Shown here one piece after another: positions 1 through 52,304 of a DNA stretch of 52,304 nucleotides. The DNA comes from a bacterium (GTDB lineage: Bacteria; Myxococcota_A; UBA9160; SZUA-336), in the NCBI GenBank assembly GCA_024226335.1, contig JAAELY010000170.1, forward strand, positions 1 to 52,304, given 5' to 3'. Position 1 is the stretch's first letter, and every line of letters starts with the position of its first letter. The notes below the pieces were generated by a model. That model was given only the letters and a program-made list of their open reading frames with translations. It was not told the DNA's origin and made no database searches. The position numbers and the translations under genes are program-made.

Positions 1-143
1 TCGAGCGAGAAGCGGGAGTCGCCGCCTGAGCAAGCAGCGTGATCCGATCGCAGATCCGTAGATCTGCAGAGGGTCGCGCGACGCAGCGCAGGCGGATTCA
101 TCGCGCTTCGCAGCCGCAGCCTCCCTGTCCAGAGGTTCCCTAG
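1..143 (+). repeat. MITE-like dispersed repeat, copy 1 (left end cut by window)
   Basis: This stretch matches two other copies in the window (3893-4061 inverted, 37860-38014 same orientation). The right terminal inverted repeat is at 120-143 and ends in TTCCCTAG; it differs from the other copies by one base (C129 for G). An internal hairpin GCAGATC-CGTA-GATCTGC sits at 50-67. About 25 bases, holding the left terminal repeat, lie outside the window. There is no coding capacity. The element ends 10 bases past the stop codon of the MTHFR-like gene. Confidence 0.85.
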
Positions 144-153
144 CCCGCAGGCC

Positions 154-939
154 TCAGGGATGTTGGAGCAGATGGGCGATGCGCTCGATGTCGCCGGGGG
201 CCGGATCCGCGCGCAGGGTCATCAGTGCCACGCCGTCGACGAGCTGGCTCTCACGCAGCTCTCGCAAATGCTCTGCGAATACTCGCCAGCCCGTTTCGGC
301 CCCGCCTTCGCTCAGTTCGTCTCGCACCGTCTCCGGGATGCGAACGCCCAGTCGCGAGGCGATCCGCTCGGCGTCCTGCTCGGAGCAGAGCGGCATGAGC
401 ATCGCCAGGATCTGCGCTTGCGGCGCGTGCCTTCGTATTGCTTCGGCCAGGTTCTCCAGATCGTCGAGCCCGAAGACCGGCTGCATCTGGACGAAATCCG
501 CGCCCGCGTCCAGCTTCGGCAGCAGGTTTGCCAGCACGCGTTCAGCAGATCCGTACTGGTTCGCGGTTACCCCGATGCGCAGCTCAGGATCCGCCGTTCG
601 CAGCAGATCCACGAGTTCGCGCAGTTTCGGTGTGTCGGGCTTGTCGACCGCATCGTGTTCGCCGCGCAGACACAGAACGGAACGCACTCCGCCTTCGAGC
701 GCCCGCTCGATATCGCAGCGGATCTCGGTCTCCGATCTTCCGCGATTTGCCACATGCCATACCGCGTGCATGCCCGATCGGACGAGTGCGATCGAGGCCT
801 CGAGACTCGACCAGCGTTCGGGGCGCTGGATGACGTGGATGGCGTCCGCGCGGTCTTCGAACAGGCGCGCACGGCGCAGGAGAATCGCGTTTTGCGGTTC
901 CTTTGGCGGCGTAATCTCGTGAGCGATGTGGAACATCAA
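154..939 (-). CDS. Methylenetetrahydrofolate reductase-like TIM-barrel protein
   Basis: A 261-residue cytoplasmic protein resembling the MetF/MTHFR flavin-dependent TIM-barrel family, which reduces methylene-THF to methyl-THF. What is seen: an N-terminal HEITPPKEP strand typical of the family start, a CLRGEHD segment near residue 90 matching the family's LRGD loop, and an FVQMQP strand near 149 in the expected place for the barrel. It is shorter than E. coli MetF (about 296 residues), and overall similarity seems moderate, so it may act on another C1-folate or be a divergent paralogue. It starts inside the end of the LysR gene (4-base overlap), so the two are probably co-transcribed. The start ATG at 939 is the only good candidate. 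Confidence 0.7.
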   Translation of the reverse strand: MMFHIAHEITPPKEPQNAILLRRARLFEDRADAIHVIQRPERWSSLEASIALVRSGMHAVWHVANRGRSETEIRCDIERALEGGVRSVLCLRGEHDAVDKPDTPKLRELVDLLRTADPELRIGVTANQYGSAERVLANLLPKLDAGADFVQMQPVFGLDDLENLAEAIRRHAPQAQILAMLMPLCSEQDAERIASRLGVRIPETVRDELSEGGAETGWRVFAEHLRELRESQLVDGVALMTLRADPAPGDIERIAHLLQHP

Positions 940-1832
940 GTATTTCCGAAGCCGTCGAGCAGGGACTCCCGGAACGCGCGCAGAGCCGCGGAGCGAAACG
1001 CCCCCGCCGGTTCTTCGAGCCAGATGGCGTCCTGTAGTTCCGCTTTTCCGGAGCGGATCAAATGCAGATGCCCGTCTTTCAGCAAGGAGTTGGCGATGTG
1101 TCTCGGAACGACACCGGCGCCCGCACCTTCCAGAACCAGCTCGAGTACCAGGTCTGTGCTCGCGGCCCAGGCTCGGACGTTGCTTGCACTCGCTTTGCGT
1201 CCGAAGTGGTGACGCAGCCAGCGATCGATCAGGGGCGCGCTCTGGTAGTAATCGACCACTGGAAGATCGCGCACCTGGGCGAGGAGTGCGGATCCTCGGA
1301 TCGAGTTCTCGCGCGAAACGAGCACGAGTTCCTGTTCGTACAGCCGGGTTGCCGTGAGCTTGCTCGCCGTATCGGCTGAAGGCTCGATGACTACGGAATA
1401 ATCGAGTCTTCCGTCCAAAAGCATCTGTGTCAGCTCGCGTTGCGATCCGTAGAGTAGTTTCACCTGCGCGTGTTCGTTCTTGGCGAGGAACGAACGCACC
1501 AGACGTGCCAGTCTCGAACGCGAGGCCCCGACGAATACCCCCAGGCGGATCAGTCCGCGAACCTCTTGCTGGCCCCGCGTGATCTCGTCGAGGGTTTCGC
1601 GCAACTGGTCCTGGTGGTGTCGGAACTGTCGACCCAGGAGTCGACCTTCGGCGGTGAGTACCAGGCGCCGACCCAGCCGATTGAACAACTGCAAGCCCAG
1701 CGAGCGCTCCAGGGACGACACGCTCTGGCTCACGGCCGAGCGGGTCAAGCCCAGTTCCCTGGCGGCGCCGCTGATGCCGTCGGCATCGAGTACGGCCAGG
1801 AAAACCTTCATCTTGTTCAGGTCGACGTCCAT
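936..1832 (-). CDS. LysR-family transcriptional regulator
   Basis: A 298-residue LysR-type activator/repressor. The N-terminal winged helix-turn-helix starts at MDVDLNKMKVFLAVLDADG and continues through AARELGLTRSAVSQSVSSLE and an LFNRLGRRLVLTAEG wing. The rest is the periplasmic-binding-like effector domain. I chose ATG 1832 because LysR proteins begin right at this helix; a TTG at 1868 would add 12 residues. It is first in a two-gene unit with the MTHFR-like gene and divergent from folB. It probably controls the MTHFR-like gene and perhaps folB; the ligand is unknown. Confidence 0.88.
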   Translation of the reverse strand: MDVDLNKMKVFLAVLDADGISGAARELGLTRSAVSQSVSSLERSLGLQLFNRLGRRLVLTAEGRLLGRQFRHHQDQLRETLDEITRGQQEVRGLIRLGVFVGASRSRLARLVRSFLAKNEHAQVKLLYGSQRELTQMLLDGRLDYSVVIEPSADTASKLTATRLYEQELVLVSRENSIRGSALLAQVRDLPVVDYYQSAPLIDRWLRHHFGRKASASNVRAWAASTDLVLELVLEGAGAGVVPRHIANSLLKDGHLHLIRSGKAELQDAIWLEEPAGAFRSAALRAFRESLLDGFGNT

Positions 1833-1952
1833 CAGGTCGCGGCTCAGTTGTTCAGTACAAGTAAACAAAATGGAAAATAGGACTAATGCAGCTAATCATC
1901 TGATTCTGGACTAGGATTTTCTCGCGAGCAAGCCCGACCGCGAGGAGACCCC
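1833..1952. promoter_or_regulatory. Divergent LysR/folB intergenic region
   Basis: AT-richer than its surroundings. It contains the direct repeat CTAAT-GCAG-CTAAT (near 1883-1896) and a GAGGAG ribosome-binding site about 1939-1945 for folB. Divergence from a LysR gene makes a LysR-binding region likely, but no clear T-N11-A box stands out. This is inference from position. Confidence 0.35.
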
Positions 1953-2339
1953 ATGAGTGTTCTGGAATTCGAAGCCGCCCGATTGCACGTGCGCCTCGGT
2001 TGCAGCGAGGATGAACGGCGGATTCCACAGGACGTGGATCTGGGGATTCGCATCCGATTCGCCCAGCCCCCGTCCGCCTGCGAGACCGACGCGCTCAAGG
2101 ACACCGTCTGTTATGCAGAATTGATCGAACTCGCGAGCGACATTGCTGCGCGTCGGGAGTTCCAGACCATCGAGCGACTCGCCCGCGAGCTCTATGTGCG
2201 AATCCGGCCCATGCTTCCCGCCGACGCCGAACTTTGGCTCAAGGTGACCAAGGTGCATCCCCCAGTGGCGGGTTTGACAGGGGGCGTGAGCTTCAGCCTC
2301 GGAGACCCCGAAAGCGACAGTTTTCGAGCGTCTCCTTAA
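1953..2339 (+). CDS. folB: Dihydroneopterin aldolase family protein (FolB-like)
   Basis: A 128-residue protein of the FolB/FolX tunnelling fold, which cleaves dihydroneopterin to 6-hydroxymethyl-dihydropterin and glycolaldehyde in folate synthesis. The FolB landmarks visible are the N-terminal substrate glutamate region ([12 protein letters not shown], residues 16-27), the Y/AELIEL segment after the helix, the [10 protein letters not shown] helix, and the VTKVHPPV strand with the catalytic lysine near residue 100. Length is normal for the family (about 120). A GAGGAG ribosome-binding site precedes ATG 1953. A FolX-type epimerase cannot be excluded without alignment. Confidence 0.82.
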
Positions 2340-2342
2340 CAG

Positions 2343-2366
2343 TTTCCCAGGAGGTTTCCCAGGAGG
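2343..2366 (+). repeat. Two tandem copies of a 12-bp unit
   Basis: TTTCCCAGGAGG occurs twice back to back just after the folB stop codon. The AGGAGG cores look like ribosome-binding sites but no start codon follows at a usable distance. It is probably simple slippage duplication. Confidence 0.7.
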
Positions 2367-2451
2367 CTTTCCACGACCTGCTAACCCGCGCATTTCCAGC
2401 GTCTTGCTGCGCACAGTGGCGAGGAATGCAGGCTAGAATCCCGGACTTCCG

Positions 2452-2469
2452 ACCGGCACCGATGCCGGT
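2452..2469 (+). promoter_or_regulatory. Inverted repeat upstream of glutathione reductase
   Basis: ACCGGCA-CCGA-TGCCGGT forms a perfect 7-bp stem with a 4-base loop, ending 25 bases before the gor start. There is no T-tract, so it is more likely an operator or 5' leader hairpin than a terminator. Function unproven. Confidence 0.4.
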
Positions 2470-2494
2470 TCCAGAATCAGCAAGGGAAATCGGA

Positions 2495-3853
2495 ATGCCG
2501 GATTACGACTACGATCTTTTCGTCATCGGTGCGGGTTCCGGTGGTGTGCGCTGTAGCCGGGTTGCCGCATCGTTTGGCGCACGCGTCGCGGTGGCGGAGG
2601 AACGCTACCTGGGTGGGACCTGTGTGAATGTCGGCTGCATTCCCAAGAAGCTCTTCGTGTACGGGGCGCACTTCCGTCAGGATTTCGAGGATGCTGCGGC
2701 CTACGGCTGGTCGGTCGGCCAGATCGGCTTTGACTGGAACACACTGCTGTCGAACAAGGACCGCGAAATTGAACGCCTCAACGGTATCTACGCGCGCCTT
2801 CTCGATCAGGCCGGGGTCACGCGCATCGAAGGTCGCGCTCGTATCGTCGATGCCCATCGTGTCGAAGTGTCGGGCAAGGAATACACGGCTCGTCACATTC
2901 TGGTGTCGGTCGGCGGTTGGCCGCGTATGCCTGAGATCCCCGGAATCGAACTCGCGATCAGCTCCAATGAAGCCTTCTACCTGAAGGAACTGCCCAGGCG
3001 GGTTCTCGTTGTGGGCGGTGGCTATATCGCGGTCGAGTTCGCTGGAATCTTCCACGGACTGGGCGTGGAAACCACGCTGGCCTACCGGGGGCCACTGTTC
3101 TTGCGCGGCTTCGATGACGATGTGCGCACGACCCTCGCCGATCAGATGCGCAAACAGGGCATCGATCTGCGCTTCGACCTCTCGATCGACGGGATCAAGT
3201 CCGCGGAAACGGGTCTGGTTGCAAGCTGTACAAACGGCGAGACGCTCGAAGCCGAGCAGATTCTGTACGCGATTGGCCGCGATCCATTGACCGACGACCT
3301 GGGGCTGGAGAGTGCGGGGGTCGATCTCAATGAATCCGGCGAGATTGTGGTCGACGAGTACTCCTGCTCATCTGTGCCCAGTATCCACGCGATCGGCGAT
3401 GTGACCCATCGTGTGGAGAATCTCACGCCAGTGGCGATCCACGAGGGAATCTGCCTGGCGAACACCCTCTTCAACGACACGCCGATGAAGCCCGACCATC
3501 AGAACGTTCCCTCGGCGGTCTTCAGCCAGCCCGCAATCGCATGCTTGGGCCTGACCGAGAGCGCCGCCCGGGCGGCCTACGGGGAACTCGATGTCTATCG
3601 CTCCGTTTTCCGCTCGCTCAAGCACACGCTGACCGGACGGGAAGAACAGACGATGATGAAGCTCGTCGTCGACCGCGCATCGCAACGCGTCGTGGGCGCT
3701 CATATGGTCGGTACCGACCCGGGAGAGCTGATGCAGGGAATCGCGATTGCCGTGAAATGCGGCGCAACCAAACAGCAGTTTGACGCGACAATCGGTATCC
3801 ACCCGACTTCCGCCGAGGAGTTCGTGACGATGCGTGAGCCAGTAACCGACTGA
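2495..3853 (+). CDS. gor: Glutathione reductase (NADPH)
   Basis: A 452-residue FAD flavoprotein that reduces glutathione disulphide with NADPH in the cytoplasm. The FAD-binding [10 protein letters not shown] motif is at residues 10-19, the redox disulphide CVNVGC at 43-48, and the NADPH fold GGGYIAVEF at 174-182, followed by AYRG and LRGFD, whose arginines (198 and 204) fit NADPH rather than NADH preference. The C-terminal HPTSAEEF carries the active-site His, near residue 436. I chose ATG 2495 because the FAD fold begins six residues later and AGGGA precedes it; the frame stays open further upstream across folB, but that part has no homologous look. Length is typical. Confidence 0.93.
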
Positions 3854-3892
3854 CGATCCGTCACTCCTCCCCTGGTGGAGACCCCAATCCGC

Positions 3893-4061
3893 CTAGGGAA
3901 CCTCTGCACAGGGAGGCTGCGGCTGCGAAGCGCGATGCATCCGCCTGCGCTGCGTCGCGCGACCCTCTGCAGATCTACGGATCTGCGATCGGATCACGCT
4001 TCTTGCTCAGACGGCGACTCCCGCTTCTCGCTCGATTCCTCCCTGTGCAGAGATTCCCTAG
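3893..4061 (-). repeat. MITE-like dispersed repeat, copy 2 (full length, 169 bp)
   Basis: A complete copy bounded by 24-bp terminal inverted repeats (3893-3916 and 4038-4061, 23 of 24 bases paired), each starting CTAGGGAA. The internal hairpin GCAGATC-TACG-GATCTGC is at 3969-3986. Orientation is opposite to copies 1 and 3. It fills the gap between convergent gor and the porin gene. The porin stop codon TAG (4058-4060 read on the minus strand) lies within its terminal CTAG. A TA flanks each end, as expected for an IS630/Tc1-type TA target, though the CTAG ends make the exact boundary ambiguous. No ORF of its own. Confidence 0.92.
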
Positions 4062-5419
4062 AACTTCAATACGATATCGCTGTTCAAACGCTTGCGATCC
4101 GCACCGTCGAGCGAATTGCTACCGCTGCCCACGCCAGCGCTGATTTCGTCACTGTCGAAATAGGTGAGTTTCAGAACGACGTGATTTCCCAGCCGCTTCG
4201 AGGCGTAGACCATGATTCCCTTGCGATTCGTGTTGGAATCGAGAACATCGCTGTCGATGAAGTTCGCGATCAGGGAGTTGGTTTCGGCATAGAAGTAGCC
4301 GATGCCGATTTTTCCCCACTTCTTCTTGTTACCCGTCTCGAAACCGAAGCTGTAGGCATCCTCGTCCTTGTCGGCCGCGCCGATGGATTGCGCGTCGAAG
4401 TTTTGCGCGAAAGTTCCGTAGATCGTCACGGGCCAGTCCTCGAGGCCAGCAAGCGTCAGGTATCCACTGATCTCGCCGATCTTTGCGTCGCCGATTCCGC
4501 TCGCGTTCAGATCGAAGGTCTGCGCAGCCGTATTTCCATCCGCAACGGCTCTAGCCACGTTGTCCGCATCGAGGTTTTTCCACTGATACAGCGAGGCGCG
4601 GATCCCGGCCTTCGTGCTTCCTCCGGGCCGGAAATGGCAACCGAATTGACCTGCGTAGAGCATGCCATCGGCTTTGGAGCTGTTCTCGTCCACGTCGAAG
4701 CCACCGACCGTGGCGAATACGGACGCGACGTCATTGAGTTCGAGCGAGGTCTTGAAATAGAGTCCTTCGGGGCTGATGTCCCGATCCCAGAGCAAGAGGT
4801 CCTTGCCATTTTTCCAGATGAACGGGTTGCCGACCTTTCCGGCCACCAGCTTCGTGTCGATCTCGCCAGTGGGCAGCTTGAACTCCGCCCAGACGCGATC
4901 GATGAAGAGCGGATCATTGCCGAAATCGAAGTCCTCACCGCGGTCCCTCGTCGTGCTCGCAACGACCTCCGTACCCGCGGAGCGGTTCGTGCTGTCGTTT
5001 TCGAAGGAACCGCTCGCAAGGCGCATTCCCACCTTGGCCCAGGGATTGATTCGCTTCTTGAAACCGATGCGTGCGCGATAGCGAAAGCGGTATCGATCAT
5101 CGTTCTTGCTCAAACCGTTCGCATTCGTATCCTGCCAGGATGTCTCGTGTCGCAGGCGCAAATCGCCCGTGAATTCGATGCCTTTGCTGATTCCCGCAGC
5201 GACCGACGCCGGGGACGTCGCCCGTTCGGCCATGTGCCGGTCCAGAAGCTGGGTTTCCTGCGCCTCGTCGATCAGTCCCTTTTCCCTGAGGATCGAGACG
5301 ATTTCTTCGACTGTGGTTTCTTCAGCACTGACCGGGAAGGGGGGCAGGGCGAGAAATACCGTCGACAGCAGGAATGCCGCGATGATGCCGATTCTGCGCG
5401 CGCACTCTGTGAAGAACAT
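4058..5419 (-). CDS. Outer-membrane porin (putative-porin family)
   Basis: A 453-residue precursor. Residues 1-33 form a signal peptide (charged start, hydrophobic IGIIAAFLLSTVFLALPPF, then a VSA-like cleavage site). A short periplasmic helical stretch (VEEIVSILREKGLIDEAQ) follows, then alternating amphipathic strands rich in Gly/Tyr/Asp to the end. The last residue is Phe (DIVLKF), the classical signal for outer-membrane barrel assembly. It likely allows diffusion of a small or hydrophobic solute; the substrate is unknown. ATG 5419 is preceded by AGGAG at good spacing; an in-frame extension to 5596 has no signal peptide at its start. The stop codon is contributed by repeat copy 2. Confidence 0.85.
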   Translation of the reverse strand: MFFTECARRIGIIAAFLLSTVFLALPPFPVSAEETTVEEIVSILREKGLIDEAQETQLLDRHMAERATSPASVAAGISKGIEFTGDLRLRHETSWQDTNANGLSKNDDRYRFRYRARIGFKKRINPWAKVGMRLASGSFENDSTNRSAGTEVVASTTRDRGEDFDFGNDPLFIDRVWAEFKLPTGEIDTKLVAGKVGNPFIWKNGKDLLLWDRDISPEGLYFKTSLELNDVASVFATVGGFDVDENSSKADGMLYAGQFGCHFRPGGSTKAGIRASLYQWKNLDADNVARAVADGNTAAQTFDLNASGIGDAKIGEISGYLTLAGLEDWPVTIYGTFAQNFDAQSIGAADKDEDAYSFGFETGNKKKWGKIGIGYFYAETNSLIANFIDSDVLDSNTNRKGIMVYASKRLGNHVVLKLTYFDSDEISAGVGSGSNSLDGADRKRLNSDIVLKF

Positions 5420-5444
5420 CCGTTTTCTCCTTTGGGGTTCATTT

Positions 5445-5463
5445 TCCGGCGATTCTAGCCGGA
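5445..5463. promoter_or_regulatory. Inverted repeat upstream of the porin gene
   Basis: TCCGGC-GATTCTA-GCCGGA is a perfect 6-bp dyad, 25 bases upstream of the porin start in the porin/aat divergent gap. It could be an operator or an mRNA leader hairpin. No direct evidence. Confidence 0.3.
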
Positions 5464-5553
5464 GGCGTTCACGCAGGCGTGTCGAGTAGGTGACAGGATG
5501 GTGAAGACCGTTGCTGGCCTGCCATATGCCCCGCTTGCCCGGACACGAGCCCT

Positions 5554-6189
5554 GTGACACGTTCTGGCGCGCGTATGGATCCCCAGCGGCCCACAACCGA
5601 GATGCTCCTCTGGGCCTATAGGCGTGGCATCTTTCCCATGGCCGACTCGCGCACCGGGCAACTCGATTTCTACAGTCCGGATCCCCGCGCCATCATCCCG
5701 CTCGACGGACTGCATGTGCCGCACAGTCTGGCTCGCGTGGTGCGCAGCGGGCGCTTCGAGGTGCGCACGAATAGCGATTTCGAGCAGGTGATCCGAGCTT
5801 GTAGCGCTTCGCGCGCCGGGCGGGAGGAGACCTGGCTCGACGAGCGGCTGATTCGCCTCTACGTGAGACTGCACGAACTCGGGCATGCCCATAGCGTGGA
5901 AGCATGGCGCGACGACAAGCTAGTAGGTGGGCTCTACGGTGTTCAGGCCGGTGCCGCGTTCTGCGGTGAGAGCATGTTCAGTCGGCCCGAAGACGGGGGT
6001 ACAGACTCGTCGAAGGTCTGTCTGGTGAATCTCGTGGAGCGACTGAATTCCGGTGGTTTCGAGCTGCTCGACACGCAGTTCAGCACGCCCCACCTGAAGC
6101 GTCTAGGCTGCTTGGAGGTTTCACGCGAGCGGTATCTGGAGCTGCTCGAGCGGGCCATCGCGCGACGGGCCGTCTGGCCCGCCGACTAG
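5554..6189 (+). CDS. aat: Leucyl/phenylalanyl-tRNA--protein transferase
   Basis: A 211-residue enzyme of the N-end rule pathway that transfers Leu or Phe from tRNA to proteins with N-terminal Arg or Lys, marking them for ClpS/ClpAP. Family signatures visible: WAYRRGIFPM near residue 20, FYSPDPRAIIPLD, HSVEAW, LVGGLYGV, GAAFCGESMFSR and the final LLDTQFSTPHLKRLG. It is slightly shorter than E. coli Aat (234) because the N-terminal extension is brief. The start is GTG 5554, with ATG 5575 as an alternative; both leave the core intact. Divergent from the porin gene. Confidence 0.93.
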   Translation: MTRSGARMDPQRPTTEMLLWAYRRGIFPMADSRTGQLDFYSPDPRAIIPLDGLHVPHSLARVVRSGRFEVRTNSDFEQVIRACSASRAGREETWLDERLIRLYVRLHELGHAHSVEAWRDDKLVGGLYGVQAGAAFCGESMFSRPEDGGTDSSKVCLVNLVERLNSGGFELLDTQFSTPHLKRLGCLEVSRERYLELLERAIARRAVWPAD

Positions 6190-6239
6190 TCTGGCCTCGC
6201 TTCGAGATCGGTCGCTCAAGCGTCGGGCTTCTGACTCCG

Positions 6240-6605
6240 ATGATCCGATCCGTGGCCCGGAATGAATCTGACAAGTCGCGACGGGATTTCGATCGCAGCG
6301 CCCGGAGGATCACCTGCGAGATGCGCATCCGGGGTCAGAACTGCCGGGGTGTGGTGACTGACCTGTCTGCTCGAGGCCTGTTCATCCAAACCAAAACCGT
6401 CGCGGATGAAGACACCGAGGTTCAAGTACGCCTCTACGACGTCGACTCCGACCCCATCGATCTGATTGCCCGCGTCGCTCGCCGGCGCACATCACATCGT
6501 TCCCTCGCGGCGCTGGAAATGGGCGGTCTCGGGCTGCGCATCGTCTCGGCACCCGAAGCCTATTTCGAACTCCTGCTCTCGGTTCGCAAGCCCGAAGTCG
6601 AATAG
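6240..6605 (+). CDS. PilZ-domain protein
   Basis: A 121-residue, single-domain, soluble PilZ protein. The bipartite c-di-GMP signature appears as an Arg-rich stretch (RSARRITCEM, residues 20-29) followed by DLSARGLFI (D/N-x-S-x-x-G, near 41-49), and the rest fits the six-strand barrel with a GLRI strand late in the protein. It probably binds c-di-GMP or acts as an adaptor for motility or envelope control. It ends facing a second PilZ gene on the other strand, 79 bases away. Confidence 0.82.
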   Translation: MIRSVARNESDKSRRDFDRSARRITCEMRIRGQNCRGVVTDLSARGLFIQTKTVADEDTEVQVRLYDVDSDPIDLIARVARRRTSHRSLAALEMGGLGLRIVSAPEAYFELLLSVRKPEVE

Positions 6606-6684
6606 CAGGCGCGGGCTGCGTTTGTTGCGCCCGTTGCGCTGTAACGAAAGAGCATCCCCGTCGGAACCAGAACTCCGAGGTGAG

Positions 6685-7035
6685 TCAGGTCTGAACGAGA
6701 TCGGCCGCTGCCGCCAGTGCGCCATCCACGAAGCCGATGTAGTCTCCGCTGCGGCGGGTCACGCTCACGCCGAAACCACAGGTGCCGAGTGTGGTGGTGT
6801 CGAGGTTGGCCGTATTCCAGCGCACGATACCGTGAACGGATACACGACCGCCCGAAAGTGTCTTGAATGCGGCGACGATCGATGTGCCTTCTCTGGGCAG
6901 AAGAGGGCTGCGAACGAAGAAGCCCTCGAGAGACACGTCCTGAACCACACCTCGACCTTCCGAGTTGCCCGCCACAAAGGCGGCGCGAATCGGTTCTGAA
7001 AGATGGATTCGTCGCTTGTTTCGCACGCTGTCCAC
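6685..7035 (-). CDS. PilZ-domain protein (second copy, divergent)
   Basis: A 116-residue single-domain PilZ protein. The N-terminal RNKRRIHL supplies the arginines and VVQDVSLEGFFVRS (residues 30-43) the D-x-S-x-x-G motif; CGFGVSVTRR is the late strand. It is convergent with, and only distantly similar to, the PilZ protein at 6240-6605, so the pair is not a recent duplication. The role is probably c-di-GMP-linked, but no partner enzyme is nearby. Confidence 0.78.
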   Translation of the reverse strand: MDSVRNKRRIHLSEPIRAAFVAGNSEGRGVVQDVSLEGFFVRSPLLPREGTSIVAAFKTLSGGRVSVHGIVRWNTANLDTTTLGTCGFGVSVTRRSGDYIGFVDGALAAAADLVQT

Positions 7036-7126
7036 TCCCCCAAGGTTCTGCCTTCAATCCAGTCTATCGGCAGGTCTGCGAAAGAGAGTCGGGTGGAGAT
7101 CACATTCCAGCGGTGATCGGCATCAC

Positions 7127-8257
7127 TTACGAAACGGAGGGTGTTTCCGCGAGCTGGTCGCCGATCCATTCCAGATGATTGGCGGCTGCGCCCAGCGTCA
7201 GCTCCAGATGCCGGGACCAGATGTAGGAGCGGTGGAGCGGGTAGTCATTGTCGATCCCGATGCCGCCGTGCAGGTGTTGTGCGGCGTACGTCGTGAAACT
7301 GCCGCCCTGGGCGGCCCAGTATTTCGCCACCGAAACCTCGATTGAAGCGGGCCGGTTCTCCGAGAGCAGAAAAGCCGCTTGCTGGAGGGTTACCCGCATG
7401 GCTTCGACCTGTACATATGCATCGGCTGCGCGCGTGTGCACGGCCTGGAAGCTGCCGATTGGCCGGTTGAACTGCTCGCGTTCCGTGGTGTACTCCGCAG
7501 TCATACGCAGCGCGCGATCGGCCACGCCCAGTTGCATCGCGCACAGGCCCACGGTTGCTCGCTCGACGACTCGACGCAGGATCGACTCGTCGCTCGTCGG
7601 TTCCTGGAGCACGTCGGGTTGTTCGGCGCGGGCGCCTTCTAGCACCAGCGTAAAGACCGGCTCGCGATTGGTCGCGCGTTGCCGCTCGAGCTTCACGCCC
7701 GAAGCCTTCGGATCGATCAGGAAGAGTCCGATCTTTCCGTCTTCAGCGTGCGCGGGTACGAGCACACGTGCCGCCACGTGCGCGGATTGAACGCAGATCT
7801 TCGTACCGTACAGACGCCAGCCCTTGGCATCCCGATCGGCCTTCGTCGAAGGTTCGAGGGGATTCACCGAGTCGGGTTCCTCAAAGGCGCCCGTCAGAAT
7901 TACCTCACCCGAAACGACACCGGGCAGCCAGCGTTGTTTCTGCTCATCGTTCCCCAGTTCGGCGATCGGCAGTGCGGCCAGTGCGAGAGTTGCCCAGAGC
8001 GGCACGGGCGCGACAGCGCGGCCGACTTCCTCGAGCAGGATGGTCATCTCGATGATGCCGAGGTCCATTCCGCCGAAAGCTCCCGGCAGGCAGGCGCCGA
8101 CGAGACTGGCCTTGCACAACTCGGCCCAGAGTTCGCGATCCCAGCCTTCGTCGCCGGCTTCGATCTCACAAAGGCGCTCGTGCGTCGCCTTGTCGGCGAG
8201 GATTTCTCGCGAGAGGTTGCGCAGGGCTTCCTGATCTTCCGAGTACGAAAAGTCCAT
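7127..8257 (-). CDS. Acyl-CoA dehydrogenase, likely beta-type partner subunit
   Basis: A 376-residue FAD-dependent acyl-CoA dehydrogenase homologue. Visible features: the N-terminal helical domain (MDFSYSEDQEALRNLSREIL), a middle beta domain, and the C-terminal FAD-contact motifs REQFNRPIGSFQAVH and QHLHGGIGIDNDYPLHR. The middle-domain FAD motif is weak (GAFEEPDSVNP), as in the less active member of heteromeric ACAD pairs such as ChsE1/ChsE2. It follows the other ACAD gene by 4 bases and the two probably form one enzyme. The substrate is likely a bulky acyl-CoA rather than a simple fatty acid (inference from pairing). Confidence 0.85.
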   Translation of the reverse strand: MDFSYSEDQEALRNLSREILADKATHERLCEIEAGDEGWDRELWAELCKASLVGACLPGAFGGMDLGIIEMTILLEEVGRAVAPVPLWATLALAALPIAELGNDEQKQRWLPGVVSGEVILTGAFEEPDSVNPLEPSTKADRDAKGWRLYGTKICVQSAHVAARVLVPAHAEDGKIGLFLIDPKASGVKLERQRATNREPVFTLVLEGARAEQPDVLQEPTSDESILRRVVERATVGLCAMQLGVADRALRMTAEYTTEREQFNRPIGSFQAVHTRAADAYVQVEAMRVTLQQAAFLLSENRPASIEVSVAKYWAAQGGSFTTYAAQHLHGGIGIDNDYPLHRSYIWSRHLELTLGAAANHLEWIGDQLAETPSVS

Positions 8258-8261
8258 CCCA

Positions 8262-9440
8262 CTATTCCTTGTAGTTGGGCATCTGGAGCCCGGCCATCGC
8301 GATGATGTCGCGTTGCACTTCGTTGGTTCCGCCGCCGAACGTCAGGATGAGTGCGGAGCGATACATGCGTTCGATTCGACCCTGAATAACCGCACCCGGT
8401 GAGCTGCGTTCCAACTTTCCGACAGAACCCAGGATTTCCAGCAACCAGCGGTAGGCGTCGACGAAGAATTCGCTTGCGAAGACCTTGACCGTCGAAGCTG
8501 CTGCCGGGTGCAGAGTGCTGTGCGTGAGCGTCCAGGCTTGCTTCCAGAGCATGAGCTTGATCGCCTCGCCACCCGCGTGTGCGCGTGCAAAGTTCTGTCG
8601 AACCCAGGGCTGGTCGATCACACGGCGCCCGTCCGCCAGCTTGGTCTCCTGTGCCCACTCGCGGAGTTCGGCCTGCATGCGTTGAAAAGGCCCGATCGGG
8701 AACAGCGAGACGCGCTCGTGGTTCAACTGGCTGGTGATCAATCCCCAGCCGTTGTTCTCGCCGCCGACCAGATAGTGAGCGGGCACGCGGACGTTGTCGT
8801 AATAGGTGGCATTCGTTCGCACGTCGGCCATCGTGCGGATTTCGGTCAGCTTGAACCCCGGCGCCGTTGTGGGGACGATCAACATCGAAATACCGCGGTG
8901 CTTTTTCACGTCGGGATCGGTGCGCGCGGCCAGCCAGATGTAGTCGGCGAAGTCGGCCAGACTCGTCCAGGTCTTCTGTCCGTTGATCACCCACTCGTCG
9001 CCTTCGCGATGGGCCTGGGTGGTGAGGCTCGCCAGATCGGTGCCCGCGGCGGGTTCCGAGTAACCGATCGCGAAGTGCAGCTCGCCGGCCAGGATTCTCG
9101 GCAGAAAATCTGCTTTGAGCTCTTCGCTGCCGAATTTCATGAGTGTTGGGCCGACTGTGCCCAGGGTGAGGAAAGGCAGTGGGTAGCCAACGCGCTGGAC
9201 CTCGTCGGCGAAAATGTACTGCTCCAGCGGCGTGCGCCCCTGTCCGCCGTACTCCTCCGGCCAGCCGATCCCGAGCCAGCCGTCCGCACCCATCTTCTTG
9301 AGGGCCTTGCGGTATTCGGGGCCACCGCCTTCGCCGCCCGCCGCGAGTTCCGCTTTCAACTCGCTGGTCATCAGGTCGGCGAAGTAGCTGCGCAGTTCCT
9401 CGCGCAGGGTCTTCAATTCCGGGGTCAGATCGATGTACAT
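8262..9440 (-). CDS. Acyl-CoA dehydrogenase, alpha-type partner subunit
   Basis: A 392-residue acyl-CoA dehydrogenase. The helical domain holds WPEEYGGQGRTPLEQ, the middle domain IGYSEPAAGTDLASL and GQKTWTSLADFADY (the FAD Trp/Thr loop), and the C-terminus FGGGTNEVQRDIIA. These are the strong FAD motifs missing from the downstream partner. ATG 9440 is preceded by a GGGAGAGAGG ribosome-binding site; upstream in-frame sequence is not ACAD-like. It is first in a two-gene operon, and a KstR-like palindrome lies 60 bases upstream at 9500-9513, so regulation by a TetR-type repressor is likely. Confidence 0.88.
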   Translation of the reverse strand: MYIDLTPELKTLREELRSYFADLMTSELKAELAAGGEGGGPEYRKALKKMGADGWLGIGWPEEYGGQGRTPLEQYIFADEVQRVGYPLPFLTLGTVGPTLMKFGSEELKADFLPRILAGELHFAIGYSEPAAGTDLASLTTQAHREGDEWVINGQKTWTSLADFADYIWLAARTDPDVKKHRGISMLIVPTTAPGFKLTEIRTMADVRTNATYYDNVRVPAHYLVGGENNGWGLITSQLNHERVSLFPIGPFQRMQAELREWAQETKLADGRRVIDQPWVRQNFARAHAGGEAIKLMLWKQAWTLTHSTLHPAAASTVKVFASEFFVDAYRWLLEILGSVGKLERSSPGAVIQGRIERMYRSALILTFGGGTNEVQRDIIAMAGLQMPNYKE

Positions 9441-9499
9441 GGCCTCTCTCCCTGATCGAGGTTCCCAGCGGAGCGCTGATTTCGACTGGATTCCATTAT

Positions 9500-9516
9500 T
9501 AGAACGTGTTTCAATC
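9500..9516 (-). promoter_or_regulatory. KstR-like TetR-family operator, site 1
   Basis: On the minus strand the 17 bases read GATTGAAACACGTTCTA. The last 14 fit the KstR consensus TnnAACnnGTTnnA. The identical 17-mer occurs at 43324-43340. It sits 60 bases upstream of the ACAD pair, within the gap to truD. Confidence 0.6.
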
Positions 9517-9557
9517 GGAGCGGTCAACTTCAGCTTCCGGTAAGCATGTAGCTCCCC

Positions 9558-10715
9558 ATGGCTAAACTCCTGGCTGGCAGTGAACACTTCCTCGTTCATG
9601 AGATCCCCGCCTACGAACCTTCGGGCGACGGCGAACACCTGTACGTCGAGATCGAGAAGCAAGGCCTGACCACCGAGGCCGTCGCGGAGCGATTGGCCCA
9701 GTGCACCGGGCTTCCCCGCGCAAACATCGGCTACGCGGGGCGCAAGGATCGCCACGCGATCACCCGACAACGATTCAGTATTCGGTCCGGTTCCGAAGAG
9801 TCCCTTCAGGGCCTCGCTTCACTGAACCGGGGCGGTGCTCGTATCGAGATCCTGCTCGTCTCGCGCCACCGCAACAAGCTTCGGCGCGGACATCTGCGCG
9901 GGAACCGCTTTCGCCTGTGTCTCGAGGTTTCGCCAGACGAAGTCACCACGTTGCACGAAGTACTGCGGAATCTGCAACACCAGGGACTGCGCAATGGCTT
10001 CGGTCCGCAGCGCTTCGGTTTCAACGGTGCATCGCTGGAGATCGCACGCGCCTGGGCCCGCGCTGATTTCGCCCGCGCCGTGGAATGGGTGATCGACCCG
10101 ACCGGTGTATGGACTCTGAAGGACGAACTCCCCGACGGCTATCGACACGGCGCGGACGGGCGTGTACTTGGCAAGCTTCGCAAGGGTGGTGATCCCCGCC
10201 AGGCCCTGCACTCGGCCGGTCCCGCGTACTTGAAGCTGATTGCGTCGGCCGGGCAGAGCGCGATCTTCAACGCCGTACTCGCGGAACGAGAGCGCGCTGG
10301 ATTGCTCTACACACTCCGCGAAGGAGACCTGGGACGTTCTCCGCGCGGTGGCGTGTTTCGCTGTGCGGCTGAAGATGCCGAGAGCACGACGCGCCGCGCG
10401 CAGCCGGGTGAGCTCGATGCTTTCACGACCGGACCGCTTCCGGGTACCGCGAAACAACGTCCCGATCCCGCAATCGACGCTGAAGAACGCGCGTGGAGCG
10501 CGGACGTGGCTATTGACTGGGCGGCGTTCGAGCGCGAGGGGGTCATGCGCAGTCCTGGGGAACGCCGGCCCCTGCTGGTCCCGTTCCTTGAAACGCCGGA
10601 AGTCGAGGTCGAGGGAGAACGCTGCTGGCTGCAGTTCGCACTCCGCTCCGGAAGCTACGCAACGGAAGTACTGCGGCAGGCGGGTATCGATTTGCCCCTG
10701 AACCGCGCTACCTGA
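9558..10715 (+). CDS. truD: tRNA pseudouridine(13) synthase
   Basis: A 385-residue TruD enzyme that isomerises uridine 13 in tRNA(Glu). The catalytic motif GYAGRKDRHAITRQ is at residues 58-71, with Asp64 as nucleophile, and the family motif NGFGPQRFGFNG lies near 145-157. The TruD insertion domain follows, then a C-terminal return to the catalytic fold. Slightly longer than E. coli TruD (349). It stands next to fatty-acid genes by chance and shares no obvious function with them. Confidence 0.94.
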   Translation: MAKLLAGSEHFLVHEIPAYEPSGDGEHLYVEIEKQGLTTEAVAERLAQCTGLPRANIGYAGRKDRHAITRQRFSIRSGSEESLQGLASLNRGGARIEILLVSRHRNKLRRGHLRGNRFRLCLEVSPDEVTTLHEVLRNLQHQGLRNGFGPQRFGFNGASLEIARAWARADFARAVEWVIDPTGVWTLKDELPDGYRHGADGRVLGKLRKGGDPRQALHSAGPAYLKLIASAGQSAIFNAVLAERERAGLLYTLREGDLGRSPRGGVFRCAAEDAESTTRRAQPGELDAFTTGPLPGTAKQRPDPAIDAEERAWSADVAIDWAAFEREGVMRSPGERRPLLVPFLETPEVEVEGERCWLQFALRSGSYATEVLRQAGIDLPLNRAT

Positions 10716-10771
10716 GCCCGTTCGAAGCTCGCGCGTCTGCGTGGCCTCGAAGACCAGGCGGAGTTCATAGA

Positions 10772-12442
10772 TTGGGTATCCAGGAGATCGAAGCTCAGCT
10801 CACCGGCCCCGGCGGTCCATTCGAACTCGCCGAAGAAGACGTGCTCGGTGAGACGCAAGCGGTGTTCAGGAATCGCGCCGGCAACCTGCGCGAACTCCTC
10901 GCCCAGTCTGCAGAACGAGGAGATGCCGAGTACATCGTGTACGAGGATCGTCGTATCACGTTCGCGCAGCACGCCCGTCAGGTGGCGTCGGTCGCGCGCG
11001 CACTGCAAGAACGCTTCGATGTGCGCAAGGGCGATCGCGTGGCGATCCTGGCTGCGAATTGTCCAGAGTGGATCATCAGCTACTGGGCCGTGACGAGCCT
11101 GGGTGCAATCGCGGTCGGCCTGAACGGCTGGTGGGCGGCCGACGAGATCCTCTACGGCCTTGCCGATAGTGAGCCGAAGCTTCTGATCGGCGATCGAAAA
11201 CGCATCGCACGGCTCGCTGGAGAAGACGTCGGCGTACCCGTCGTCGAAATGGAAGCCGAGTTCAGGGAGCTCGTGCAGTACGCGCCCAATGCGGAGTTGC
11301 CCGAGACCGCGATCGACGAAGACGATCCCGCCTCGATCCTGTACACCAGCGGCACGACCGGCCGACCCAAGGGGGCCGTCGCAAGCCATCGCAATCTGAT
11401 TGCGGCACTCGGTCTGCAGTTCTTACACGGGCTGCGGGCGATGCTGCTCGCCGCGGAGCGCGGCATTCAGGCATCCGGTCCGCGCCGGCCGACCTGCGTG
11501 CTCGTGACCAGTCCGCTCTTTCACGTTTCGGGGTTGTACACGGGCGCTCTGATGATGCTCGCGAGTGGTTCAAAAACCGTCTGGCGTTCCGGTCGCTTCG
11601 ATCCCGTCGACGTGATGCGCCTGGTCGAAAAGGAAGAGGTCACGAACTGGTCTCCGATGGGCGATATGGCGCACAGGGTCCTCAACCACCCCGACCTCGC
11701 GAAGTACGATCTATCCAGCCTGATCGGCATCGGTTCCGGCGGTGCACCCCTGAGTGCCGATCTGATGCAGCGCATTCGCAAGCAGTTCCCGGTCGCAGGT
11801 GCGGGCATGGGGACCGGTTACGGTCTGACGGAGTCGGGTGCGATCGCGACGATCGCCTGGGCCGACGAACTCGAGAAATTCCCGGCCACGGTCGGACGCC
11901 CTCTGCCCAGCGTGCAGGTCGAGATCCGAGATGAAAAAGGCCGCACCCTCCCCGATGGACGAGAGGGCGAGGTATGTATCCGCAGCCCGTTGATCATGCT
12001 CGAGTACTGGCGCAATCCGAAGGCGACTTCAGAGACGATTGGAGCGGGTCGCTGGCTGTTCACGGGCGACGTCGGCCGTATCGAAGACGGGCGCCTGTAC
12101 ATCAACGCGCGCGCGCGCGATCTGATCCTGCGCGGCGCCGAGAACATCTATCCGGTGGAGATCGAGCACCGGCTCGAAGTTCACCCAGACGTCGAAGAGG
12201 CGGCCGTCGTCGGTGTCGACCATCCGGAACTTGGCCAGGAGGTGAAGGCCTTCGTCGTCGCGCGTGCAGGTGTGAAGCTCGACACGGACGCCCTGGCGCT
12301 CTTCGTGGGCAAAACCCTGGCCACTTACAAGGTGCCCGCACACTGGGAGCTGCGCGACGCCCCCTTGCCCCGCAATGCAACGGGCAAGGTGCTCAAGCAG
12401 GTGCTCGCCGGTGAGGCGGAGAACAGCTTCGTTGCCGAGTAG
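10772..12442 (+). CDS. Acyl-CoA synthetase (class I adenylate-forming)
   Basis: A 556-residue AMP-dependent acyl-CoA ligase activating a carboxylic acid via acyl-AMP. The P-loop YTSGTTGRPKG is at residues 191-201, the A5-like GTGYGLTESG near 348, the hinge region FTGDVGRIEDGRLYINARARD near 430-450, GAENIYPVEIE after it, and a C-terminal PRNATGKVLKQ with the catalytic Lys. Translation probably starts at TTG 10772, with CAGGAG close downstream rather than upstream, so the exact start is uncertain. It is followed at 47 bases by a second ligase; both likely serve the same degradation pathway. Substrate unknown (fatty acid, aromatic or steroid side-chain acid). Confidence 0.88.
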   Translation: MGIQEIEAQLTGPGGPFELAEEDVLGETQAVFRNRAGNLRELLAQSAERGDAEYIVYEDRRITFAQHARQVASVARALQERFDVRKGDRVAILAANCPEWIISYWAVTSLGAIAVGLNGWWAADEILYGLADSEPKLLIGDRKRIARLAGEDVGVPVVEMEAEFRELVQYAPNAELPETAIDEDDPASILYTSGTTGRPKGAVASHRNLIAALGLQFLHGLRAMLLAAERGIQASGPRRPTCVLVTSPLFHVSGLYTGALMMLASGSKTVWRSGRFDPVDVMRLVEKEEVTNWSPMGDMAHRVLNHPDLAKYDLSSLIGIGSGGAPLSADLMQRIRKQFPVAGAGMGTGYGLTESGAIATIAWADELEKFPATVGRPLPSVQVEIRDEKGRTLPDGREGEVCIRSPLIMLEYWRNPKATSETIGAGRWLFTGDVGRIEDGRLYINARARDLILRGAENIYPVEIEHRLEVHPDVEEAAVVGVDHPELGQEVKAFVVARAGVKLDTDALALFVGKTLATYKVPAHWELRDAPLPRNATGKVLKQVLAGEAENSFVAE

Positions 12443-12489
12443 AGCGCAACCCGCCGTGAGCTTCGGGGATTCCTGTTAGGATCGGCCGC

Positions 12490-13953
12490 ATGCAGATGTC
12501 TTTTGGACGAGCTTTCGGCTGGTTGTCCGAGCAGGCGCCCGATTTCGAGGCGATCGTGTTCGAAGACCGAAGCGCCACGCGCGCAGAACTCGAACGCCGT
12601 TCCAATCGCCTGGCTCGCGCTTATCGGGAAATGGGTGTGAAGGAGGGCGATCTGGTCACGATCGCATTGCCCAACTCGATCGAGTTCTTCGAGGTCGTGC
12701 TCGCCGTCTGGAAGCTGGGAGCTACGCCTTCTCCGATCTCCTCGTATCTGCCGGAAATCGAGCGACGCGCGATCATCGAGACGACGAACCCCGCACTCCT
12801 GATCGGAGCGCAACCGGGAGAACAGTCCGCTCGAGTCAGCCTCGTTGCGGGATTTGAACCCGACACAGCGCTCTCCGACGCGATCCTGCCCGAGGTTACG
12901 CCCGAGTGTGCGCGCGCCATGACCTCAGGGGGAAGCACCGGTCGGCCCAAGGTGATCGTCGAGAAGACGCCAGGAGTGACGGATCCCGAAGTCGCAGAGA
13001 ACGGCATGCGCGTCGGGGGAACGACTCTGGTTCCCGGACCGCTGTACCACGCTGGACCTTTCATCACATCCTGGCAGACGCTCTTCTCGGGGGGGCGCAT
13101 CGTGCTCATGCCCCGTTTTGAACCGGAGGCCTGTCTGCGGCGGATCGAAGAGCAGGGCGTGAGCTGGGTGTTGTTCGTGCCGACCATGATGCAGCGCATC
13201 TGGAAACTGCCAGACGAAGTGCGCGCTCGTTACGATCTGAGTTCACTGGAAGTGGTCATGAGTTCGGGAGCGGCGAGTCCGGATTGGCTCAAGCGCGCCT
13301 GGATTGATTGGTTGGGTCCGGAGAAGATCATGGAAGCCTACGGCGGCTCCGAACGCATCGGCGGTACGCTGATCTCGGGCAGCGAATGGCTCGAACACCC
13401 CGGCTCGGTCGGCAAGCCCACCGCCGGGCGCAAGGTGCGCATCCTCGATTCGGCGGGGAAGGACGTTCCCACCGGAGAGATCGGTGAGGTCTATATGATG
13501 CCGCCGGGCGGGCAGGGCAGCACCTATCGCTACATCGGTGCGCAAGCCCGGTCGACCGACGACGGTTGGGAGACATTGGGCGATATGGGTTACCTGGATG
13601 AGGATGGCTATCTCTACCTGGCCGATCGCAAGACCGACATGATCGTGACCGGCGGAGCCAATGTGTATCCCGCCGAAGTCGAAGCCGCGATCGACGCCTA
13701 TCCGACCGTGCGCTCCAGTGCAGTCATCGGCCTGCCCGAAGAAGACCTGGGTCTTGCTGTGCATGCGATCGTCGACGCGCCCGACGGAGTGACGGACGAC
13801 CAGCTGCGCGCCCATCTTTCCGAACACCTCGTGCGTTACAAGATCCCGCGCAGTTTCGAATACGTGAAACAGCCGCTGCGCGACGATGCTGGTAAGGTGC
13901 GCCGCTCGGCGCTGCGCGAAGCGCGCATACGCGAAGCACAAGAATCCGACTGA
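12490..13953 (+). CDS. Acyl-CoA ligase, divergent (bile-acid-CoA-ligase-like group)
   Basis: A 487-residue AMP-forming ligase, only distantly related to its neighbour. The P-loop is TSGGSTGRPK (residues 145-154). The GGSERIGGTLISG region replaces the usual YGxTE motif, and GDMGYLDEDGYLYLADRKTDM and TGGANVYPAEVE are the hinge and C-domain motifs. The terminal catalytic Lys lies in DDAGKVRRSALRE. The shortened N-domain and SGGSTG P-loop recall ligases annotated as bile acid-CoA ligase (BaiB-like) or FadD types acting on rings or side chains, but this is from memory of motifs. It probably forms one transcript with the ligase upstream and the SnoaL-like gene downstream. Confidence 0.82.
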   Translation: MQMSFGRAFGWLSEQAPDFEAIVFEDRSATRAELERRSNRLARAYREMGVKEGDLVTIALPNSIEFFEVVLAVWKLGATPSPISSYLPEIERRAIIETTNPALLIGAQPGEQSARVSLVAGFEPDTALSDAILPEVTPECARAMTSGGSTGRPKVIVEKTPGVTDPEVAENGMRVGGTTLVPGPLYHAGPFITSWQTLFSGGRIVLMPRFEPEACLRRIEEQGVSWVLFVPTMMQRIWKLPDEVRARYDLSSLEVVMSSGAASPDWLKRAWIDWLGPEKIMEAYGGSERIGGTLISGSEWLEHPGSVGKPTAGRKVRILDSAGKDVPTGEIGEVYMMPPGGQGSTYRYIGAQARSTDDGWETLGDMGYLDEDGYLYLADRKTDMIVTGGANVYPAEVEAAIDAYPTVRSSAVIGLPEEDLGLAVHAIVDAPDGVTDDQLRAHLSEHLVRYKIPRSFEYVKQPLRDDAGKVRRSALREARIREAQESD

Positions 13954-13987
13954 AATTATCGACGAACCCAAGACCCGGAGGACTCCC

Positions 13988-14443
13988 ATGGCGCTCTCGC
14001 TTCAGGAAATCTCGGACCGCATCGAAATCGACGATCTGCTGATCCGCTACACCACTGCGATCGACGACAAGGACTGGAATCTGCTCGACCAGTGCTTTCT
14101 GCCCGATGCGAAAATCGACTACGTGAGTTCCGGCGGGGTAGCGGGTAGCTACCCTGAGGTTCGCGAGTGGCTAGGCAAGGCACTCGCCGCGTTTCCGATG
14201 ACCGTGCACGCGATCAGCAATTCGGTCATTGAACTCGACGGCGATACCGCAACGGGCAAGACCCTGGTCGTCAATCCCATGGGCTTTCCCAATCCGGACG
14301 GCTCCCTGCACATCTTCACGGTAGGTGCGTACTACATAGACAAGCTCGTCCGCACGCCCGAAGGCTGGCGCATCGCCGAACGAATGGAAGAGCAGGCTTA
14401 TCTGGACGGCAGCCTGCCCAGAGCGCTACAGGTCCCCAGCTGA
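13988..14443 (+). CDS. SnoaL-like (NTF2-fold) protein
   Basis: A 151-residue protein of the SnoaL/NTF2-like cone fold. The typical start is present (EISDRIEIDDLLIRYTTAIDDKDWNLLDQCFLPDAKIDY), with the conserved Tyr and Asp of the pocket, then HAISNSVIELDGDTA and a GWRIAERMEEQAY end. Members act as small hydratases, isomerases (ketosteroid isomerase, scytalone dehydratase) or binding proteins. ATG 13988 is preceded by GGAGG; a longer in-frame start overlaps the ligase gene and is unlikely. Its place after two CoA ligases suggests a role on the same substrate. Confidence 0.8.
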   Translation: MALSLQEISDRIEIDDLLIRYTTAIDDKDWNLLDQCFLPDAKIDYVSSGGVAGSYPEVREWLGKALAAFPMTVHAISNSVIELDGDTATGKTLVVNPMGFPNPDGSLHIFTVGAYYIDKLVRTPEGWRIAERMEEQAYLDGSLPRALQVPS

Positions 14444-14492
14444 GCTGACGGGGCACCGCACCCGGTTCCGCGAGTTGCCGCGTAGGGCTCGT

Positions 14493-16034
14493 CTATTTCT
14501 GCAGCCGCTCTTCCAGCAGCTTGTGGAAGTGCCGGATCTTTGTTTCACCGTAGTCGGCAAAGATCGCGAACGGCTGCTTCATGGTCTTCAGTCCCCGCTG
14601 CACACGCGGCAGGTTGTACACGTCCTGGTTGAAAACCTTGGCGAACATGCCGAGTTCCGGTGCGTCGACCCAATCGTCGTCTACTCCCAACCAGTGGATC
14701 GGAGCCGCCGGAGGACATTCGCCCGTTGGCCGCGGCAAGAAGAACATGCACTCGTGGATGCACTCGTTTGGATTGCTCCCATTGGGTCGGAAGCGGTAGA
14801 CGATGTTGTTGAACGATCCCCACGGATGGAAATTGGGAAAAACCGTGTAGTAGATCGAGTCGATCAGTTCGGCGTCGCTGAATCCGTCGACCTGATCGCC
14901 GAGCGTCGCTCGCAGTCCTTCGCGCGCCGGGGCCGCGAAAGCCGAACGTACGTTCTGCTCGGATCCCGCTGGAATCGGTGGCAAGGCGGGTGTGCCTTCG
15001 CTGTCGGGAAGGTGGCGTCCACCGATCCAACCGCACATGTTCGGATCGGCCTGCCCGAGCGGACCTTCGACGTGAAGGCCTTCAGCGGTGAACTTGCTGA
15101 CCGCTCCATCCTTGGTCGTCACGTGAACGAGCCCGTCATCGCCGGCCTCGAAGATATGTCCGCTGAGTGCGTGCCTGAGCTTCCGGTAGAGAGTGGCATC
15201 TGGAAGCGGCTCCGCCGCCGGCATACCCGCTAGATGGGGACTCGGTGTTCCGTTTGGCGAGATCGCTCGCGAGAAATTGCCGAAGACGTCGTACTTGGAA
15301 TTCGCGTCGCCGATGGCGCCGAGGATGGTGGGGTGGGTGGCCACGACGTGATAGGCCTCCATGAAGGCCTCCTGCGCGGCCTTCCAGTTGCAACGCAGGA
15401 CCTTGGCGACATGAACCGCCTTGTATCGTCTCTCGTAGGGAAGAAGTGTGAAATGATCCGATAGATTGCCGAGATAGCTCTCCAGCGGTTCGCAGTCCGG
15501 ATCGGGATTGATGAAGATGAAGCCTCCCCAGCGCCCCACCTTTATGTCATGGAGACCGAATTCATCCTCCTTGATCGACGGGAAATCCCATTGGCACGGG
15601 ATCTCTTTCAGTGATCCATCGAGGCGCCAGCTCCAGCCGTGAAACGCACAGCGCAGTTCGCCCGCCCACTTGCCACGTTCATCGCGCAAGAGTCGTCCAC
15701 GGTGGGGACAGGCGTTGTGAAAAGCTTTGAACTCATCGGGTCCGGAGCGAACGATGAGGAAAGAGAGATGGGCGATGTCGTAGACGAGATAGTCGCCTTC
15801 GTCGGGAATATCGTCTTCGTGGCAGGCCATCTGCCAGACGCGCTTCCAGACCTTCTCCACTTCCAGGTCGTGAAATTCCTGCGAGAAGTAGCGCTCAACG
15901 GGAACTCTTGTGGGGCCCGGCGGCATGGGCGATTCGACTCGAAGAATATCGCGAACGGGATGACTGTCGGTGTCCAGTAGCTTCTGATAGTTGATCCCAG
16001 CCGAGCGATCCGTTCCCGTCAGAATTTCGGTCAT
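14493..16034 (-). CDS. Rieske non-heme iron oxygenase, large subunit
   Basis: A 513-residue aromatic-ring-hydroxylating-type oxygenase. The Rieske [2Fe-2S] ligands are Cys109-Pro-His111 and Cys129-x-x-His132 (CPHRG and CAFHGW). The mononuclear iron site is in the helix NWKAAQEAFMEAYHVVATHP, with His229 and His234; the third carboxylate ligand should lie further C-terminal. At 513 residues it is longer than usual (about 430-460). No ferredoxin or reductase gene is adjacent, so electrons must come from elsewhere. It is the last gene of the TetR/CrtI-like operon and its ATG overlaps the stop of the preceding small gene by 4 bases (translational coupling). A mono- or dioxygenation of a bulky substrate is likely. 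Confidence 0.9.
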   Translation of the reverse strand: MTEILTGTDRSAGINYQKLLDTDSHPVRDILRVESPMPPGPTRVPVERYFSQEFHDLEVEKVWKRVWQMACHEDDIPDEGDYLVYDIAHLSFLIVRSGPDEFKAFHNACPHRGRLLRDERGKWAGELRCAFHGWSWRLDGSLKEIPCQWDFPSIKEDEFGLHDIKVGRWGGFIFINPDPDCEPLESYLGNLSDHFTLLPYERRYKAVHVAKVLRCNWKAAQEAFMEAYHVVATHPTILGAIGDANSKYDVFGNFSRAISPNGTPSPHLAGMPAAEPLPDATLYRKLRHALSGHIFEAGDDGLVHVTTKDGAVSKFTAEGLHVEGPLGQADPNMCGWIGGRHLPDSEGTPALPPIPAGSEQNVRSAFAAPAREGLRATLGDQVDGFSDAELIDSIYYTVFPNFHPWGSFNNIVYRFRPNGSNPNECIHECMFFLPRPTGECPPAAPIHWLGVDDDWVDAPELGMFAKVFNQDVYNLPRVQRGLKTMKQPFAIFADYGETKIRHFHKLLEERLQK

Positions 16035-16525
16035 GACTTCTTCTCCTCTTCTCGACCGGTCTGTGGCTTCTGTCCGGTCATCGCGGGTTTCGTGTCCGTT
16101 GCAATTCCTGTGGCGCCGGCAAGCCGCCTGGACCCGAGTCGCCTGCCTTGTCCGCGCGTCTTCTTCGCGACCGAACGAGGTGGAAGCTCGAGTTCGACCA
16201 GTTCCGTCGTGACGCCAGTTCTCGATGCGTTACGCAGCGCGGCGAAGGCGATCCGGCCTCCGGCTCGAATCCCTCCGGCGATCATCCCTCCGAGCAAGCG
16301 CCAGCGATCCGGTGAGTCGTAGATGAAGTCCGCCATCGCCGGGTCGCGTAGGAGTGCGAAGAAATCCACGAAGTCCTCGCCCCGCAGGGCCACGATGTAC
16401 TCCCAGGAAACCGGCGCCTCGGTCTGTCCCTTCACGTAGAGCTGGTCGGCGCCGGGGTGTGCCTCGCCCTTGCCGAGATGAAGATCGATCGTCTTCTCGC
16501 CCAGTCCCTTCGACCAGAAGTTCAT
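16031..16525 (-). CDS. Small protein, paralogue of the one at 19902-20279 (family B)
   Basis: A 164-residue protein of no family I recognise. It starts NFWSKGLGEK, then has PVSWEYIVALRGEDFVDFFA and a SPDRWRLLGG box (to about residue 75), one weakly hydrophobic segment (GGMIAGGIRAGGRIAFAAL, about 75-95), and a basic, disordered tail. The same boxes occur in the 19902-20279 protein, so the two are paralogues, one beside each CrtI-like oxidoreductase. ATG 16525 overlaps the stop of the upstream oxidoreductase (ATGA), and its own stop overlaps the Rieske start. Such coupling suggests a fixed stoichiometric partner, perhaps a membrane tether or subunit. Function unknown. Confidence 0.8.
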   Translation of the reverse strand: MNFWSKGLGEKTIDLHLGKGEAHPGADQLYVKGQTEAPVSWEYIVALRGEDFVDFFALLRDPAMADFIYDSPDRWRLLGGMIAGGIRAGGRIAFAALRNASRTGVTTELVELELPPRSVAKKTRGQGRRLGSRRLAGATGIATDTKPAMTGQKPQTGREEEKKS

Positions 16526-18153
16526 CCGCCCACGAGCCCCTTCTTTCGCGCTTCGGCGACATACTCCGGTTCGGTCCACCAGCGCTCCAGGCCAAGATCG
16601 TCCGCAACGACGCCCGCTGCATTGTACCCGCCGCCGAGCAGGACCATGCCACCGGGCCAGACGCTCGCGCCGCAGACGTAGAGATTTTCGATCGGCGTGC
16701 GATAGGAGGAGCAGTCGGCATTCGGCCGATTCGAGAGCATCTGGGTGGGAAGATAGGCTCCGTGCTTGATCGATCCCTGTTTCATGTCCGGAAGCCGATT
16801 CTCGATGTGCAGGGGATGATTCACGTACTGGCGAATGACGGTCGCGTTCTCGAGATTGCTCGCGTACGCGCTCCACACCTCCAGGATCTTCTTGGCGTAG
16901 TCGATCTCGAGTGCGTCCCAGCTGCCTTCCGCGTTCTCGTACGGTGCGAGGGCCTCCCAGCATGCGACGGCACTTCCGGACTCGACGTCGACGGGGGCTT
17001 GCATGGGATCGAAGTCGGTCATCGTGAGTCCGGCGCCGATAAAGCCGAAGCGCCCCTGCTTCACGGCCGCGATGTGTTCCAGGAGTTCGTCACACGTCTC
17101 GACGCCCATGATCTTGATCAGAGCTCTGTCGGCATCGGGGTCGAAGGCCGCGGCATCGTGGCGCGGTCTCTCGGAGAGGGCGTAGTGGACGTTGATGAGA
17201 CTCGTCGATTCCCATTCCCAGGCCTTCGTCGTCGAAACCAACGTATCGGAAGCGGCGCGACAGGTATCCTCCCCTATCAGATCTAGGAAGGTCGTCTGCG
17301 GATTCGTGGTGGTGACGACCTTCTGCGCGAGAATCTCTTCGCCGCTGGTCAGTCGCACACCGACCGCCTTGGTGCCATCCGTGAGGATCCGCGAGACCTC
17401 GGCTGCGCGTTCGATCGTCGCGCCGTGTCGCGTGGCGAATCGCGAGATCGAAGCCGCCAACTGGTGGGAACCACTTTGCACGATGCTGGCGTGAAGGAGA
17501 CGGGTCACGAACAGCGGAAGCATGAAACCCAGACCGCCCTCAGGATCCATTCCGTACATGGTGCCCAGGTAGAGCAGGGCAGTCTTGAGCAACTCGTTTT
17601 CGAATCCCGCCGCATCCAGTGTTTCGAGGAACGTCTCTTCCGCCATCTCGTTGATGAGGGCGCCGACTTCGCTCTGTTGATAGCTCACGACCATGTCGAG
17701 CATGGGAATTGGCTGGGCGTAGGTGGCTGGAATGAGCGCCTCGTTGACGATCGTGTACCAGTCTTCCATGACCCCGACGTAGCGCTCTGCGTCGTCGGGA
17801 GAGAAGCGCGCGATGCTCTGGGCCGTCTTCTGGATGTCCGAGTAGAACGTCATGGCCCGGCCATCGCGAGTCAGGATGGAGGCCGCCACGTCGGGTTGCA
17901 CATAGCGACAGCCCCAGCCGCCGAGATCGAGGTCGCGGTAGGGCGGCATCACGTCCATCATCAACATCAGCTTGGCGTGGGTGTTGAAACGAAAGCCCGA
18001 CCATTCTTCAGTGATCAGGCCGCCCCCGCCTTCGTGATGGCGTTCGAGGAGCAGTACCTTCGCTCCTGCGCGCGCGAGATAGGCGCTGGCTGTTAGGCCG
18101 TTGGGTCCCCCGCCGATCACGATCACATCGTATTGTTCATCCAGCTTTTTCAC
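16522..18153 (-). CDS. CrtI/PYROXD2-like FAD-dependent oxidoreductase (second of pair)
   Basis: A 543-residue flavoprotein of the phytoene-desaturase/PYROXD2 superfamily. The N-terminal dinucleotide fold is DVIVIGGGPNGLTASAYLARAG followed by LLLERHHEGGG (residues 8-44). The C-terminal FAD motif is NLYVCGASVWPGGMVLLGGGYNAAGVVADD. The middle is variable and presumably binds the substrate. Carotenoid desaturases and amine/retinol oxidoreductases share this fold; the reaction here is likely desaturation or saturation of a lipid or isoprenoid, but it is not determined. It follows the first CrtI-like gene by 37 bases and overlaps the small gene downstream by 4. Confidence 0.85.
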   Translation of the reverse strand: MKKLDEQYDVIVIGGGPNGLTASAYLARAGAKVLLLERHHEGGGGLITEEWSGFRFNTHAKLMLMMDVMPPYRDLDLGGWGCRYVQPDVAASILTRDGRAMTFYSDIQKTAQSIARFSPDDAERYVGVMEDWYTIVNEALIPATYAQPIPMLDMVVSYQQSEVGALINEMAEETFLETLDAAGFENELLKTALLYLGTMYGMDPEGGLGFMLPLFVTRLLHASIVQSGSHQLAASISRFATRHGATIERAAEVSRILTDGTKAVGVRLTSGEEILAQKVVTTTNPQTTFLDLIGEDTCRAASDTLVSTTKAWEWESTSLINVHYALSERPRHDAAAFDPDADRALIKIMGVETCDELLEHIAAVKQGRFGFIGAGLTMTDFDPMQAPVDVESGSAVACWEALAPYENAEGSWDALEIDYAKKILEVWSAYASNLENATVIRQYVNHPLHIENRLPDMKQGSIKHGAYLPTQMLSNRPNADCSSYRTPIENLYVCGASVWPGGMVLLGGGYNAAGVVADDLGLERWWTEPEYVAEARKKGLVGG

Positions 18154-18190
18154 GTTTCACCCAAGCCCTCGTCTGCTCGTTGCCCGAAGT

Positions 18191-19909
18191 TCAGTCGAGG
18201 TGAAGATCGATTTCGATGCCCCGACCGCGCAGCATCTCGAAGCCCGCCCCGAGTGCGTCGTGTCGCCACCAGTCCTGGTCCTTCTTGACCCCGAGATCAT
18301 CCGCCACCACCAGTGCAGCGCAGTACCCGGAACCGAGATTCGAAGTGCCGTAGGGCCAGATCCCGTTGCTGAGATAGAGGTTTCCAAACGGTGTGCGCGG
18401 GGCCCCGCAACCCGGGAAGGGGCGAGCCGTTCCGAACCACTTCAAGCTAACAGGGCCGCTACACGTGCTTCCCTTCACCATGCTCGGGTTCTTGCGGTAG
18501 TAGTCGAGGGGTGTGTTGCAGTAGCGCGCGACCACCGAGTCGAGAAAGCCCGGGTTGTACTCGGCGAGCAGGCGATCCACGCGGTCGCCGTAGTCCTCTC
18601 TGATCACGTCCCACTTCTCGGGGCCGCCGTGTCCTGGCAGCTCCCAGGGCACGTTGGCCCAGCACATCGCCGTGTACTGTCCCGGCGGGGCCTGAGTCGG
18701 ATCTGCCAGCGAAAAGCCCTGAACCGACAAGCCCGCGACGATCGGTGGGTCGGGGAGTACGTTGTCGTTCAAGTTCTGCTCCAGGCGACGAATATCGGCA
18801 ATGCTCTCGATTCCAAAGTTGAAACCGAACCCACGATTGATTTCTTCGGGATACCCCTCCCAATGCGGCGGTTTGTCGAGCACCCAGTAGTTGGTGAACA
18901 ACACGACTTCGTCGTTCTTGTAGTCGTCGACGCCTTTCTTGATCCAGGGAGCCAACTTCTCCTCACCGATCAGTCCCTTGAATGTCGGATGACAGGAGAG
19001 ATTGCTCACCACGGCGCGACGTGCCCAGACTTCGGCTTCGGGGTAGACCGCGTTGGCTGAAAGAGCGACGCCCTGGACCTCGTCGCCGTTCATGATGAAC
19101 TTTTCGACGGGACAGCCGGTAAAGAGCCGGCCCCCATGCGCCGCGAAACAGGCACACAGCGCGTGGGTCACCGCGTGACTTCCGCCTCGGGCCGTCCATG
19201 TGGCACTCATGATCGACTGGATCACGGGAAAGAGCAGGGGCATGAACGTGCCGGAGCCCCGCTCCCACGGGTGAACTCCCATCATGATGCAATTGGACAG
19301 GATCGCCGTGCGCAGTTTTTCGTCCTGGTAGACCGCCTCCGCCATCTGTATGCCGTCGAGCTCGTGGGCGTTCTCCGGGATGTCGGGAATGATCGAGCGC
19401 AGGACGTCGATCAAGCCCCCCGGAGCCACGGCTTCTTCCGGACCGCGTGTGGCGGGAGTGAAAGACGAACTCATGGTGACCCCCGACAGTAAGGGTGCGA
19501 CCAGGTTGTAAGTGGATTTGAAGATCTCCGCGTCGTGCGCGTTGATACTCTGCATGTGTTCGTATTGGCGACGTGCGCTGAAAGAGTTGAACATCACCGC
19601 GCTTCGGTCCTTGAAGGGGTGGAACATTCCCCACTCACCCGAGGTCAGCATTTCCAGACCGTACTTGTCGAGTTCGAGATCCCCGAAGGCCGGTGACCAG
19701 TGTGTGAGCAGATTGCAGGCACAGAGGTTCACTTTGACGCCCGGGTGCAGGATGTCCTCGGTGCAACATCCGGAACCCGCTTCCAGTCTGCGTTCGAAGC
19801 ACGCGACCTGGAGCCCCGACTTCTGCAGATAGCAGGCGGCGGTGAGGCCATTGATTCCGCCTCCGACGATGATGACATCGTATTCTCGTTCGGGTCCGGT
19901 GCTAGGCAT
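18191..19909 (-). CDS. CrtI/PYROXD2-like FAD-dependent oxidoreductase (first of pair)
   Basis: A 572-residue flavoprotein related to, but clearly diverged from, its downstream neighbour. The N-terminal FAD fold is DVIIVGGGINGLTAACYLQKSG then CFERRLEAG (residues 10-43); the C-terminal motif is GNLYLSNGIWPYGTSNLGSGYCAALVVADDLG. Residues 30-60 contain an unusual Cys-rich stretch (GSGCCTEDILH, then NLCACNL), which could bind a metal or stay reduced in the cytoplasm. I chose ATG 19909, which overlaps the stop of the small gene upstream by 8 bases; a longer frame to 20020 lies wholly inside that gene. Confidence 0.84.
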   Translation of the reverse strand: MPSTGPEREYDVIIVGGGINGLTAACYLQKSGLQVACFERRLEAGSGCCTEDILHPGVKVNLCACNLLTHWSPAFGDLELDKYGLEMLTSGEWGMFHPFKDRSAVMFNSFSARRQYEHMQSINAHDAEIFKSTYNLVAPLLSGVTMSSSFTPATRGPEEAVAPGGLIDVLRSIIPDIPENAHELDGIQMAEAVYQDEKLRTAILSNCIMMGVHPWERGSGTFMPLLFPVIQSIMSATWTARGGSHAVTHALCACFAAHGGRLFTGCPVEKFIMNGDEVQGVALSANAVYPEAEVWARRAVVSNLSCHPTFKGLIGEEKLAPWIKKGVDDYKNDEVVLFTNYWVLDKPPHWEGYPEEINRGFGFNFGIESIADIRRLEQNLNDNVLPDPPIVAGLSVQGFSLADPTQAPPGQYTAMCWANVPWELPGHGGPEKWDVIREDYGDRVDRLLAEYNPGFLDSVVARYCNTPLDYYRKNPSMVKGSTCSGPVSLKWFGTARPFPGCGAPRTPFGNLYLSNGIWPYGTSNLGSGYCAALVVADDLGVKKDQDWWRHDALGAGFEMLRGRGIEIDLHLD

Positions 19910-20279
19910 CCGTGTTCTCTCCCTGGCGGACGGTTTCGCCTTCGGCGTGTGAGCTTGCAGTCGTGGTGCGAGCTCGGGGGCTGACGAGTAGTCGGCGCGC
20001 GAATGCTCCCGCAAACACAAGCATCGAGAGCAGTGCCGATCCCAGGATGTTCCAGCGCTGGCGACTCTTGACCAGAAAAGAAACGGCGGCGGGTTGTTCG
20101 AGAAGCGCGATGAAATCTACGACGTCTCCGCCGCCCAGAGTGACCGCGTATCCCCAGTAGACCGGAGGCCCCATCGTTCCGTGAACGACGACGCCCTCTG
20201 TTTCGCTGCGCATCTCATTGCGGTCGGACAAGCGCACCTCGAGGACCATTCTGCCCAGACCTTTGGACCATAACTCCAT
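19902..20279 (-). CDS. Small membrane-associated protein (family A copy)
   Basis: A 125-residue protein of unknown family, paralogous to the one at 16031-16525. It shares LWSKGLG (residues 3-9), PPVYWGYAVTLGGGDVVDFI, ALLEQP and RQRWNILGS; about a third of the first 95 residues are identical by eye. A clear hydrophobic segment (ILGSALLSMLVFAGAFA, about 77-94) is followed by a basic stretch, so it is probably anchored by one membrane helix with the conserved N-terminal part in the cytoplasm. It starts immediately after the TetR stop (TGA-ATG, no spacer) and overlaps the next gene. A partner of the CrtI-like enzyme is the simplest guess. Confidence 0.82.
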   Translation of the reverse strand: MELWSKGLGRMVLEVRLSDRNEMRSETEGVVVHGTMGPPVYWGYAVTLGGGDVVDFIALLEQPAAVSFLVKSRQRWNILGSALLSMLVFAGAFARRLLVSPRARTTTASSHAEGETVRQGENTDA

Positions 20280-20936
20280 TCAGTGGCTCCTGATTCCCGC
20301 ACAGGTGCGCTGCGTACGACGCGCTCGTGCCCGCAACGACTCGGCCGTGGGTTCAGGTACGACACCCAATAACAACAGGCTGGCAGCGAGTTCGGCGAGT
20401 GCGCGAAGTCGTTCTGCCCCGAGATCGCGACTCGCCCATTGGAGCATGGCCTGTGAGGATTGGGCGCCAATGAGATGGGCGAGTTGTTTCGGGTCGACCC
20501 AGTCGACGATTTCTCCGGTCTCGCGTGCAGTTTCGAGCGCATCCACGAGTTGGGCGTGGAGTGCCTCGGACACGCGCCGGCCGATGCCGTGACCGGGCGA
20601 CGTGAGGAAAAGATGCAGAAGCGAGCGCGAGTAGCCCGGCGAGTGCACCAGTTCGCGGCAGCACGCCTCGAGAATCGAGAACACCTTGTCGATGGCCGTA
20701 GCGGCTTCGCCCGTCTCGATTCCCCCGAGCAACCGGACGAAGTGGTCTTCGACCGCCGCAAAGAGCACGTCGTCGCGACCTCCCACCAGGCTGTAGATCG
20801 TCGGGACCGAGACGCCGCACTCGCTGGCGAGCGCGCGCATCGTGAGGGCGTCGTGGCCTTCGCTCGCGATGATCTGCCGCGCAGATTCGAGGATGCGCTC
20901 GCGGCGTCCGGCCTTGTGAGCTTCTCGCAGGTTCAT
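20280..20936 (-). CDS. TetR/AcrR-family transcriptional repressor
   Basis: A 218-residue TetR regulator. The N-terminal DNA-binding domain reads REAHKAGRRERILESARQII, then ALTMRALASECGVSVPTIYS, the recognition helix-turn-helix, and VGGRDDVLFAAVEDHF; the rest is an all-helical ligand domain. I chose ATG 20936 because ATG 20990 would begin translation inside the palindromic operator at 20979-21000. It is the first gene of the operon it probably represses and divergent from the phosphotransferase gene, so it likely controls both. The ligand is probably a pathway substrate or its CoA ester (inference). Confidence 0.88.
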   Translation of the reverse strand: MNLREAHKAGRRERILESARQIIASEGHDALTMRALASECGVSVPTIYSLVGGRDDVLFAAVEDHFVRLLGGIETGEAATAIDKVFSILEACCRELVHSPGYSRSLLHLFLTSPGHGIGRRVSEALHAQLVDALETARETGEIVDWVDPKQLAHLIGAQSSQAMLQWASRDLGAERLRALAELAASLLLLGVVPEPTAESLRARARRTQRTCAGIRSH

Positions 20937-20978
20937 CGAGGGGTCGCGCACTGCTTCTCCGAGCTGGCTTGCAAGAGA

Positions 20979-21000
20979 AAACTTTATCATGTTAAAGTTT
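20979..21000. promoter_or_regulatory. Palindromic TetR operator
   Basis: The arms AAACTTTA (20979-20986) and TAAAGTTT (20993-21000) are perfect reverse complements around TCATGT, giving 20 of 22 symmetric bases. It is AT-rich in a GC-rich setting and sits between tetR (minus) and the phosphotransferase gene (plus). Size and place are typical for autoregulation by a TetR dimer. Confidence 0.72.
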
Positions 21001-21026
21001 CAAGTACAACGATCCCGGGGGCGAAC

Positions 21027-22418
21027 TTGGCCGAAGAAATCACGGGCGACCTCGACGAGCGGCTCATCCGCTGGGTCGAGAGCACGGCGGGTGGGAGAAT
21101 TCGCGGGAGCGAGCGACCCGCAACCGGATCGTCGCGTGCGACGTATCTATTGAGTCTGGAGAAGCCGGACGGGACGCTACGCGAGTGCGTGCTTCGCGTC
21201 GACACCGGCAGTGGTCCCGTCGCCGGGACGGAACTCACGCTGGCTCGCGAGGCCAAGGTCTACGGAGCGCTCACGGGCAAGGGCATTGCGATCCCCGCGC
21301 TGATTGCGACCACGCCCGAGGGGGACGCGATCCTGGTGGAGCGCGCCACCGGTCGGGAATCCCTCGACGATCTCGATAGCGCCACACGCGCGCAGGTGAT
21401 GGAGCACTACACAGATGCCATCGCTGACCTTCATTGCGTACCCGCGCGCGACCTCGAACTGGCGGGCTTCCACCGACCCGAAACAGGAATCGATCATGCC
21501 CTCGGTGATCTCGCACTGTGGCGGCGGGTCTTCGATGCGCGAGTCACGCGGCCAGCGCCATTGGCCCGCTTCACCTTCGACTGGCTCGGACGCCACGCTC
21601 CCAAACAAGTGGAGCGCACCGTGCTCTGTCACGGTGACGTAGGGCCTGGAAATTTTCTGCATGAGGACGGCCTCGTGACGGCGCTCCTCGATTGGGAATT
21701 CGCACACCTCGGCGATCCGATGGATGATCTGGCCTGGCTCGCGTTTCGGGGCCACCACATGAATGCCGATGTCGGTGATTTCGCGGAGCAACTACGGCGC
21801 TGGAGCGAGCGCACCGGGTTGGCCATCGACCCCGGGCGCATCGCGTACTATCGCGCTTTCGTGATGCTGCGCTGGCTGGTTGCGTGTCTTTCGGCGCTGG
21901 ACGGCGGTGCCAAAGAACACGACCGGAACATCTACTTCCATATCGTTCCATTGCTAGGCGCTCTATTGCCGCGCGCGCTGGCCGAGCTGGCGGAAGTCGA
22001 GTTGGACCCAGATCCAGCGCCACCCGTCCCGCGCGAGAGCGACACGGCAGAGATTCTCGCATCGATCGCCAGCGATGTCGCTTCGGTTTTCGCGCCGCAA
22101 CTTTCCGGCGAAGCGGCGCGACGCGCACAAGGTCTCAATCTCTTGTTGATCCACCTACAGGCGGCGGATCGGCTGGGCGAGGCCGTGCGCAATGCGGAAC
22201 TCGAAGACCTGGCTGGCTTTATCGGCAAGCGAAGTGACGATCCGATTGCGGCGCGTCGCGCGCTCGAAGCCCATCTGGCCGAATCGGCTCCACCTGACGA
22301 CGTCAGGACGATTCGGCTATTTGCCAGGCTAGGCCAGCGTCAACTCGCGCTCTGGCCGTATCTGATCCCTGTTGCGGCGCGTCCCCTCGTATCGTTCGAA
22401 GCGTTCGACGTGTCGTGA
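21027..22418 (+). CDS. APH-fold phosphotransferase family protein
   Basis: A 463-residue protein of the aminoglycoside-phosphotransferase/choline-kinase fold. The catalytic loop CHGDVGPGNF has His202, Asp204 and Asn209, and the metal-binding LLDWEFAHLGD carries Asp222. In lipid-degrading bacteria such proteins (ACAD10/FadE36-like) often lie beside acyl-CoA dehydrogenases and are thought to phosphorylate hydroxylated acyl chains, not antibiotics. After the kinase domain (about residue 330) a 130-residue helical extension follows. No ATG, GTG or other usual start precedes it nearby; TTG 21027 with GGGG before it fits. Divergent from tetR across the shared operator. Confidence 0.8.
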   Translation: MAEEITGDLDERLIRWVESTAGGRIRGSERPATGSSRATYLLSLEKPDGTLRECVLRVDTGSGPVAGTELTLAREAKVYGALTGKGIAIPALIATTPEGDAILVERATGRESLDDLDSATRAQVMEHYTDAIADLHCVPARDLELAGFHRPETGIDHALGDLALWRRVFDARVTRPAPLARFTFDWLGRHAPKQVERTVLCHGDVGPGNFLHEDGLVTALLDWEFAHLGDPMDDLAWLAFRGHHMNADVGDFAEQLRRWSERTGLAIDPGRIAYYRAFVMLRWLVACLSALDGGAKEHDRNIYFHIVPLLGALLPRALAELAEVELDPDPAPPVPRESDTAEILASIASDVASVFAPQLSGEAARRAQGLNLLLIHLQAADRLGEAVRNAELEDLAGFIGKRSDDPIAARRALEAHLAESAPPDDVRTIRLFARLGQRQLALWPYLIPVAARPLVSFEAFDVS

Positions 22419-22464
22419 CAACACGGGTCGGTGCTCCGTTTTCCACGGACAGATACAGGTCGGA

Positions 22465-23370
22465 TCATTCGCTTCGCAGCTGATCGGGTGATCGTATGTC
22501 CTGATCCTCGCCGAATCCCCGAAGGGTCGAGTCCCCGTCCACGATCTCCCACTCGCTGAAACTCATCCACGCGAACATGCCTGGCGTGGCCTGGCTCGCG
22601 AGTCGGCTGCGACAGCGGCCGCGCGCGTGGAGTTCGCGGCCAAGCGCGTCGGTGGCTTCGATCTCGACGCGCTCGGGCCAACCCGCAGAATTGCGATCGA
22701 CACGCCGCAGACCTCGCACGAGGTCGGCCTTCTTTCCGTCGCGCAACAGGAACCCCGCGATCACGACGTCGGCACCCTCGTGGTGCCGGGCCATCGCCAT
22801 GAAGCCGTCGCGCTCTGATACAAGTCCGTAGCTGTAACTCGAGCGCGTGCTCTTGAGATCATCCCGTACGTGCCAGGTCCTGTCCCGCATTGCCAGGCAG
22901 TCGATTTCGATCTTCTCGCCAGCGAGCACGACCTCGCCACGCACGCTACACGGTTGGTCGAGGTGGCCGCGACCGCCGCCGATTCCCACGCCGTGCGGTT
23001 GCACCAGTCCCTGGTACTCCAATTCGACCCGAAGCAGATCGCCATCCTCGTACTGGACGCGGTACCTCTCCAGCGGATCGAGCATCTGGTAGTGCAGTCC
23101 CCCCAACACGAGATCGGTCAGCTCATCCTTCGGCATGGCCAGGTGCCATAACGAACGGTGGTAGCGAGCGCGCCAGGGCTCGATCGCATCGGCGTCCCAG
23201 AGCGTGACAGTGAGCGAGGCCACGCCGAGGTTCGGACGGAACACCGGATAGAACGTCCCGGAGAGGTTCCGCTCCGGTTGGTCGAAGGAGAACCAGCAAG
23301 TTTCAGTCCAGAACGGTTCGTCGCCGGTAGGCAGATGAAATTGATCGTCCTGCTCGCTGACCTCGGTCAT
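22465..23370 (-). CDS. DUF7064-type (AttH/CrtC-like) protein
   Basis: A 301-residue protein, probably a two-lobed lipocalin-like beta structure of the AttH/CrtC (hydroxyneurosporene-hydratase-like) group often labelled DUF7064/7065. Features: the N-terminal WTETCWFSFDQPERNLSG, FRPNLG, and the strict MRDRTWHVRDD box at residues 161-171, which recurs as TRDRSWGVR in the 46914-48041 protein. Assignment to the family is from motif memory. It ends the acyl-CoA operon and is convergent with the phosphotransferase gene. Function is not known; a lipid- or terpenoid-acting role is plausible. Confidence 0.65.
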   Translation of the reverse strand: MTEVSEQDDQFHLPTGDEPFWTETCWFSFDQPERNLSGTFYPVFRPNLGVASLTVTLWDADAIEPWRARYHRSLWHLAMPKDELTDLVLGGLHYQMLDPLERYRVQYEDGDLLRVELEYQGLVQPHGVGIGGGRGHLDQPCSVRGEVVLAGEKIEIDCLAMRDRTWHVRDDLKSTRSSYSYGLVSERDGFMAMARHHEGADVVIAGFLLRDGKKADLVRGLRRVDRNSAGWPERVEIEATDALGRELHARGRCRSRLASQATPGMFAWMSFSEWEIVDGDSTLRGFGEDQDIRSPDQLRSE

Positions 23371-23423
23371 GATTCTCCTCTGGGCGAGTCCACGCATCGC
23401 CGGAGTAGATTCACCATCGACTT

Positions 23424-24194
23424 CTACTCGGATTGCTGGGACTTCGAAGCGCGTAGCTTGCGCAGTTCCTCGCTCTGTTCCTGCTCGTTGCGCATCGCAT
23501 CGGCCATTGAATTCGCGCTGCCGAAGTCGAGCGCGCGCTTGGCTGCGGCCAGTACCTCGGGGTCGATCTCTGCGAGTGCACGGGCCCACTCGCGGGCTTC
23601 CTTCATCAGTTCGTCGCCGGGCACGGACTTGTTGATCAAGCCGATACGCTCGGCTTCGGGCGCGAGTACGATCTTCGCCGTGAGCACCAGTTCGCGCGCT
23701 TTCGCAGGACCGACCAATCTGGGCAGGAGATGAGTGCTGCCGAGTCCGGGCAGGATGCCCAGCTTGGCAAAGGTCAGTCCGATCTTCGCGTGATCTGCGG
23801 CGATGCGCAGATCGCAGGGCAGGACCATCGTCACACCCACGCCGATGGCTGCGCCATTGATTGCGGCGATCACCGGCTTGGGGAATTCGACCAGGTCGAG
23901 GGGTAGCTTCTTCAGGAAGTCTTCCTCGCCTAACTTCGCACTCTGCGATGGTTTGGCGCCTGACTGATGCGCCTTCAGGTGTTCCAGGTCGACGCCTGCG
24001 CAGAAGCCGCGGCCCGCACCCGTCAGGATCACGACTCTAAGCGCATCGTCGGCGCGGATGCGTGAGAAGGCATCGACGACCTCATCCCCCATCTCGGTGG
24101 TGTAGGCATTCAGCTTGTCGGGACGGTTCAATGTGATCGTGGCGATGGCTTCGTCACACTCGAAACGGATATTTCGGTAGTCCGGTGCGCCCAT
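23424..24194 (-). CDS. Enoyl-CoA hydratase/isomerase family protein (crotonase), catalytic Glu pair absent
   Basis: A 256-residue crotonase-fold protein. CoA-binding and oxyanion-hole motifs are clear: TLNRPDKLNAYT, GAGRGFCAGVDL and AAINGAAIGVGVTMVLPCD. The two glutamates of classical hydratases (rat Glu144 and Glu164) are replaced by Thr122 and Phe142, so it is probably not an ordinary 2-enoyl-CoA hydratase; isomerase, hydrolase or a ring-cleaving role are options. It starts in the stop of the preceding crotonase gene (TGATG). The frame upstream of 24194 lies inside that gene and is not coding. Confidence 0.86.
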   Translation of the reverse strand: MGAPDYRNIRFECDEAIATITLNRPDKLNAYTTEMGDEVVDAFSRIRADDALRVVILTGAGRGFCAGVDLEHLKAHQSGAKPSQSAKLGEEDFLKKLPLDLVEFPKPVIAAINGAAIGVGVTMVLPCDLRIAADHAKIGLTFAKLGILPGLGSTHLLPRLVGPAKARELVLTAKIVLAPEAERIGLINKSVPGDELMKEAREWARALAEIDPEVLAAAKRALDFGSANSMADAMRNEQEQSEELRKLRASKSQQSE

Positions 24195-25000
24195 CACGTT
24201 TTGTCCGAGTATGGTGCCCAGCGCGGCTTGCGCTTTTCGACGAAGGCCTTGGCTCCCTCGTCGAGGTCCGGGTGTGAAGTGTGTTCGTCGATTGCGGCCC
24301 AGGTGCGTTCGAGTGCTTCGTCCAGGCCCGTATCCAGTCCCTGCCAGAGCGCTTTCTTGGTTCGCGCCAATGCCGTGGGCGAGTGTCGCGTCATCATCTC
24401 GGCGAGTTGTCGTGCGCGCGGCATGACCTGATCGGGGGGCAGGACTTCGCCTACCAGTCCGAGTTCCAGTGCTTGCTGCGCGCTCATGCGCTCCGCACCG
24501 CCGAGCAAGGCCATGCGCATCACGGCTTCGAATGGAATGCGTCTCGTGAGTCCGACCGGCTCCAGGCCTGCGATCAATCCGACTTTTACATGCGTATCGA
24601 AGAAACTCGCCTGCTCCGAACACACGATCAGATCGCTGTCACTGATGAAGTGCAGTCCACCGCCGTTGACCATCCCATTGACCGCCGTGATTACGGGTTT
24701 CCAGCACTTGTTCTGGATCGCGGTCAACTGGAACCACGGTGCGTCCTCGCGCGACATCCCCGTGGTGTCCTGGGTCTCGCCCGCGGCCACGTCCGCCACG
24801 TCCATGCCGGTACAGAACGCCTTTTCACCCGCGCCCGTGACGATCGCACAAACGACCTGGCCGTCGGACTTCACATCCTCCCAGGCCTGCTTCAGTTCGT
24901 GCGCCATTGTCAGGTTGAACGCGTTGTAGACCTTCGGACGGTTCAGGGTGATGGTTGCGACCCCGTCGCTCTTCTCGTAGAGCAGCGTTTCGAAACTCAT
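24194..25000 (-). CDS. Enoyl-CoA hydratase/isomerase family protein (crotonase), two His in place of catalytic Glu
   Basis: A 268-residue crotonase-fold protein. Motifs: TLNRPKVYNAFN, GAGEKAFCTGMDV, AVNGMVNGGGLHFISDSD, and the FFDTHVKVGLIAG turn. At the two catalytic glutamate positions it has His117 and His137, which is unusual and argues against plain hydration; a His-based active site would be of interest. It lies between the thiolase (33-base gap) and a second crotonase in the long operon. A ribosome-binding site (AGACC-ish) is weak. Confidence 0.86.
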   Translation of the reverse strand: MSFETLLYEKSDGVATITLNRPKVYNAFNLTMAHELKQAWEDVKSDGQVVCAIVTGAGEKAFCTGMDVADVAAGETQDTTGMSREDAPWFQLTAIQNKCWKPVITAVNGMVNGGGLHFISDSDLIVCSEQASFFDTHVKVGLIAGLEPVGLTRRIPFEAVMRMALLGGAERMSAQQALELGLVGEVLPPDQVMPRARQLAEMMTRHSPTALARTKKALWQGLDTGLDEALERTWAAIDEHTSHPDLDEGAKAFVEKRKPRWAPYSDKT

Positions 25001-25033
25001 AAGGTCTCCCGAAGTGAAATCGGGCCGCTGAAA

Positions 25034-26191
25034 TCAGGGCAGGCCCAGGATCGCGATACCGCACGCGGTGGGATGTCCACCGATATTGTGACTCAAGGCG
25101 ATCTGGGGATTCTTCACCTGACGCCCCTCGGCACGCCCCTGTAACTGAAGCACGTTCTCGTAGAGCATACGCACTCCGGTAGCACCCGTGGGATGGCCGA
25201 AGGTCTTCAGGCCTCCGTCCGTGTTCACCGGCAACTCCCCCGTCAGTTCGAACACGCCGTCTTTCACCAGATGGCGGGCCTCACCCTTCTCACAGAATCC
25301 CAGGTCTTCGTAGCTCAATAACTCCGTCAGTGTGAAGCAATCGTGCAATTGCGCCACGTCGATCTGCTCGCGCGGATTTGTGATGCCGGCCTGCTCGTAG
25401 ACGTCCTTGGCGGCCCAACCCGTGGGTTTCCACGACAGGAAGTCGTTACTCGGATCCTTCTGAGGATTGGGGCCTGCGATCACCGTGACGCCCTTCACCA
25501 GCACGGGCTTTTCGCTGTAGTTCTTTGCCAGATCGGCACGCGTGATGATCGCGGCGGCGGCGCCGTCGGTCTGGGCACAACAGTCGTACAGGCCGAATGG
25601 CCACGAGACCATGCGTGCATTCAATGCGTCTTCGATCGTGATCTCGCGCTTCAAGAACGACAGGGGGGCGAGCGTTCCGTTGTGGTGATTCTTGACCGCG
25701 ATGCGCGCGAGGTCCTCGCGGCTGGCCCCGAACTTGTCGAAGTAGGTGGCGGCGCAGAGCGAGAACCAGCTGGCCGGAGTCTTGGGAAGATCCCGAACGC
25801 CGTCCATCATGACCGACGGCCCCGAGACTCCGCGATCCTTCGGCTTGTCATAGCCCAGCACCAGTACCGTGTCGTACATGCCAGCGGCGATCGACATCAC
25901 GCCGCAGCGCAGCGTATCGGTGCCGGTGGCGCAGTAGTTGTAGACCTCGGTAATCGGTTTGTTGAACAGCTTCAACGCGTCGCTGAGTTCGTGCGGTCCC
26001 TTGTTGGAGTAGAGGCTTCCGCTGAAAACCGCATCGATCTGCTCCTGCGGATTTTCGATTCCAGCATCCGCATAGGCTCCATAGGCGGCATCGACGATCA
26101 TATCGGAGGGTGACTGATCCCAGTTCTCGCCGAACTTGCACGCACCGACTCCGACGATCGCGACCTTGTCTCGAATTCCCTCGCGTGCCAT
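25034..26191 (-). CDS. SCP-x/Ltp-type thiolase
   Basis: A 385-residue thiolase of the sterol-carrier-protein-x group, which cleaves 3-ketoacyl-CoA with CoA. The nucleophilic Cys87 is in YNYCATGTDTLR, the His/Cys pair in LHDCFTLTEL (His283, Cys285), the Gly-His-Pro box in GGLKTFGHPTGATG (His333), and the acid/base Cys377 in SHNIGGHPTACG. All catalytic residues are present, unlike the retro-aldolase Ltp2, whose cysteine is lost. It is 3 bases after the HMG-CoA-synthase-like/DUF35 fusion, which suggests a thiolase-DUF35 complex as in archaea and in steroid degraders. Confidence 0.9.
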   Translation of the reverse strand: MAREGIRDKVAIVGVGACKFGENWDQSPSDMIVDAAYGAYADAGIENPQEQIDAVFSGSLYSNKGPHELSDALKLFNKPITEVYNYCATGTDTLRCGVMSIAAGMYDTVLVLGYDKPKDRGVSGPSVMMDGVRDLPKTPASWFSLCAATYFDKFGASREDLARIAVKNHHNGTLAPLSFLKREITIEDALNARMVSWPFGLYDCCAQTDGAAAAIITRADLAKNYSEKPVLVKGVTVIAGPNPQKDPSNDFLSWKPTGWAAKDVYEQAGITNPREQIDVAQLHDCFTLTELLSYEDLGFCEKGEARHLVKDGVFELTGELPVNTDGGLKTFGHPTGATGVRMLYENVLQLQGRAEGRQVKNPQIALSHNIGGHPTACGIAILGLP

Positions 26192-26194
26192 CAG

Positions 26195-27616
26195 CTACTC
26201 CGCATCCTGTGAGGGCGTTGGGGTGCCCTTCCAGTAGTAGTTCGGTCTTCCACCACCCTCGTGGATGCGCCGGAAGGTAAATTCGATCGGCAGGCCGATC
26301 TTCGTGTCTTCCGGAGTGCAGTCCACCAATTGCAGGTGGATTCTCGCGCCGTCGACTTCGCTTATCGTGACGATCGTGGGCGGGTCAGGTGTCGGGAAAA
26401 AGAAGTCGAAGGTAAACGTGACCACCTTGCCGATGCGATCCGAAAGCCGGTACGAATCGAAGTCGTCCTTGGCGAAACAGGTCTCGCAGACGCGCTGGTT
26501 CGGAAACTGCACCGTCTGGCAGGCGCGGCACTTCTGGCCGCGTAGGCTCACGTCCTCGTCGCGCTCTCGGAAGTGGATGGTCGCCGGAAGTCCCGGGTCC
26601 TTGGCGCGTTGCCACTCACTGGCTTCGAGTGTTCGCGACTTCAGGTATTTGTCATAGCTCGACAGCGGACGTCGTCGCTTCAGATGCCAGCCCACGCCGC
26701 GGCGTCGTTCGAGTTTCTCGACGTGCTCGGTCACTGTAAAGGCGGTGGCTTCCGCGCCGTCGCCGTAATTCACTACGAGCAGCCGCTCACCAGGTTGGGC
26801 CGTTTCGAGTGCTGCAGCGAGTTGAATGGGCGCGAAGGCCACGCCCGCGTTGCCGAGTTTTCCGAAAAGCGGATCTTGCAGCTGCTCTCGATTGAGTTTC
26901 AAGGCCCGCACCACACCGCCGTGACTGCGTCTATCCGGGCCGTAGAGCGCCACGCGCTGAAAGTCCGAGATCGCGCTGCCCGTTCTTTCGAGCAGTCCGT
27001 TCACTGCCTCGACGCTGCGCGGCGTATAGCCCTCCTGGACGACGAAACGGTTTTCCCATGTGTGGACGAATGCTTCGCCTTCCCCGCGCCAGACGTCGAC
27101 GATCTCATCGGACACACTGAAGGAATCGTCGAGCGTCGCAATCACATCGCGGTCGCTGATCAGGAAAGCTGCGGCGCCATCGCCGAAGTCCGCTTCCAGG
27201 CTCGATCCAGGCGCGCCCATCCGGCAGTCGCTCGCAATCACGAGTACCGAGCGGGCCGATCCGGCCGTGACCGCGTCTGCTGCGCTGCGGAGCGCGATCG
27301 TGCCGGCGCGCAGCGAACCACTGTGGTCTGCGGTCCGCACATCCCGCCGCAGGTCGAGGGCCTTGGCGATCAGTGCGGCTCCCTGTTTTTCTCGGAACGG
27401 ATAGGTGGTCGAAGCGAAGAAGAGCGCGTCGACCTGGGATCGGTCCAATCCGCGCAGGCAGTTGAGGCCCGCACTCACGGCCATGGTCACGCTGTCCTCG
27501 TCGTTCCAGGCGACAGACTTTTCGGGCCCGTCTTCCTTGGCCGGTCGGCCGGCGATCAAGGCCAGCGGAAGTCGGGTGCGCGGAACGTAGGCGCCGTAGC
27601 ACTGGATACCGGTCAC
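26195..27616 (-). CDS. HMG-CoA-synthase-like/DUF35 OB-fold fusion protein
   Basis: A 473-residue two-domain protein. Residues 1-300 have the thiolase-superfamily (HMG-CoA synthase/KAS III) fold, with GLDRSQVDALFFAST and LVIASDCRMG strands, but the nucleophilic Cys is missing: the segment ADHSGSLRAGT (96-106) has Ser and Leu where Cys is expected. Residues 350-473 form a DUF35 unit, with a zinc ribbon of Cys363, Cys366, Cys377 and Cys380 followed by an OB fold (KVVTFTFDFFF). In archaea these are separate subunits bridging a thiolase and HMG-CoA synthase. Here the fused, probably inactive synthase domain may only dock the neighbouring thiolase. Spacing to that gene is 3 bases. Confidence 0.8.
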   Translation of the reverse strand: MTGIQCYGAYVPRTRLPLALIAGRPAKEDGPEKSVAWNDEDSVTMAVSAGLNCLRGLDRSQVDALFFASTTYPFREKQGAALIAKALDLRRDVRTADHSGSLRAGTIALRSAADAVTAGSARSVLVIASDCRMGAPGSSLEADFGDGAAAFLISDRDVIATLDDSFSVSDEIVDVWRGEGEAFVHTWENRFVVQEGYTPRSVEAVNGLLERTGSAISDFQRVALYGPDRRSHGGVVRALKLNREQLQDPLFGKLGNAGVAFAPIQLAAALETAQPGERLLVVNYGDGAEATAFTVTEHVEKLERRRGVGWHLKRRRPLSSYDKYLKSRTLEASEWQRAKDPGLPATIHFRERDEDVSLRGQKCRACQTVQFPNQRVCETCFAKDDFDSYRLSDRIGKVVTFTFDFFFPTPDPPTIVTISEVDGARIHLQLVDCTPEDTKIGLPIEFTFRRIHEGGGRPNYYWKGTPTPSQDAE

Positions 27617-27620
27617 GGAT

Positions 27621-28511
27621 TCATTTTCCCTTCGGCTTTACGCCGTCGTAGAACGGGTAGGGGGTCTTCATCAGTCCTACGGCTTCCATATGGTTTTTCA
27701 GATGCGTCTCGAAGTGCTTTTCCAGGTCTTCGACGCCCCAGCCGCCTTCTTTGTACATGCCAGTACCGTACCTCGGTTGCTCGAGCATGACGACCCGCTC
27801 GCCACCGCTGCCGAAGATCTGTCCGCTGACCCAGTTTGCTTTATCACCGCACAGGAATGCCACGAAGGCTCCGTTGCGGGTCGGGTCGATGAACGGCAGT
27901 TCGACATCCTTGCCGTCGGGACCCTTGTAGGTCGCCGACATGCGGGTCGTGCCCGTCGGACTGATCGCATTCACGCGAATCCCGTAGCGCGCCAGTTCCA
28001 GGGCCCACGTGTAGGTCAGTGAAGCGATCGCGCCTTTGGAGGCAGCGTAGTTGCTCTGACCGAAATTCCCGAAGTGCGCAGCCGACACCGTGTTGACGAT
28101 CGAGCCGCCCGTGCCCTGATCCTTCATGCGCAGGGCTGCTTCCTGGGAGCACATGAACGTGCCGTGCACGTGGACCCGCAAAACGTCGCCGAACTCATCG
28201 TCGCTCATCTTCAGAAACGAACGGTCGCGCATATTACCCGCGTTGTTCACCAGGATCTGGATACCGCCGAACGAATCCGCACATTGAGCGATCAGCGCCT
28301 GCGCGCCTTCGCGTGTGCCGATGTCGCTATCGTTGACTTCGGCCTTGCCGCCTTGCTCGCAGATCTCGTCGACGACCTTCTGGCCTTCGGTCGGGTCGAT
28401 GTCGTTGACGATCACGGAGGCGCCGTTTGCAGCCAGATGCAGGCAGTGTCCCCGTCCGATGCCCCGTCCCGCGCCGGTCACGACCGCCGCCTTGCCATCC
28501 AGAATTCCCAC
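27621..28511 (-). CDS. SDR, (3R)-hydroxyacyl-CoA dehydrogenase-like (MFE-2/17beta-HSD4 type)
   Basis: A 296-residue short-chain dehydrogenase. It has TGAGRGIG (residues 12-19), NNAGNMRDRSFLKM, which is the phrase typical of MFE-2-type 3R-hydroxyacyl-CoA dehydrogenases, and the catalytic TVSAAHFG serine with Tyr-x-x-x-Lys in SNYAASKGAI. NAD(H) is favoured by an acidic residue at the end of strand 2 (NDID). The longer C-terminus (about 50 residues past the core) is shared with the steroid/bile-acid oxidising branch. It sits between an ACAD and the HMGS/DUF35 gene, matching an oxidation step after hydration. Confidence 0.88.
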   Translation of the reverse strand: MGILDGKAAVVTGAGRGIGRGHCLHLAANGASVIVNDIDPTEGQKVVDEICEQGGKAEVNDSDIGTREGAQALIAQCADSFGGIQILVNNAGNMRDRSFLKMSDDEFGDVLRVHVHGTFMCSQEAALRMKDQGTGGSIVNTVSAAHFGNFGQSNYAASKGAIASLTYTWALELARYGIRVNAISPTGTTRMSATYKGPDGKDVELPFIDPTRNGAFVAFLCGDKANWVSGQIFGSGGERVVMLEQPRYGTGMYKEGGWGVEDLEKHFETHLKNHMEAVGLMKTPYPFYDGVKPKGK

Positions 28512-28520
28512 GTTGGACTC

Positions 28521-29498
28521 CTATTCGCGCGCGTCTGCGAGCGCGATTGCGACCCGTTCCGAATGCTCGTCGATCGAACCGAAACAGTTCTCGAGTACCC
28601 AGCTACGCTTCAGGTAGTAGTGCACCGGAACTTCCCAGGTGAATCCCATTCCGCCGTGAACCTGAATGCAGGCTCCGGAGTTTCGCAAGGCCGCCTCACT
28701 CGAAATGATCTTGGCGCTGCCGACGGCCCGATCGATATCGCCGACCGACGGTTGGTCGAGCGTCGCACCGGCCGCATAAGCGGCCGCGCGTGCGACCTCC
28801 TGCTTGACGAACATATCGGCCATCATGTGCTTCATGGCCTGGAACGAGCCGATGGGCCGTCCGAATTGTTCGCGCTGTTTCGAGTACTCGAGGGCCATTT
28901 CGAGTGTGGCTTCGGCGATCCCCAGAAGCAGGGCCGAGGCGAGCGTCGCGCCTTCCAGTCGCAGGCGCTGCGCGACCTCGGGTCCGGCGATCTTCTCACC
29001 GGCTGGCAGATTCGCGACGTGGTGCAGCGGAGTCAGCGGATCGAGTGGCGTGGCGATCGCTGCGGCCTCGAGTTCCCGCGGATCGATGCGGAACACGCCG
29101 GTGTCGCGCAGTGCGAGCAGCACGTCGAGGCTCTCGAGATGTTCGACGAGCACCGGTTCGATGTCGGCTTCGACTCCGCCCACGACGGTCTCGCCGGTGG
29201 CTGCACCTTTGACCAGACCCGCGGCCAGATGGCTCCAGACCAGAGGCCCTGGAACGACCCGGCGACCGAGTTCGGCAAACACCAGTACGGCGTCGGCCGT
29301 GCCGAGTCCCACACCACCGGCCGACTCGGGTTCGCGAAGATTGAAAACTCCGAGTTCGGCGAGTTCAGTCCACAGGGAGCGATCGAAGCCCGCAGTTTCT
29401 TCGAAGCTCGCCAGTGAATCCAACGGCACGCGTCCGTCGCAGAAAGAACGCACGCCTTCGCGCAGCGCGAGCTGGTCTTCGTCGAGTTGAAAGTCCAT
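28521..29498 (-). CDS. Acyl-CoA dehydrogenase, short partner subunit
   Basis: A 325-residue ACAD homologue. N-terminal MDFQLDEDQLALREGVRSFC, the C-terminal REQFGRPIGSFQAMKHMMADM and IQVHGGMGFTWEVPVHYYLKRS are clear, but the middle beta domain is shortened and lacks the FAD-contact motif, so the chain is about 60 residues shorter than normal. This is the pattern of the beta subunit in heteromeric ACADs of steroid side-chain degradation. It follows the complete ACAD gene by 11 bases. Confidence 0.86.
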   Translation of the reverse strand: MDFQLDEDQLALREGVRSFCDGRVPLDSLASFEETAGFDRSLWTELAELGVFNLREPESAGGVGLGTADAVLVFAELGRRVVPGPLVWSHLAAGLVKGAATGETVVGGVEADIEPVLVEHLESLDVLLALRDTGVFRIDPRELEAAAIATPLDPLTPLHHVANLPAGEKIAGPEVAQRLRLEGATLASALLLGIAEATLEMALEYSKQREQFGRPIGSFQAMKHMMADMFVKQEVARAAAYAAGATLDQPSVGDIDRAVGSAKIISSEAALRNSGACIQVHGGMGFTWEVPVHYYLKRSWVLENCFGSIDEHSERVAIALADARE

Positions 29499-29509
29499 TT
29501 CGTGCGGCC

Positions 29510-30727
29510 TCAGCTTTCCACGGCCGGTCGCGGCGGCGGCGCCGGTCGCGGCTCTCGGGGCAGTCCGAGAATGCGCTCGGAAATGATGTTGCGTTGAATC
29601 TGTGAAGTCCCGGCCGCGATCGTCAGCGAAAGAGCCTGCATCGAGCGCGCCAGAATGCGCTCACTCGGCAGACCCGCGACATCATCCCGACTCAACGCAG
29701 CCCGACCCAGCAGACGCACGCCGAACTCGGTGATGCGCTGGTACAGATCGGTGTAGAACAGCTTGACCGCAGATGCGCCCACGCCCGGAATTCCGGTCTT
29801 GCTCGATTCACACACCGAGAGCTTGACCATCGCCCAGAGTGCGTCGAGTTCAGCGGAGAAATGACCGAGCTGGCGACGCAATGCTCGGTCGTTCCAACCC
29901 TGGGGGCCCTCTGGTGCGCGCCGGGTCAGATCGACGAGCTCGGAAACGAACTGCTTCAGATGGATCATGTCGCTGGCGAAGGCGGCGCCGCGTTCGAAAC
30001 GGAAGGTGACTTCCTTGACGCGCCAGCCGTCGTTTTCTTTTCCGACGCGATTCGAAACCGGAATGCGCACGTTATCGAGGAAGACCTCGCTGAACTCGCC
30101 CTCGCCCGCGAGGGTGCGCAGGGGGCGGATCTCGATGCCCGGGGAATTCATGTCCATGATCAGCCAGGTGATGCCGCGGCTCTTGGCCTCCGGATCGGTG
30201 CGGACCAGCAACTCGCAGTAATCGGCGGCCTGCGCGAACGAACACCAGATCTTGTGACCGCTGACCACGTAGTGATCTCCGTCGACCTCGGCGCGGGTCG
30301 CGAGCGCAGCCAGATCGGAGCCCGCGCCGGGTTCGGAGAATCCCTGACACCAGACCTGTTCACCGGTCAGGATCTGCGGAACGTGGCACTTTTTCTGCTC
30401 TGGCGTGCCTTCGGCAATCAGCGTCGGACCGCCGTGCAGCATGCCGACGAAGTTCACGCCGATGTACGGGGCGTTTACCCGCGCGATTTCTTCGTAGTAC
30501 ACGAGTTGCTCGGTCGGGGAGCCATCGCGACCGCCGTACTCCTTTGGCCAGCTGATCCCCGCGTATCCGGCATCGAAGAGCTTGCGCTGCCAGCCCGTGT
30601 CGTAGGCGCGTCGCGCCGGCCAGTCATTCACCGGCGGTGGGGCGCCGTGAGCGGGCACCTCCCGTTCCAGCCAGGTTCGCAGATCTGCGCGAAATTCCTC
30701 GTCTTTTTCGGAGTAGCGCAAGTCCAC
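29510..30727 (-). CDS. Acyl-CoA dehydrogenase, large partner subunit
   Basis: A 405-residue acyl-CoA dehydrogenase. SWPKEYGGRDGSPTEQLVYYEE, QGFSEPGAGSDLAALATRA, SGHKIWCSFAQAADY and the end GTSQIQRNIISERILGLPR are canonical FAD and substrate motifs. Translation most likely begins at GTG 30727: AGGAGG lies six bases before it, and the protein then starts DLRYSEKDEEFRADLRTWLE as usual. A longer frame to 30769 has no ribosome-binding site. First gene of the eight-gene operon; an inverted repeat at 30744-30764 overlaps its promoter region. Confidence 0.89.
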   Translation of the reverse strand: MDLRYSEKDEEFRADLRTWLEREVPAHGAPPPVNDWPARRAYDTGWQRKLFDAGYAGISWPKEYGGRDGSPTEQLVYYEEIARVNAPYIGVNFVGMLHGGPTLIAEGTPEQKKCHVPQILTGEQVWCQGFSEPGAGSDLAALATRAEVDGDHYVVSGHKIWCSFAQAADYCELLVRTDPEAKSRGITWLIMDMNSPGIEIRPLRTLAGEGEFSEVFLDNVRIPVSNRVGKENDGWRVKEVTFRFERGAAFASDMIHLKQFVSELVDLTRRAPEGPQGWNDRALRRQLGHFSAELDALWAMVKLSVCESSKTGIPGVGASAVKLFYTDLYQRITEFGVRLLGRAALSRDDVAGLPSERILARSMQALSLTIAAGTSQIQRNIISERILGLPREPRPAPPPRPAVES

Positions 30728-30743
30728 GGGGGCCTCCTTGAGA

Positions 30744-30764
30744 TACGATCCGCAGCGTATCGTA
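30744..30764. promoter_or_regulatory. Inverted repeat upstream of the acyl-CoA operon
   Basis: TACGAT-N9-ATCGTA forms a perfect dyad, with GATACG...CGTATC nested in it, 17-37 bases upstream of the GTG at 30727. The place and symmetry fit a TetR-type operator. The 51-base gap to the propeller lipoprotein gene holds nothing else. Confidence 0.5.
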
Positions 30765-30778
30765 AACACCCTACGGCG

Positions 30779-31822
30779 TCAAAACTCCGCTTCTGCGGTT
30801 CCGGCACCCTTCTCCGGAGTCTCGCCCGTCCAGTCCACGTCCAGCGGATAGGCCATCGGACCCGGTCCCAGCAGTCGTAGAGGAATTCCGCCAACCAGGC
30901 TTTCGATCCAGATCTCACTGGGCAAGCCGGCGTGTTCGACAGCGGAATCGGCCAGAAGAATCAGAGCCCGGTCAGCCGAGAGTGGCCTGGCATCGACCAT
31001 TCTGGCGCCATCCCGAACCCGGACTCGGGCTTCGCAGCCCGATTCGGGGCTCCTACACAGCATCAACCCGCTGTTCTGGCGCGCGAATACACCTCGTTCG
31101 TCCCACCAGGCGGGCATGCTTCCGCCCGGCGCCGGACGATCGGGGTTCGCGCCGTCGCGAATCGGAACCAGGTCTCCGAGCAGATCCGACGGCAGTGCGA
31201 AGAGTCTCGGGAAAGGAACGCTCTGGCCCGCAAACGAAAGCCCGCCGCCGTCGTCCCCAGCGTCTGGATTCACCATGCGCGCGACCAGCAGCATTTCGCC
31301 ATCCGGGCTCCAGCGCGGTTCGTCCAGGTTCTGCTCCCGTCGGGCGATCAGCTGCGGGCTGGGTTCTTCGAGCGACCAGATTTCGAGGCGGCTCTCGCCC
31401 GCGTCGTCGATATCGACGCTCAGCGCCAGAGATGTGGCGTCGGGGGAAGGCTCGGCACCGTAGATGTGTCCTGGGTTTCCGATCGCTACGGGCTCGGAAC
31501 CGTCCAGGGTTACGAGGAGCAGCTGCGTCGCGGGCAACTCGCCCGGTACATCGGTGGCGATCTCGCGGCCAACCAGAAGTCGCCGCGGTCCGAGCCAGCG
31601 CACTTCGCGCGGGTCATCGATCTCGACCGCGGTTGCTCCCGCCGAGTCGTAGATCCAGAGCCGGCGATCCGGTAGCTCGTCGGCTTCACCCAGGTGCCAG
31701 ATCACGGCGATTCGTCCGGGGCCGGAGAATGCGGGTACCGGTCCGTCCCCTGGCTGGCACGCGGAAATACCCGTCCAGAGGTACGCCAAAAGCAGAATTC
31801 GCGGATTTCCGGGGATTCTCAT
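30779..31822 (-). CDS. Beta-propeller (TolB/WD40-like) lipoprotein
   Basis: A 347-residue predicted lipoprotein. The N-terminus NPRILLLAYLWTGISAC gives a lipobox (ISAC) with Cys22 as the lipidated residue. The mature part has repeated motifs of TolB-like propellers (AEPSPDATSLALSVD, DEPRWSPDGEMLLVARM, WWDERGVFARQNS). The role is unknown; it could sense or stabilise envelope components. ATG 31822 is chosen because the signal peptide begins there; in-frame sequence upstream is not a signal. Divergent from the DUF1329 gene. Confidence 0.75.
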   Translation of the reverse strand: MRIPGNPRILLLAYLWTGISACQPGDGPVPAFSGPGRIAVIWHLGEADELPDRRLWIYDSAGATAVEIDDPREVRWLGPRRLLVGREIATDVPGELPATQLLLVTLDGSEPVAIGNPGHIYGAEPSPDATSLALSVDIDDAGESRLEIWSLEEPSPQLIARREQNLDEPRWSPDGEMLLVARMVNPDAGDDGGGLSFAGQSVPFPRLFALPSDLLGDLVPIRDGANPDRPAPGGSMPAWWDERGVFARQNSGLMLCRSPESGCEARVRVRDGARMVDARPLSADRALILLADSAVEHAGLPSEIWIESLVGGIPLRLLGPGPMAYPLDVDWTGETPEKGAGTAEAEF

Positions 31823-32121
31823 GGGGTCGGCCGGGTTTCTGGGGTTCGGGGCGTTGAGCCCAGTCTTTGGATCACATCGCTCTCTGAAGACTAGAGCCGC
31901 GAGTTTGAACGGATTTTCGTCGCTGCCCGGAGGTGCTTGGGCTCGGGAATGCACCCGAGGTCACTTGACATTTGTGCCCTCTGGAAGCGAACAATGGGGT
32001 ACGGTGAAACCCCCGGGAGGGAAGGTGGAGCGTTCTGCTTTCGCATTACCGCATCCGCTCGGGCTTCGTAGTCCGTCAGTAGTGTCAGAATTTTCTCTCC
32101 CCAGGTACAGGAGAAATCGGT
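31823..32121. promoter_or_regulatory. Divergent intergenic region, lipoprotein/DUF1329
   Basis: About 300 bases without a gene. It contains TTGACA at 31965-31970 with AACAAT at 31990-31995 (spacing 19), a possible but poor sigma-70 promoter toward DUF1329, and AGGAG about 10 bases before ATG 32122. No convincing palindrome seen. Confidence 0.3.
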
Positions 32122-33456
32122 ATGCGGCGCATTGCCATGCTTCTCGCGGTCGTTCTGGTCATGCCAGCGATCGGATCCGCTCAGGAGAGCGGAAGTGACG
32201 CGATTCCAGGTGTTCCCTTCAAGGAAGGCGACACCATCAGTTTCGAAAAGCTCGAAAGCCTGAAGAACTACCTGCCCCCGCTGTTCTGGGAGCATCGCGA
32301 GTATTTCTTCTACGAGGGCATGGAGCTGACGATCGGCCCGGCGCACCGCGAGTACGGCGCCTCGCCGGAGTACGAAGCCGCGACCAAGAAGTTCGCCGGA
32401 AAATCGTCGATCGGCCCCGATGGTTCTCTGGTCGGGCACAAGGCCGGCCAGCCCTTTGACAACGACAAGATCGATTGCAAGGGCGACCCGGATGCCGGTG
32501 CGAAGATCATCTGGAACTTCAACAAGGCCTGGAACGGGGATGGGGCGCAGTCCACCTGGTCGTATACCTACTGGGATCGCGGAGAGCAGTTGCCGCTGTA
32601 CTACGAGGGCAAGGCCAAGGGGATCTCCCTGACCAAGCGCGTCGAGTCAAAGTATCTCGACGAGAACGAGGGCAATATCTTCGCCAAGGAGAAGCGCCAG
32701 GGCGTGTTTGGCATCGAGGTCGAGGCTCCCTTTGATGCGCGCGGCATCCAGCTCCTGACCTATACCTACGCCACGTCGGACGGTCCGCTCAAGGATGCCA
32801 AGAACGACGACACCTGGGTGTATCTTCCCGACCTGCGGCGCGTGCGCCGCATATCGACGGCGCAGCGCACCGACTCCGTACAGGGTACGGACTTCACCAT
32901 GGACGACCTGCGCAGCTTCTCGGGCAAGCCCCCTCAGTACGAGTGGGAGTGCCTGGGCGAAGCCGATGTCGTCGCGCCGATGAACACCCAGGATCTCGCC
33001 TACCCGTACAAGGACGATTACAACTTCGGTCCGTACGGTTTCAGCTTCGCGAACGACCAGTGGGAGCTGCGCCACGCGTGGATCGTGCGCTTCGATCCGA
33101 GGAATGAGGATCACCCGTACCACCACAAGGACATCTACATCGACAAGGAGTCCGGCGAGCCGCTGTACAGCTTCGCATTCGATCGCAAGAAGGAGCTGTG
33201 GAAGGTCATCTGGCACAACCATCGCTACAGCGAGGACCAGGTTGCGGACCCGAAGGACAGCGCCGGTGGCTGGTATCCTGTCTGGGATGGCATCACCAAG
33301 GTCAACGACCAGCGTGTTATCAGCGACATCATCGTGAACGTCCAGACGGGTACCGGCAATCGTATCGAGTTCTGGAACAGCCACGGCCGGCCCCTCAAGA
33401 GCAAGGGCAAGATTCGTCGCTACATCGATATCGGCCGTCTGAACAAGGGTCGATAA
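32122..33456 (+). CDS. DUF1329-family outer-membrane/periplasmic protein
   Basis: A 444-residue protein of the DUF1329 family, a LolA/LolB-related fold often encoded with RND transporters or lipid-degradation genes and suspected to move hydrophobic molecules in the envelope. Residues 1-20 are a signal peptide (MRRIAMLLAVVLVMPAIGSA, cut before QE). The body shows DDTWVYLPDLRRVRRISTAQRTDSVQGTDF and the C-terminal half rich in Trp/His/Asp, typical of the family. Length is standard (about 430-460). No lipobox Cys is seen. It is 4 bases from the LLM gene and probably co-transcribed with it. Confidence 0.87.
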   Translation: MRRIAMLLAVVLVMPAIGSAQESGSDAIPGVPFKEGDTISFEKLESLKNYLPPLFWEHREYFFYEGMELTIGPAHREYGASPEYEAATKKFAGKSSIGPDGSLVGHKAGQPFDNDKIDCKGDPDAGAKIIWNFNKAWNGDGAQSTWSYTYWDRGEQLPLYYEGKAKGISLTKRVESKYLDENEGNIFAKEKRQGVFGIEVEAPFDARGIQLLTYTYATSDGPLKDAKNDDTWVYLPDLRRVRRISTAQRTDSVQGTDFTMDDLRSFSGKPPQYEWECLGEADVVAPMNTQDLAYPYKDDYNFGPYGFSFANDQWELRHAWIVRFDPRNEDHPYHHKDIYIDKESGEPLYSFAFDRKKELWKVIWHNHRYSEDQVADPKDSAGGWYPVWDGITKVNDQRVISDIIVNVQTGTGNRIEFWNSHGRPLKSKGKIRRYIDIGRLNKGR

Positions 33457-33460
33457 CCCT

Positions 33461-34378
33461 CTGAAGTTCGCGGTCCTGCTTCCGACCGATCGCATCGATC
33501 GAGCGGATGAGTTTCTGACAGCGGCCGCCCTTGCCGAGATGGCAAGGGCGGCCGAGTCATTTGGGTTCGACGCATGCTCGGTGACGGACCACCCCATGCC
33601 CGACGATCGCTGGCTGGCCGGCGGCGGACATCACGCGCTCGATCCGTTCGTCGCACTCTCGTTCGCAGCTGCAGCCACGTCGACGATTCGCTTGCAGACG
33701 CAGGTTGCGGTGCTCGCATACCGCAATCCCTTTCTGACGGCCAAAGCGGCTGCCAGCCTGGATGTGCTTTCGGGGGGGCGATTGATTCTGGGCGTAGCTG
33801 CGGGCTATTTGAAGGGCGAATTCGCGGCGCTGGGAGTCGACTTCGAGCAGCGCAACGAACTGACCGACGAAGCGATCACGGCGATCCGCCGCGCCTGGAG
33901 CGAGAGCGGTGTGAAGCTCGAAGGCCGCCACTTCTCCGCGTCGGGCAATACGATGTTGCCGCGCCCGCTGCAACAACCGGGTCCCCCGATCTGGGTCGGA
34001 GGCAATAGTCGCCGGGCCATCCGGCGCGCGGTCGAGTTGGCGGATGGCTGGCTGCCGTTTCCCGCTCCCGCGCAGACAGCCCGCCACCTGCGCACGGCTT
34101 CGCTCGAAACACTCGCCGATCTGCAGAAGGGCATCGACTACGCTCGCGCACACGCGCGCGAGGTCGGGCGCACGACCCCTCTAGACATCAGCTTCGTACC
34201 GTTTGGCTTCGAGATGTCGGCGCGCGGAGCGGTCGATGTATCGGCCTTTTCGCAAACGGTCGAGGATCTACAGAAGTGCGGCGTCACCTGGCTGACCCTG
34301 ACGCTGCCCGCGGAGACCCGCGCGGAGTTCGTCGATCAACTGGAGCGCTTCTCGCCCCTCACAACACGATCGGAATGA
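33461..34378 (+). CDS. LLM-class (luciferase-like) flavin/F420-dependent monooxygenase
   Basis: A 305-residue luciferase-like monooxygenase, TIM-barrel, using FMN or F420. Motifs: GFDACSVTDHPMP, QTQVAVLAYRNPFLTAKAAASLDVLSGGRLILGVAAGYLK and GPPIWVGGNSRRAIRRAVELADGW. The usual N-terminal strand (KFAVLLPTDRI) is present in frame but no ATG, GTG or TTG precedes it before an in-frame stop at 33440, so translation probably begins at CTG 33461; starting at ATG 33539 would delete the first strand. The last codons (34313-34363) are nearly duplicated at 42362-42412. Four bases after DUF1329. Confidence 0.83.
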   Translation: MKFAVLLPTDRIDRADEFLTAAALAEMARAAESFGFDACSVTDHPMPDDRWLAGGGHHALDPFVALSFAAAATSTIRLQTQVAVLAYRNPFLTAKAAASLDVLSGGRLILGVAAGYLKGEFAALGVDFEQRNELTDEAITAIRRAWSESGVKLEGRHFSASGNTMLPRPLQQPGPPIWVGGNSRRAIRRAVELADGWLPFPAPAQTARHLRTASLETLADLQKGIDYARAHAREVGRTTPLDISFVPFGFEMSARGAVDVSAFSQTVEDLQKCGVTWLTLTLPAETRAEFVDQLERFSPLTTRSE

Positions 34379-34601
34379 TCCGAGCTGTGCCTTCTTTCGC
34401 GCGAAATCCGGCTAGTCGGCCAGCAGGTACTCGTCAGAGCATCCGAACGAATGCAGCCTCCATGTAAGGCCCCCGGCTCAGCGCGGCACCTTACCTGTAT
34501 AGTACCCGTCAGTCCGCCCAAGGTGGTGGAAATCCGCGAAATCCCGGGTGGTTCGGGGCGCCCTGGATGTTCTGGGCCTACTGTCCGATCGGGAGACTCC
34601 T
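34379..34601 (+). other. Intergenic, no clear feature
   Basis: 223 bases between the LLM and NAPE-PLD-like genes. A weak dyad GTAAGG (34464-34469) with CCTTAC (34489-34494) is visible but has a 19-base loop and no T-tract, so I do not call a terminator. GGGAG precedes the next start. Confidence 0.4.
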
Positions 34602-35687
34602 ATGACGAATGCTGAGCGACCGCTTCGCCGACTCCATACGGGAGCGCTCCTGCTCGCCTTCCTGGTGTTCTTGTCGCCGATCCAGGCTCAGCCCGAACTC
34701 TCCCAAGCCATCGCGAGCCTCGGACCGGCGCCGATCGACGACGCAGGGCTTTTCACGAATGCGATCGGCGAACTCGACCACGGCTCCTTGGCGGTTCGCT
34801 TTCCCTTTTTTCTGCGACGCATCGGCGGCAGCTTTCGAGCTCGAGAAGGCACACCGAATCGCGTGGGCAATGACGGCGCCTTCTTGCGCGAAAACGCGCT
34901 CCACAGCGAGCCCAGCGTTACCTGGGTCGGCCACGCGACGCTGCTCGTGCAGATGGGTCACGTCACCTTCTTGACCGATCCGATCTGGTCCGACACACCG
35001 AGCCCGATCTCCTTCGCAGGACCGCGACGCTTCGTCCCGCCGGGGATCGCCCTCGAAGATCTTCCTCCGATCGACTTCGTGCTCATCTCCCACAACCACT
35101 ACGACCACCTCGACCTTGAAAGCCTCGAAGCCATCGCGTCCCGAAACCCCGATGCAGTCTTCCTGGTCCCGCTTGCAAACGCTGACCTGCTCCGGGCGCG
35201 AGGCCTCACCCACGTACGCGAACTCGACTGGGGCGAAACCTGGGACCATGCCGGTGTGCGCGTGCACTGTCTTCCAGCTCAGCACTGGAGCCAGCGAGGA
35301 ATCAACGATCGGCGGCGTGCGCTCTGGGCGTCATGGGCGGTCACCGGTCCGGAGCGACGCTTCTACTTCGGTGGCGACACGGGTTTCTTCTCCGGCTTTC
35401 GTGAGATCGCCGCAGCCCTGGGCCCATTCGACCTGGTTGCCCTACCGATCGGCGCCTACGAGCCTGTTGCGATGATGAAGGCGGTTCACCTGAATCCCGA
35501 AGAAGCCGTACAAGCCGCGATCGACCTGAAAGCGCGTCGGGTGCTCGGCATCCACTTCGGAACCTTCGATCTCTCGGACGAGCCCCTTGACGAGCCCCCG
35601 CGCCGCATGCGCGCCGCGGCCCGAGAGAAGGGCATCGAGGCCGACCGCATCTGGCTCCTCGACGTGGGGGAGACGCGACTCTTCTGA
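34602..35687 (+). CDS. Metallo-beta-lactamase-fold hydrolase, NAPE-PLD-like
   Basis: A 361-residue secreted or periplasmic enzyme. Residues 1-29 are a signal peptide (LHTGALLLAFLVFLSPIQA). The zinc site is SHNHYDHL (163-170; His164, His166, Asp168, His169), with His228 in AQHWS, Asp259 in GGDTG and His318 in IHFGTF. The order, with GHATLLVQ and TDPIWS upstream, is that of the N-acyl-phosphatidylethanolamine phospholipase D/UlaG-like branch. It may cut a phosphodiester in lipids. ATG 34602 is preceded by GGGAG; a longer start has no signal. Standalone gene. Confidence 0.86.
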   Translation: MTNAERPLRRLHTGALLLAFLVFLSPIQAQPELSQAIASLGPAPIDDAGLFTNAIGELDHGSLAVRFPFFLRRIGGSFRAREGTPNRVGNDGAFLRENALHSEPSVTWVGHATLLVQMGHVTFLTDPIWSDTPSPISFAGPRRFVPPGIALEDLPPIDFVLISHNHYDHLDLESLEAIASRNPDAVFLVPLANADLLRARGLTHVRELDWGETWDHAGVRVHCLPAQHWSQRGINDRRRALWASWAVTGPERRFYFGGDTGFFSGFREIAAALGPFDLVALPIGAYEPVAMMKAVHLNPEEAVQAAIDLKARRVLGIHFGTFDLSDEPLDEPPRRMRAAAREKGIEADRIWLLDVGETRLF

Positions 35688-35886
35688 GGACTCAGTCCTC
35701 CTCCATTGGGAGGAAGAAGCCGAGTGCCCGGAACCGCGACTGACCATTGATCCATTGTGCTAGTTTCGTGTTGTCATGCGTGCCTAGATCTCTCGGAAAT
35801 CGACACTTACGCGCGGCTCGGTCGCGTATTCCGATCCATCGACACCGCTTGGCCACAAGGGCCGAAGCGACAAGAGGTCTTTCGCC

Positions 35887-36408
35887 ATGGCTACAGATAT
35901 CGCAATCCGTTCGTTTTCTCCGGACGACCGCGCAGCTTGCGCAACCATATTCGATGGACTGTCGGATTGGTTCGGGATTCCCGAAAGCAATCAAAAATAC
36001 CTCGCCGAGTTGGGCAAGCTGAGTTCGTTTGTCGCGGAGCGAGATGGCCGCGTACTCGGATTTGCGAGCCTGCGCATGCACGGCTCCGAATCGGCCGAGA
36101 TCGAAGTGCTCGCGGTCGATTCGTCATTCCATAAACAAGGCATCGGGCGACGACTCGTCGAACGACTCGAGACGGATCTGCGACAACGAGGAGGGGTCCG
36201 GCTGTTTCATGTAAAAACGTTGGGCCCTTCCGACCCCTGCGAACCCTACCGGCGCACTCGTGAGTTCTACCTCGCACTCGGCTTCATCCCATTGTTGGAA
36301 TCGGTCGAAATCTGGGGACCTGAGAACCCCGCGCTGATTCTGGTAAAGCCCTTCGATACCGGCGCTGCTCGATTTCTGGATCCAGCGCTTCTAGACTCGT
36401 CGCCGTGA
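35887..36408 (+). CDS. GNAT-family N-acetyltransferase
   Basis: A 173-residue GCN5-related acetyltransferase. The acetyl-CoA-binding motif A is VLAVDSSFHKQGIGRRLVERLE (Q-x-x-G-x-G form near residues 74-95), and FYLALGFIPLLES is motif B. The substrate cannot be read from the sequence. It ends in a one-base overlap with the following unknown lipoprotein, suggesting co-transcription. Confidence 0.88.
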   Translation: MATDIAIRSFSPDDRAACATIFDGLSDWFGIPESNQKYLAELGKLSSFVAERDGRVLGFASLRMHGSESAEIEVLAVDSSFHKQGIGRRLVERLETDLRQRGGVRLFHVKTLGPSDPCEPYRRTREFYLALGFIPLLESVEIWGPENPALILVKPFDTGAARFLDPALLDSSP

Positions 36409-37832
36409 TGAGAAATCCTCTACCCGCCGCGATTGCATGGCTCTTCGTCTTGTCGTGCTCCGCACCGATGTCGCCGCCCCCCCCGCCGAACAGCGCCGCA
36501 GTTCTATTGCTAGTTCGGGGCGCGGAGGGAACCGATCAGATCCGCATCGATGACAATGTCGTTGCCCGACTCGTAGCAACCGATGGTGGTTGGGTACTGC
36601 AAGCGGACCACGTATCGGCAACGCTCGGGTCGTCGGCGCGCTCGATCGACGCGGACCAGCCCTATCCGCGCCGCGAAGTGATCGAGGGCCGCCTGGCGGG
36701 CCCCGGTGGGGCCGCCTTCCGGCAGGAGTACACTCGACTCGCTCCTCCGGCACCGCTACCGATCGAAGGCCTGGGCCTCGAGGTAGCCAGCGACGAGCCC
36801 GGCCTGAACCGGGAACAACACGATGAGTTGCGTGCCTGGCTCGCGAGCCAGCAGTTGGCTCGCAACACAGCGCCCTTCGAAGCGGTACACGAGGCCGATG
36901 CGGGCCGCGAACTGACGGTCTGGTACGAAGTTTCTGGGCGCCGCAAGAACGGTATCTTCACAGACGCCTCTTCTGGCGATGTCCTGGCAAGCTTTGACTC
37001 GCTGTACCGCAGCGAAGACGGGAAGCTCAAGATTCACCACAAGCGCACCGGAGAAAACGGTCGCTTCAGCTACCACCGACGCAGCCTGGAACTCGCCGAC
37101 ACGATCGCCGCGAACGACGAACAGGGGGACGCACTGCAAGCGCACCACTGCGGATGCTATGGCTACGCGATTGCCGCCGATGCCATGACGCTCGGCGACC
37201 TCCTGTACCAGGTCGAAGCGGATTGGCTCGACGATCGTGTGGGGGCCGGATTCTTTCTGGGCCTCGAGCAGCGAGACGGGTTTCCGTGGATCGGCCTCGG
37301 CGACCGCCGACGTATGCGTGACCTGGCTCGACGGGCAACGGCCTACTACCTGAAGGATGCGCGGGGCGATCTCTTTGCCGAGGTCCGACTCGATCTGCCC
37401 TCCAACCCGTCGTCACCGGGGCTCGGCCCGATCCGCTATCGAATCAGCCACTCGCTAGCAGGTGGCCCCCTGGTAGCGCTGGCGCGCGTAGAGCACACGG
37501 AGTCCGAAATCCGAATCGATCTCTACGGTGACGAAGAATGGGAGGCTTCGCTCGAACGACTCGACTCGTTGTTGGCCGCGATGCCGACGCAGGTCGAACG
37601 CGGCGACGGCGTTCGCGACAGCCATCTCGGCGAGATCGAGCGTCTGGTCGATTGGGTTCGATTGCTGCGCAACCCGGGTGCGAGCCAGCTCGCCGACGTG
37701 GTGAGTGACGTGGACGCACTGCACGCCGCCGACAAGGTGCGTGCGTTACTCGCGCCCGAGATCGAGCGTTTCACCGCCGGTACCGACGACACCCATGCGA
37801 TGCCACCGGCCCTGATGCGCGGGCCCGGGTGA
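36408..37832 (+). CDS. Predicted lipoprotein of unknown family
   Basis: A 474-residue protein I do not recognise. Residues 1-17 are a short signal peptide with a lipobox-like FVLSC (Cys17 from ATG 36408), followed by a Pro-rich run (MSPPPPPN). The next 170 residues are beta-rich, the middle contains HHCGCYGYAIAADAMTLGD (near residue 245) with a close Cys pair, and the end is helical (LLAAMPTQVERGDGV...). GTG 36405 would add one residue. It begins in the stop codon of the GNAT gene. It may be an envelope protein modified by its neighbour, but nothing proves it. Confidence 0.6.
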   Translation: MRNPLPAAIAWLFVLSCSAPMSPPPPPNSAAVLLLVRGAEGTDQIRIDDNVVARLVATDGGWVLQADHVSATLGSSARSIDADQPYPRREVIEGRLAGPGGAAFRQEYTRLAPPAPLPIEGLGLEVASDEPGLNREQHDELRAWLASQQLARNTAPFEAVHEADAGRELTVWYEVSGRRKNGIFTDASSGDVLASFDSLYRSEDGKLKIHHKRTGENGRFSYHRRSLELADTIAANDEQGDALQAHHCGCYGYAIAADAMTLGDLLYQVEADWLDDRVGAGFFLGLEQRDGFPWIGLGDRRRMRDLARRATAYYLKDARGDLFAEVRLDLPSNPSSPGLGPIRYRISHSLAGGPLVALARVEHTESEIRIDLYGDEEWEASLERLDSLLAAMPTQVERGDGVRDSHLGEIERLVDWVRLLRNPGASQLADVVSDVDALHAADKVRALLAPEIERFTAGTDDTHAMPPALMRGPG

Positions 37833-37859
37833 TTTCCGAGTCAACGCCCTGGCAACCTG

Positions 37860-38014
37860 CTAGGGAATCTCTGCACAGGGAGGATTCGAGCGAGAAGCGG
37901 GAGTCGAGCGTGATCCGATCGCAGATCCGTAGATCTGCAGAGGGTCGGGCGACGCAGCGCAGGCGGATGCATCGCGCTTCGCAGCCGCAGCCTCCCTGTG
38001 CAGAGGTTCCCTAG
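37860..38014 (+). repeat. MITE-like dispersed repeat, copy 3 (155 bp)
   Basis: Terminal inverted repeats at 37860-37883 and 37991-38014 (23 of 24 bases paired), CTAGGGAA at one end and TTCCCTAG at the other. Internal hairpin GCAGATC-CGTA-GATCTGC at 37921-37938. Relative to copies 1 and 2 it lacks about 14 bases after GGGAGTCG. It lies between convergent genes, and its terminal CTAG provides the stop codon TAG of the serine hydrolase gene (38011-38013 on the minus strand). Confidence 0.92.
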
Positions 38015-39915
38015 TACCGGTGTCCCAGGAAGTTCCAGTAGTGTTCCCACGCGACGAGTGCCAGCATCGCCAGCGCGACGGCGGCGTAGTGTAGGCGTCC
38101 TGCGAAGCTCCAGAATCTGTTTCGAAACGCCGGAACGGCAAGCAGCGCCAGAACACCGCTCGCCAGGGCCAGCGGGATCGTCATTGCGAAGGCGCGCTGG
38201 GCCGCTTCAGGCATCCCGAATACGATTTCCAGCGGGTCGCTGAGGGCCGAAGCGAGGCTTACGACGAAGGCGACGTGCAGCCCACAGACCAACCAGGCAA
38301 AGGCCCTGAGCAGCATCGCGCTCCCTCGGTACGCTTCGGGTGTTTCGCCGCGTCGAATACGGACAACGGCGCGAATGGGCCACACAATCAAACTAACCGT
38401 GAGCAGCAGCAGCACCGTACCCACTAGCTGGGCCGAAAATGCGGCGGTCTCGTAATACTGCTGGCGCTCGTACGCGTAGTAGGGCGTGTTACCGAGAAAG
38501 AGATGACTGGGGAGTCCGTCCTCACCCTTGCGGAAGGCGATGACTTCCGGGCCGTTCTCCTCCCGGTAGACGAGCGGATCGGTCTCGACGTAGCGGACCG
38601 GAGTTCCGGCGTCTGGCATCGCCACGAGAATCGCCCCGTCGGCCTCTGCCGTTACGTAAACGCTGGACATGGGCATGATCCTGCTGATCTTGGCCGCGCC
38701 CCGGTATTCGTGGCGCAGCGTGCTGTATACGCCCTCTACCTGGGCCGCGGTCTCGGCGGCCTGGGGGCCCGGGGCGAGAACCTCGAGGGGGGGAGCGGGG
38801 TAGAGGCGGTCCAGGATCGCATGGATGACGGAGAGATTGAAGGTCGCGCCCGAGGAGTTGTTAGTGACGAAGATTCCGAAGTCTTCTTCGAAGTTGATGA
38901 TGAAATACGAATGAAACACCATCGTGCTACCGCCGTGCCCGATGAAGCGCATTCCGTTGAACCGGTGCTCTGCGAAGCCGTGTGCGTTCCCCGCTACGTG
39001 TGGGTCGGGTGAGAACAGGGTCGAAGTCATCTGGCGACCCGACTTCTCGGTCAAGATCCGTCCGTTCGGCGCCGCGCCATAGCGCAGCAGCATCGTCATG
39101 AATCTGGCCATGTCCGCCGCACTCGAGCTCATCACACCCGCTGGAGCTGTAGGAACGAACTGGAAGGGTTGTTCAATGAAGGCACCTTTGCGAAACACGT
39201 ATCCCCGGGACATGTTCTGTGCCAGAGCCTCCGGAATGGGCTGCCTGGGCGTCGTATGCACCATCCCCAGTGGGTCCAGGATCTCCTGTTCCACGTAGTC
39301 TTCCCACGAAGTACCGGACGCCATGGCTACGATGTAGCCGCCCAGGGCCGCTCCGTGATTCGAGTAGGCGATGAACTGACCGGGAGCCCGGACCCGGGCC
39401 GGGAGTTCCCTGGCGAGCACTTCCGAGAGCGGGAGCAGGTCGTCAGCCGTTCGCGCGAACAGCCCGATGATCTTGTCCTCGAAGCCCGCGGTGTGCGTCA
39501 TCAGGTGACTCAAGGTGATGGCTTCGGGGAAGGTGTCGGGGATGGTGAAGTGTTTCAGGTAGCCGCCGACATCGGCCTTCAAGTCCAAGCGGCCGCGTTC
39601 CACCTGCTGCATGATGGACAACCAGGTAAAGGTCTTGGTAATCGAACCAATGCGAAACATCGTCGTCTCGGGGTCGATCGGCGTCTGGGTGGCGACGTCG
39701 CCATGCCCATAGCCCTTTGACAGCAGGCTCTCGCCACCTCTTACGATCGAAATGGCGGACCCGGCGATGTCATTCCGCGCCATCCCGGCGCGCATGACAC
39801 CATCCACGTAAGGTTCCAGACCATCGAAGTCACCTGTCGAGCGAGCGAAGGCGGTGGACTGGCCCAGCAGCCACGCAGCCAGGATCAGTAGCTGGAGCAG
39901 TGACTTGTTCGACAT
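38011..39915 (-). CDS. Serine hydrolase (class C beta-lactamase fold) with C-terminal membrane helices
   Basis: A 634-residue envelope protein. A signal peptide (LLQLLILAAWLLGQSTAFA) leads to a beta-lactamase/esterase-like domain with the three catalytic boxes: Ser91-Ile-Thr-Lys94, Tyr184-Ser-Asn186 and His327-Gly-Gly329. From about residue 480 there are four to five hydrophobic segments (VGTVLLLLTVSLIVWPI; FAWLVCGLHVAFVV; FAMTIPLALASGVLALLA; ALAMLALVAWEHYW), so the catalytic part faces the periplasm on a membrane anchor. It is probably a peptidase or esterase, not an antibiotic-resistance enzyme. The stop codon is contributed by repeat copy 3. Confidence 0.87.
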   Translation of the reverse strand: MSNKSLLQLLILAAWLLGQSTAFARSTGDFDGLEPYVDGVMRAGMARNDIAGSAISIVRGGESLLSKGYGHGDVATQTPIDPETTMFRIGSITKTFTWLSIMQQVERGRLDLKADVGGYLKHFTIPDTFPEAITLSHLMTHTAGFEDKIIGLFARTADDLLPLSEVLARELPARVRAPGQFIAYSNHGAALGGYIVAMASGTSWEDYVEQEILDPLGMVHTTPRQPIPEALAQNMSRGYVFRKGAFIEQPFQFVPTAPAGVMSSSAADMARFMTMLLRYGAAPNGRILTEKSGRQMTSTLFSPDPHVAGNAHGFAEHRFNGMRFIGHGGSTMVFHSYFIINFEEDFGIFVTNNSSGATFNLSVIHAILDRLYPAPPLEVLAPGPQAAETAAQVEGVYSTLRHEYRGAAKISRIMPMSSVYVTAEADGAILVAMPDAGTPVRYVETDPLVYREENGPEVIAFRKGEDGLPSHLFLGNTPYYAYERQQYYETAAFSAQLVGTVLLLLTVSLIVWPIRAVVRIRRGETPEAYRGSAMLLRAFAWLVCGLHVAFVVSLASALSDPLEIVFGMPEAAQRAFAMTIPLALASGVLALLAVPAFRNRFWSFAGRLHYAAVALAMLALVAWEHYWNFLGHRY

Positions 39916-40142
39916 CTTCCCACCCCAACCTGGCTGCTCGGTTGCTCCATCATCGCACGGACGACGACCTTGCCCATGTCGGACCCTCCGGCTGATGGTG
40001 TAGGGAGAGTGTAGAGCGGATGGTGAACCACGTCGGCACGCGTCCCGCTCGGCGAACGCGGGTTACCGACAGAAGCTACCAGGACGCTTACGCTGCTGAC
40101 TGAGCCACCGCTGCATCGACTCAGCCTCGAGTCGAGTCCAAC
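39916..40142. other. Intergenic, no clear feature
   Basis: 227 bases upstream of the serine hydrolase and downstream of the histidine kinase (both minus). GACTC-rich short dyads occur just after the kinase stop, but no T-tract follows. No gene or promoter that I could support. Confidence 0.4.
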
Positions 40143-42140
40143 TCAGACGCCGACCCACCTCATCAGGGTCTGGCGCAGCCTTTTCAGGGAGAGCGGCTTG
40201 CTCAGGTAGTCGTCCATTCCGGCTTCGAGGCAGCGCTCCCGATCCCCCGCCATCGCGTTGGCGGTCAGCGCGACGATGGGCAGGTGTCCCCCATCCTTTG
40301 CTTCACGCGCGCGGATGGATGCCGTGGCCTCGTAGCCGTCCATCTCCGGCATCTGACAGTCCATCAAGATGAGGTTGTGGTCGCCCTTCAGGGTCTGCTC
40401 GACGGCTGCGTGACCGGTCGTGACAAGTTCCACTCGGCAACCCAGCTTCTTCAGCATCAACGTCACGAGCTTTGCGTTCACTGCATTGTCCTCTGCGACC
40501 AGCACGCAGCAGTCCTCCCACAGATCCGCGTCCTCCGAGGGGTCGAGATCCGGAGGAGAGTCGATCGGCTCGAGCTCAGCATCCGCCACTTGGAAGGGAA
40601 CCTCGAACGAGAAGAGTGATCCGCGTCCCGGCTCGCTCTCGACGCGCAGATCACCCTGCATCAACTCCAACAGACGCATACTGATCGCGAGGCCCAGCCC
40701 GCTCCCGCCAAACTCTCGCGTTGTCGAGCCGTCGGCTTGTGTGAATGGCTCCAGAACTCGTTCGAGCTGTTCGGGGTCGAAACCGATGCCCGTATCCTTC
40801 ACCGAGAAGGAGAGCCGTGAAGCAGTTCCTTCTCCCACGATCCCGAGGCGCACCATCACCTCTCCCGTTTCCGTGAACTTGACGGCGTTCCCGACGAGGT
40901 TCGTAAGAACCTGACGGATCCGCGTAGGATCACCGAGGATGCGTTGCGGCACCTCTTTGGAGAGCTCCCAGCGAAACGCGATTTCCTTCTGCGCGGCCAA
41001 CGGGAGCATCGGCGTGAGCGCCTCTGCCAACAACGAGTGCAGGTCGAACGCGATATTCTCGAGTGGGAGCGCCCCTGCCTCTATCCTCGAAAGATCCAGG
41101 ACCTGGTCGATGATCTCGAGAAGGCCTCTTCCGCTAGCAGCGATCGTCTCCGCGCAATCGCGCTGCTGGTCGGTGAGTTCGGTGTCGAGCAGAATCTCGT
41201 TCATTCCCAACACACCGTTCATCGGTGTGCGCAACTCGTGGCTCATCGTTGCCAGGAACTCGCTCTTCGCCCGCGTTCCCGCGCGGGCGTCGCGGAGCGC
41301 GTGCACGAGCTCGCTCTGGCGCTGCTCGATGCCCTCCGCCATCTCGTTGAAACGCTTTCCCAATTCGGTGAGTTCGTCGTTTCCGAGGACCTCCACCCGG
41401 ACCCCGGGATCTCCCCTGGCGAGGCGCCGCGTCTCGTCGTCCAGGGCCAGCACGCGGCGAGCGAACGCAGATCCCGTCAAGATGCTCACGAAAATGCCGG
41501 AGAAGATCACGAGGATTCCAAGCGTGGCGAGTGTGACGCCTCCCACCCGGAGGTCGGCGAGTAGGGCAATGCGCGCCTTCGCGAGTGCCTGATGGGTGCC
41601 TTCCAGGGCCTCCGAGCTGCGCTCGATGAGCCTGCGGATCTCCTTCTTGTGCAATGCGAGCGCCGAGTTGGCCGCAACCGGGTCGCGGATCTCCTTGCTT
41701 CGAATCTGCTCGAGAACCTCCAGGAAGTGGGTTCGGTAGCTCTGAGCATCGGCGTACCAGGCACGCAACCGACTGGCGTCCCCCGGCGTCTCAGCGTTCT
41801 GGATCTGCTCGACGAGAGCTATTTCGAGCTCTGCGAAACTGTCCGCCCACTTCTGCTCGTAGCTCTCCCTGGCCTCGCGCTCGTCAAGGTTGAGGAGGAC
41901 ATCCTTTTCGTAACGCCGACACTGGAGGGTATGGCTTGCAATCTTTGCCGCCTGCTCGGATTGGGTGGCCTCACCAGCCATGAGGCTCTGGATCTTGCTC
42001 TCCGTCTGCCAGACGAGCCAGCAGGCGCAGCCCATGGCGAGGAGCACGGGCAAGATGAGAGCACTGGACCAGAGGATGAGCCTGCCGCGAATGCCAAGCC
42101 CGGACCGTCTCACCGCTTGCGAAGCGTGGCCCACCTTCAT
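40143..42140 (-). CDS. Hybrid sensor histidine kinase/response regulator
   Basis: A 665-residue inner-membrane kinase. TM1 is about residues 22-44; the periplasmic four-helix-type sensor has RRYEKDVLLNLDE (75-87); TM2 about 199-222; then HAMP (RVLALDDETRRLARGDPGVRV), a coiled-coil, HisKA with phospho-acceptor His301 (MSHELRTPMNG), the ATPase domain (NLVGNAVKFTE, DTGIGF, GGSGLGLAI) and a C-terminal receiver with phospho-acceptor Asp594 (LMDCQMPEMDG). No separate response regulator or Hpt gene is nearby, so output goes elsewhere. The ATG sits immediately after AGGGAG, an unusually tight spacing. Confidence 0.93.
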   Translation of the reverse strand: MKVGHASQAVRRSGLGIRGRLILWSSALILPVLLAMGCACWLVWQTESKIQSLMAGEATQSEQAAKIASHTLQCRRYEKDVLLNLDEREARESYEQKWADSFAELEIALVEQIQNAETPGDASRLRAWYADAQSYRTHFLEVLEQIRSKEIRDPVAANSALALHKKEIRRLIERSSEALEGTHQALAKARIALLADLRVGGVTLATLGILVIFSGIFVSILTGSAFARRVLALDDETRRLARGDPGVRVEVLGNDELTELGKRFNEMAEGIEQRQSELVHALRDARAGTRAKSEFLATMSHELRTPMNGVLGMNEILLDTELTDQQRDCAETIAASGRGLLEIIDQVLDLSRIEAGALPLENIAFDLHSLLAEALTPMLPLAAQKEIAFRWELSKEVPQRILGDPTRIRQVLTNLVGNAVKFTETGEVMVRLGIVGEGTASRLSFSVKDTGIGFDPEQLERVLEPFTQADGSTTREFGGSGLGLAISMRLLELMQGDLRVESEPGRGSLFSFEVPFQVADAELEPIDSPPDLDPSEDADLWEDCCVLVAEDNAVNAKLVTLMLKKLGCRVELVTTGHAAVEQTLKGDHNLILMDCQMPEMDGYEATASIRAREAKDGGHLPIVALTANAMAGDRERCLEAGMDDYLSKPLSLKRLRQTLMRWVGV

Positions 42141-42361
42141 CTCCCTGATTTCCCGTCGCTGACCAGTGAGGGCATCGCCCTCCCAAAGGGATCGAGCGGC
42201 GTCTCCATTCCATGATCGGCGTCGCCTTCGGGCCGCATGAGTGCTTTCAGAGATCGATTCCGACGTTCGCGGAGCGTGCGACCGCTTCGTCTCTTGACTG
42301 CGAGACGATGTCGAAGGCGCGCGTCTCCCGAGATTGCTGTGCGAGACCGCTTTTCCACTCC
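42141..42361. other. Intergenic, apparently degenerate
   Basis: 221 bases between the kinase gene and the LLM fragment; no supported gene. The region toward 42361 is open in one plus frame that continues into the LLM-like tail but shows no homologous look. Confidence 0.4.
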
Positions 42362-42412
42362 GAGACTCGCGCGGAGTTTGTCGATCAGCGGGAGCGCTTC
42401 TCGCCCTTCACA
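42362..42412 (+). pseudogene. 51-bp remnant of an LLM-gene 3' end
   Basis: These 51 bases are 46/51 identical to 34313-34363, the 3' end of the LLM gene at 33461-34378, and in frame they read ETRAEFVDQRERFSPFT against ETRAEFVDQLERFSPLT. The similarity stops abruptly on both sides. The fragment abuts the end of an unrelated-in-detail LLM gene on the opposite strand. It is best read as a relic of a duplicated or lost LLM gene, or of a conversion event. Confidence 0.72.
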
Positions 42413-43241
42413 GGTAGCTGGTGAATTCGTCCAGAACCGTCATGACCCGATCGCGGGATGCCGACGGCAGGCGCAGCACGGCTTCGCTGACCCCGAGACT
42501 GCGGTAGAACTCCAGTTTGCGTGCGTCCGGCAGGATGCCCATGGGTACGATGTGCAGGCTGCTCGGTTCCCGCTCGCGTTCCTCCATCGCCCGGTGCAGT
42601 TCTGGAATTGCTTCCTTCAGGCCCCTGCCGCCGATCGGGATCCAGCCATCCGCGTACTCGGCGATGTGCGCGAATAGCTTCGGTCCCCGGGCGCCACCGA
42701 TCAGCGTGCGCGGGCGGGGTTGCTGGATGGGCTTGGGCCATTGCCAGCTAGCTTCGAAGGACACGAACTCGCCGTGGAACTCCGCGACTTCGCTCGACCA
42801 CAACGCCTGCATCGCCAGCATCGTCTCGCGCACGCGCGCGCGGCGTCGTTTCACCTCGATGCCGTGATTCTCCATCTCTTCGTGGTTCCAGCCATAGCCG
42901 ATGCCCAGCACCAGGCGGCCCCCGGCCACAAGATCGAGGGTCGCGATTTCCTTGGCCAGTGTGATCGGGTCGTGCTGTGCAACCAGGCCGATGCCGGTCC
43001 CCAGCAGGATCCGCTCCGTGCAGGCGGCCGCCGCAGCCAGGGCGATGTACGGATCGAGACTGCGCAGGTACTCCTCGGATAGCTCTGCGTCGCCGGTCGG
43101 CGCGGGCGTGCGCCGGCTCACCGGAATATGCGTGTGTTCCGGCACGTACAGGGAGTGGAATCCGCGCGCTTCGGCTTCGCGCGCCAGTTCGACCGGGCTC
43201 ATGGAGCGGTCCGTTGCGTGGATTGTGACGCCGATCTTCAT
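42408..43241 (-). CDS. LLM-class (luciferase-like) monooxygenase, second
   Basis: A 277-residue F420/FMN-type luciferase-like enzyme. MKIGVTIHATDRSMSPVELAREAEARGFHSLYVPEHTHIP, GTGIGLVAQHDPITLAKEIATLDLVAGGRLVLGIGYGW and RTLIGGARGPKLFAHIAEYADGWIP are family landmarks. It is clearly a different subgroup from the LLM at 33461 (different N-terminal and C-terminal lobes). Divergent from the indolepyruvate oxidoreductase gene across the KstR-like site at 43324-43340. Confidence 0.9.
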   Translation of the reverse strand: MKIGVTIHATDRSMSPVELAREAEARGFHSLYVPEHTHIPVSRRTPAPTGDAELSEEYLRSLDPYIALAAAAACTERILLGTGIGLVAQHDPITLAKEIATLDLVAGGRLVLGIGYGWNHEEMENHGIEVKRRRARVRETMLAMQALWSSEVAEFHGEFVSFEASWQWPKPIQQPRPRTLIGGARGPKLFAHIAEYADGWIPIGGRGLKEAIPELHRAMEEREREPSSLHIVPMGILPDARKLEFYRSLGVSEAVLRLPSASRDRVMTVLDEFTSYL

Positions 43242-43323
43242 GAACGCTCGATCCTAACCCGCATTTGTCGCCGGGTCTCGGCCGCAGTCTTGCGGGGCAA
43301 GCCGATCCGCGCCTTCTGAAGCA

Positions 43324-43340
43324 GATTGAAACACGTTCTA
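43324..43340 (+). promoter_or_regulatory. KstR-like TetR-family operator, site 2
   Basis: GATTGAAACACGTTCTA, identical over 17 bases to the site at 9500-9516. It lies 53 bases before TTG 43393 and 83 bases from the divergent LLM start, so one repressor could control both. The 14-base core fits TnnAACnnGTTnnA. Confidence 0.6.
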
Positions 43341-43392
43341 TCTTGTGGGACCGTATGGCTTCGGACGAGCACCCCACGGTGTTGGAGCAAAC

Positions 43393-46300
43393 TTGAGCGA
43401 CGGCTCCCCAATGGTTCCCGACTTTGATTCCGACTATCGGCTCGAAGATCGTTACGCCCTGGAGTCGGGGCGCGCATACCTGACGGGCGTGCAGGCCCTC
43501 GTGCGCATTCCGCTCATGCAACGCCAGCGCGATGCGGCCGCGGGTCTGAATACCGCGGGCTTCATTTCGGGCTACCGCGGCTCGCCGCTGGGCAGCTACG
43601 ACCTGGCCCTGTGGCAGGCGAAGTCGTTCCTCGATCAACACCAGGTGCGCTTTGAGCCCGGCGTCAACGAAGATCTCGCCGCCACGGCGGTCTGGGGCTC
43701 ACAACAGGCGAATCTGCACGCGGGTGCGCGCTACGACGGTGTATTCGGGATCTGGTACGGCAAGGGCCCCGGGGTTGATCGCTCCTGCGATGCACTCAAA
43801 CACGCGAACTACGCGGGTACTTCGCGCTACGGCGGTGTGCTCGCATTCTGCGGGGATGATCCCGGTGCAAAGTCGTCTTCGATTGCGCATCAGAGCGAAT
43901 ACGCACTGGTCCATCTGGGTATGCCGATCCTGAACCCTGCCGATGTTCAGGAGTATCTCGACTTTGGCCTTCTCGGCTTCGGGCTTTCGCGTTACTCGGG
44001 GCTCTGGGTCGGGTTCAAGTGCCTGACCGATACTGTCGACAGCTCGCGCTCTGTTTCGATCGATCCCGAGCGAGTGCAGATCGTTGCGCCGAGCGATCAC
44101 GAGTTGCCCGAAGGCGGGTTGAGCATTGCCTGGGGAAACCTGCCGCTCGCTGTTGAACAGCGTCTCTACCAGCAGCGCCTGCCGGCCGCACAGGCCTTTG
44201 CCAGGGCGAATGGACTGGATCGAGTCGTCCTCGATTCTCCCCGGCGTCGTCTCGGGATCGTGACCACGGGGAAGACCTACCACGACGTGCTGCAGGCGCT
44301 CGATGAACTCGGCATCGATCGGGAGCGCGCGGCTGCACTCGGTGTCTCGTTGTACAAAGTAGGCATGCCCTGGCCGTTGGAAGCGCAGGGAATCCAGGAC
44401 TTCAGCTCTGGTCTCGAACAGCTATTGATCGTGGAAGAAAAGCGTCCGTTGATCGAAGAACAGCTGGCGCGAGTACTCTACAACCTTGCGCAGCGCCCGA
44501 CTCTGTCCGGCAAGCGCGACGTCGACGGAGCGCTCCTGGTGCCGTCCGAAGGCGAGTTGACGCCCGCGCTGGTGATCGATGTACTCGGCCGCTGGTTGTC
44601 GAGATACGCTTCCGAGTTCTCGGCACCCTTGAAGACAGCGGCTGTCGGGCCACCCCCTGCGGGCGCACCCATGCGTCTTCCGAGCTTCTGTTCGGGCTGC
44701 CCGCATAACACTTCGACAACGCTACCCGACGGAAGTGTGGCATTCGGTGGAATTGGCTGTCACGGCATGGCCGTGTGGATGCCGGATCGTCCCACTCTGG
44801 CCGTCACGCAGATGGGTGGCGAGGGCGCGAACTGGGTGGGCCAGGCGGGGTTCATCGACGAGTCGCATATCTTCCAGAACATCGGGGATGGCACCTATTT
44901 TCACTCCGGTCTCCTGGCGATCCGCGCTGCCCTCAACGCCGGTGTGAATATCACCTACAAGATCCTGCTCAACGGTGCGATCGCCATGACCGGTGGACAG
45001 CCGATCGAAGGAGAGGAACTCGCGGGTGAGTTGGCCACTCCAGATGTGGCCCATCAGATTCGCGCCGAAGGCGTCCAGCGAATTGCCGTCGTCAGTGACC
45101 GTCCGGCCAAGTACGCGCGCGGTGCGCTCCCGTCCGGCACGACGGTGCACCATCGCGATCAACTGGACCGGGTCCAGCGGGAGTTGCGTCTGGAGAAGGG
45201 TGTCTCTGCACTGATCTACGACCAGACCTGTGCTGCAGAAGCCCGGCGGTTGCGCAAACGCGGGGAACTGCCCGATCCAGACAGACGCGTGGTGATCAAC
45301 GAACTGATCTGTGAGGGCTGCGGGGATTGCAGTCTGCAGAGCAACTGTATTTCGATTGAGCCGGTCGAGACGGAATTCGGACGCAAACGCACCATCCATC
45401 AGTCTTCGTGCAACAAGGATTTCTCCTGTCTGAAGGGTTACTGCCCGAGCTTCGTCACGGTGAGCGGTGGGAGACTTCGCAAGCAGGCCTTGATCGCGAC
45501 AGACACCGGCGAAGATTCCGTTTTCGCCAACCTGCCCGACTCGTCCGTCGCCTCCTGTAGCAAGCCCTTCAACGTATTGATTACCGGCATCGGGGGGACC
45601 GGTGTGGTGACCGTGGGTGCATTGCTCAATATGGCGGCCCACCTGGAAGGCAAGGGTTGTTCCGGTCTCGATGTGACCGGTCTTGCGCAGAAGAACGGAC
45701 CCGTCACGAGTCACGTGCGCATCGCGCAAGACCCCGATGATCTGCACGCGACGCGCATTTCCAGTGCTTCGGCGGATCTGCTCCTGGGCTGCGACATCGT
45801 GGTCGCCGCCGGTATCGAGGGATTGTCGAAGCTCTCGTCAGAACGCACGGTGGCCGTGGTCAATGAGCGCGTGGCTCCCACTTCGGACTTCACGTCAAAT
45901 CCCGACATGGATCTGTCGGCCACCGGCATGAAGGACGCGATTCGGCTCGCGGTCGGACACGATGCCGCACATTTCGTTTCGGCCAGCGAACTCGCGACCG
46001 AGTTGCTGGGCGACGCGATTGCCGGAAATCTGTTTCTGCTCGGTTATGCGTTGCAACTCGGACGCATTCCGGTCGGTCAACCCGCGCTCGAGCGGGCGAT
46101 CGAGTTGAACGGCCGCTCGGTCGAAATCAATAAGCGCGCACTGATGTGGGGGCGCCTGGCTGCGCACGATCCAGCGGCGGCCGAAGAAGCTGCCGGCCCG
46201 GCGCTGCGGATGTCCAGGAGCGAACGGCCCGCGTATGGGCTCGATGAGATCGTCAAGCGCAGGCGGGATTTTCTGGTCGACTATCAGGGAGAGCGTCTGG

Positions 46301-46881
46301 CGCGTCGCTATGCCAGACGCGTCGATGCTCTGGCCGCTCGCGAGCGTGAGCTCGGAGGGGGAAGCCGCGTCCTCGCCGAAGCCGTCGCGCGCGCCTATTT
46401 CAAGCTGCTCTCGTACAAGGACGAGTACGAGGTCGGTCGACTGCACACCGATGACGCTTTTCGCAAACAACTGGAAGCGGAATTCGAGGGCGATTACCAG
46501 CTGACCTATCATCTATCGCCTCAGTTCTTGCCGAAAAATGCCCACACGGGTCGAGCACGCAAAATTGCTTTCGGCTCGTGGGTCTCTGTGATGCTGGGAG
46601 TGTTTTCCCGCATGCGCTTCCTGCGTGGTACGCCGCTGGATCCGCTCATGCTCAACGAGCACCGTCGCAGCGAGCGGAAATTGATCAAGGACTACGAGCG
46701 GGCACTCGACGCCTTGCTGGAAGGTCTGAGTTCAGAAAACCTGAAGCTGGCCGTCGAGATCGCGGAGCTTCCGCTGCAAGTTCGAGGTTTCGGAGACATC
46801 AAGGAAGCCAAGATCGAAGAGATGCGAGTCAGGCAGAGTGAACTGCTTTGCGTTTTTGGCGCACGGACGAGGGAGGCGTAA
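43393..46881 (+). CDS. Indolepyruvate:ferredoxin oxidoreductase, fused alpha-beta type
   Basis: A 1162-residue 2-oxoacid:ferredoxin oxidoreductase of the long fused kind found in aerobic and facultative proteobacteria. The order is: IorA-like TPP/pyrimidine domains (RIPLMQRQRDAAAGLN, GFISGYRGSPLGSYD, PGVNEDLAATAVWG, WYGKGPGVDRS), a C-terminal-type [4Fe-4S] site CEGCGDCSLQSNC near 45310-45350, the gamma-domain nucleotide loop GIGGTGVVTVG near 45590, and a terminal DUF6537-like region. It converts aryl- or branched-chain 2-oxoacids to acyl-CoA. TTG 43393 is favoured because GGAG lies 5 bases before it; ATG 43411 and GTG 43345 are alternatives. Confidence 0.9.
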   Translation: MSDGSPMVPDFDSDYRLEDRYALESGRAYLTGVQALVRIPLMQRQRDAAAGLNTAGFISGYRGSPLGSYDLALWQAKSFLDQHQVRFEPGVNEDLAATAVWGSQQANLHAGARYDGVFGIWYGKGPGVDRSCDALKHANYAGTSRYGGVLAFCGDDPGAKSSSIAHQSEYALVHLGMPILNPADVQEYLDFGLLGFGLSRYSGLWVGFKCLTDTVDSSRSVSIDPERVQIVAPSDHELPEGGLSIAWGNLPLAVEQRLYQQRLPAAQAFARANGLDRVVLDSPRRRLGIVTTGKTYHDVLQALDELGIDRERAAALGVSLYKVGMPWPLEAQGIQDFSSGLEQLLIVEEKRPLIEEQLARVLYNLAQRPTLSGKRDVDGALLVPSEGELTPALVIDVLGRWLSRYASEFSAPLKTAAVGPPPAGAPMRLPSFCSGCPHNTSTTLPDGSVAFGGIGCHGMAVWMPDRPTLAVTQMGGEGANWVGQAGFIDESHIFQNIGDGTYFHSGLLAIRAALNAGVNITYKILLNGAIAMTGGQPIEGEELAGELATPDVAHQIRAEGVQRIAVVSDRPAKYARGALPSGTTVHHRDQLDRVQRELRLEKGVSALIYDQTCAAEARRLRKRGELPDPDRRVVINELICEGCGDCSLQSNCISIEPVETEFGRKRTIHQSSCNKDFSCLKGYCPSFVTVSGGRLRKQALIATDTGEDSVFANLPDSSVASCSKPFNVLITGIGGTGVVTVGALLNMAAHLEGKGCSGLDVTGLAQKNGPVTSHVRIAQDPDDLHATRISSASADLLLGCDIVVAAGIEGLSKLSSERTVAVVNERVAPTSDFTSNPDMDLSATGMKDAIRLAVGHDAAHFVSASELATELLGDAIAGNLFLLGYALQLGRIPVGQPALERAIELNGRSVEINKRALMWGRLAAHDPAAAEEAAGPALRMSRSERPAYGLDEIVKRRRDFLVDYQGERLARRYARRVDALAARERELGGGSRVLAEAVARAYFKLLSYKDEYEVGRLHTDDAFRKQLEAEFEGDYQLTYHLSPQFLPKNAHTGRARKIAFGSWVSVMLGVFSRMRFLRGTPLDPLMLNEHRRSERKLIKDYERALDALLEGLSSENLKLAVEIAELPLQVRGFGDIKEAKIEEMRVRQSELLCVFGARTREA

Positions 46882-46913
46882 GCGTATGACGGGGCAGAGC
46901 CAGGGGAAGCGCG

Positions 46914-48041
46914 ATGATCAGTGATTTCGACGACCATCTGATCCACCAGACATCCAATCCGATCAACGAGACCAGCCAGAGCGACCGCAATTTCTACGAT
47001 CGCTTCTGGTTCAACGGGTTCGATCGCGAAGCGGCCTTTCTTTTCGAAATCGGCTTTGGCCTGTATCCGAATCGTTTCGTGATGGACGCCCACTTCAGTG
47101 TTTCTATTGACGGGGAACAGCACAGTTTTCACGGTTCGCGTCGTGCGCCTCGTGAGCGCTCCGAAACGCAGGTCGGTCCGTTACGCATCGAACACATCCA
47201 GCCCTTGCGAACGATTCGCGTCGTCCTGGACCCCAACGACACGGGAATCGAGTGCGACCTGGTCTTTCGAGCGCGTACCTTTCCGTCACAGGAACCGAAG
47301 AACGTCATGTACGAGGACGGGCGGCTGATGATGGATACGAGTCGCTTTACCCAGTTCGGTTGCTGGGAAGGTCACTTCACAGTCAACGGAAGTCGTACGG
47401 AGGTATCGCCTGCACAGACGCTGGGAACGCGGGACCGCTCCTGGGGTGTGCGTCCCGTCGGCGAACCGGCCGGCGGCGCTACGGGTGTGCACATGAAGGA
47501 GCCCGGTGTCTACTGGGTCTGGTCGCCGATTCACTTCGACGACGTGTGCACGCAGTGCGGAACTTTTCAGGATCACGACGGCAAGCCCACGCAGGTCAGC
47601 GCGGCGATTGTGCCGACCTACTCCCGACCCGAGGACATTCCGAGACACGAGGAACCCGGGCACCGGGAGATGGCTACGTTTACGCACCGCATCGATTGGG
47701 AGAAGGGCACACGGCGCTCGCTCGGTGCCGAATTCGAATTCCTGGAGCACACGGGTGAGAAACATGTGATCTCACTCGAGCCGATGATCCATCTGCAGTT
47801 GCTGGGGATTGGTTACCAGCACCCGGAATGGGGGCATGGTGTCTGGCATGACGAACTGGTAACGGCCGGAGAACACTGGGAGCTCCACGAACTCGATCCA
47901 CTGGATTTCAAACACATTCACGTTCACCAGATCTGCCGAGCCCGCATGGGGGATCGGGTGGGTATTGGAACCCTGGAGACGATCTGTTTCGGGCGCCACG
48001 ATCCGTCGGGCTTCAAGTCACTGCTCGACGGTGCGCCGTAA
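46914..48041 (+). CDS. DUF7064-type (AttH/CrtC-like) protein, second
   Basis: A 375-residue protein sharing the Arg-Asp-Arg-Ser-Trp box (TRDRSWGVR, 172-180) with the 22465-23370 protein and the same overall layout: an N-terminal beta half (AAFLFEIGFGLYPNRFVMDAHFSV) and a C-terminal half with GVYWVWSPIHFDD and a Trp/His-rich end. It is probably a two-lobe lipocalin-like fold. It lies 32 bases after the indolepyruvate oxidoreductase gene, presumably in one transcript. Function unknown. Family name from motif memory, not a search. Confidence 0.68.
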   Translation: MISDFDDHLIHQTSNPINETSQSDRNFYDRFWFNGFDREAAFLFEIGFGLYPNRFVMDAHFSVSIDGEQHSFHGSRRAPRERSETQVGPLRIEHIQPLRTIRVVLDPNDTGIECDLVFRARTFPSQEPKNVMYEDGRLMMDTSRFTQFGCWEGHFTVNGSRTEVSPAQTLGTRDRSWGVRPVGEPAGGATGVHMKEPGVYWVWSPIHFDDVCTQCGTFQDHDGKPTQVSAAIVPTYSRPEDIPRHEEPGHREMATFTHRIDWEKGTRRSLGAEFEFLEHTGEKHVISLEPMIHLQLLGIGYQHPEWGHGVWHDELVTAGEHWELHELDPLDFKHIHVHQICRARMGDRVGIGTLETICFGRHDPSGFKSLLDGAP

Positions 48042-48053
48042 CTCTTCTGAGTT

Positions 48054-48731
48054 TCAGCTGCGTTCGTAGCGGTAGTTCGGCATCGCCCAGAGGCGATGTC
48101 GCGGGCCCGGTGTTTCGGGCTCTTCGGCTTCGTAACCGGCGTCGCCGGGGTAGAGCATGATCGCTCCGCCCGGACGCATGCAGATGCGCGGTCGGAAGGT
48201 GATGACAGGCTCTTCGTGGAGTTCTGCGAAAGCGCTGCTCGCATTGCGGTAACCGGCCAGCCACGTCACGGTGACGAACGTCGGCGGTGCCAGACTCAGT
48301 TCGCCACTTTCGTGTCCGCTCAAAGCTCCCTCGGGGCTGAGCCAGCGATGAGCGCAGATTTCTTCGCCATCGACAAGAATTTCTTCGTCGCCGCGTACCT
48401 GTCCCAGGAAAAACCAGGTATCGAAGCGTCTCGGCGAGATATCGGGAGTGATCCAGCGGGAGATCGTCGTGAGGTCCGCAGGGTTGATGTCGATTCCCGC
48501 TTCTTCGCGAGTCTCCCTGCGCGCGGCCTGTAGCGCGTTCTGTTGCGCATCTTCGCCCGAGCCCACGGCATCGCCGGGATCGACCTTGCCGCCGGGAAAG
48601 ACCCAGGGCCCATCCTTTCCGTTGCGCGGGCTACGTTGCAGGAGCAGCAGTTGCAGGGATGTTTCGAAGTCGCGCAGGAGCACGACCGTCGCCGAGGGTT
48701 TCGGTTCCTGGCTCACGCGGGGTCTCGCCAT
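48054..48731 (-). CDS. Nudix hydrolase (NUDT19/NUDT7-like)
   Basis: A 225-residue Nudix-fold pyrophosphatase. The Nudix box is split by an insertion: FPGGKVDPGDAVGSGEDAQQ, then AARRETREEAGIDI (residues 44-78), as in the NUDT19 branch that hydrolyses CoA and acyl-CoA. LLLLQRSPRNGK before the box and the WLSPEGALS segment after it fit. In this CoA-rich neighbourhood a role in CoA-ester turnover is plausible. It overlaps the end of the isochorismatase-like gene by 19 bases; a slightly later start is possible. Confidence 0.85.
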   Translation of the reverse strand: MARPRVSQEPKPSATVVLLRDFETSLQLLLLQRSPRNGKDGPWVFPGGKVDPGDAVGSGEDAQQNALQAARRETREEAGIDINPADLTTISRWITPDISPRRFDTWFFLGQVRGDEEILVDGEEICAHRWLSPEGALSGHESGELSLAPPTFVTVTWLAGYRNASSAFAELHEEPVITFRPRICMRPGGAIMLYPGDAGYEAEEPETPGPRHRLWAMPNYRYERS

Positions 48732-49339
48732 TGTTTCAGGATCTGATCGGTAGATACGAGCGTTGAGATCGCTCCCAGTGTGTGCTCGAACACCGCATCG
48801 ACGTATTCCTTTGGGAACCCAGCGACGGCGTCGCGGGGCAGGACCATCTGGTACGAGGAGTTGACGGCGTCGAAGGCCAGATTCTGGATGGCCACGTTCA
48901 CCGATACGCCTACGCCCACGATCGTAGTCACGCCCAGGTTGCGCAGTACGAAGTCGAGTTCAGTGCCGTGAAACGGAGACAGTCCGTGCAGGCGGGTGAG
49001 CACCAGGTCGGAGTCTGCGACCGGGATCTCCGGTACCAGGGCCGCCGCATCAGATCCCGGGATCAACGGATTCTCTGCGCGCGCCATGTACTGGAACAAG
49101 CGCGCGTTGTGATTGGCTCCCTGGCCATCGGCGCGACGTTCGGCCACGCAGTGGATCACCGGAATTCCCACGAGGTGTGCGGCTTCGACCAGGCGCACCA
49201 CGTTCTCGATCATGCCTCCCCGGGCTGCAGCGGAGAGGTCGGGCAGGGCGGAAAGATCGCCGATCACTGCGCGTTGGCATTCCTGCGTGACCAGTGCCGT
49301 TCGGTCCGGGGAAATGAGTTCTTCGAGGTCGACGGGCAT
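48713..49339 (-). CDS. Isochorismatase/cysteine-hydrolase-fold protein, catalytic triad replaced
   Basis: A 208-residue isochorismatase-fold protein. The fold is clear: ALVTQECQRAV (residues 15-25), HCVAERR, LTRLHGLSPFHGTELDF and TTIVGVGVSVNVAIQNLAFDAV. The catalytic triad Asp-Lys-Cys is replaced: Asp by Glu20, Lys by Arg116 and Cys by Asn148. So it is unlikely to be an active cysteine hydrolase. The GVSVNVA form seems to be a recurrent subfamily rather than a one-off loss. It precedes the Nudix gene in one unit. Confidence 0.86.
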   Translation of the reverse strand: MPVDLEELISPDRTALVTQECQRAVIGDLSALPDLSAAARGGMIENVVRLVEAAHLVGIPVIHCVAERRADGQGANHNARLFQYMARAENPLIPGSDAAALVPEIPVADSDLVLTRLHGLSPFHGTELDFVLRNLGVTTIVGVGVSVNVAIQNLAFDAVNSSYQMVLPRDAVAGFPKEYVDAVFEHTLGAISTLVSTDQILKQWRDPA

Positions 49340-49474
49340 GCGATCTCCACACTAGCACGCCACCCATTTCATTTTTCAGCGCCAGTCGGGGACCAGGCCG
49401 AGGTCCAGGCATGGCTTTTGCGCGTGAACGGTCCCTCCGCGCCATTTCTTCGCTTCGGGATCACTCGACCGCAC

Positions 49475-50344
49475 TCAGGCCTCGAAGGGACCCTTGCCCA
49501 GTTGCTCCCGGATCGGGACGAACTCCGGCATGAGCATGGCGCGGCGTTGCCAGTTGGCACCGTCGACGACCATCGTGTGCCCGCTGATGTAGGACGCGTA
49601 AGGGGAAGAGAGGAAAGTCGCGGCCCAGCCGAGTTCGTGTGGATAGCCGACTCGCTGCGCCGGACTCCGCGCGGCGTCGTTCTTGCGCCGCTCGGGGACG
49701 GAGCGGATGGCTTGCGCCTCGTCCTCGTGCGGGAACAGCCCGGGTACGAGGCAATTCACGCGAATTCCATAAGGCGCCCACTCGACGGCAAGCGACTCGG
49801 TCATGTTCTTGACCCCCGCCTTGGCTGCAGCGGAATGGGCAAACCCGGGCCCGCCCGTCCAAGCGTAGGACGCGCCGATGTTGATGATGCTCCCGGGAGA
49901 GTCGGCGGCGATCAAACGCCGGCCCAACTCGCGCGAGCAATTGAAGGTGCCGTTGAGCACGATGTCGACCACCGTTCGCCAGGCATTTGGACTCATGTCT
50001 TCGGCGGGAACGGGGAAATTGCCTGCGGCGTTATTGATCAGATGACCCGGTGCGCCAAGGCCTTCGGTCAGCGCATCGAAGGCCGCGGAGATGTTCTCTG
50101 GATTGCGAATATCGCACTCGACCGCGAGCGCTCTTGCTCCGGTCGCTTCGACCGCGGCCACACCGGCCGCACGATGCTCTTCCTTGCGGCTCAGAATCGC
50201 GATCTTCGCACCCAGTCTCGCGAACTCGACTGCGATCGCCTTGCCCAGGCCCGTTCCGCCGCCAGTGACGACGACGACCTGGCCGTCGTAGGTTCCCGCG
50301 GGAAGCGCGGCTGCGCCAAGTGCGGGTGGTTCGCAAAGCCCCAT
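49475..50344 (-). CDS. SDR, 2,4-dienoyl-CoA reductase-like
   Basis: A 289-residue short-chain dehydrogenase. TGGGTGLG is at residues 27-34, NNAAGNF at 104-110 and HSAAAKAGVKNMTESLAVEW near 170-189. The Tyr of the usual YxxxK is replaced (Ser171...Lys175), the hallmark of the 2,4-dienoyl-CoA reductase (DECR) branch. It therefore likely reduces polyunsaturated or dienoyl-CoA intermediates with NADPH. ATG 50344 is preceded by AGGAG; an in-frame extension to 50554 is not SDR-like. Divergent from two crotonase genes. Confidence 0.86.
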   Translation of the reverse strand: MGLCEPPALGAAALPAGTYDGQVVVVTGGGTGLGKAIAVEFARLGAKIAILSRKEEHRAAGVAAVEATGARALAVECDIRNPENISAAFDALTEGLGAPGHLINNAAGNFPVPAEDMSPNAWRTVVDIVLNGTFNCSRELGRRLIAADSPGSIINIGASYAWTGGPGFAHSAAAKAGVKNMTESLAVEWAPYGIRVNCLVPGLFPHEDEAQAIRSVPERRKNDAARSPAQRVGYPHELGWAATFLSSPYASYISGHTMVVDGANWQRRAMLMPEFVPIREQLGKGPFEA

Positions 50345-50422
50345 GGTTTCTCCTGCGTTTCTCAGACGATCTGGGTGTGGTCGCTTTCCCCATGATAGCC
50401 TGTCCGCCCAGGAGGATGGGAC

Positions 50423-51205
50423 ATGAGCGCCGAACTGATCACACTGGAATACGACGGTCCAGTTGCAGTCATGAGCAACAACCGGCCAAACAAGCACAAC
50501 GCCGCAAACGACGCCATGGATACCCGGCTCTGGGAATGCCTGGCCGAGCTTCACCAGCGCGAAGGCTTGCGGGCCGTGGTCTGGCGCGGCAACGGAAAGT
50601 CCTTCTCTTCCGGTCGCGACACCAGCGAACTAGGCGTGCGCACCGAGGACATCACGGAGTTCGATTTCATCGAACGCGGACATGCCGGAACACAACAGTT
50701 CTTCAGCATGCCCGCACCGATTGTCTGCGCGTTGAAGGGCTGGACGATCGGCGGTTCGTTCGAAAGAGCGCTGCTCTGTGATATGCGCATCGCAGGTGAG
50801 AGTGCGCGCATGATGCTCCCCGAACTGCGCCACGGAGTGGTTCCCGATTCCGGAGGCACGGCCCGACTGTTTCAGATGGCCGGGCATGGGCTCGCAGCAG
50901 ATCTGGCTTTGACCGGGCGACCGATGGACGCCGAAGAAGCGCTGCGACACGGTGTGGTTTCGCGCGTCGTGCCCGATGATCAGTTGGACGACGTCGCGCT
51001 CGAGATCGCCCACGGCATAGCAAAGAACTCGCCGTTTTCCGTGAAGATGTTCCGACGCACGCTCAAGCGCATGGTGAATCCGGCTGTACAACTCTCGCTT
51101 CAGGAGGAGTCGGTCACGCAAACCCTCGTATTCGCGTCCGAGGATTACGCGGAGATGAAGGCGGCGCGCAGCGAGGGGCGGGAGCCCAGATATCGGGGCC
51201 GCTGA
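50423..51205 (+). CDS. Enoyl-CoA hydratase/isomerase family protein, with both catalytic Glu
   Basis: A 260-residue crotonase. Here both catalytic glutamates are in place: Glu114 in GGSFERALLCD and Glu134 in MLPELRHGVVPDSGG, so genuine hydration is likely. The NNRPNKHNAAN and GRDTSELG motifs complete the oxyanion and CoA sites. AGGAGG precedes the ATG. The gene overlaps the next crotonase by one base (TGATG). Confidence 0.9.
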   Translation: MSAELITLEYDGPVAVMSNNRPNKHNAANDAMDTRLWECLAELHQREGLRAVVWRGNGKSFSSGRDTSELGVRTEDITEFDFIERGHAGTQQFFSMPAPIVCALKGWTIGGSFERALLCDMRIAGESARMMLPELRHGVVPDSGGTARLFQMAGHGLAADLALTGRPMDAEEALRHGVVSRVVPDDQLDDVALEIAHGIAKNSPFSVKMFRRTLKRMVNPAVQLSLQEESVTQTLVFASEDYAEMKAARSEGREPRYRGR

Positions 51206-52017
51206 TGGCAGCGCAGACGATCGATACCGGGACGGCCGAACTGCTCTGCCACGTGGAAGAGCGGGTTGCGTTTGTGACCCTGAACCGCCCCGAGGCGCTC
51301 AATGCACTCTCGATGGATCTGAAGAAGGGGCTGTATCGACTGCTTCCGATCCTGGAAGAAGACGATGAAGTCGGTGCGCTACTCCTGACCGGAGCCGGTC
51401 GCGCGTTCTGCTCTGGCGGCGACACGAAAGTCATGGCCCGAGACGGAAATCCCCCGTCGATGGAAGACCGCCAGCGCCAGCTTCGCTGGGAGCACGAGGT
51501 TCCGAAGAAACTGCACACGATGAAGAAGCCGGTCATCTGCGCGCTCAACGGGTCCGCGGCCGGGGCGGGTTGTTCGCTCGCGCTCGCCTGTGACATCCGC
51601 ATCGCGGCGCAGAGTGCCTTCATCCTGACCTCGTTCGCCAGGTTGGGCCTGAGTGGCGACTACGGTGGTACCTGGTTTCTTACGCGGCTCGTGGGTACCG
51701 CGAAGGCGCGCGAGATCTATTTCACGGCCCGCCGGGTTGCCGCCGAGGAGTGCGAGCGCCTGGGGATCGTCAATCGAGTGGTCCCCGACGAGGATCTCGC
51801 GAAGGAGTCCTCGGATCTCGCGCGGCAGATCGCGGCGGGACCGCCGATCGCGCTGGGCTGGATGAAGCAAAATCTCAACCGCGCATTGGAAGAAGACCTA
51901 CAGACCTGCATGGACTTCGAGGCCGATCGCATGGTGCGCGGAGCCATGACCGAAGACTACCGAGAGGCGGTACGGGCGTTTGGCGAGAAACGGCCACCCC
52001 GCTTCAAGGGACAGTAG
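51205..52017 (+). CDS. Enoyl-CoA hydratase/isomerase family protein, catalytic Glu pair absent
   Basis: A 270-residue crotonase-fold protein. TLNRPEALNALS, GAGRAFCSGGDTK, NGSAAGAGCSLALACD and LGLSGDYGGTWFL are the family motifs. The glutamates are replaced by Ser124 and Phe144. An Asp at 152 (SGDYGG) may take over part of the chemistry, as in isomerase-type members. It directly follows the fully equipped crotonase. Confidence 0.88.
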   Translation: MAAQTIDTGTAELLCHVEERVAFVTLNRPEALNALSMDLKKGLYRLLPILEEDDEVGALLLTGAGRAFCSGGDTKVMARDGNPPSMEDRQRQLRWEHEVPKKLHTMKKPVICALNGSAAGAGCSLALACDIRIAAQSAFILTSFARLGLSGDYGGTWFLTRLVGTAKAREIYFTARRVAAEECERLGIVNRVVPDEDLAKESSDLARQIAAGPPIALGWMKQNLNRALEEDLQTCMDFEADRMVRGAMTEDYREAVRAFGEKRPPRFKGQ

Positions 52018-52074
52018 TTCAGGGAAGATTCGTTTCGGGAAGCCGACTCAGCGAAGCCGAATCCGATCTCTGTT

Positions 52075-52304
52075 TCAGCGCGCCTGCGACTCCGGTAGTG
52101 CGAAAGCCAGAAGCCGGTCGCCGACCTCGACCCCGCCCCGTTGATAGCCCATCGCCGCGATGACCACGAACTGACGTCCGCCTGCGGAATACGTCATGGG
52201 TGTGGCCTGTGGACCGAAGGGCAGGCGCGTGTTCCAGATCTCTTCACCGGTCTCCGCGTCGAAGGCGCGGAAAGCCTTTTCCAGGGCCGCGCCGATGAAG
52301 ATCA
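52075..52304 (-). CDS. PQQ-dependent dehydrogenase, C-terminus only (partial)
   Basis: Frame open from the window's right edge to the TGA at 52075-52077, giving 76 residues. The sequence reads FRAFDAETGEEIWNTRLPFG, then QATPMTYSAGGRQFVVIAA and GDRLLAFALP: the last blade of the PQQ-dependent glucose/alcohol dehydrogenase propeller, including the W-motif (AFDAETGEEIW). The rest lies beyond the window. Convergent with the last crotonase. Confidence 0.88.
   Translation of the reverse strand, partial: IFIGAALEKAFRAFDAETGEEIWNTRLPFGPQATPMTYSAGGRQFVVIAAMGYQRGGVEVGDRLLAFALPESQAR

Follow-up and report, generated by a model that had tools for sequence, protein, structure and literature searches.

DUF35 proteins scaffold complexes of the thiolase superfamily, in which they hold a thiolase and a subunit of the HMG-CoA synthase (HMGCS) type together (PMC12329534). 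In the archaeal acetoacetyl-CoA thiolase/HMGCS/DUF35 complex (PDB 6ESQ), which is biosynthetic, the synthase is active (Cys114, Glu82) and DUF35 is a separate chain. PhlABC from Pseudomonas (PpATase; PDB 5M3K, 9SKH) is likewise biosynthetic and built of three separate chains, the HMGCS-like PhlA, the DUF35 protein PhlB and the catalytic PhlC. PhlA has neither the Cys nor the Glu and lines a cavity beside the thiolase-fold active site, only PhlC residues act in the acyl transfer, and the enzyme (PhlC) is a CoA-independent acyltransferase, not a thiolase (PMC6392133). Both the inactivity of PhlA and the fusion of DUF35 to members of the thiolase superfamily were already noted in 2010 (PMC2954200). 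Two catabolic systems with DUF35 are also described. The benzoylsuccinyl-CoA thiolase BbsAB (PDB 7PXP) has a DUF35 (Zn finger) subunit but is two-component, without an HMGCS-like domain; in the aldolases Sal/Shy and Ltp2/ChsH2 of steroid side-chain degradation (PDB 9MYR, 6OK1), a thiolase-fold enzyme with retro-aldol chemistry is clamped by a DUF35 domain that is fused to a hydratase and not to an HMGCS domain (PMC12329534).

A gene annotated as HMG-CoA synthase, EGO55_13555, is also found among the edc genes of Novosphingobium tardaugens, the best-studied cluster for the (4,5-seco) degradation of estrogens. This gene and EGO55_13575 are the only edc genes to which the authors assigned no pathway step, with the comment that the anabolic reaction of an HMG-CoA synthase makes no sense in the breakdown of estrogens (PMC7793797). 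A search of the text of that paper found no mention of an OB-fold or a Zn-ribbon, and no paper describing an HMGCS/DUF35 fusion was found in a keyword search of the literature.

The window analysed here, a stretch of 52,304 nucleotides forming contig JAAELY010000170.1, encodes the same three modules in two chains. On the minus strand, an ORF of 473 aa with a GTG start (26195-27616) joins an HMGCS-like domain to DUF35, and an SCP2-type thiolase of 385 aa with an ATG start (25034-26191) follows after a gap of 3 bases (26192-26194), exactly as the first-pass annotation had read the two genes. The two genes share one frame (QDAE-stop-L-MAREG), and only TAG and one CTG codon lie between them (26192-26197, minus strand).

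The architecture of the fusion as a single chain was also borne out. Its HMGCS-like domain (residues ~1-335; 26612-27616), with homology over residues ~2-329, aligned with the archaeal HMGCS 6ESQ_I in phmmer at E=4e-38, and the thiolase fold is assigned from this homology; the scores of 210.5 bits with NCBIfam PRK04262/NF003274 and 160.5 bits with TIGR00748 were below the respective equivalog cut-offs of 244 and 353. The DUF35 domain (residues ~350-465; 26222-26569), delimited by zf-ChsH2 and OB_ChsH2_C, comprises a Cys4 zinc ribbon and an OB fold. The zinc ribbon scored 33.1 bits with PF12172 (zf-ChsH2), above the cut-off of 23.2, the OB fold reached 19.1 bits with PF01796 against a cut-off of 27.1, and the match to 6ESQ_E (E=2e-13) spanned both parts. 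This region also matched ChsH2 (6OK1_B) and PhlB (5M3K_B). The thiolase completed the likeness to the archaeal complex (E 2e-46) and was also similar to that of BbsAB (E 1e-52). As with 6ESQ, each of the three modules was homologous to a subunit of PhlABC (5M3K). The AlphaFold2 monomer model of the fusion, obtained with a shallow alignment of six homologues, was poor (mean pLDDT 53, pTM 0.37). The four cysteines of the zinc ribbon (C363, C366, C377 and C380) were kept in 98-99% of the fusions. Cysteines were missing from the zinc ribbon in the fusions of Sphingomonas paeninsulae (L101) and of one further locus (L078), which suggested that the metal site may be dispensable in some lineages.

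The best-supported reading of this locus, to which a probability of roughly 0.75 was given, is that the fusion is a pseudoenzyme subunit which, together with the downstream SCP2-type thiolase, would form one heteromeric thiolase for ring-derived β-ketoacyl-CoAs in a steroid-type pathway. The acyltransferase nature of PhlC, the absence of EdcB and the two genomes in which the pair is apart were counted against this reading. What is new in this analysis is that the HMGCS/DUF35 fusions make up a single family, that its synthase site has been lost everywhere sampled, that its members have SCP2-type thiolases as partners and that they occupy edc-like steroid cassettes.

The first-pass annotation had placed the replacement of the synthase Cys around residues 99-102, and the alignment to archaeal HMGCS agreed, with the nucleophile Cys114 of the M. 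thermolithotrophicus enzyme (PDB 6ESQ) falling on Leu102 of the fusion (27311-27313). The loss was wider than this single residue: Glu82 of the same enzyme corresponded to Thr70 (27407-27409), and the catalytic His of archaeal HMGCS to Tyr225 (26942-26944), in a column that was set by unfused controls. The alignment contained 82 fusion homologues from the window's class, Sphingomonadales, Rhodococcus/Mycobacterium, Betaproteobacteria and haloarchaea. Column counts showed that Cys, Glu or His was retained at the catalytic columns in 0/82 of them, whereas all three residues were present in 8/8 unfused HMGCS-like controls of the same alignment, a contrast indicating that the loss was due neither to chance nor to misalignment.

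The domain might still be catalytic by means of other residues, as an acyl-CoA hydrolase, a decarboxylase or a second acyl-transfer site in series. Three fusion-specific residues beside the old site would be in keeping with such an activity, namely Arg103 (conserved in 81/82), Thr70 (78/82) and Ser101 (72/82), and their conservation indicated that the dead site is not at liberty to drift. Nevertheless, no replacement nucleophile or base was conserved. The Cys column was occupied by Leu, Thr, Gln, Ser, Val, Pro, Gly or Ala, and the His column by Tyr, Asp, Ala, Pro, Phe and others, so that no new nucleophile was evident in the fusions. In ketosynthase-type decarboxylases, the Cys becomes Gln and the His stays, a pattern that the fusions do not follow. 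Moreover, PhlA, which represents the sister group of the fusions, takes no part in the acyl transfer step (PMC6392133). Residual catalysis was therefore considered unlikely.

The partner thiolase scored 421.8 bits with PRK06157, above the cut-off of 403. When aligned with PDB 6HSJ, it displayed Cys87, the HDCF motif (His283-Asp-Cys285-Phe, residues 283-286) and the GHP motif (Gly332-His333-Pro, residues 332-334), and its description as a fully equipped SCP-x thiolase was thus confirmed. The Cys, HDCF and GHP were also kept by the partner thiolases of the other sampled fusions, where the region was present.

The pairing of the two genes was near-obligate. A thiolase homologous to that of the window started within 200 bp downstream of the fusion in 65/69 loci of the class. 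One of the four remaining loci lay at a contig edge, another had the thiolase 915 bp further on, and in two, belonging to a single genus (G069 and G072), a thiolase homologue with 78-80% identity was located on another contig. In these last two loci (L086 and L039), the thiolase was gone from the operon and an enoyl-CoA hydratase gene came directly after the fusion. The thiolase also adjoined the fusion in all 11 plasmid (non-class) loci that were read in detail. The mirror-tree distance correlation between fusion and thiolase reached 0.96 but was given no weight, as it is for the most part accounted for by shared ancestry, which is also reflected in the adjacency of the genes. In Paraburkholderia PGU19 (L111, 7463-8643), the partner thiolase was unannotated and broken into two frames, possibly by a frameshift or a sequencing error.

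The two genes belong to an operon on the minus strand with the order large acyl-CoA dehydrogenase (ACAD) subunit (29510-30769), small ACAD subunit (28521-29498; best NCBIfam match IpdE2-like, under the cut-off), SDR, probably a 3-hydroxyacyl-CoA dehydrogenase (27621-28511), fusion, thiolase and two enoyl-CoA hydratase family proteins (24194-25000 and 23424-24182). The true gene of the second hydratase is the 3' part of a longer ORF (23424-24623). From one of the ACAD genes onward, this order matched that on p3, a plasmid of the estrogen-degrading Novosphingobium ES2-1, with identities of 43-44% for the fusion, 67% for the thiolase, 54% for the SDR, 51% for the first hydratase and 43% for the second, whose ES2-1 gene is annotated as enoyl-CoA hydratase-related. 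The ES2-1 protein in the same operon place was also a DUF35 fusion without the triad. Operon A of the edc genes, as published for N. tardaugens, has this gene order too (PMC7793797). Judged by its operon position, EGO55_13555 would be the counterpart of the ES2-1 fusion, and this orphan gene gains a testable role, as a subunit that is fused to DUF35 and serves the thiolase next to it without catalysis of its own.

Further genes of the steroid type were found. An EdcC-like protein of the indolepyruvate-ferredoxin-oxidoreductase family (53% identity to ES2-1) is encoded on the plus strand at 43345-46881 and is separated from the cassette by extra genes. It was divergent from the cassette in 15/15 genomes in which it shares a contig with the fusion (that of the window and 14 relatives, which are related and thus not independent counts), mostly at a distance of 3.5-8 kb. 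The edc clusters differ by their estrogen context of EdcB and P450. No match to EdcB, the 4-hydroxyestrone dioxygenase, was obtained in the genome of the window at E<=1e-15; hence, estrogen was not indicated and was not accepted as the specific substrate. The same genome did contain a HIP (steroid C/D-ring) cluster (C150:28000-47999, 2822-13892), collinear with that of ES2-1 and with gene identities of 40-69% (among them IpdA 56%, IpdB 44%, EchA20 64%, ACAD 64%, FadA6-like thiolase 69%, SDR 61% and MaoC 67%), and IpdB homologues were detected in 49/60 related genomes. The edc-like cassette, the EdcC-like gene and the HIP cluster in one genome made it likely, on sequence grounds, that the cassette belongs to a steroid-type pathway, a context added here to the first-pass annotation. 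Edc-like gene sets for steroid degradation are in this way extended to uncultured Myxococcota/Deltaproteobacteria-type MAGs. A promoter scan gave no signal above shuffles.

Instead of a thiolase, the pair could also be a C-acyltransferase like PhlABC, or a lyase of the retro-Claisen/aldol type that acts on ring ketones. The nearest complex with a dead HMGCS is indeed the acyltransferase PhlABC (PMC6392133), and Sal and Ltp2, two relatives bound by DUF35, are aldolases (PMC12329534). However, the partner of the fusion keeps both HDCF and GHP, which are absent from the sampled PhlC-like partner of Priestia and changed in the aldolases (YDHF/YDCY, PMC12329534). The ACAD, hydratase and dehydrogenase needed for a β-oxidation round are, moreover, all provided by the cassette of the window. 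An acyltransferase or lyase was thus regarded as quite unlikely.

The pair was not a one-off, as the first-pass annotation had taken it to be, but a member of a widespread family. Fusion homologues were found in 65/98 related genomes searched, the named relatives being 'Deltaproteobacteria' and Myxococcota MAGs, and some genomes carried a second, more distant copy with 32-42% identity. Outside this one phylum, the census consisted of plasmid-borne copies, which occurred in Sphingobium, Novosphingobium, Sphingomonas, Rhodococcus, Mycobacterium avium, Azoarcus, Paraburkholderia and haloarchaea. All fusions formed a single clade with a support of 99/99, or 100/99 after removing the catalytic columns and long branches. 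Its sister was the unfused, inactive PhlA group, each group being supported at 99-100%, and the fusions fell outside the PhlA clade itself. Intact HMGCS, including the one archaeal HMGCS that the tree contained, lay outside the group of fusions and PhlA (98/93 and 97/91). A topology that placed the archaeal HMGCS with only the fusions was borderline rejected (p 0.049). The simplest history suggested by this tree would be that catalysis was lost once and a single fusion came later, but it is not the only one, since a topology joining the archaeal HMGCS to PhlA was not rejected (p 0.10).

This distribution also bears on the possibility that the fusion is a decaying pseudogene hitch-hiking in the operon, which would account for the loss of every catalytic residue. 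In many genera and phyla the frames were intact and ~450-500 aa long, each of the two domains had invariant residues, and the fusion was retained in the two genomes whose thiolase had moved away; a pseudogene was rejected on the strength of this conservation as very improbable. An active HMG-CoA synthase that receives acetoacetyl-CoA from the thiolase, as its archaeal counterpart does, within an unusual kind of mevalonate pathway would fit the best database name (hydroxymethylglutaryl-CoA synthase) and the three modules shared with the archaeal complex, but was dismissed as hardly conceivable, given that Cys, Glu and His are all lost, the scores are below the equivalog cut-offs and the operon is catabolic.

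In the preferred reading, that of a heteromeric thiolase with the fusion as its non-catalytic subunit, the chemistry would be carried out by the thiolase, with Cys87 as the nucleophile and the Cys of HDCF and the His of GHP in acid/base roles. The substrate would be a bulky ring-derived β-ketoacyl-CoA made by the ACAD, hydratase and SDR of the operon, and this edc-like β-oxidation of the A/B rings would feed the HIP cluster for the C/D rings. The HMGCS domain would be incapable of forming HMG-CoA or of any Cys-based Claisen chemistry. DUF35 would act as a built-in clamp, with the role that it has in the archaeal and PhlABC complexes, now as a covalent part of the dead subunit. The dead domain itself would stabilise the assembly and probably wall off or shape the acyl-CoA cavity. 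The first-pass annotation had suggested a scaffold that only docks the thiolase. The idea of a non-catalytic partner was the best supported, by the family-wide absence of the triad, the near-obligate pairing and the precedent of PhlA. The restriction to docking went too far, because PhlA lines a cavity near the active site (PMC6392133) and the fusion may likewise shape the substrate site. The fusion would be a clear example of an enzyme that has become a structural partner and is joined to a clamp that is a separate chain in its relatives, and the usual annotations, 'HMG-CoA synthase' or 'OB-fold domain-containing protein', suggest the wrong biochemistry for it.

A broader proposal can be made only tentatively. 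An archaeal-type HMG-CoA synthase may have lost its catalytic function once, in ancient times, and so have given rise to the pseudoenzymes of the PhlA and DUF35-fusion types, which would serve as an obligate substrate-chamber subunit of catabolic polycyclic acyl-CoA thiolases across several bacterial phyla and haloarchaea. The dead site would then be part of the ring-binding cavity and not a mere scaffold.

Other genes were observed in the window and in related loci. Two F420/LLM-class luciferase-like monooxygenases are encoded in the window (42408-43241, minus strand, and 33539-34378, plus strand), and in two relatives (L005 and L093) such a monooxygenase gene is flanked by that of the EdcC-like oxidoreductase on one side and the ACAD genes on the other, the place of edcB in estrogen degraders. 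Two acyl-CoA ligases on the plus strand (10772-12442 and 12490-13953) had as their best NCBIfam matches the steroid-24-oyl-CoA synthetase CasG (718.7 against a cut-off of 750) and the bile acid-CoA ligase BaiB (under the cut-off). An Rv3169/DUF7065-family protein, under the curated cut-off, is encoded just downstream of the cassette (22465-23589, minus strand). On the Mycobacterium avium plasmid pP7a (L104) and on a plasmid of Rhodococcus qingshengii (L103), the pairs were located beside an aromatic-ring dioxygenase gene and three enoyl-CoA hydratase genes, neighbourhoods that hint at a different ring substrate.
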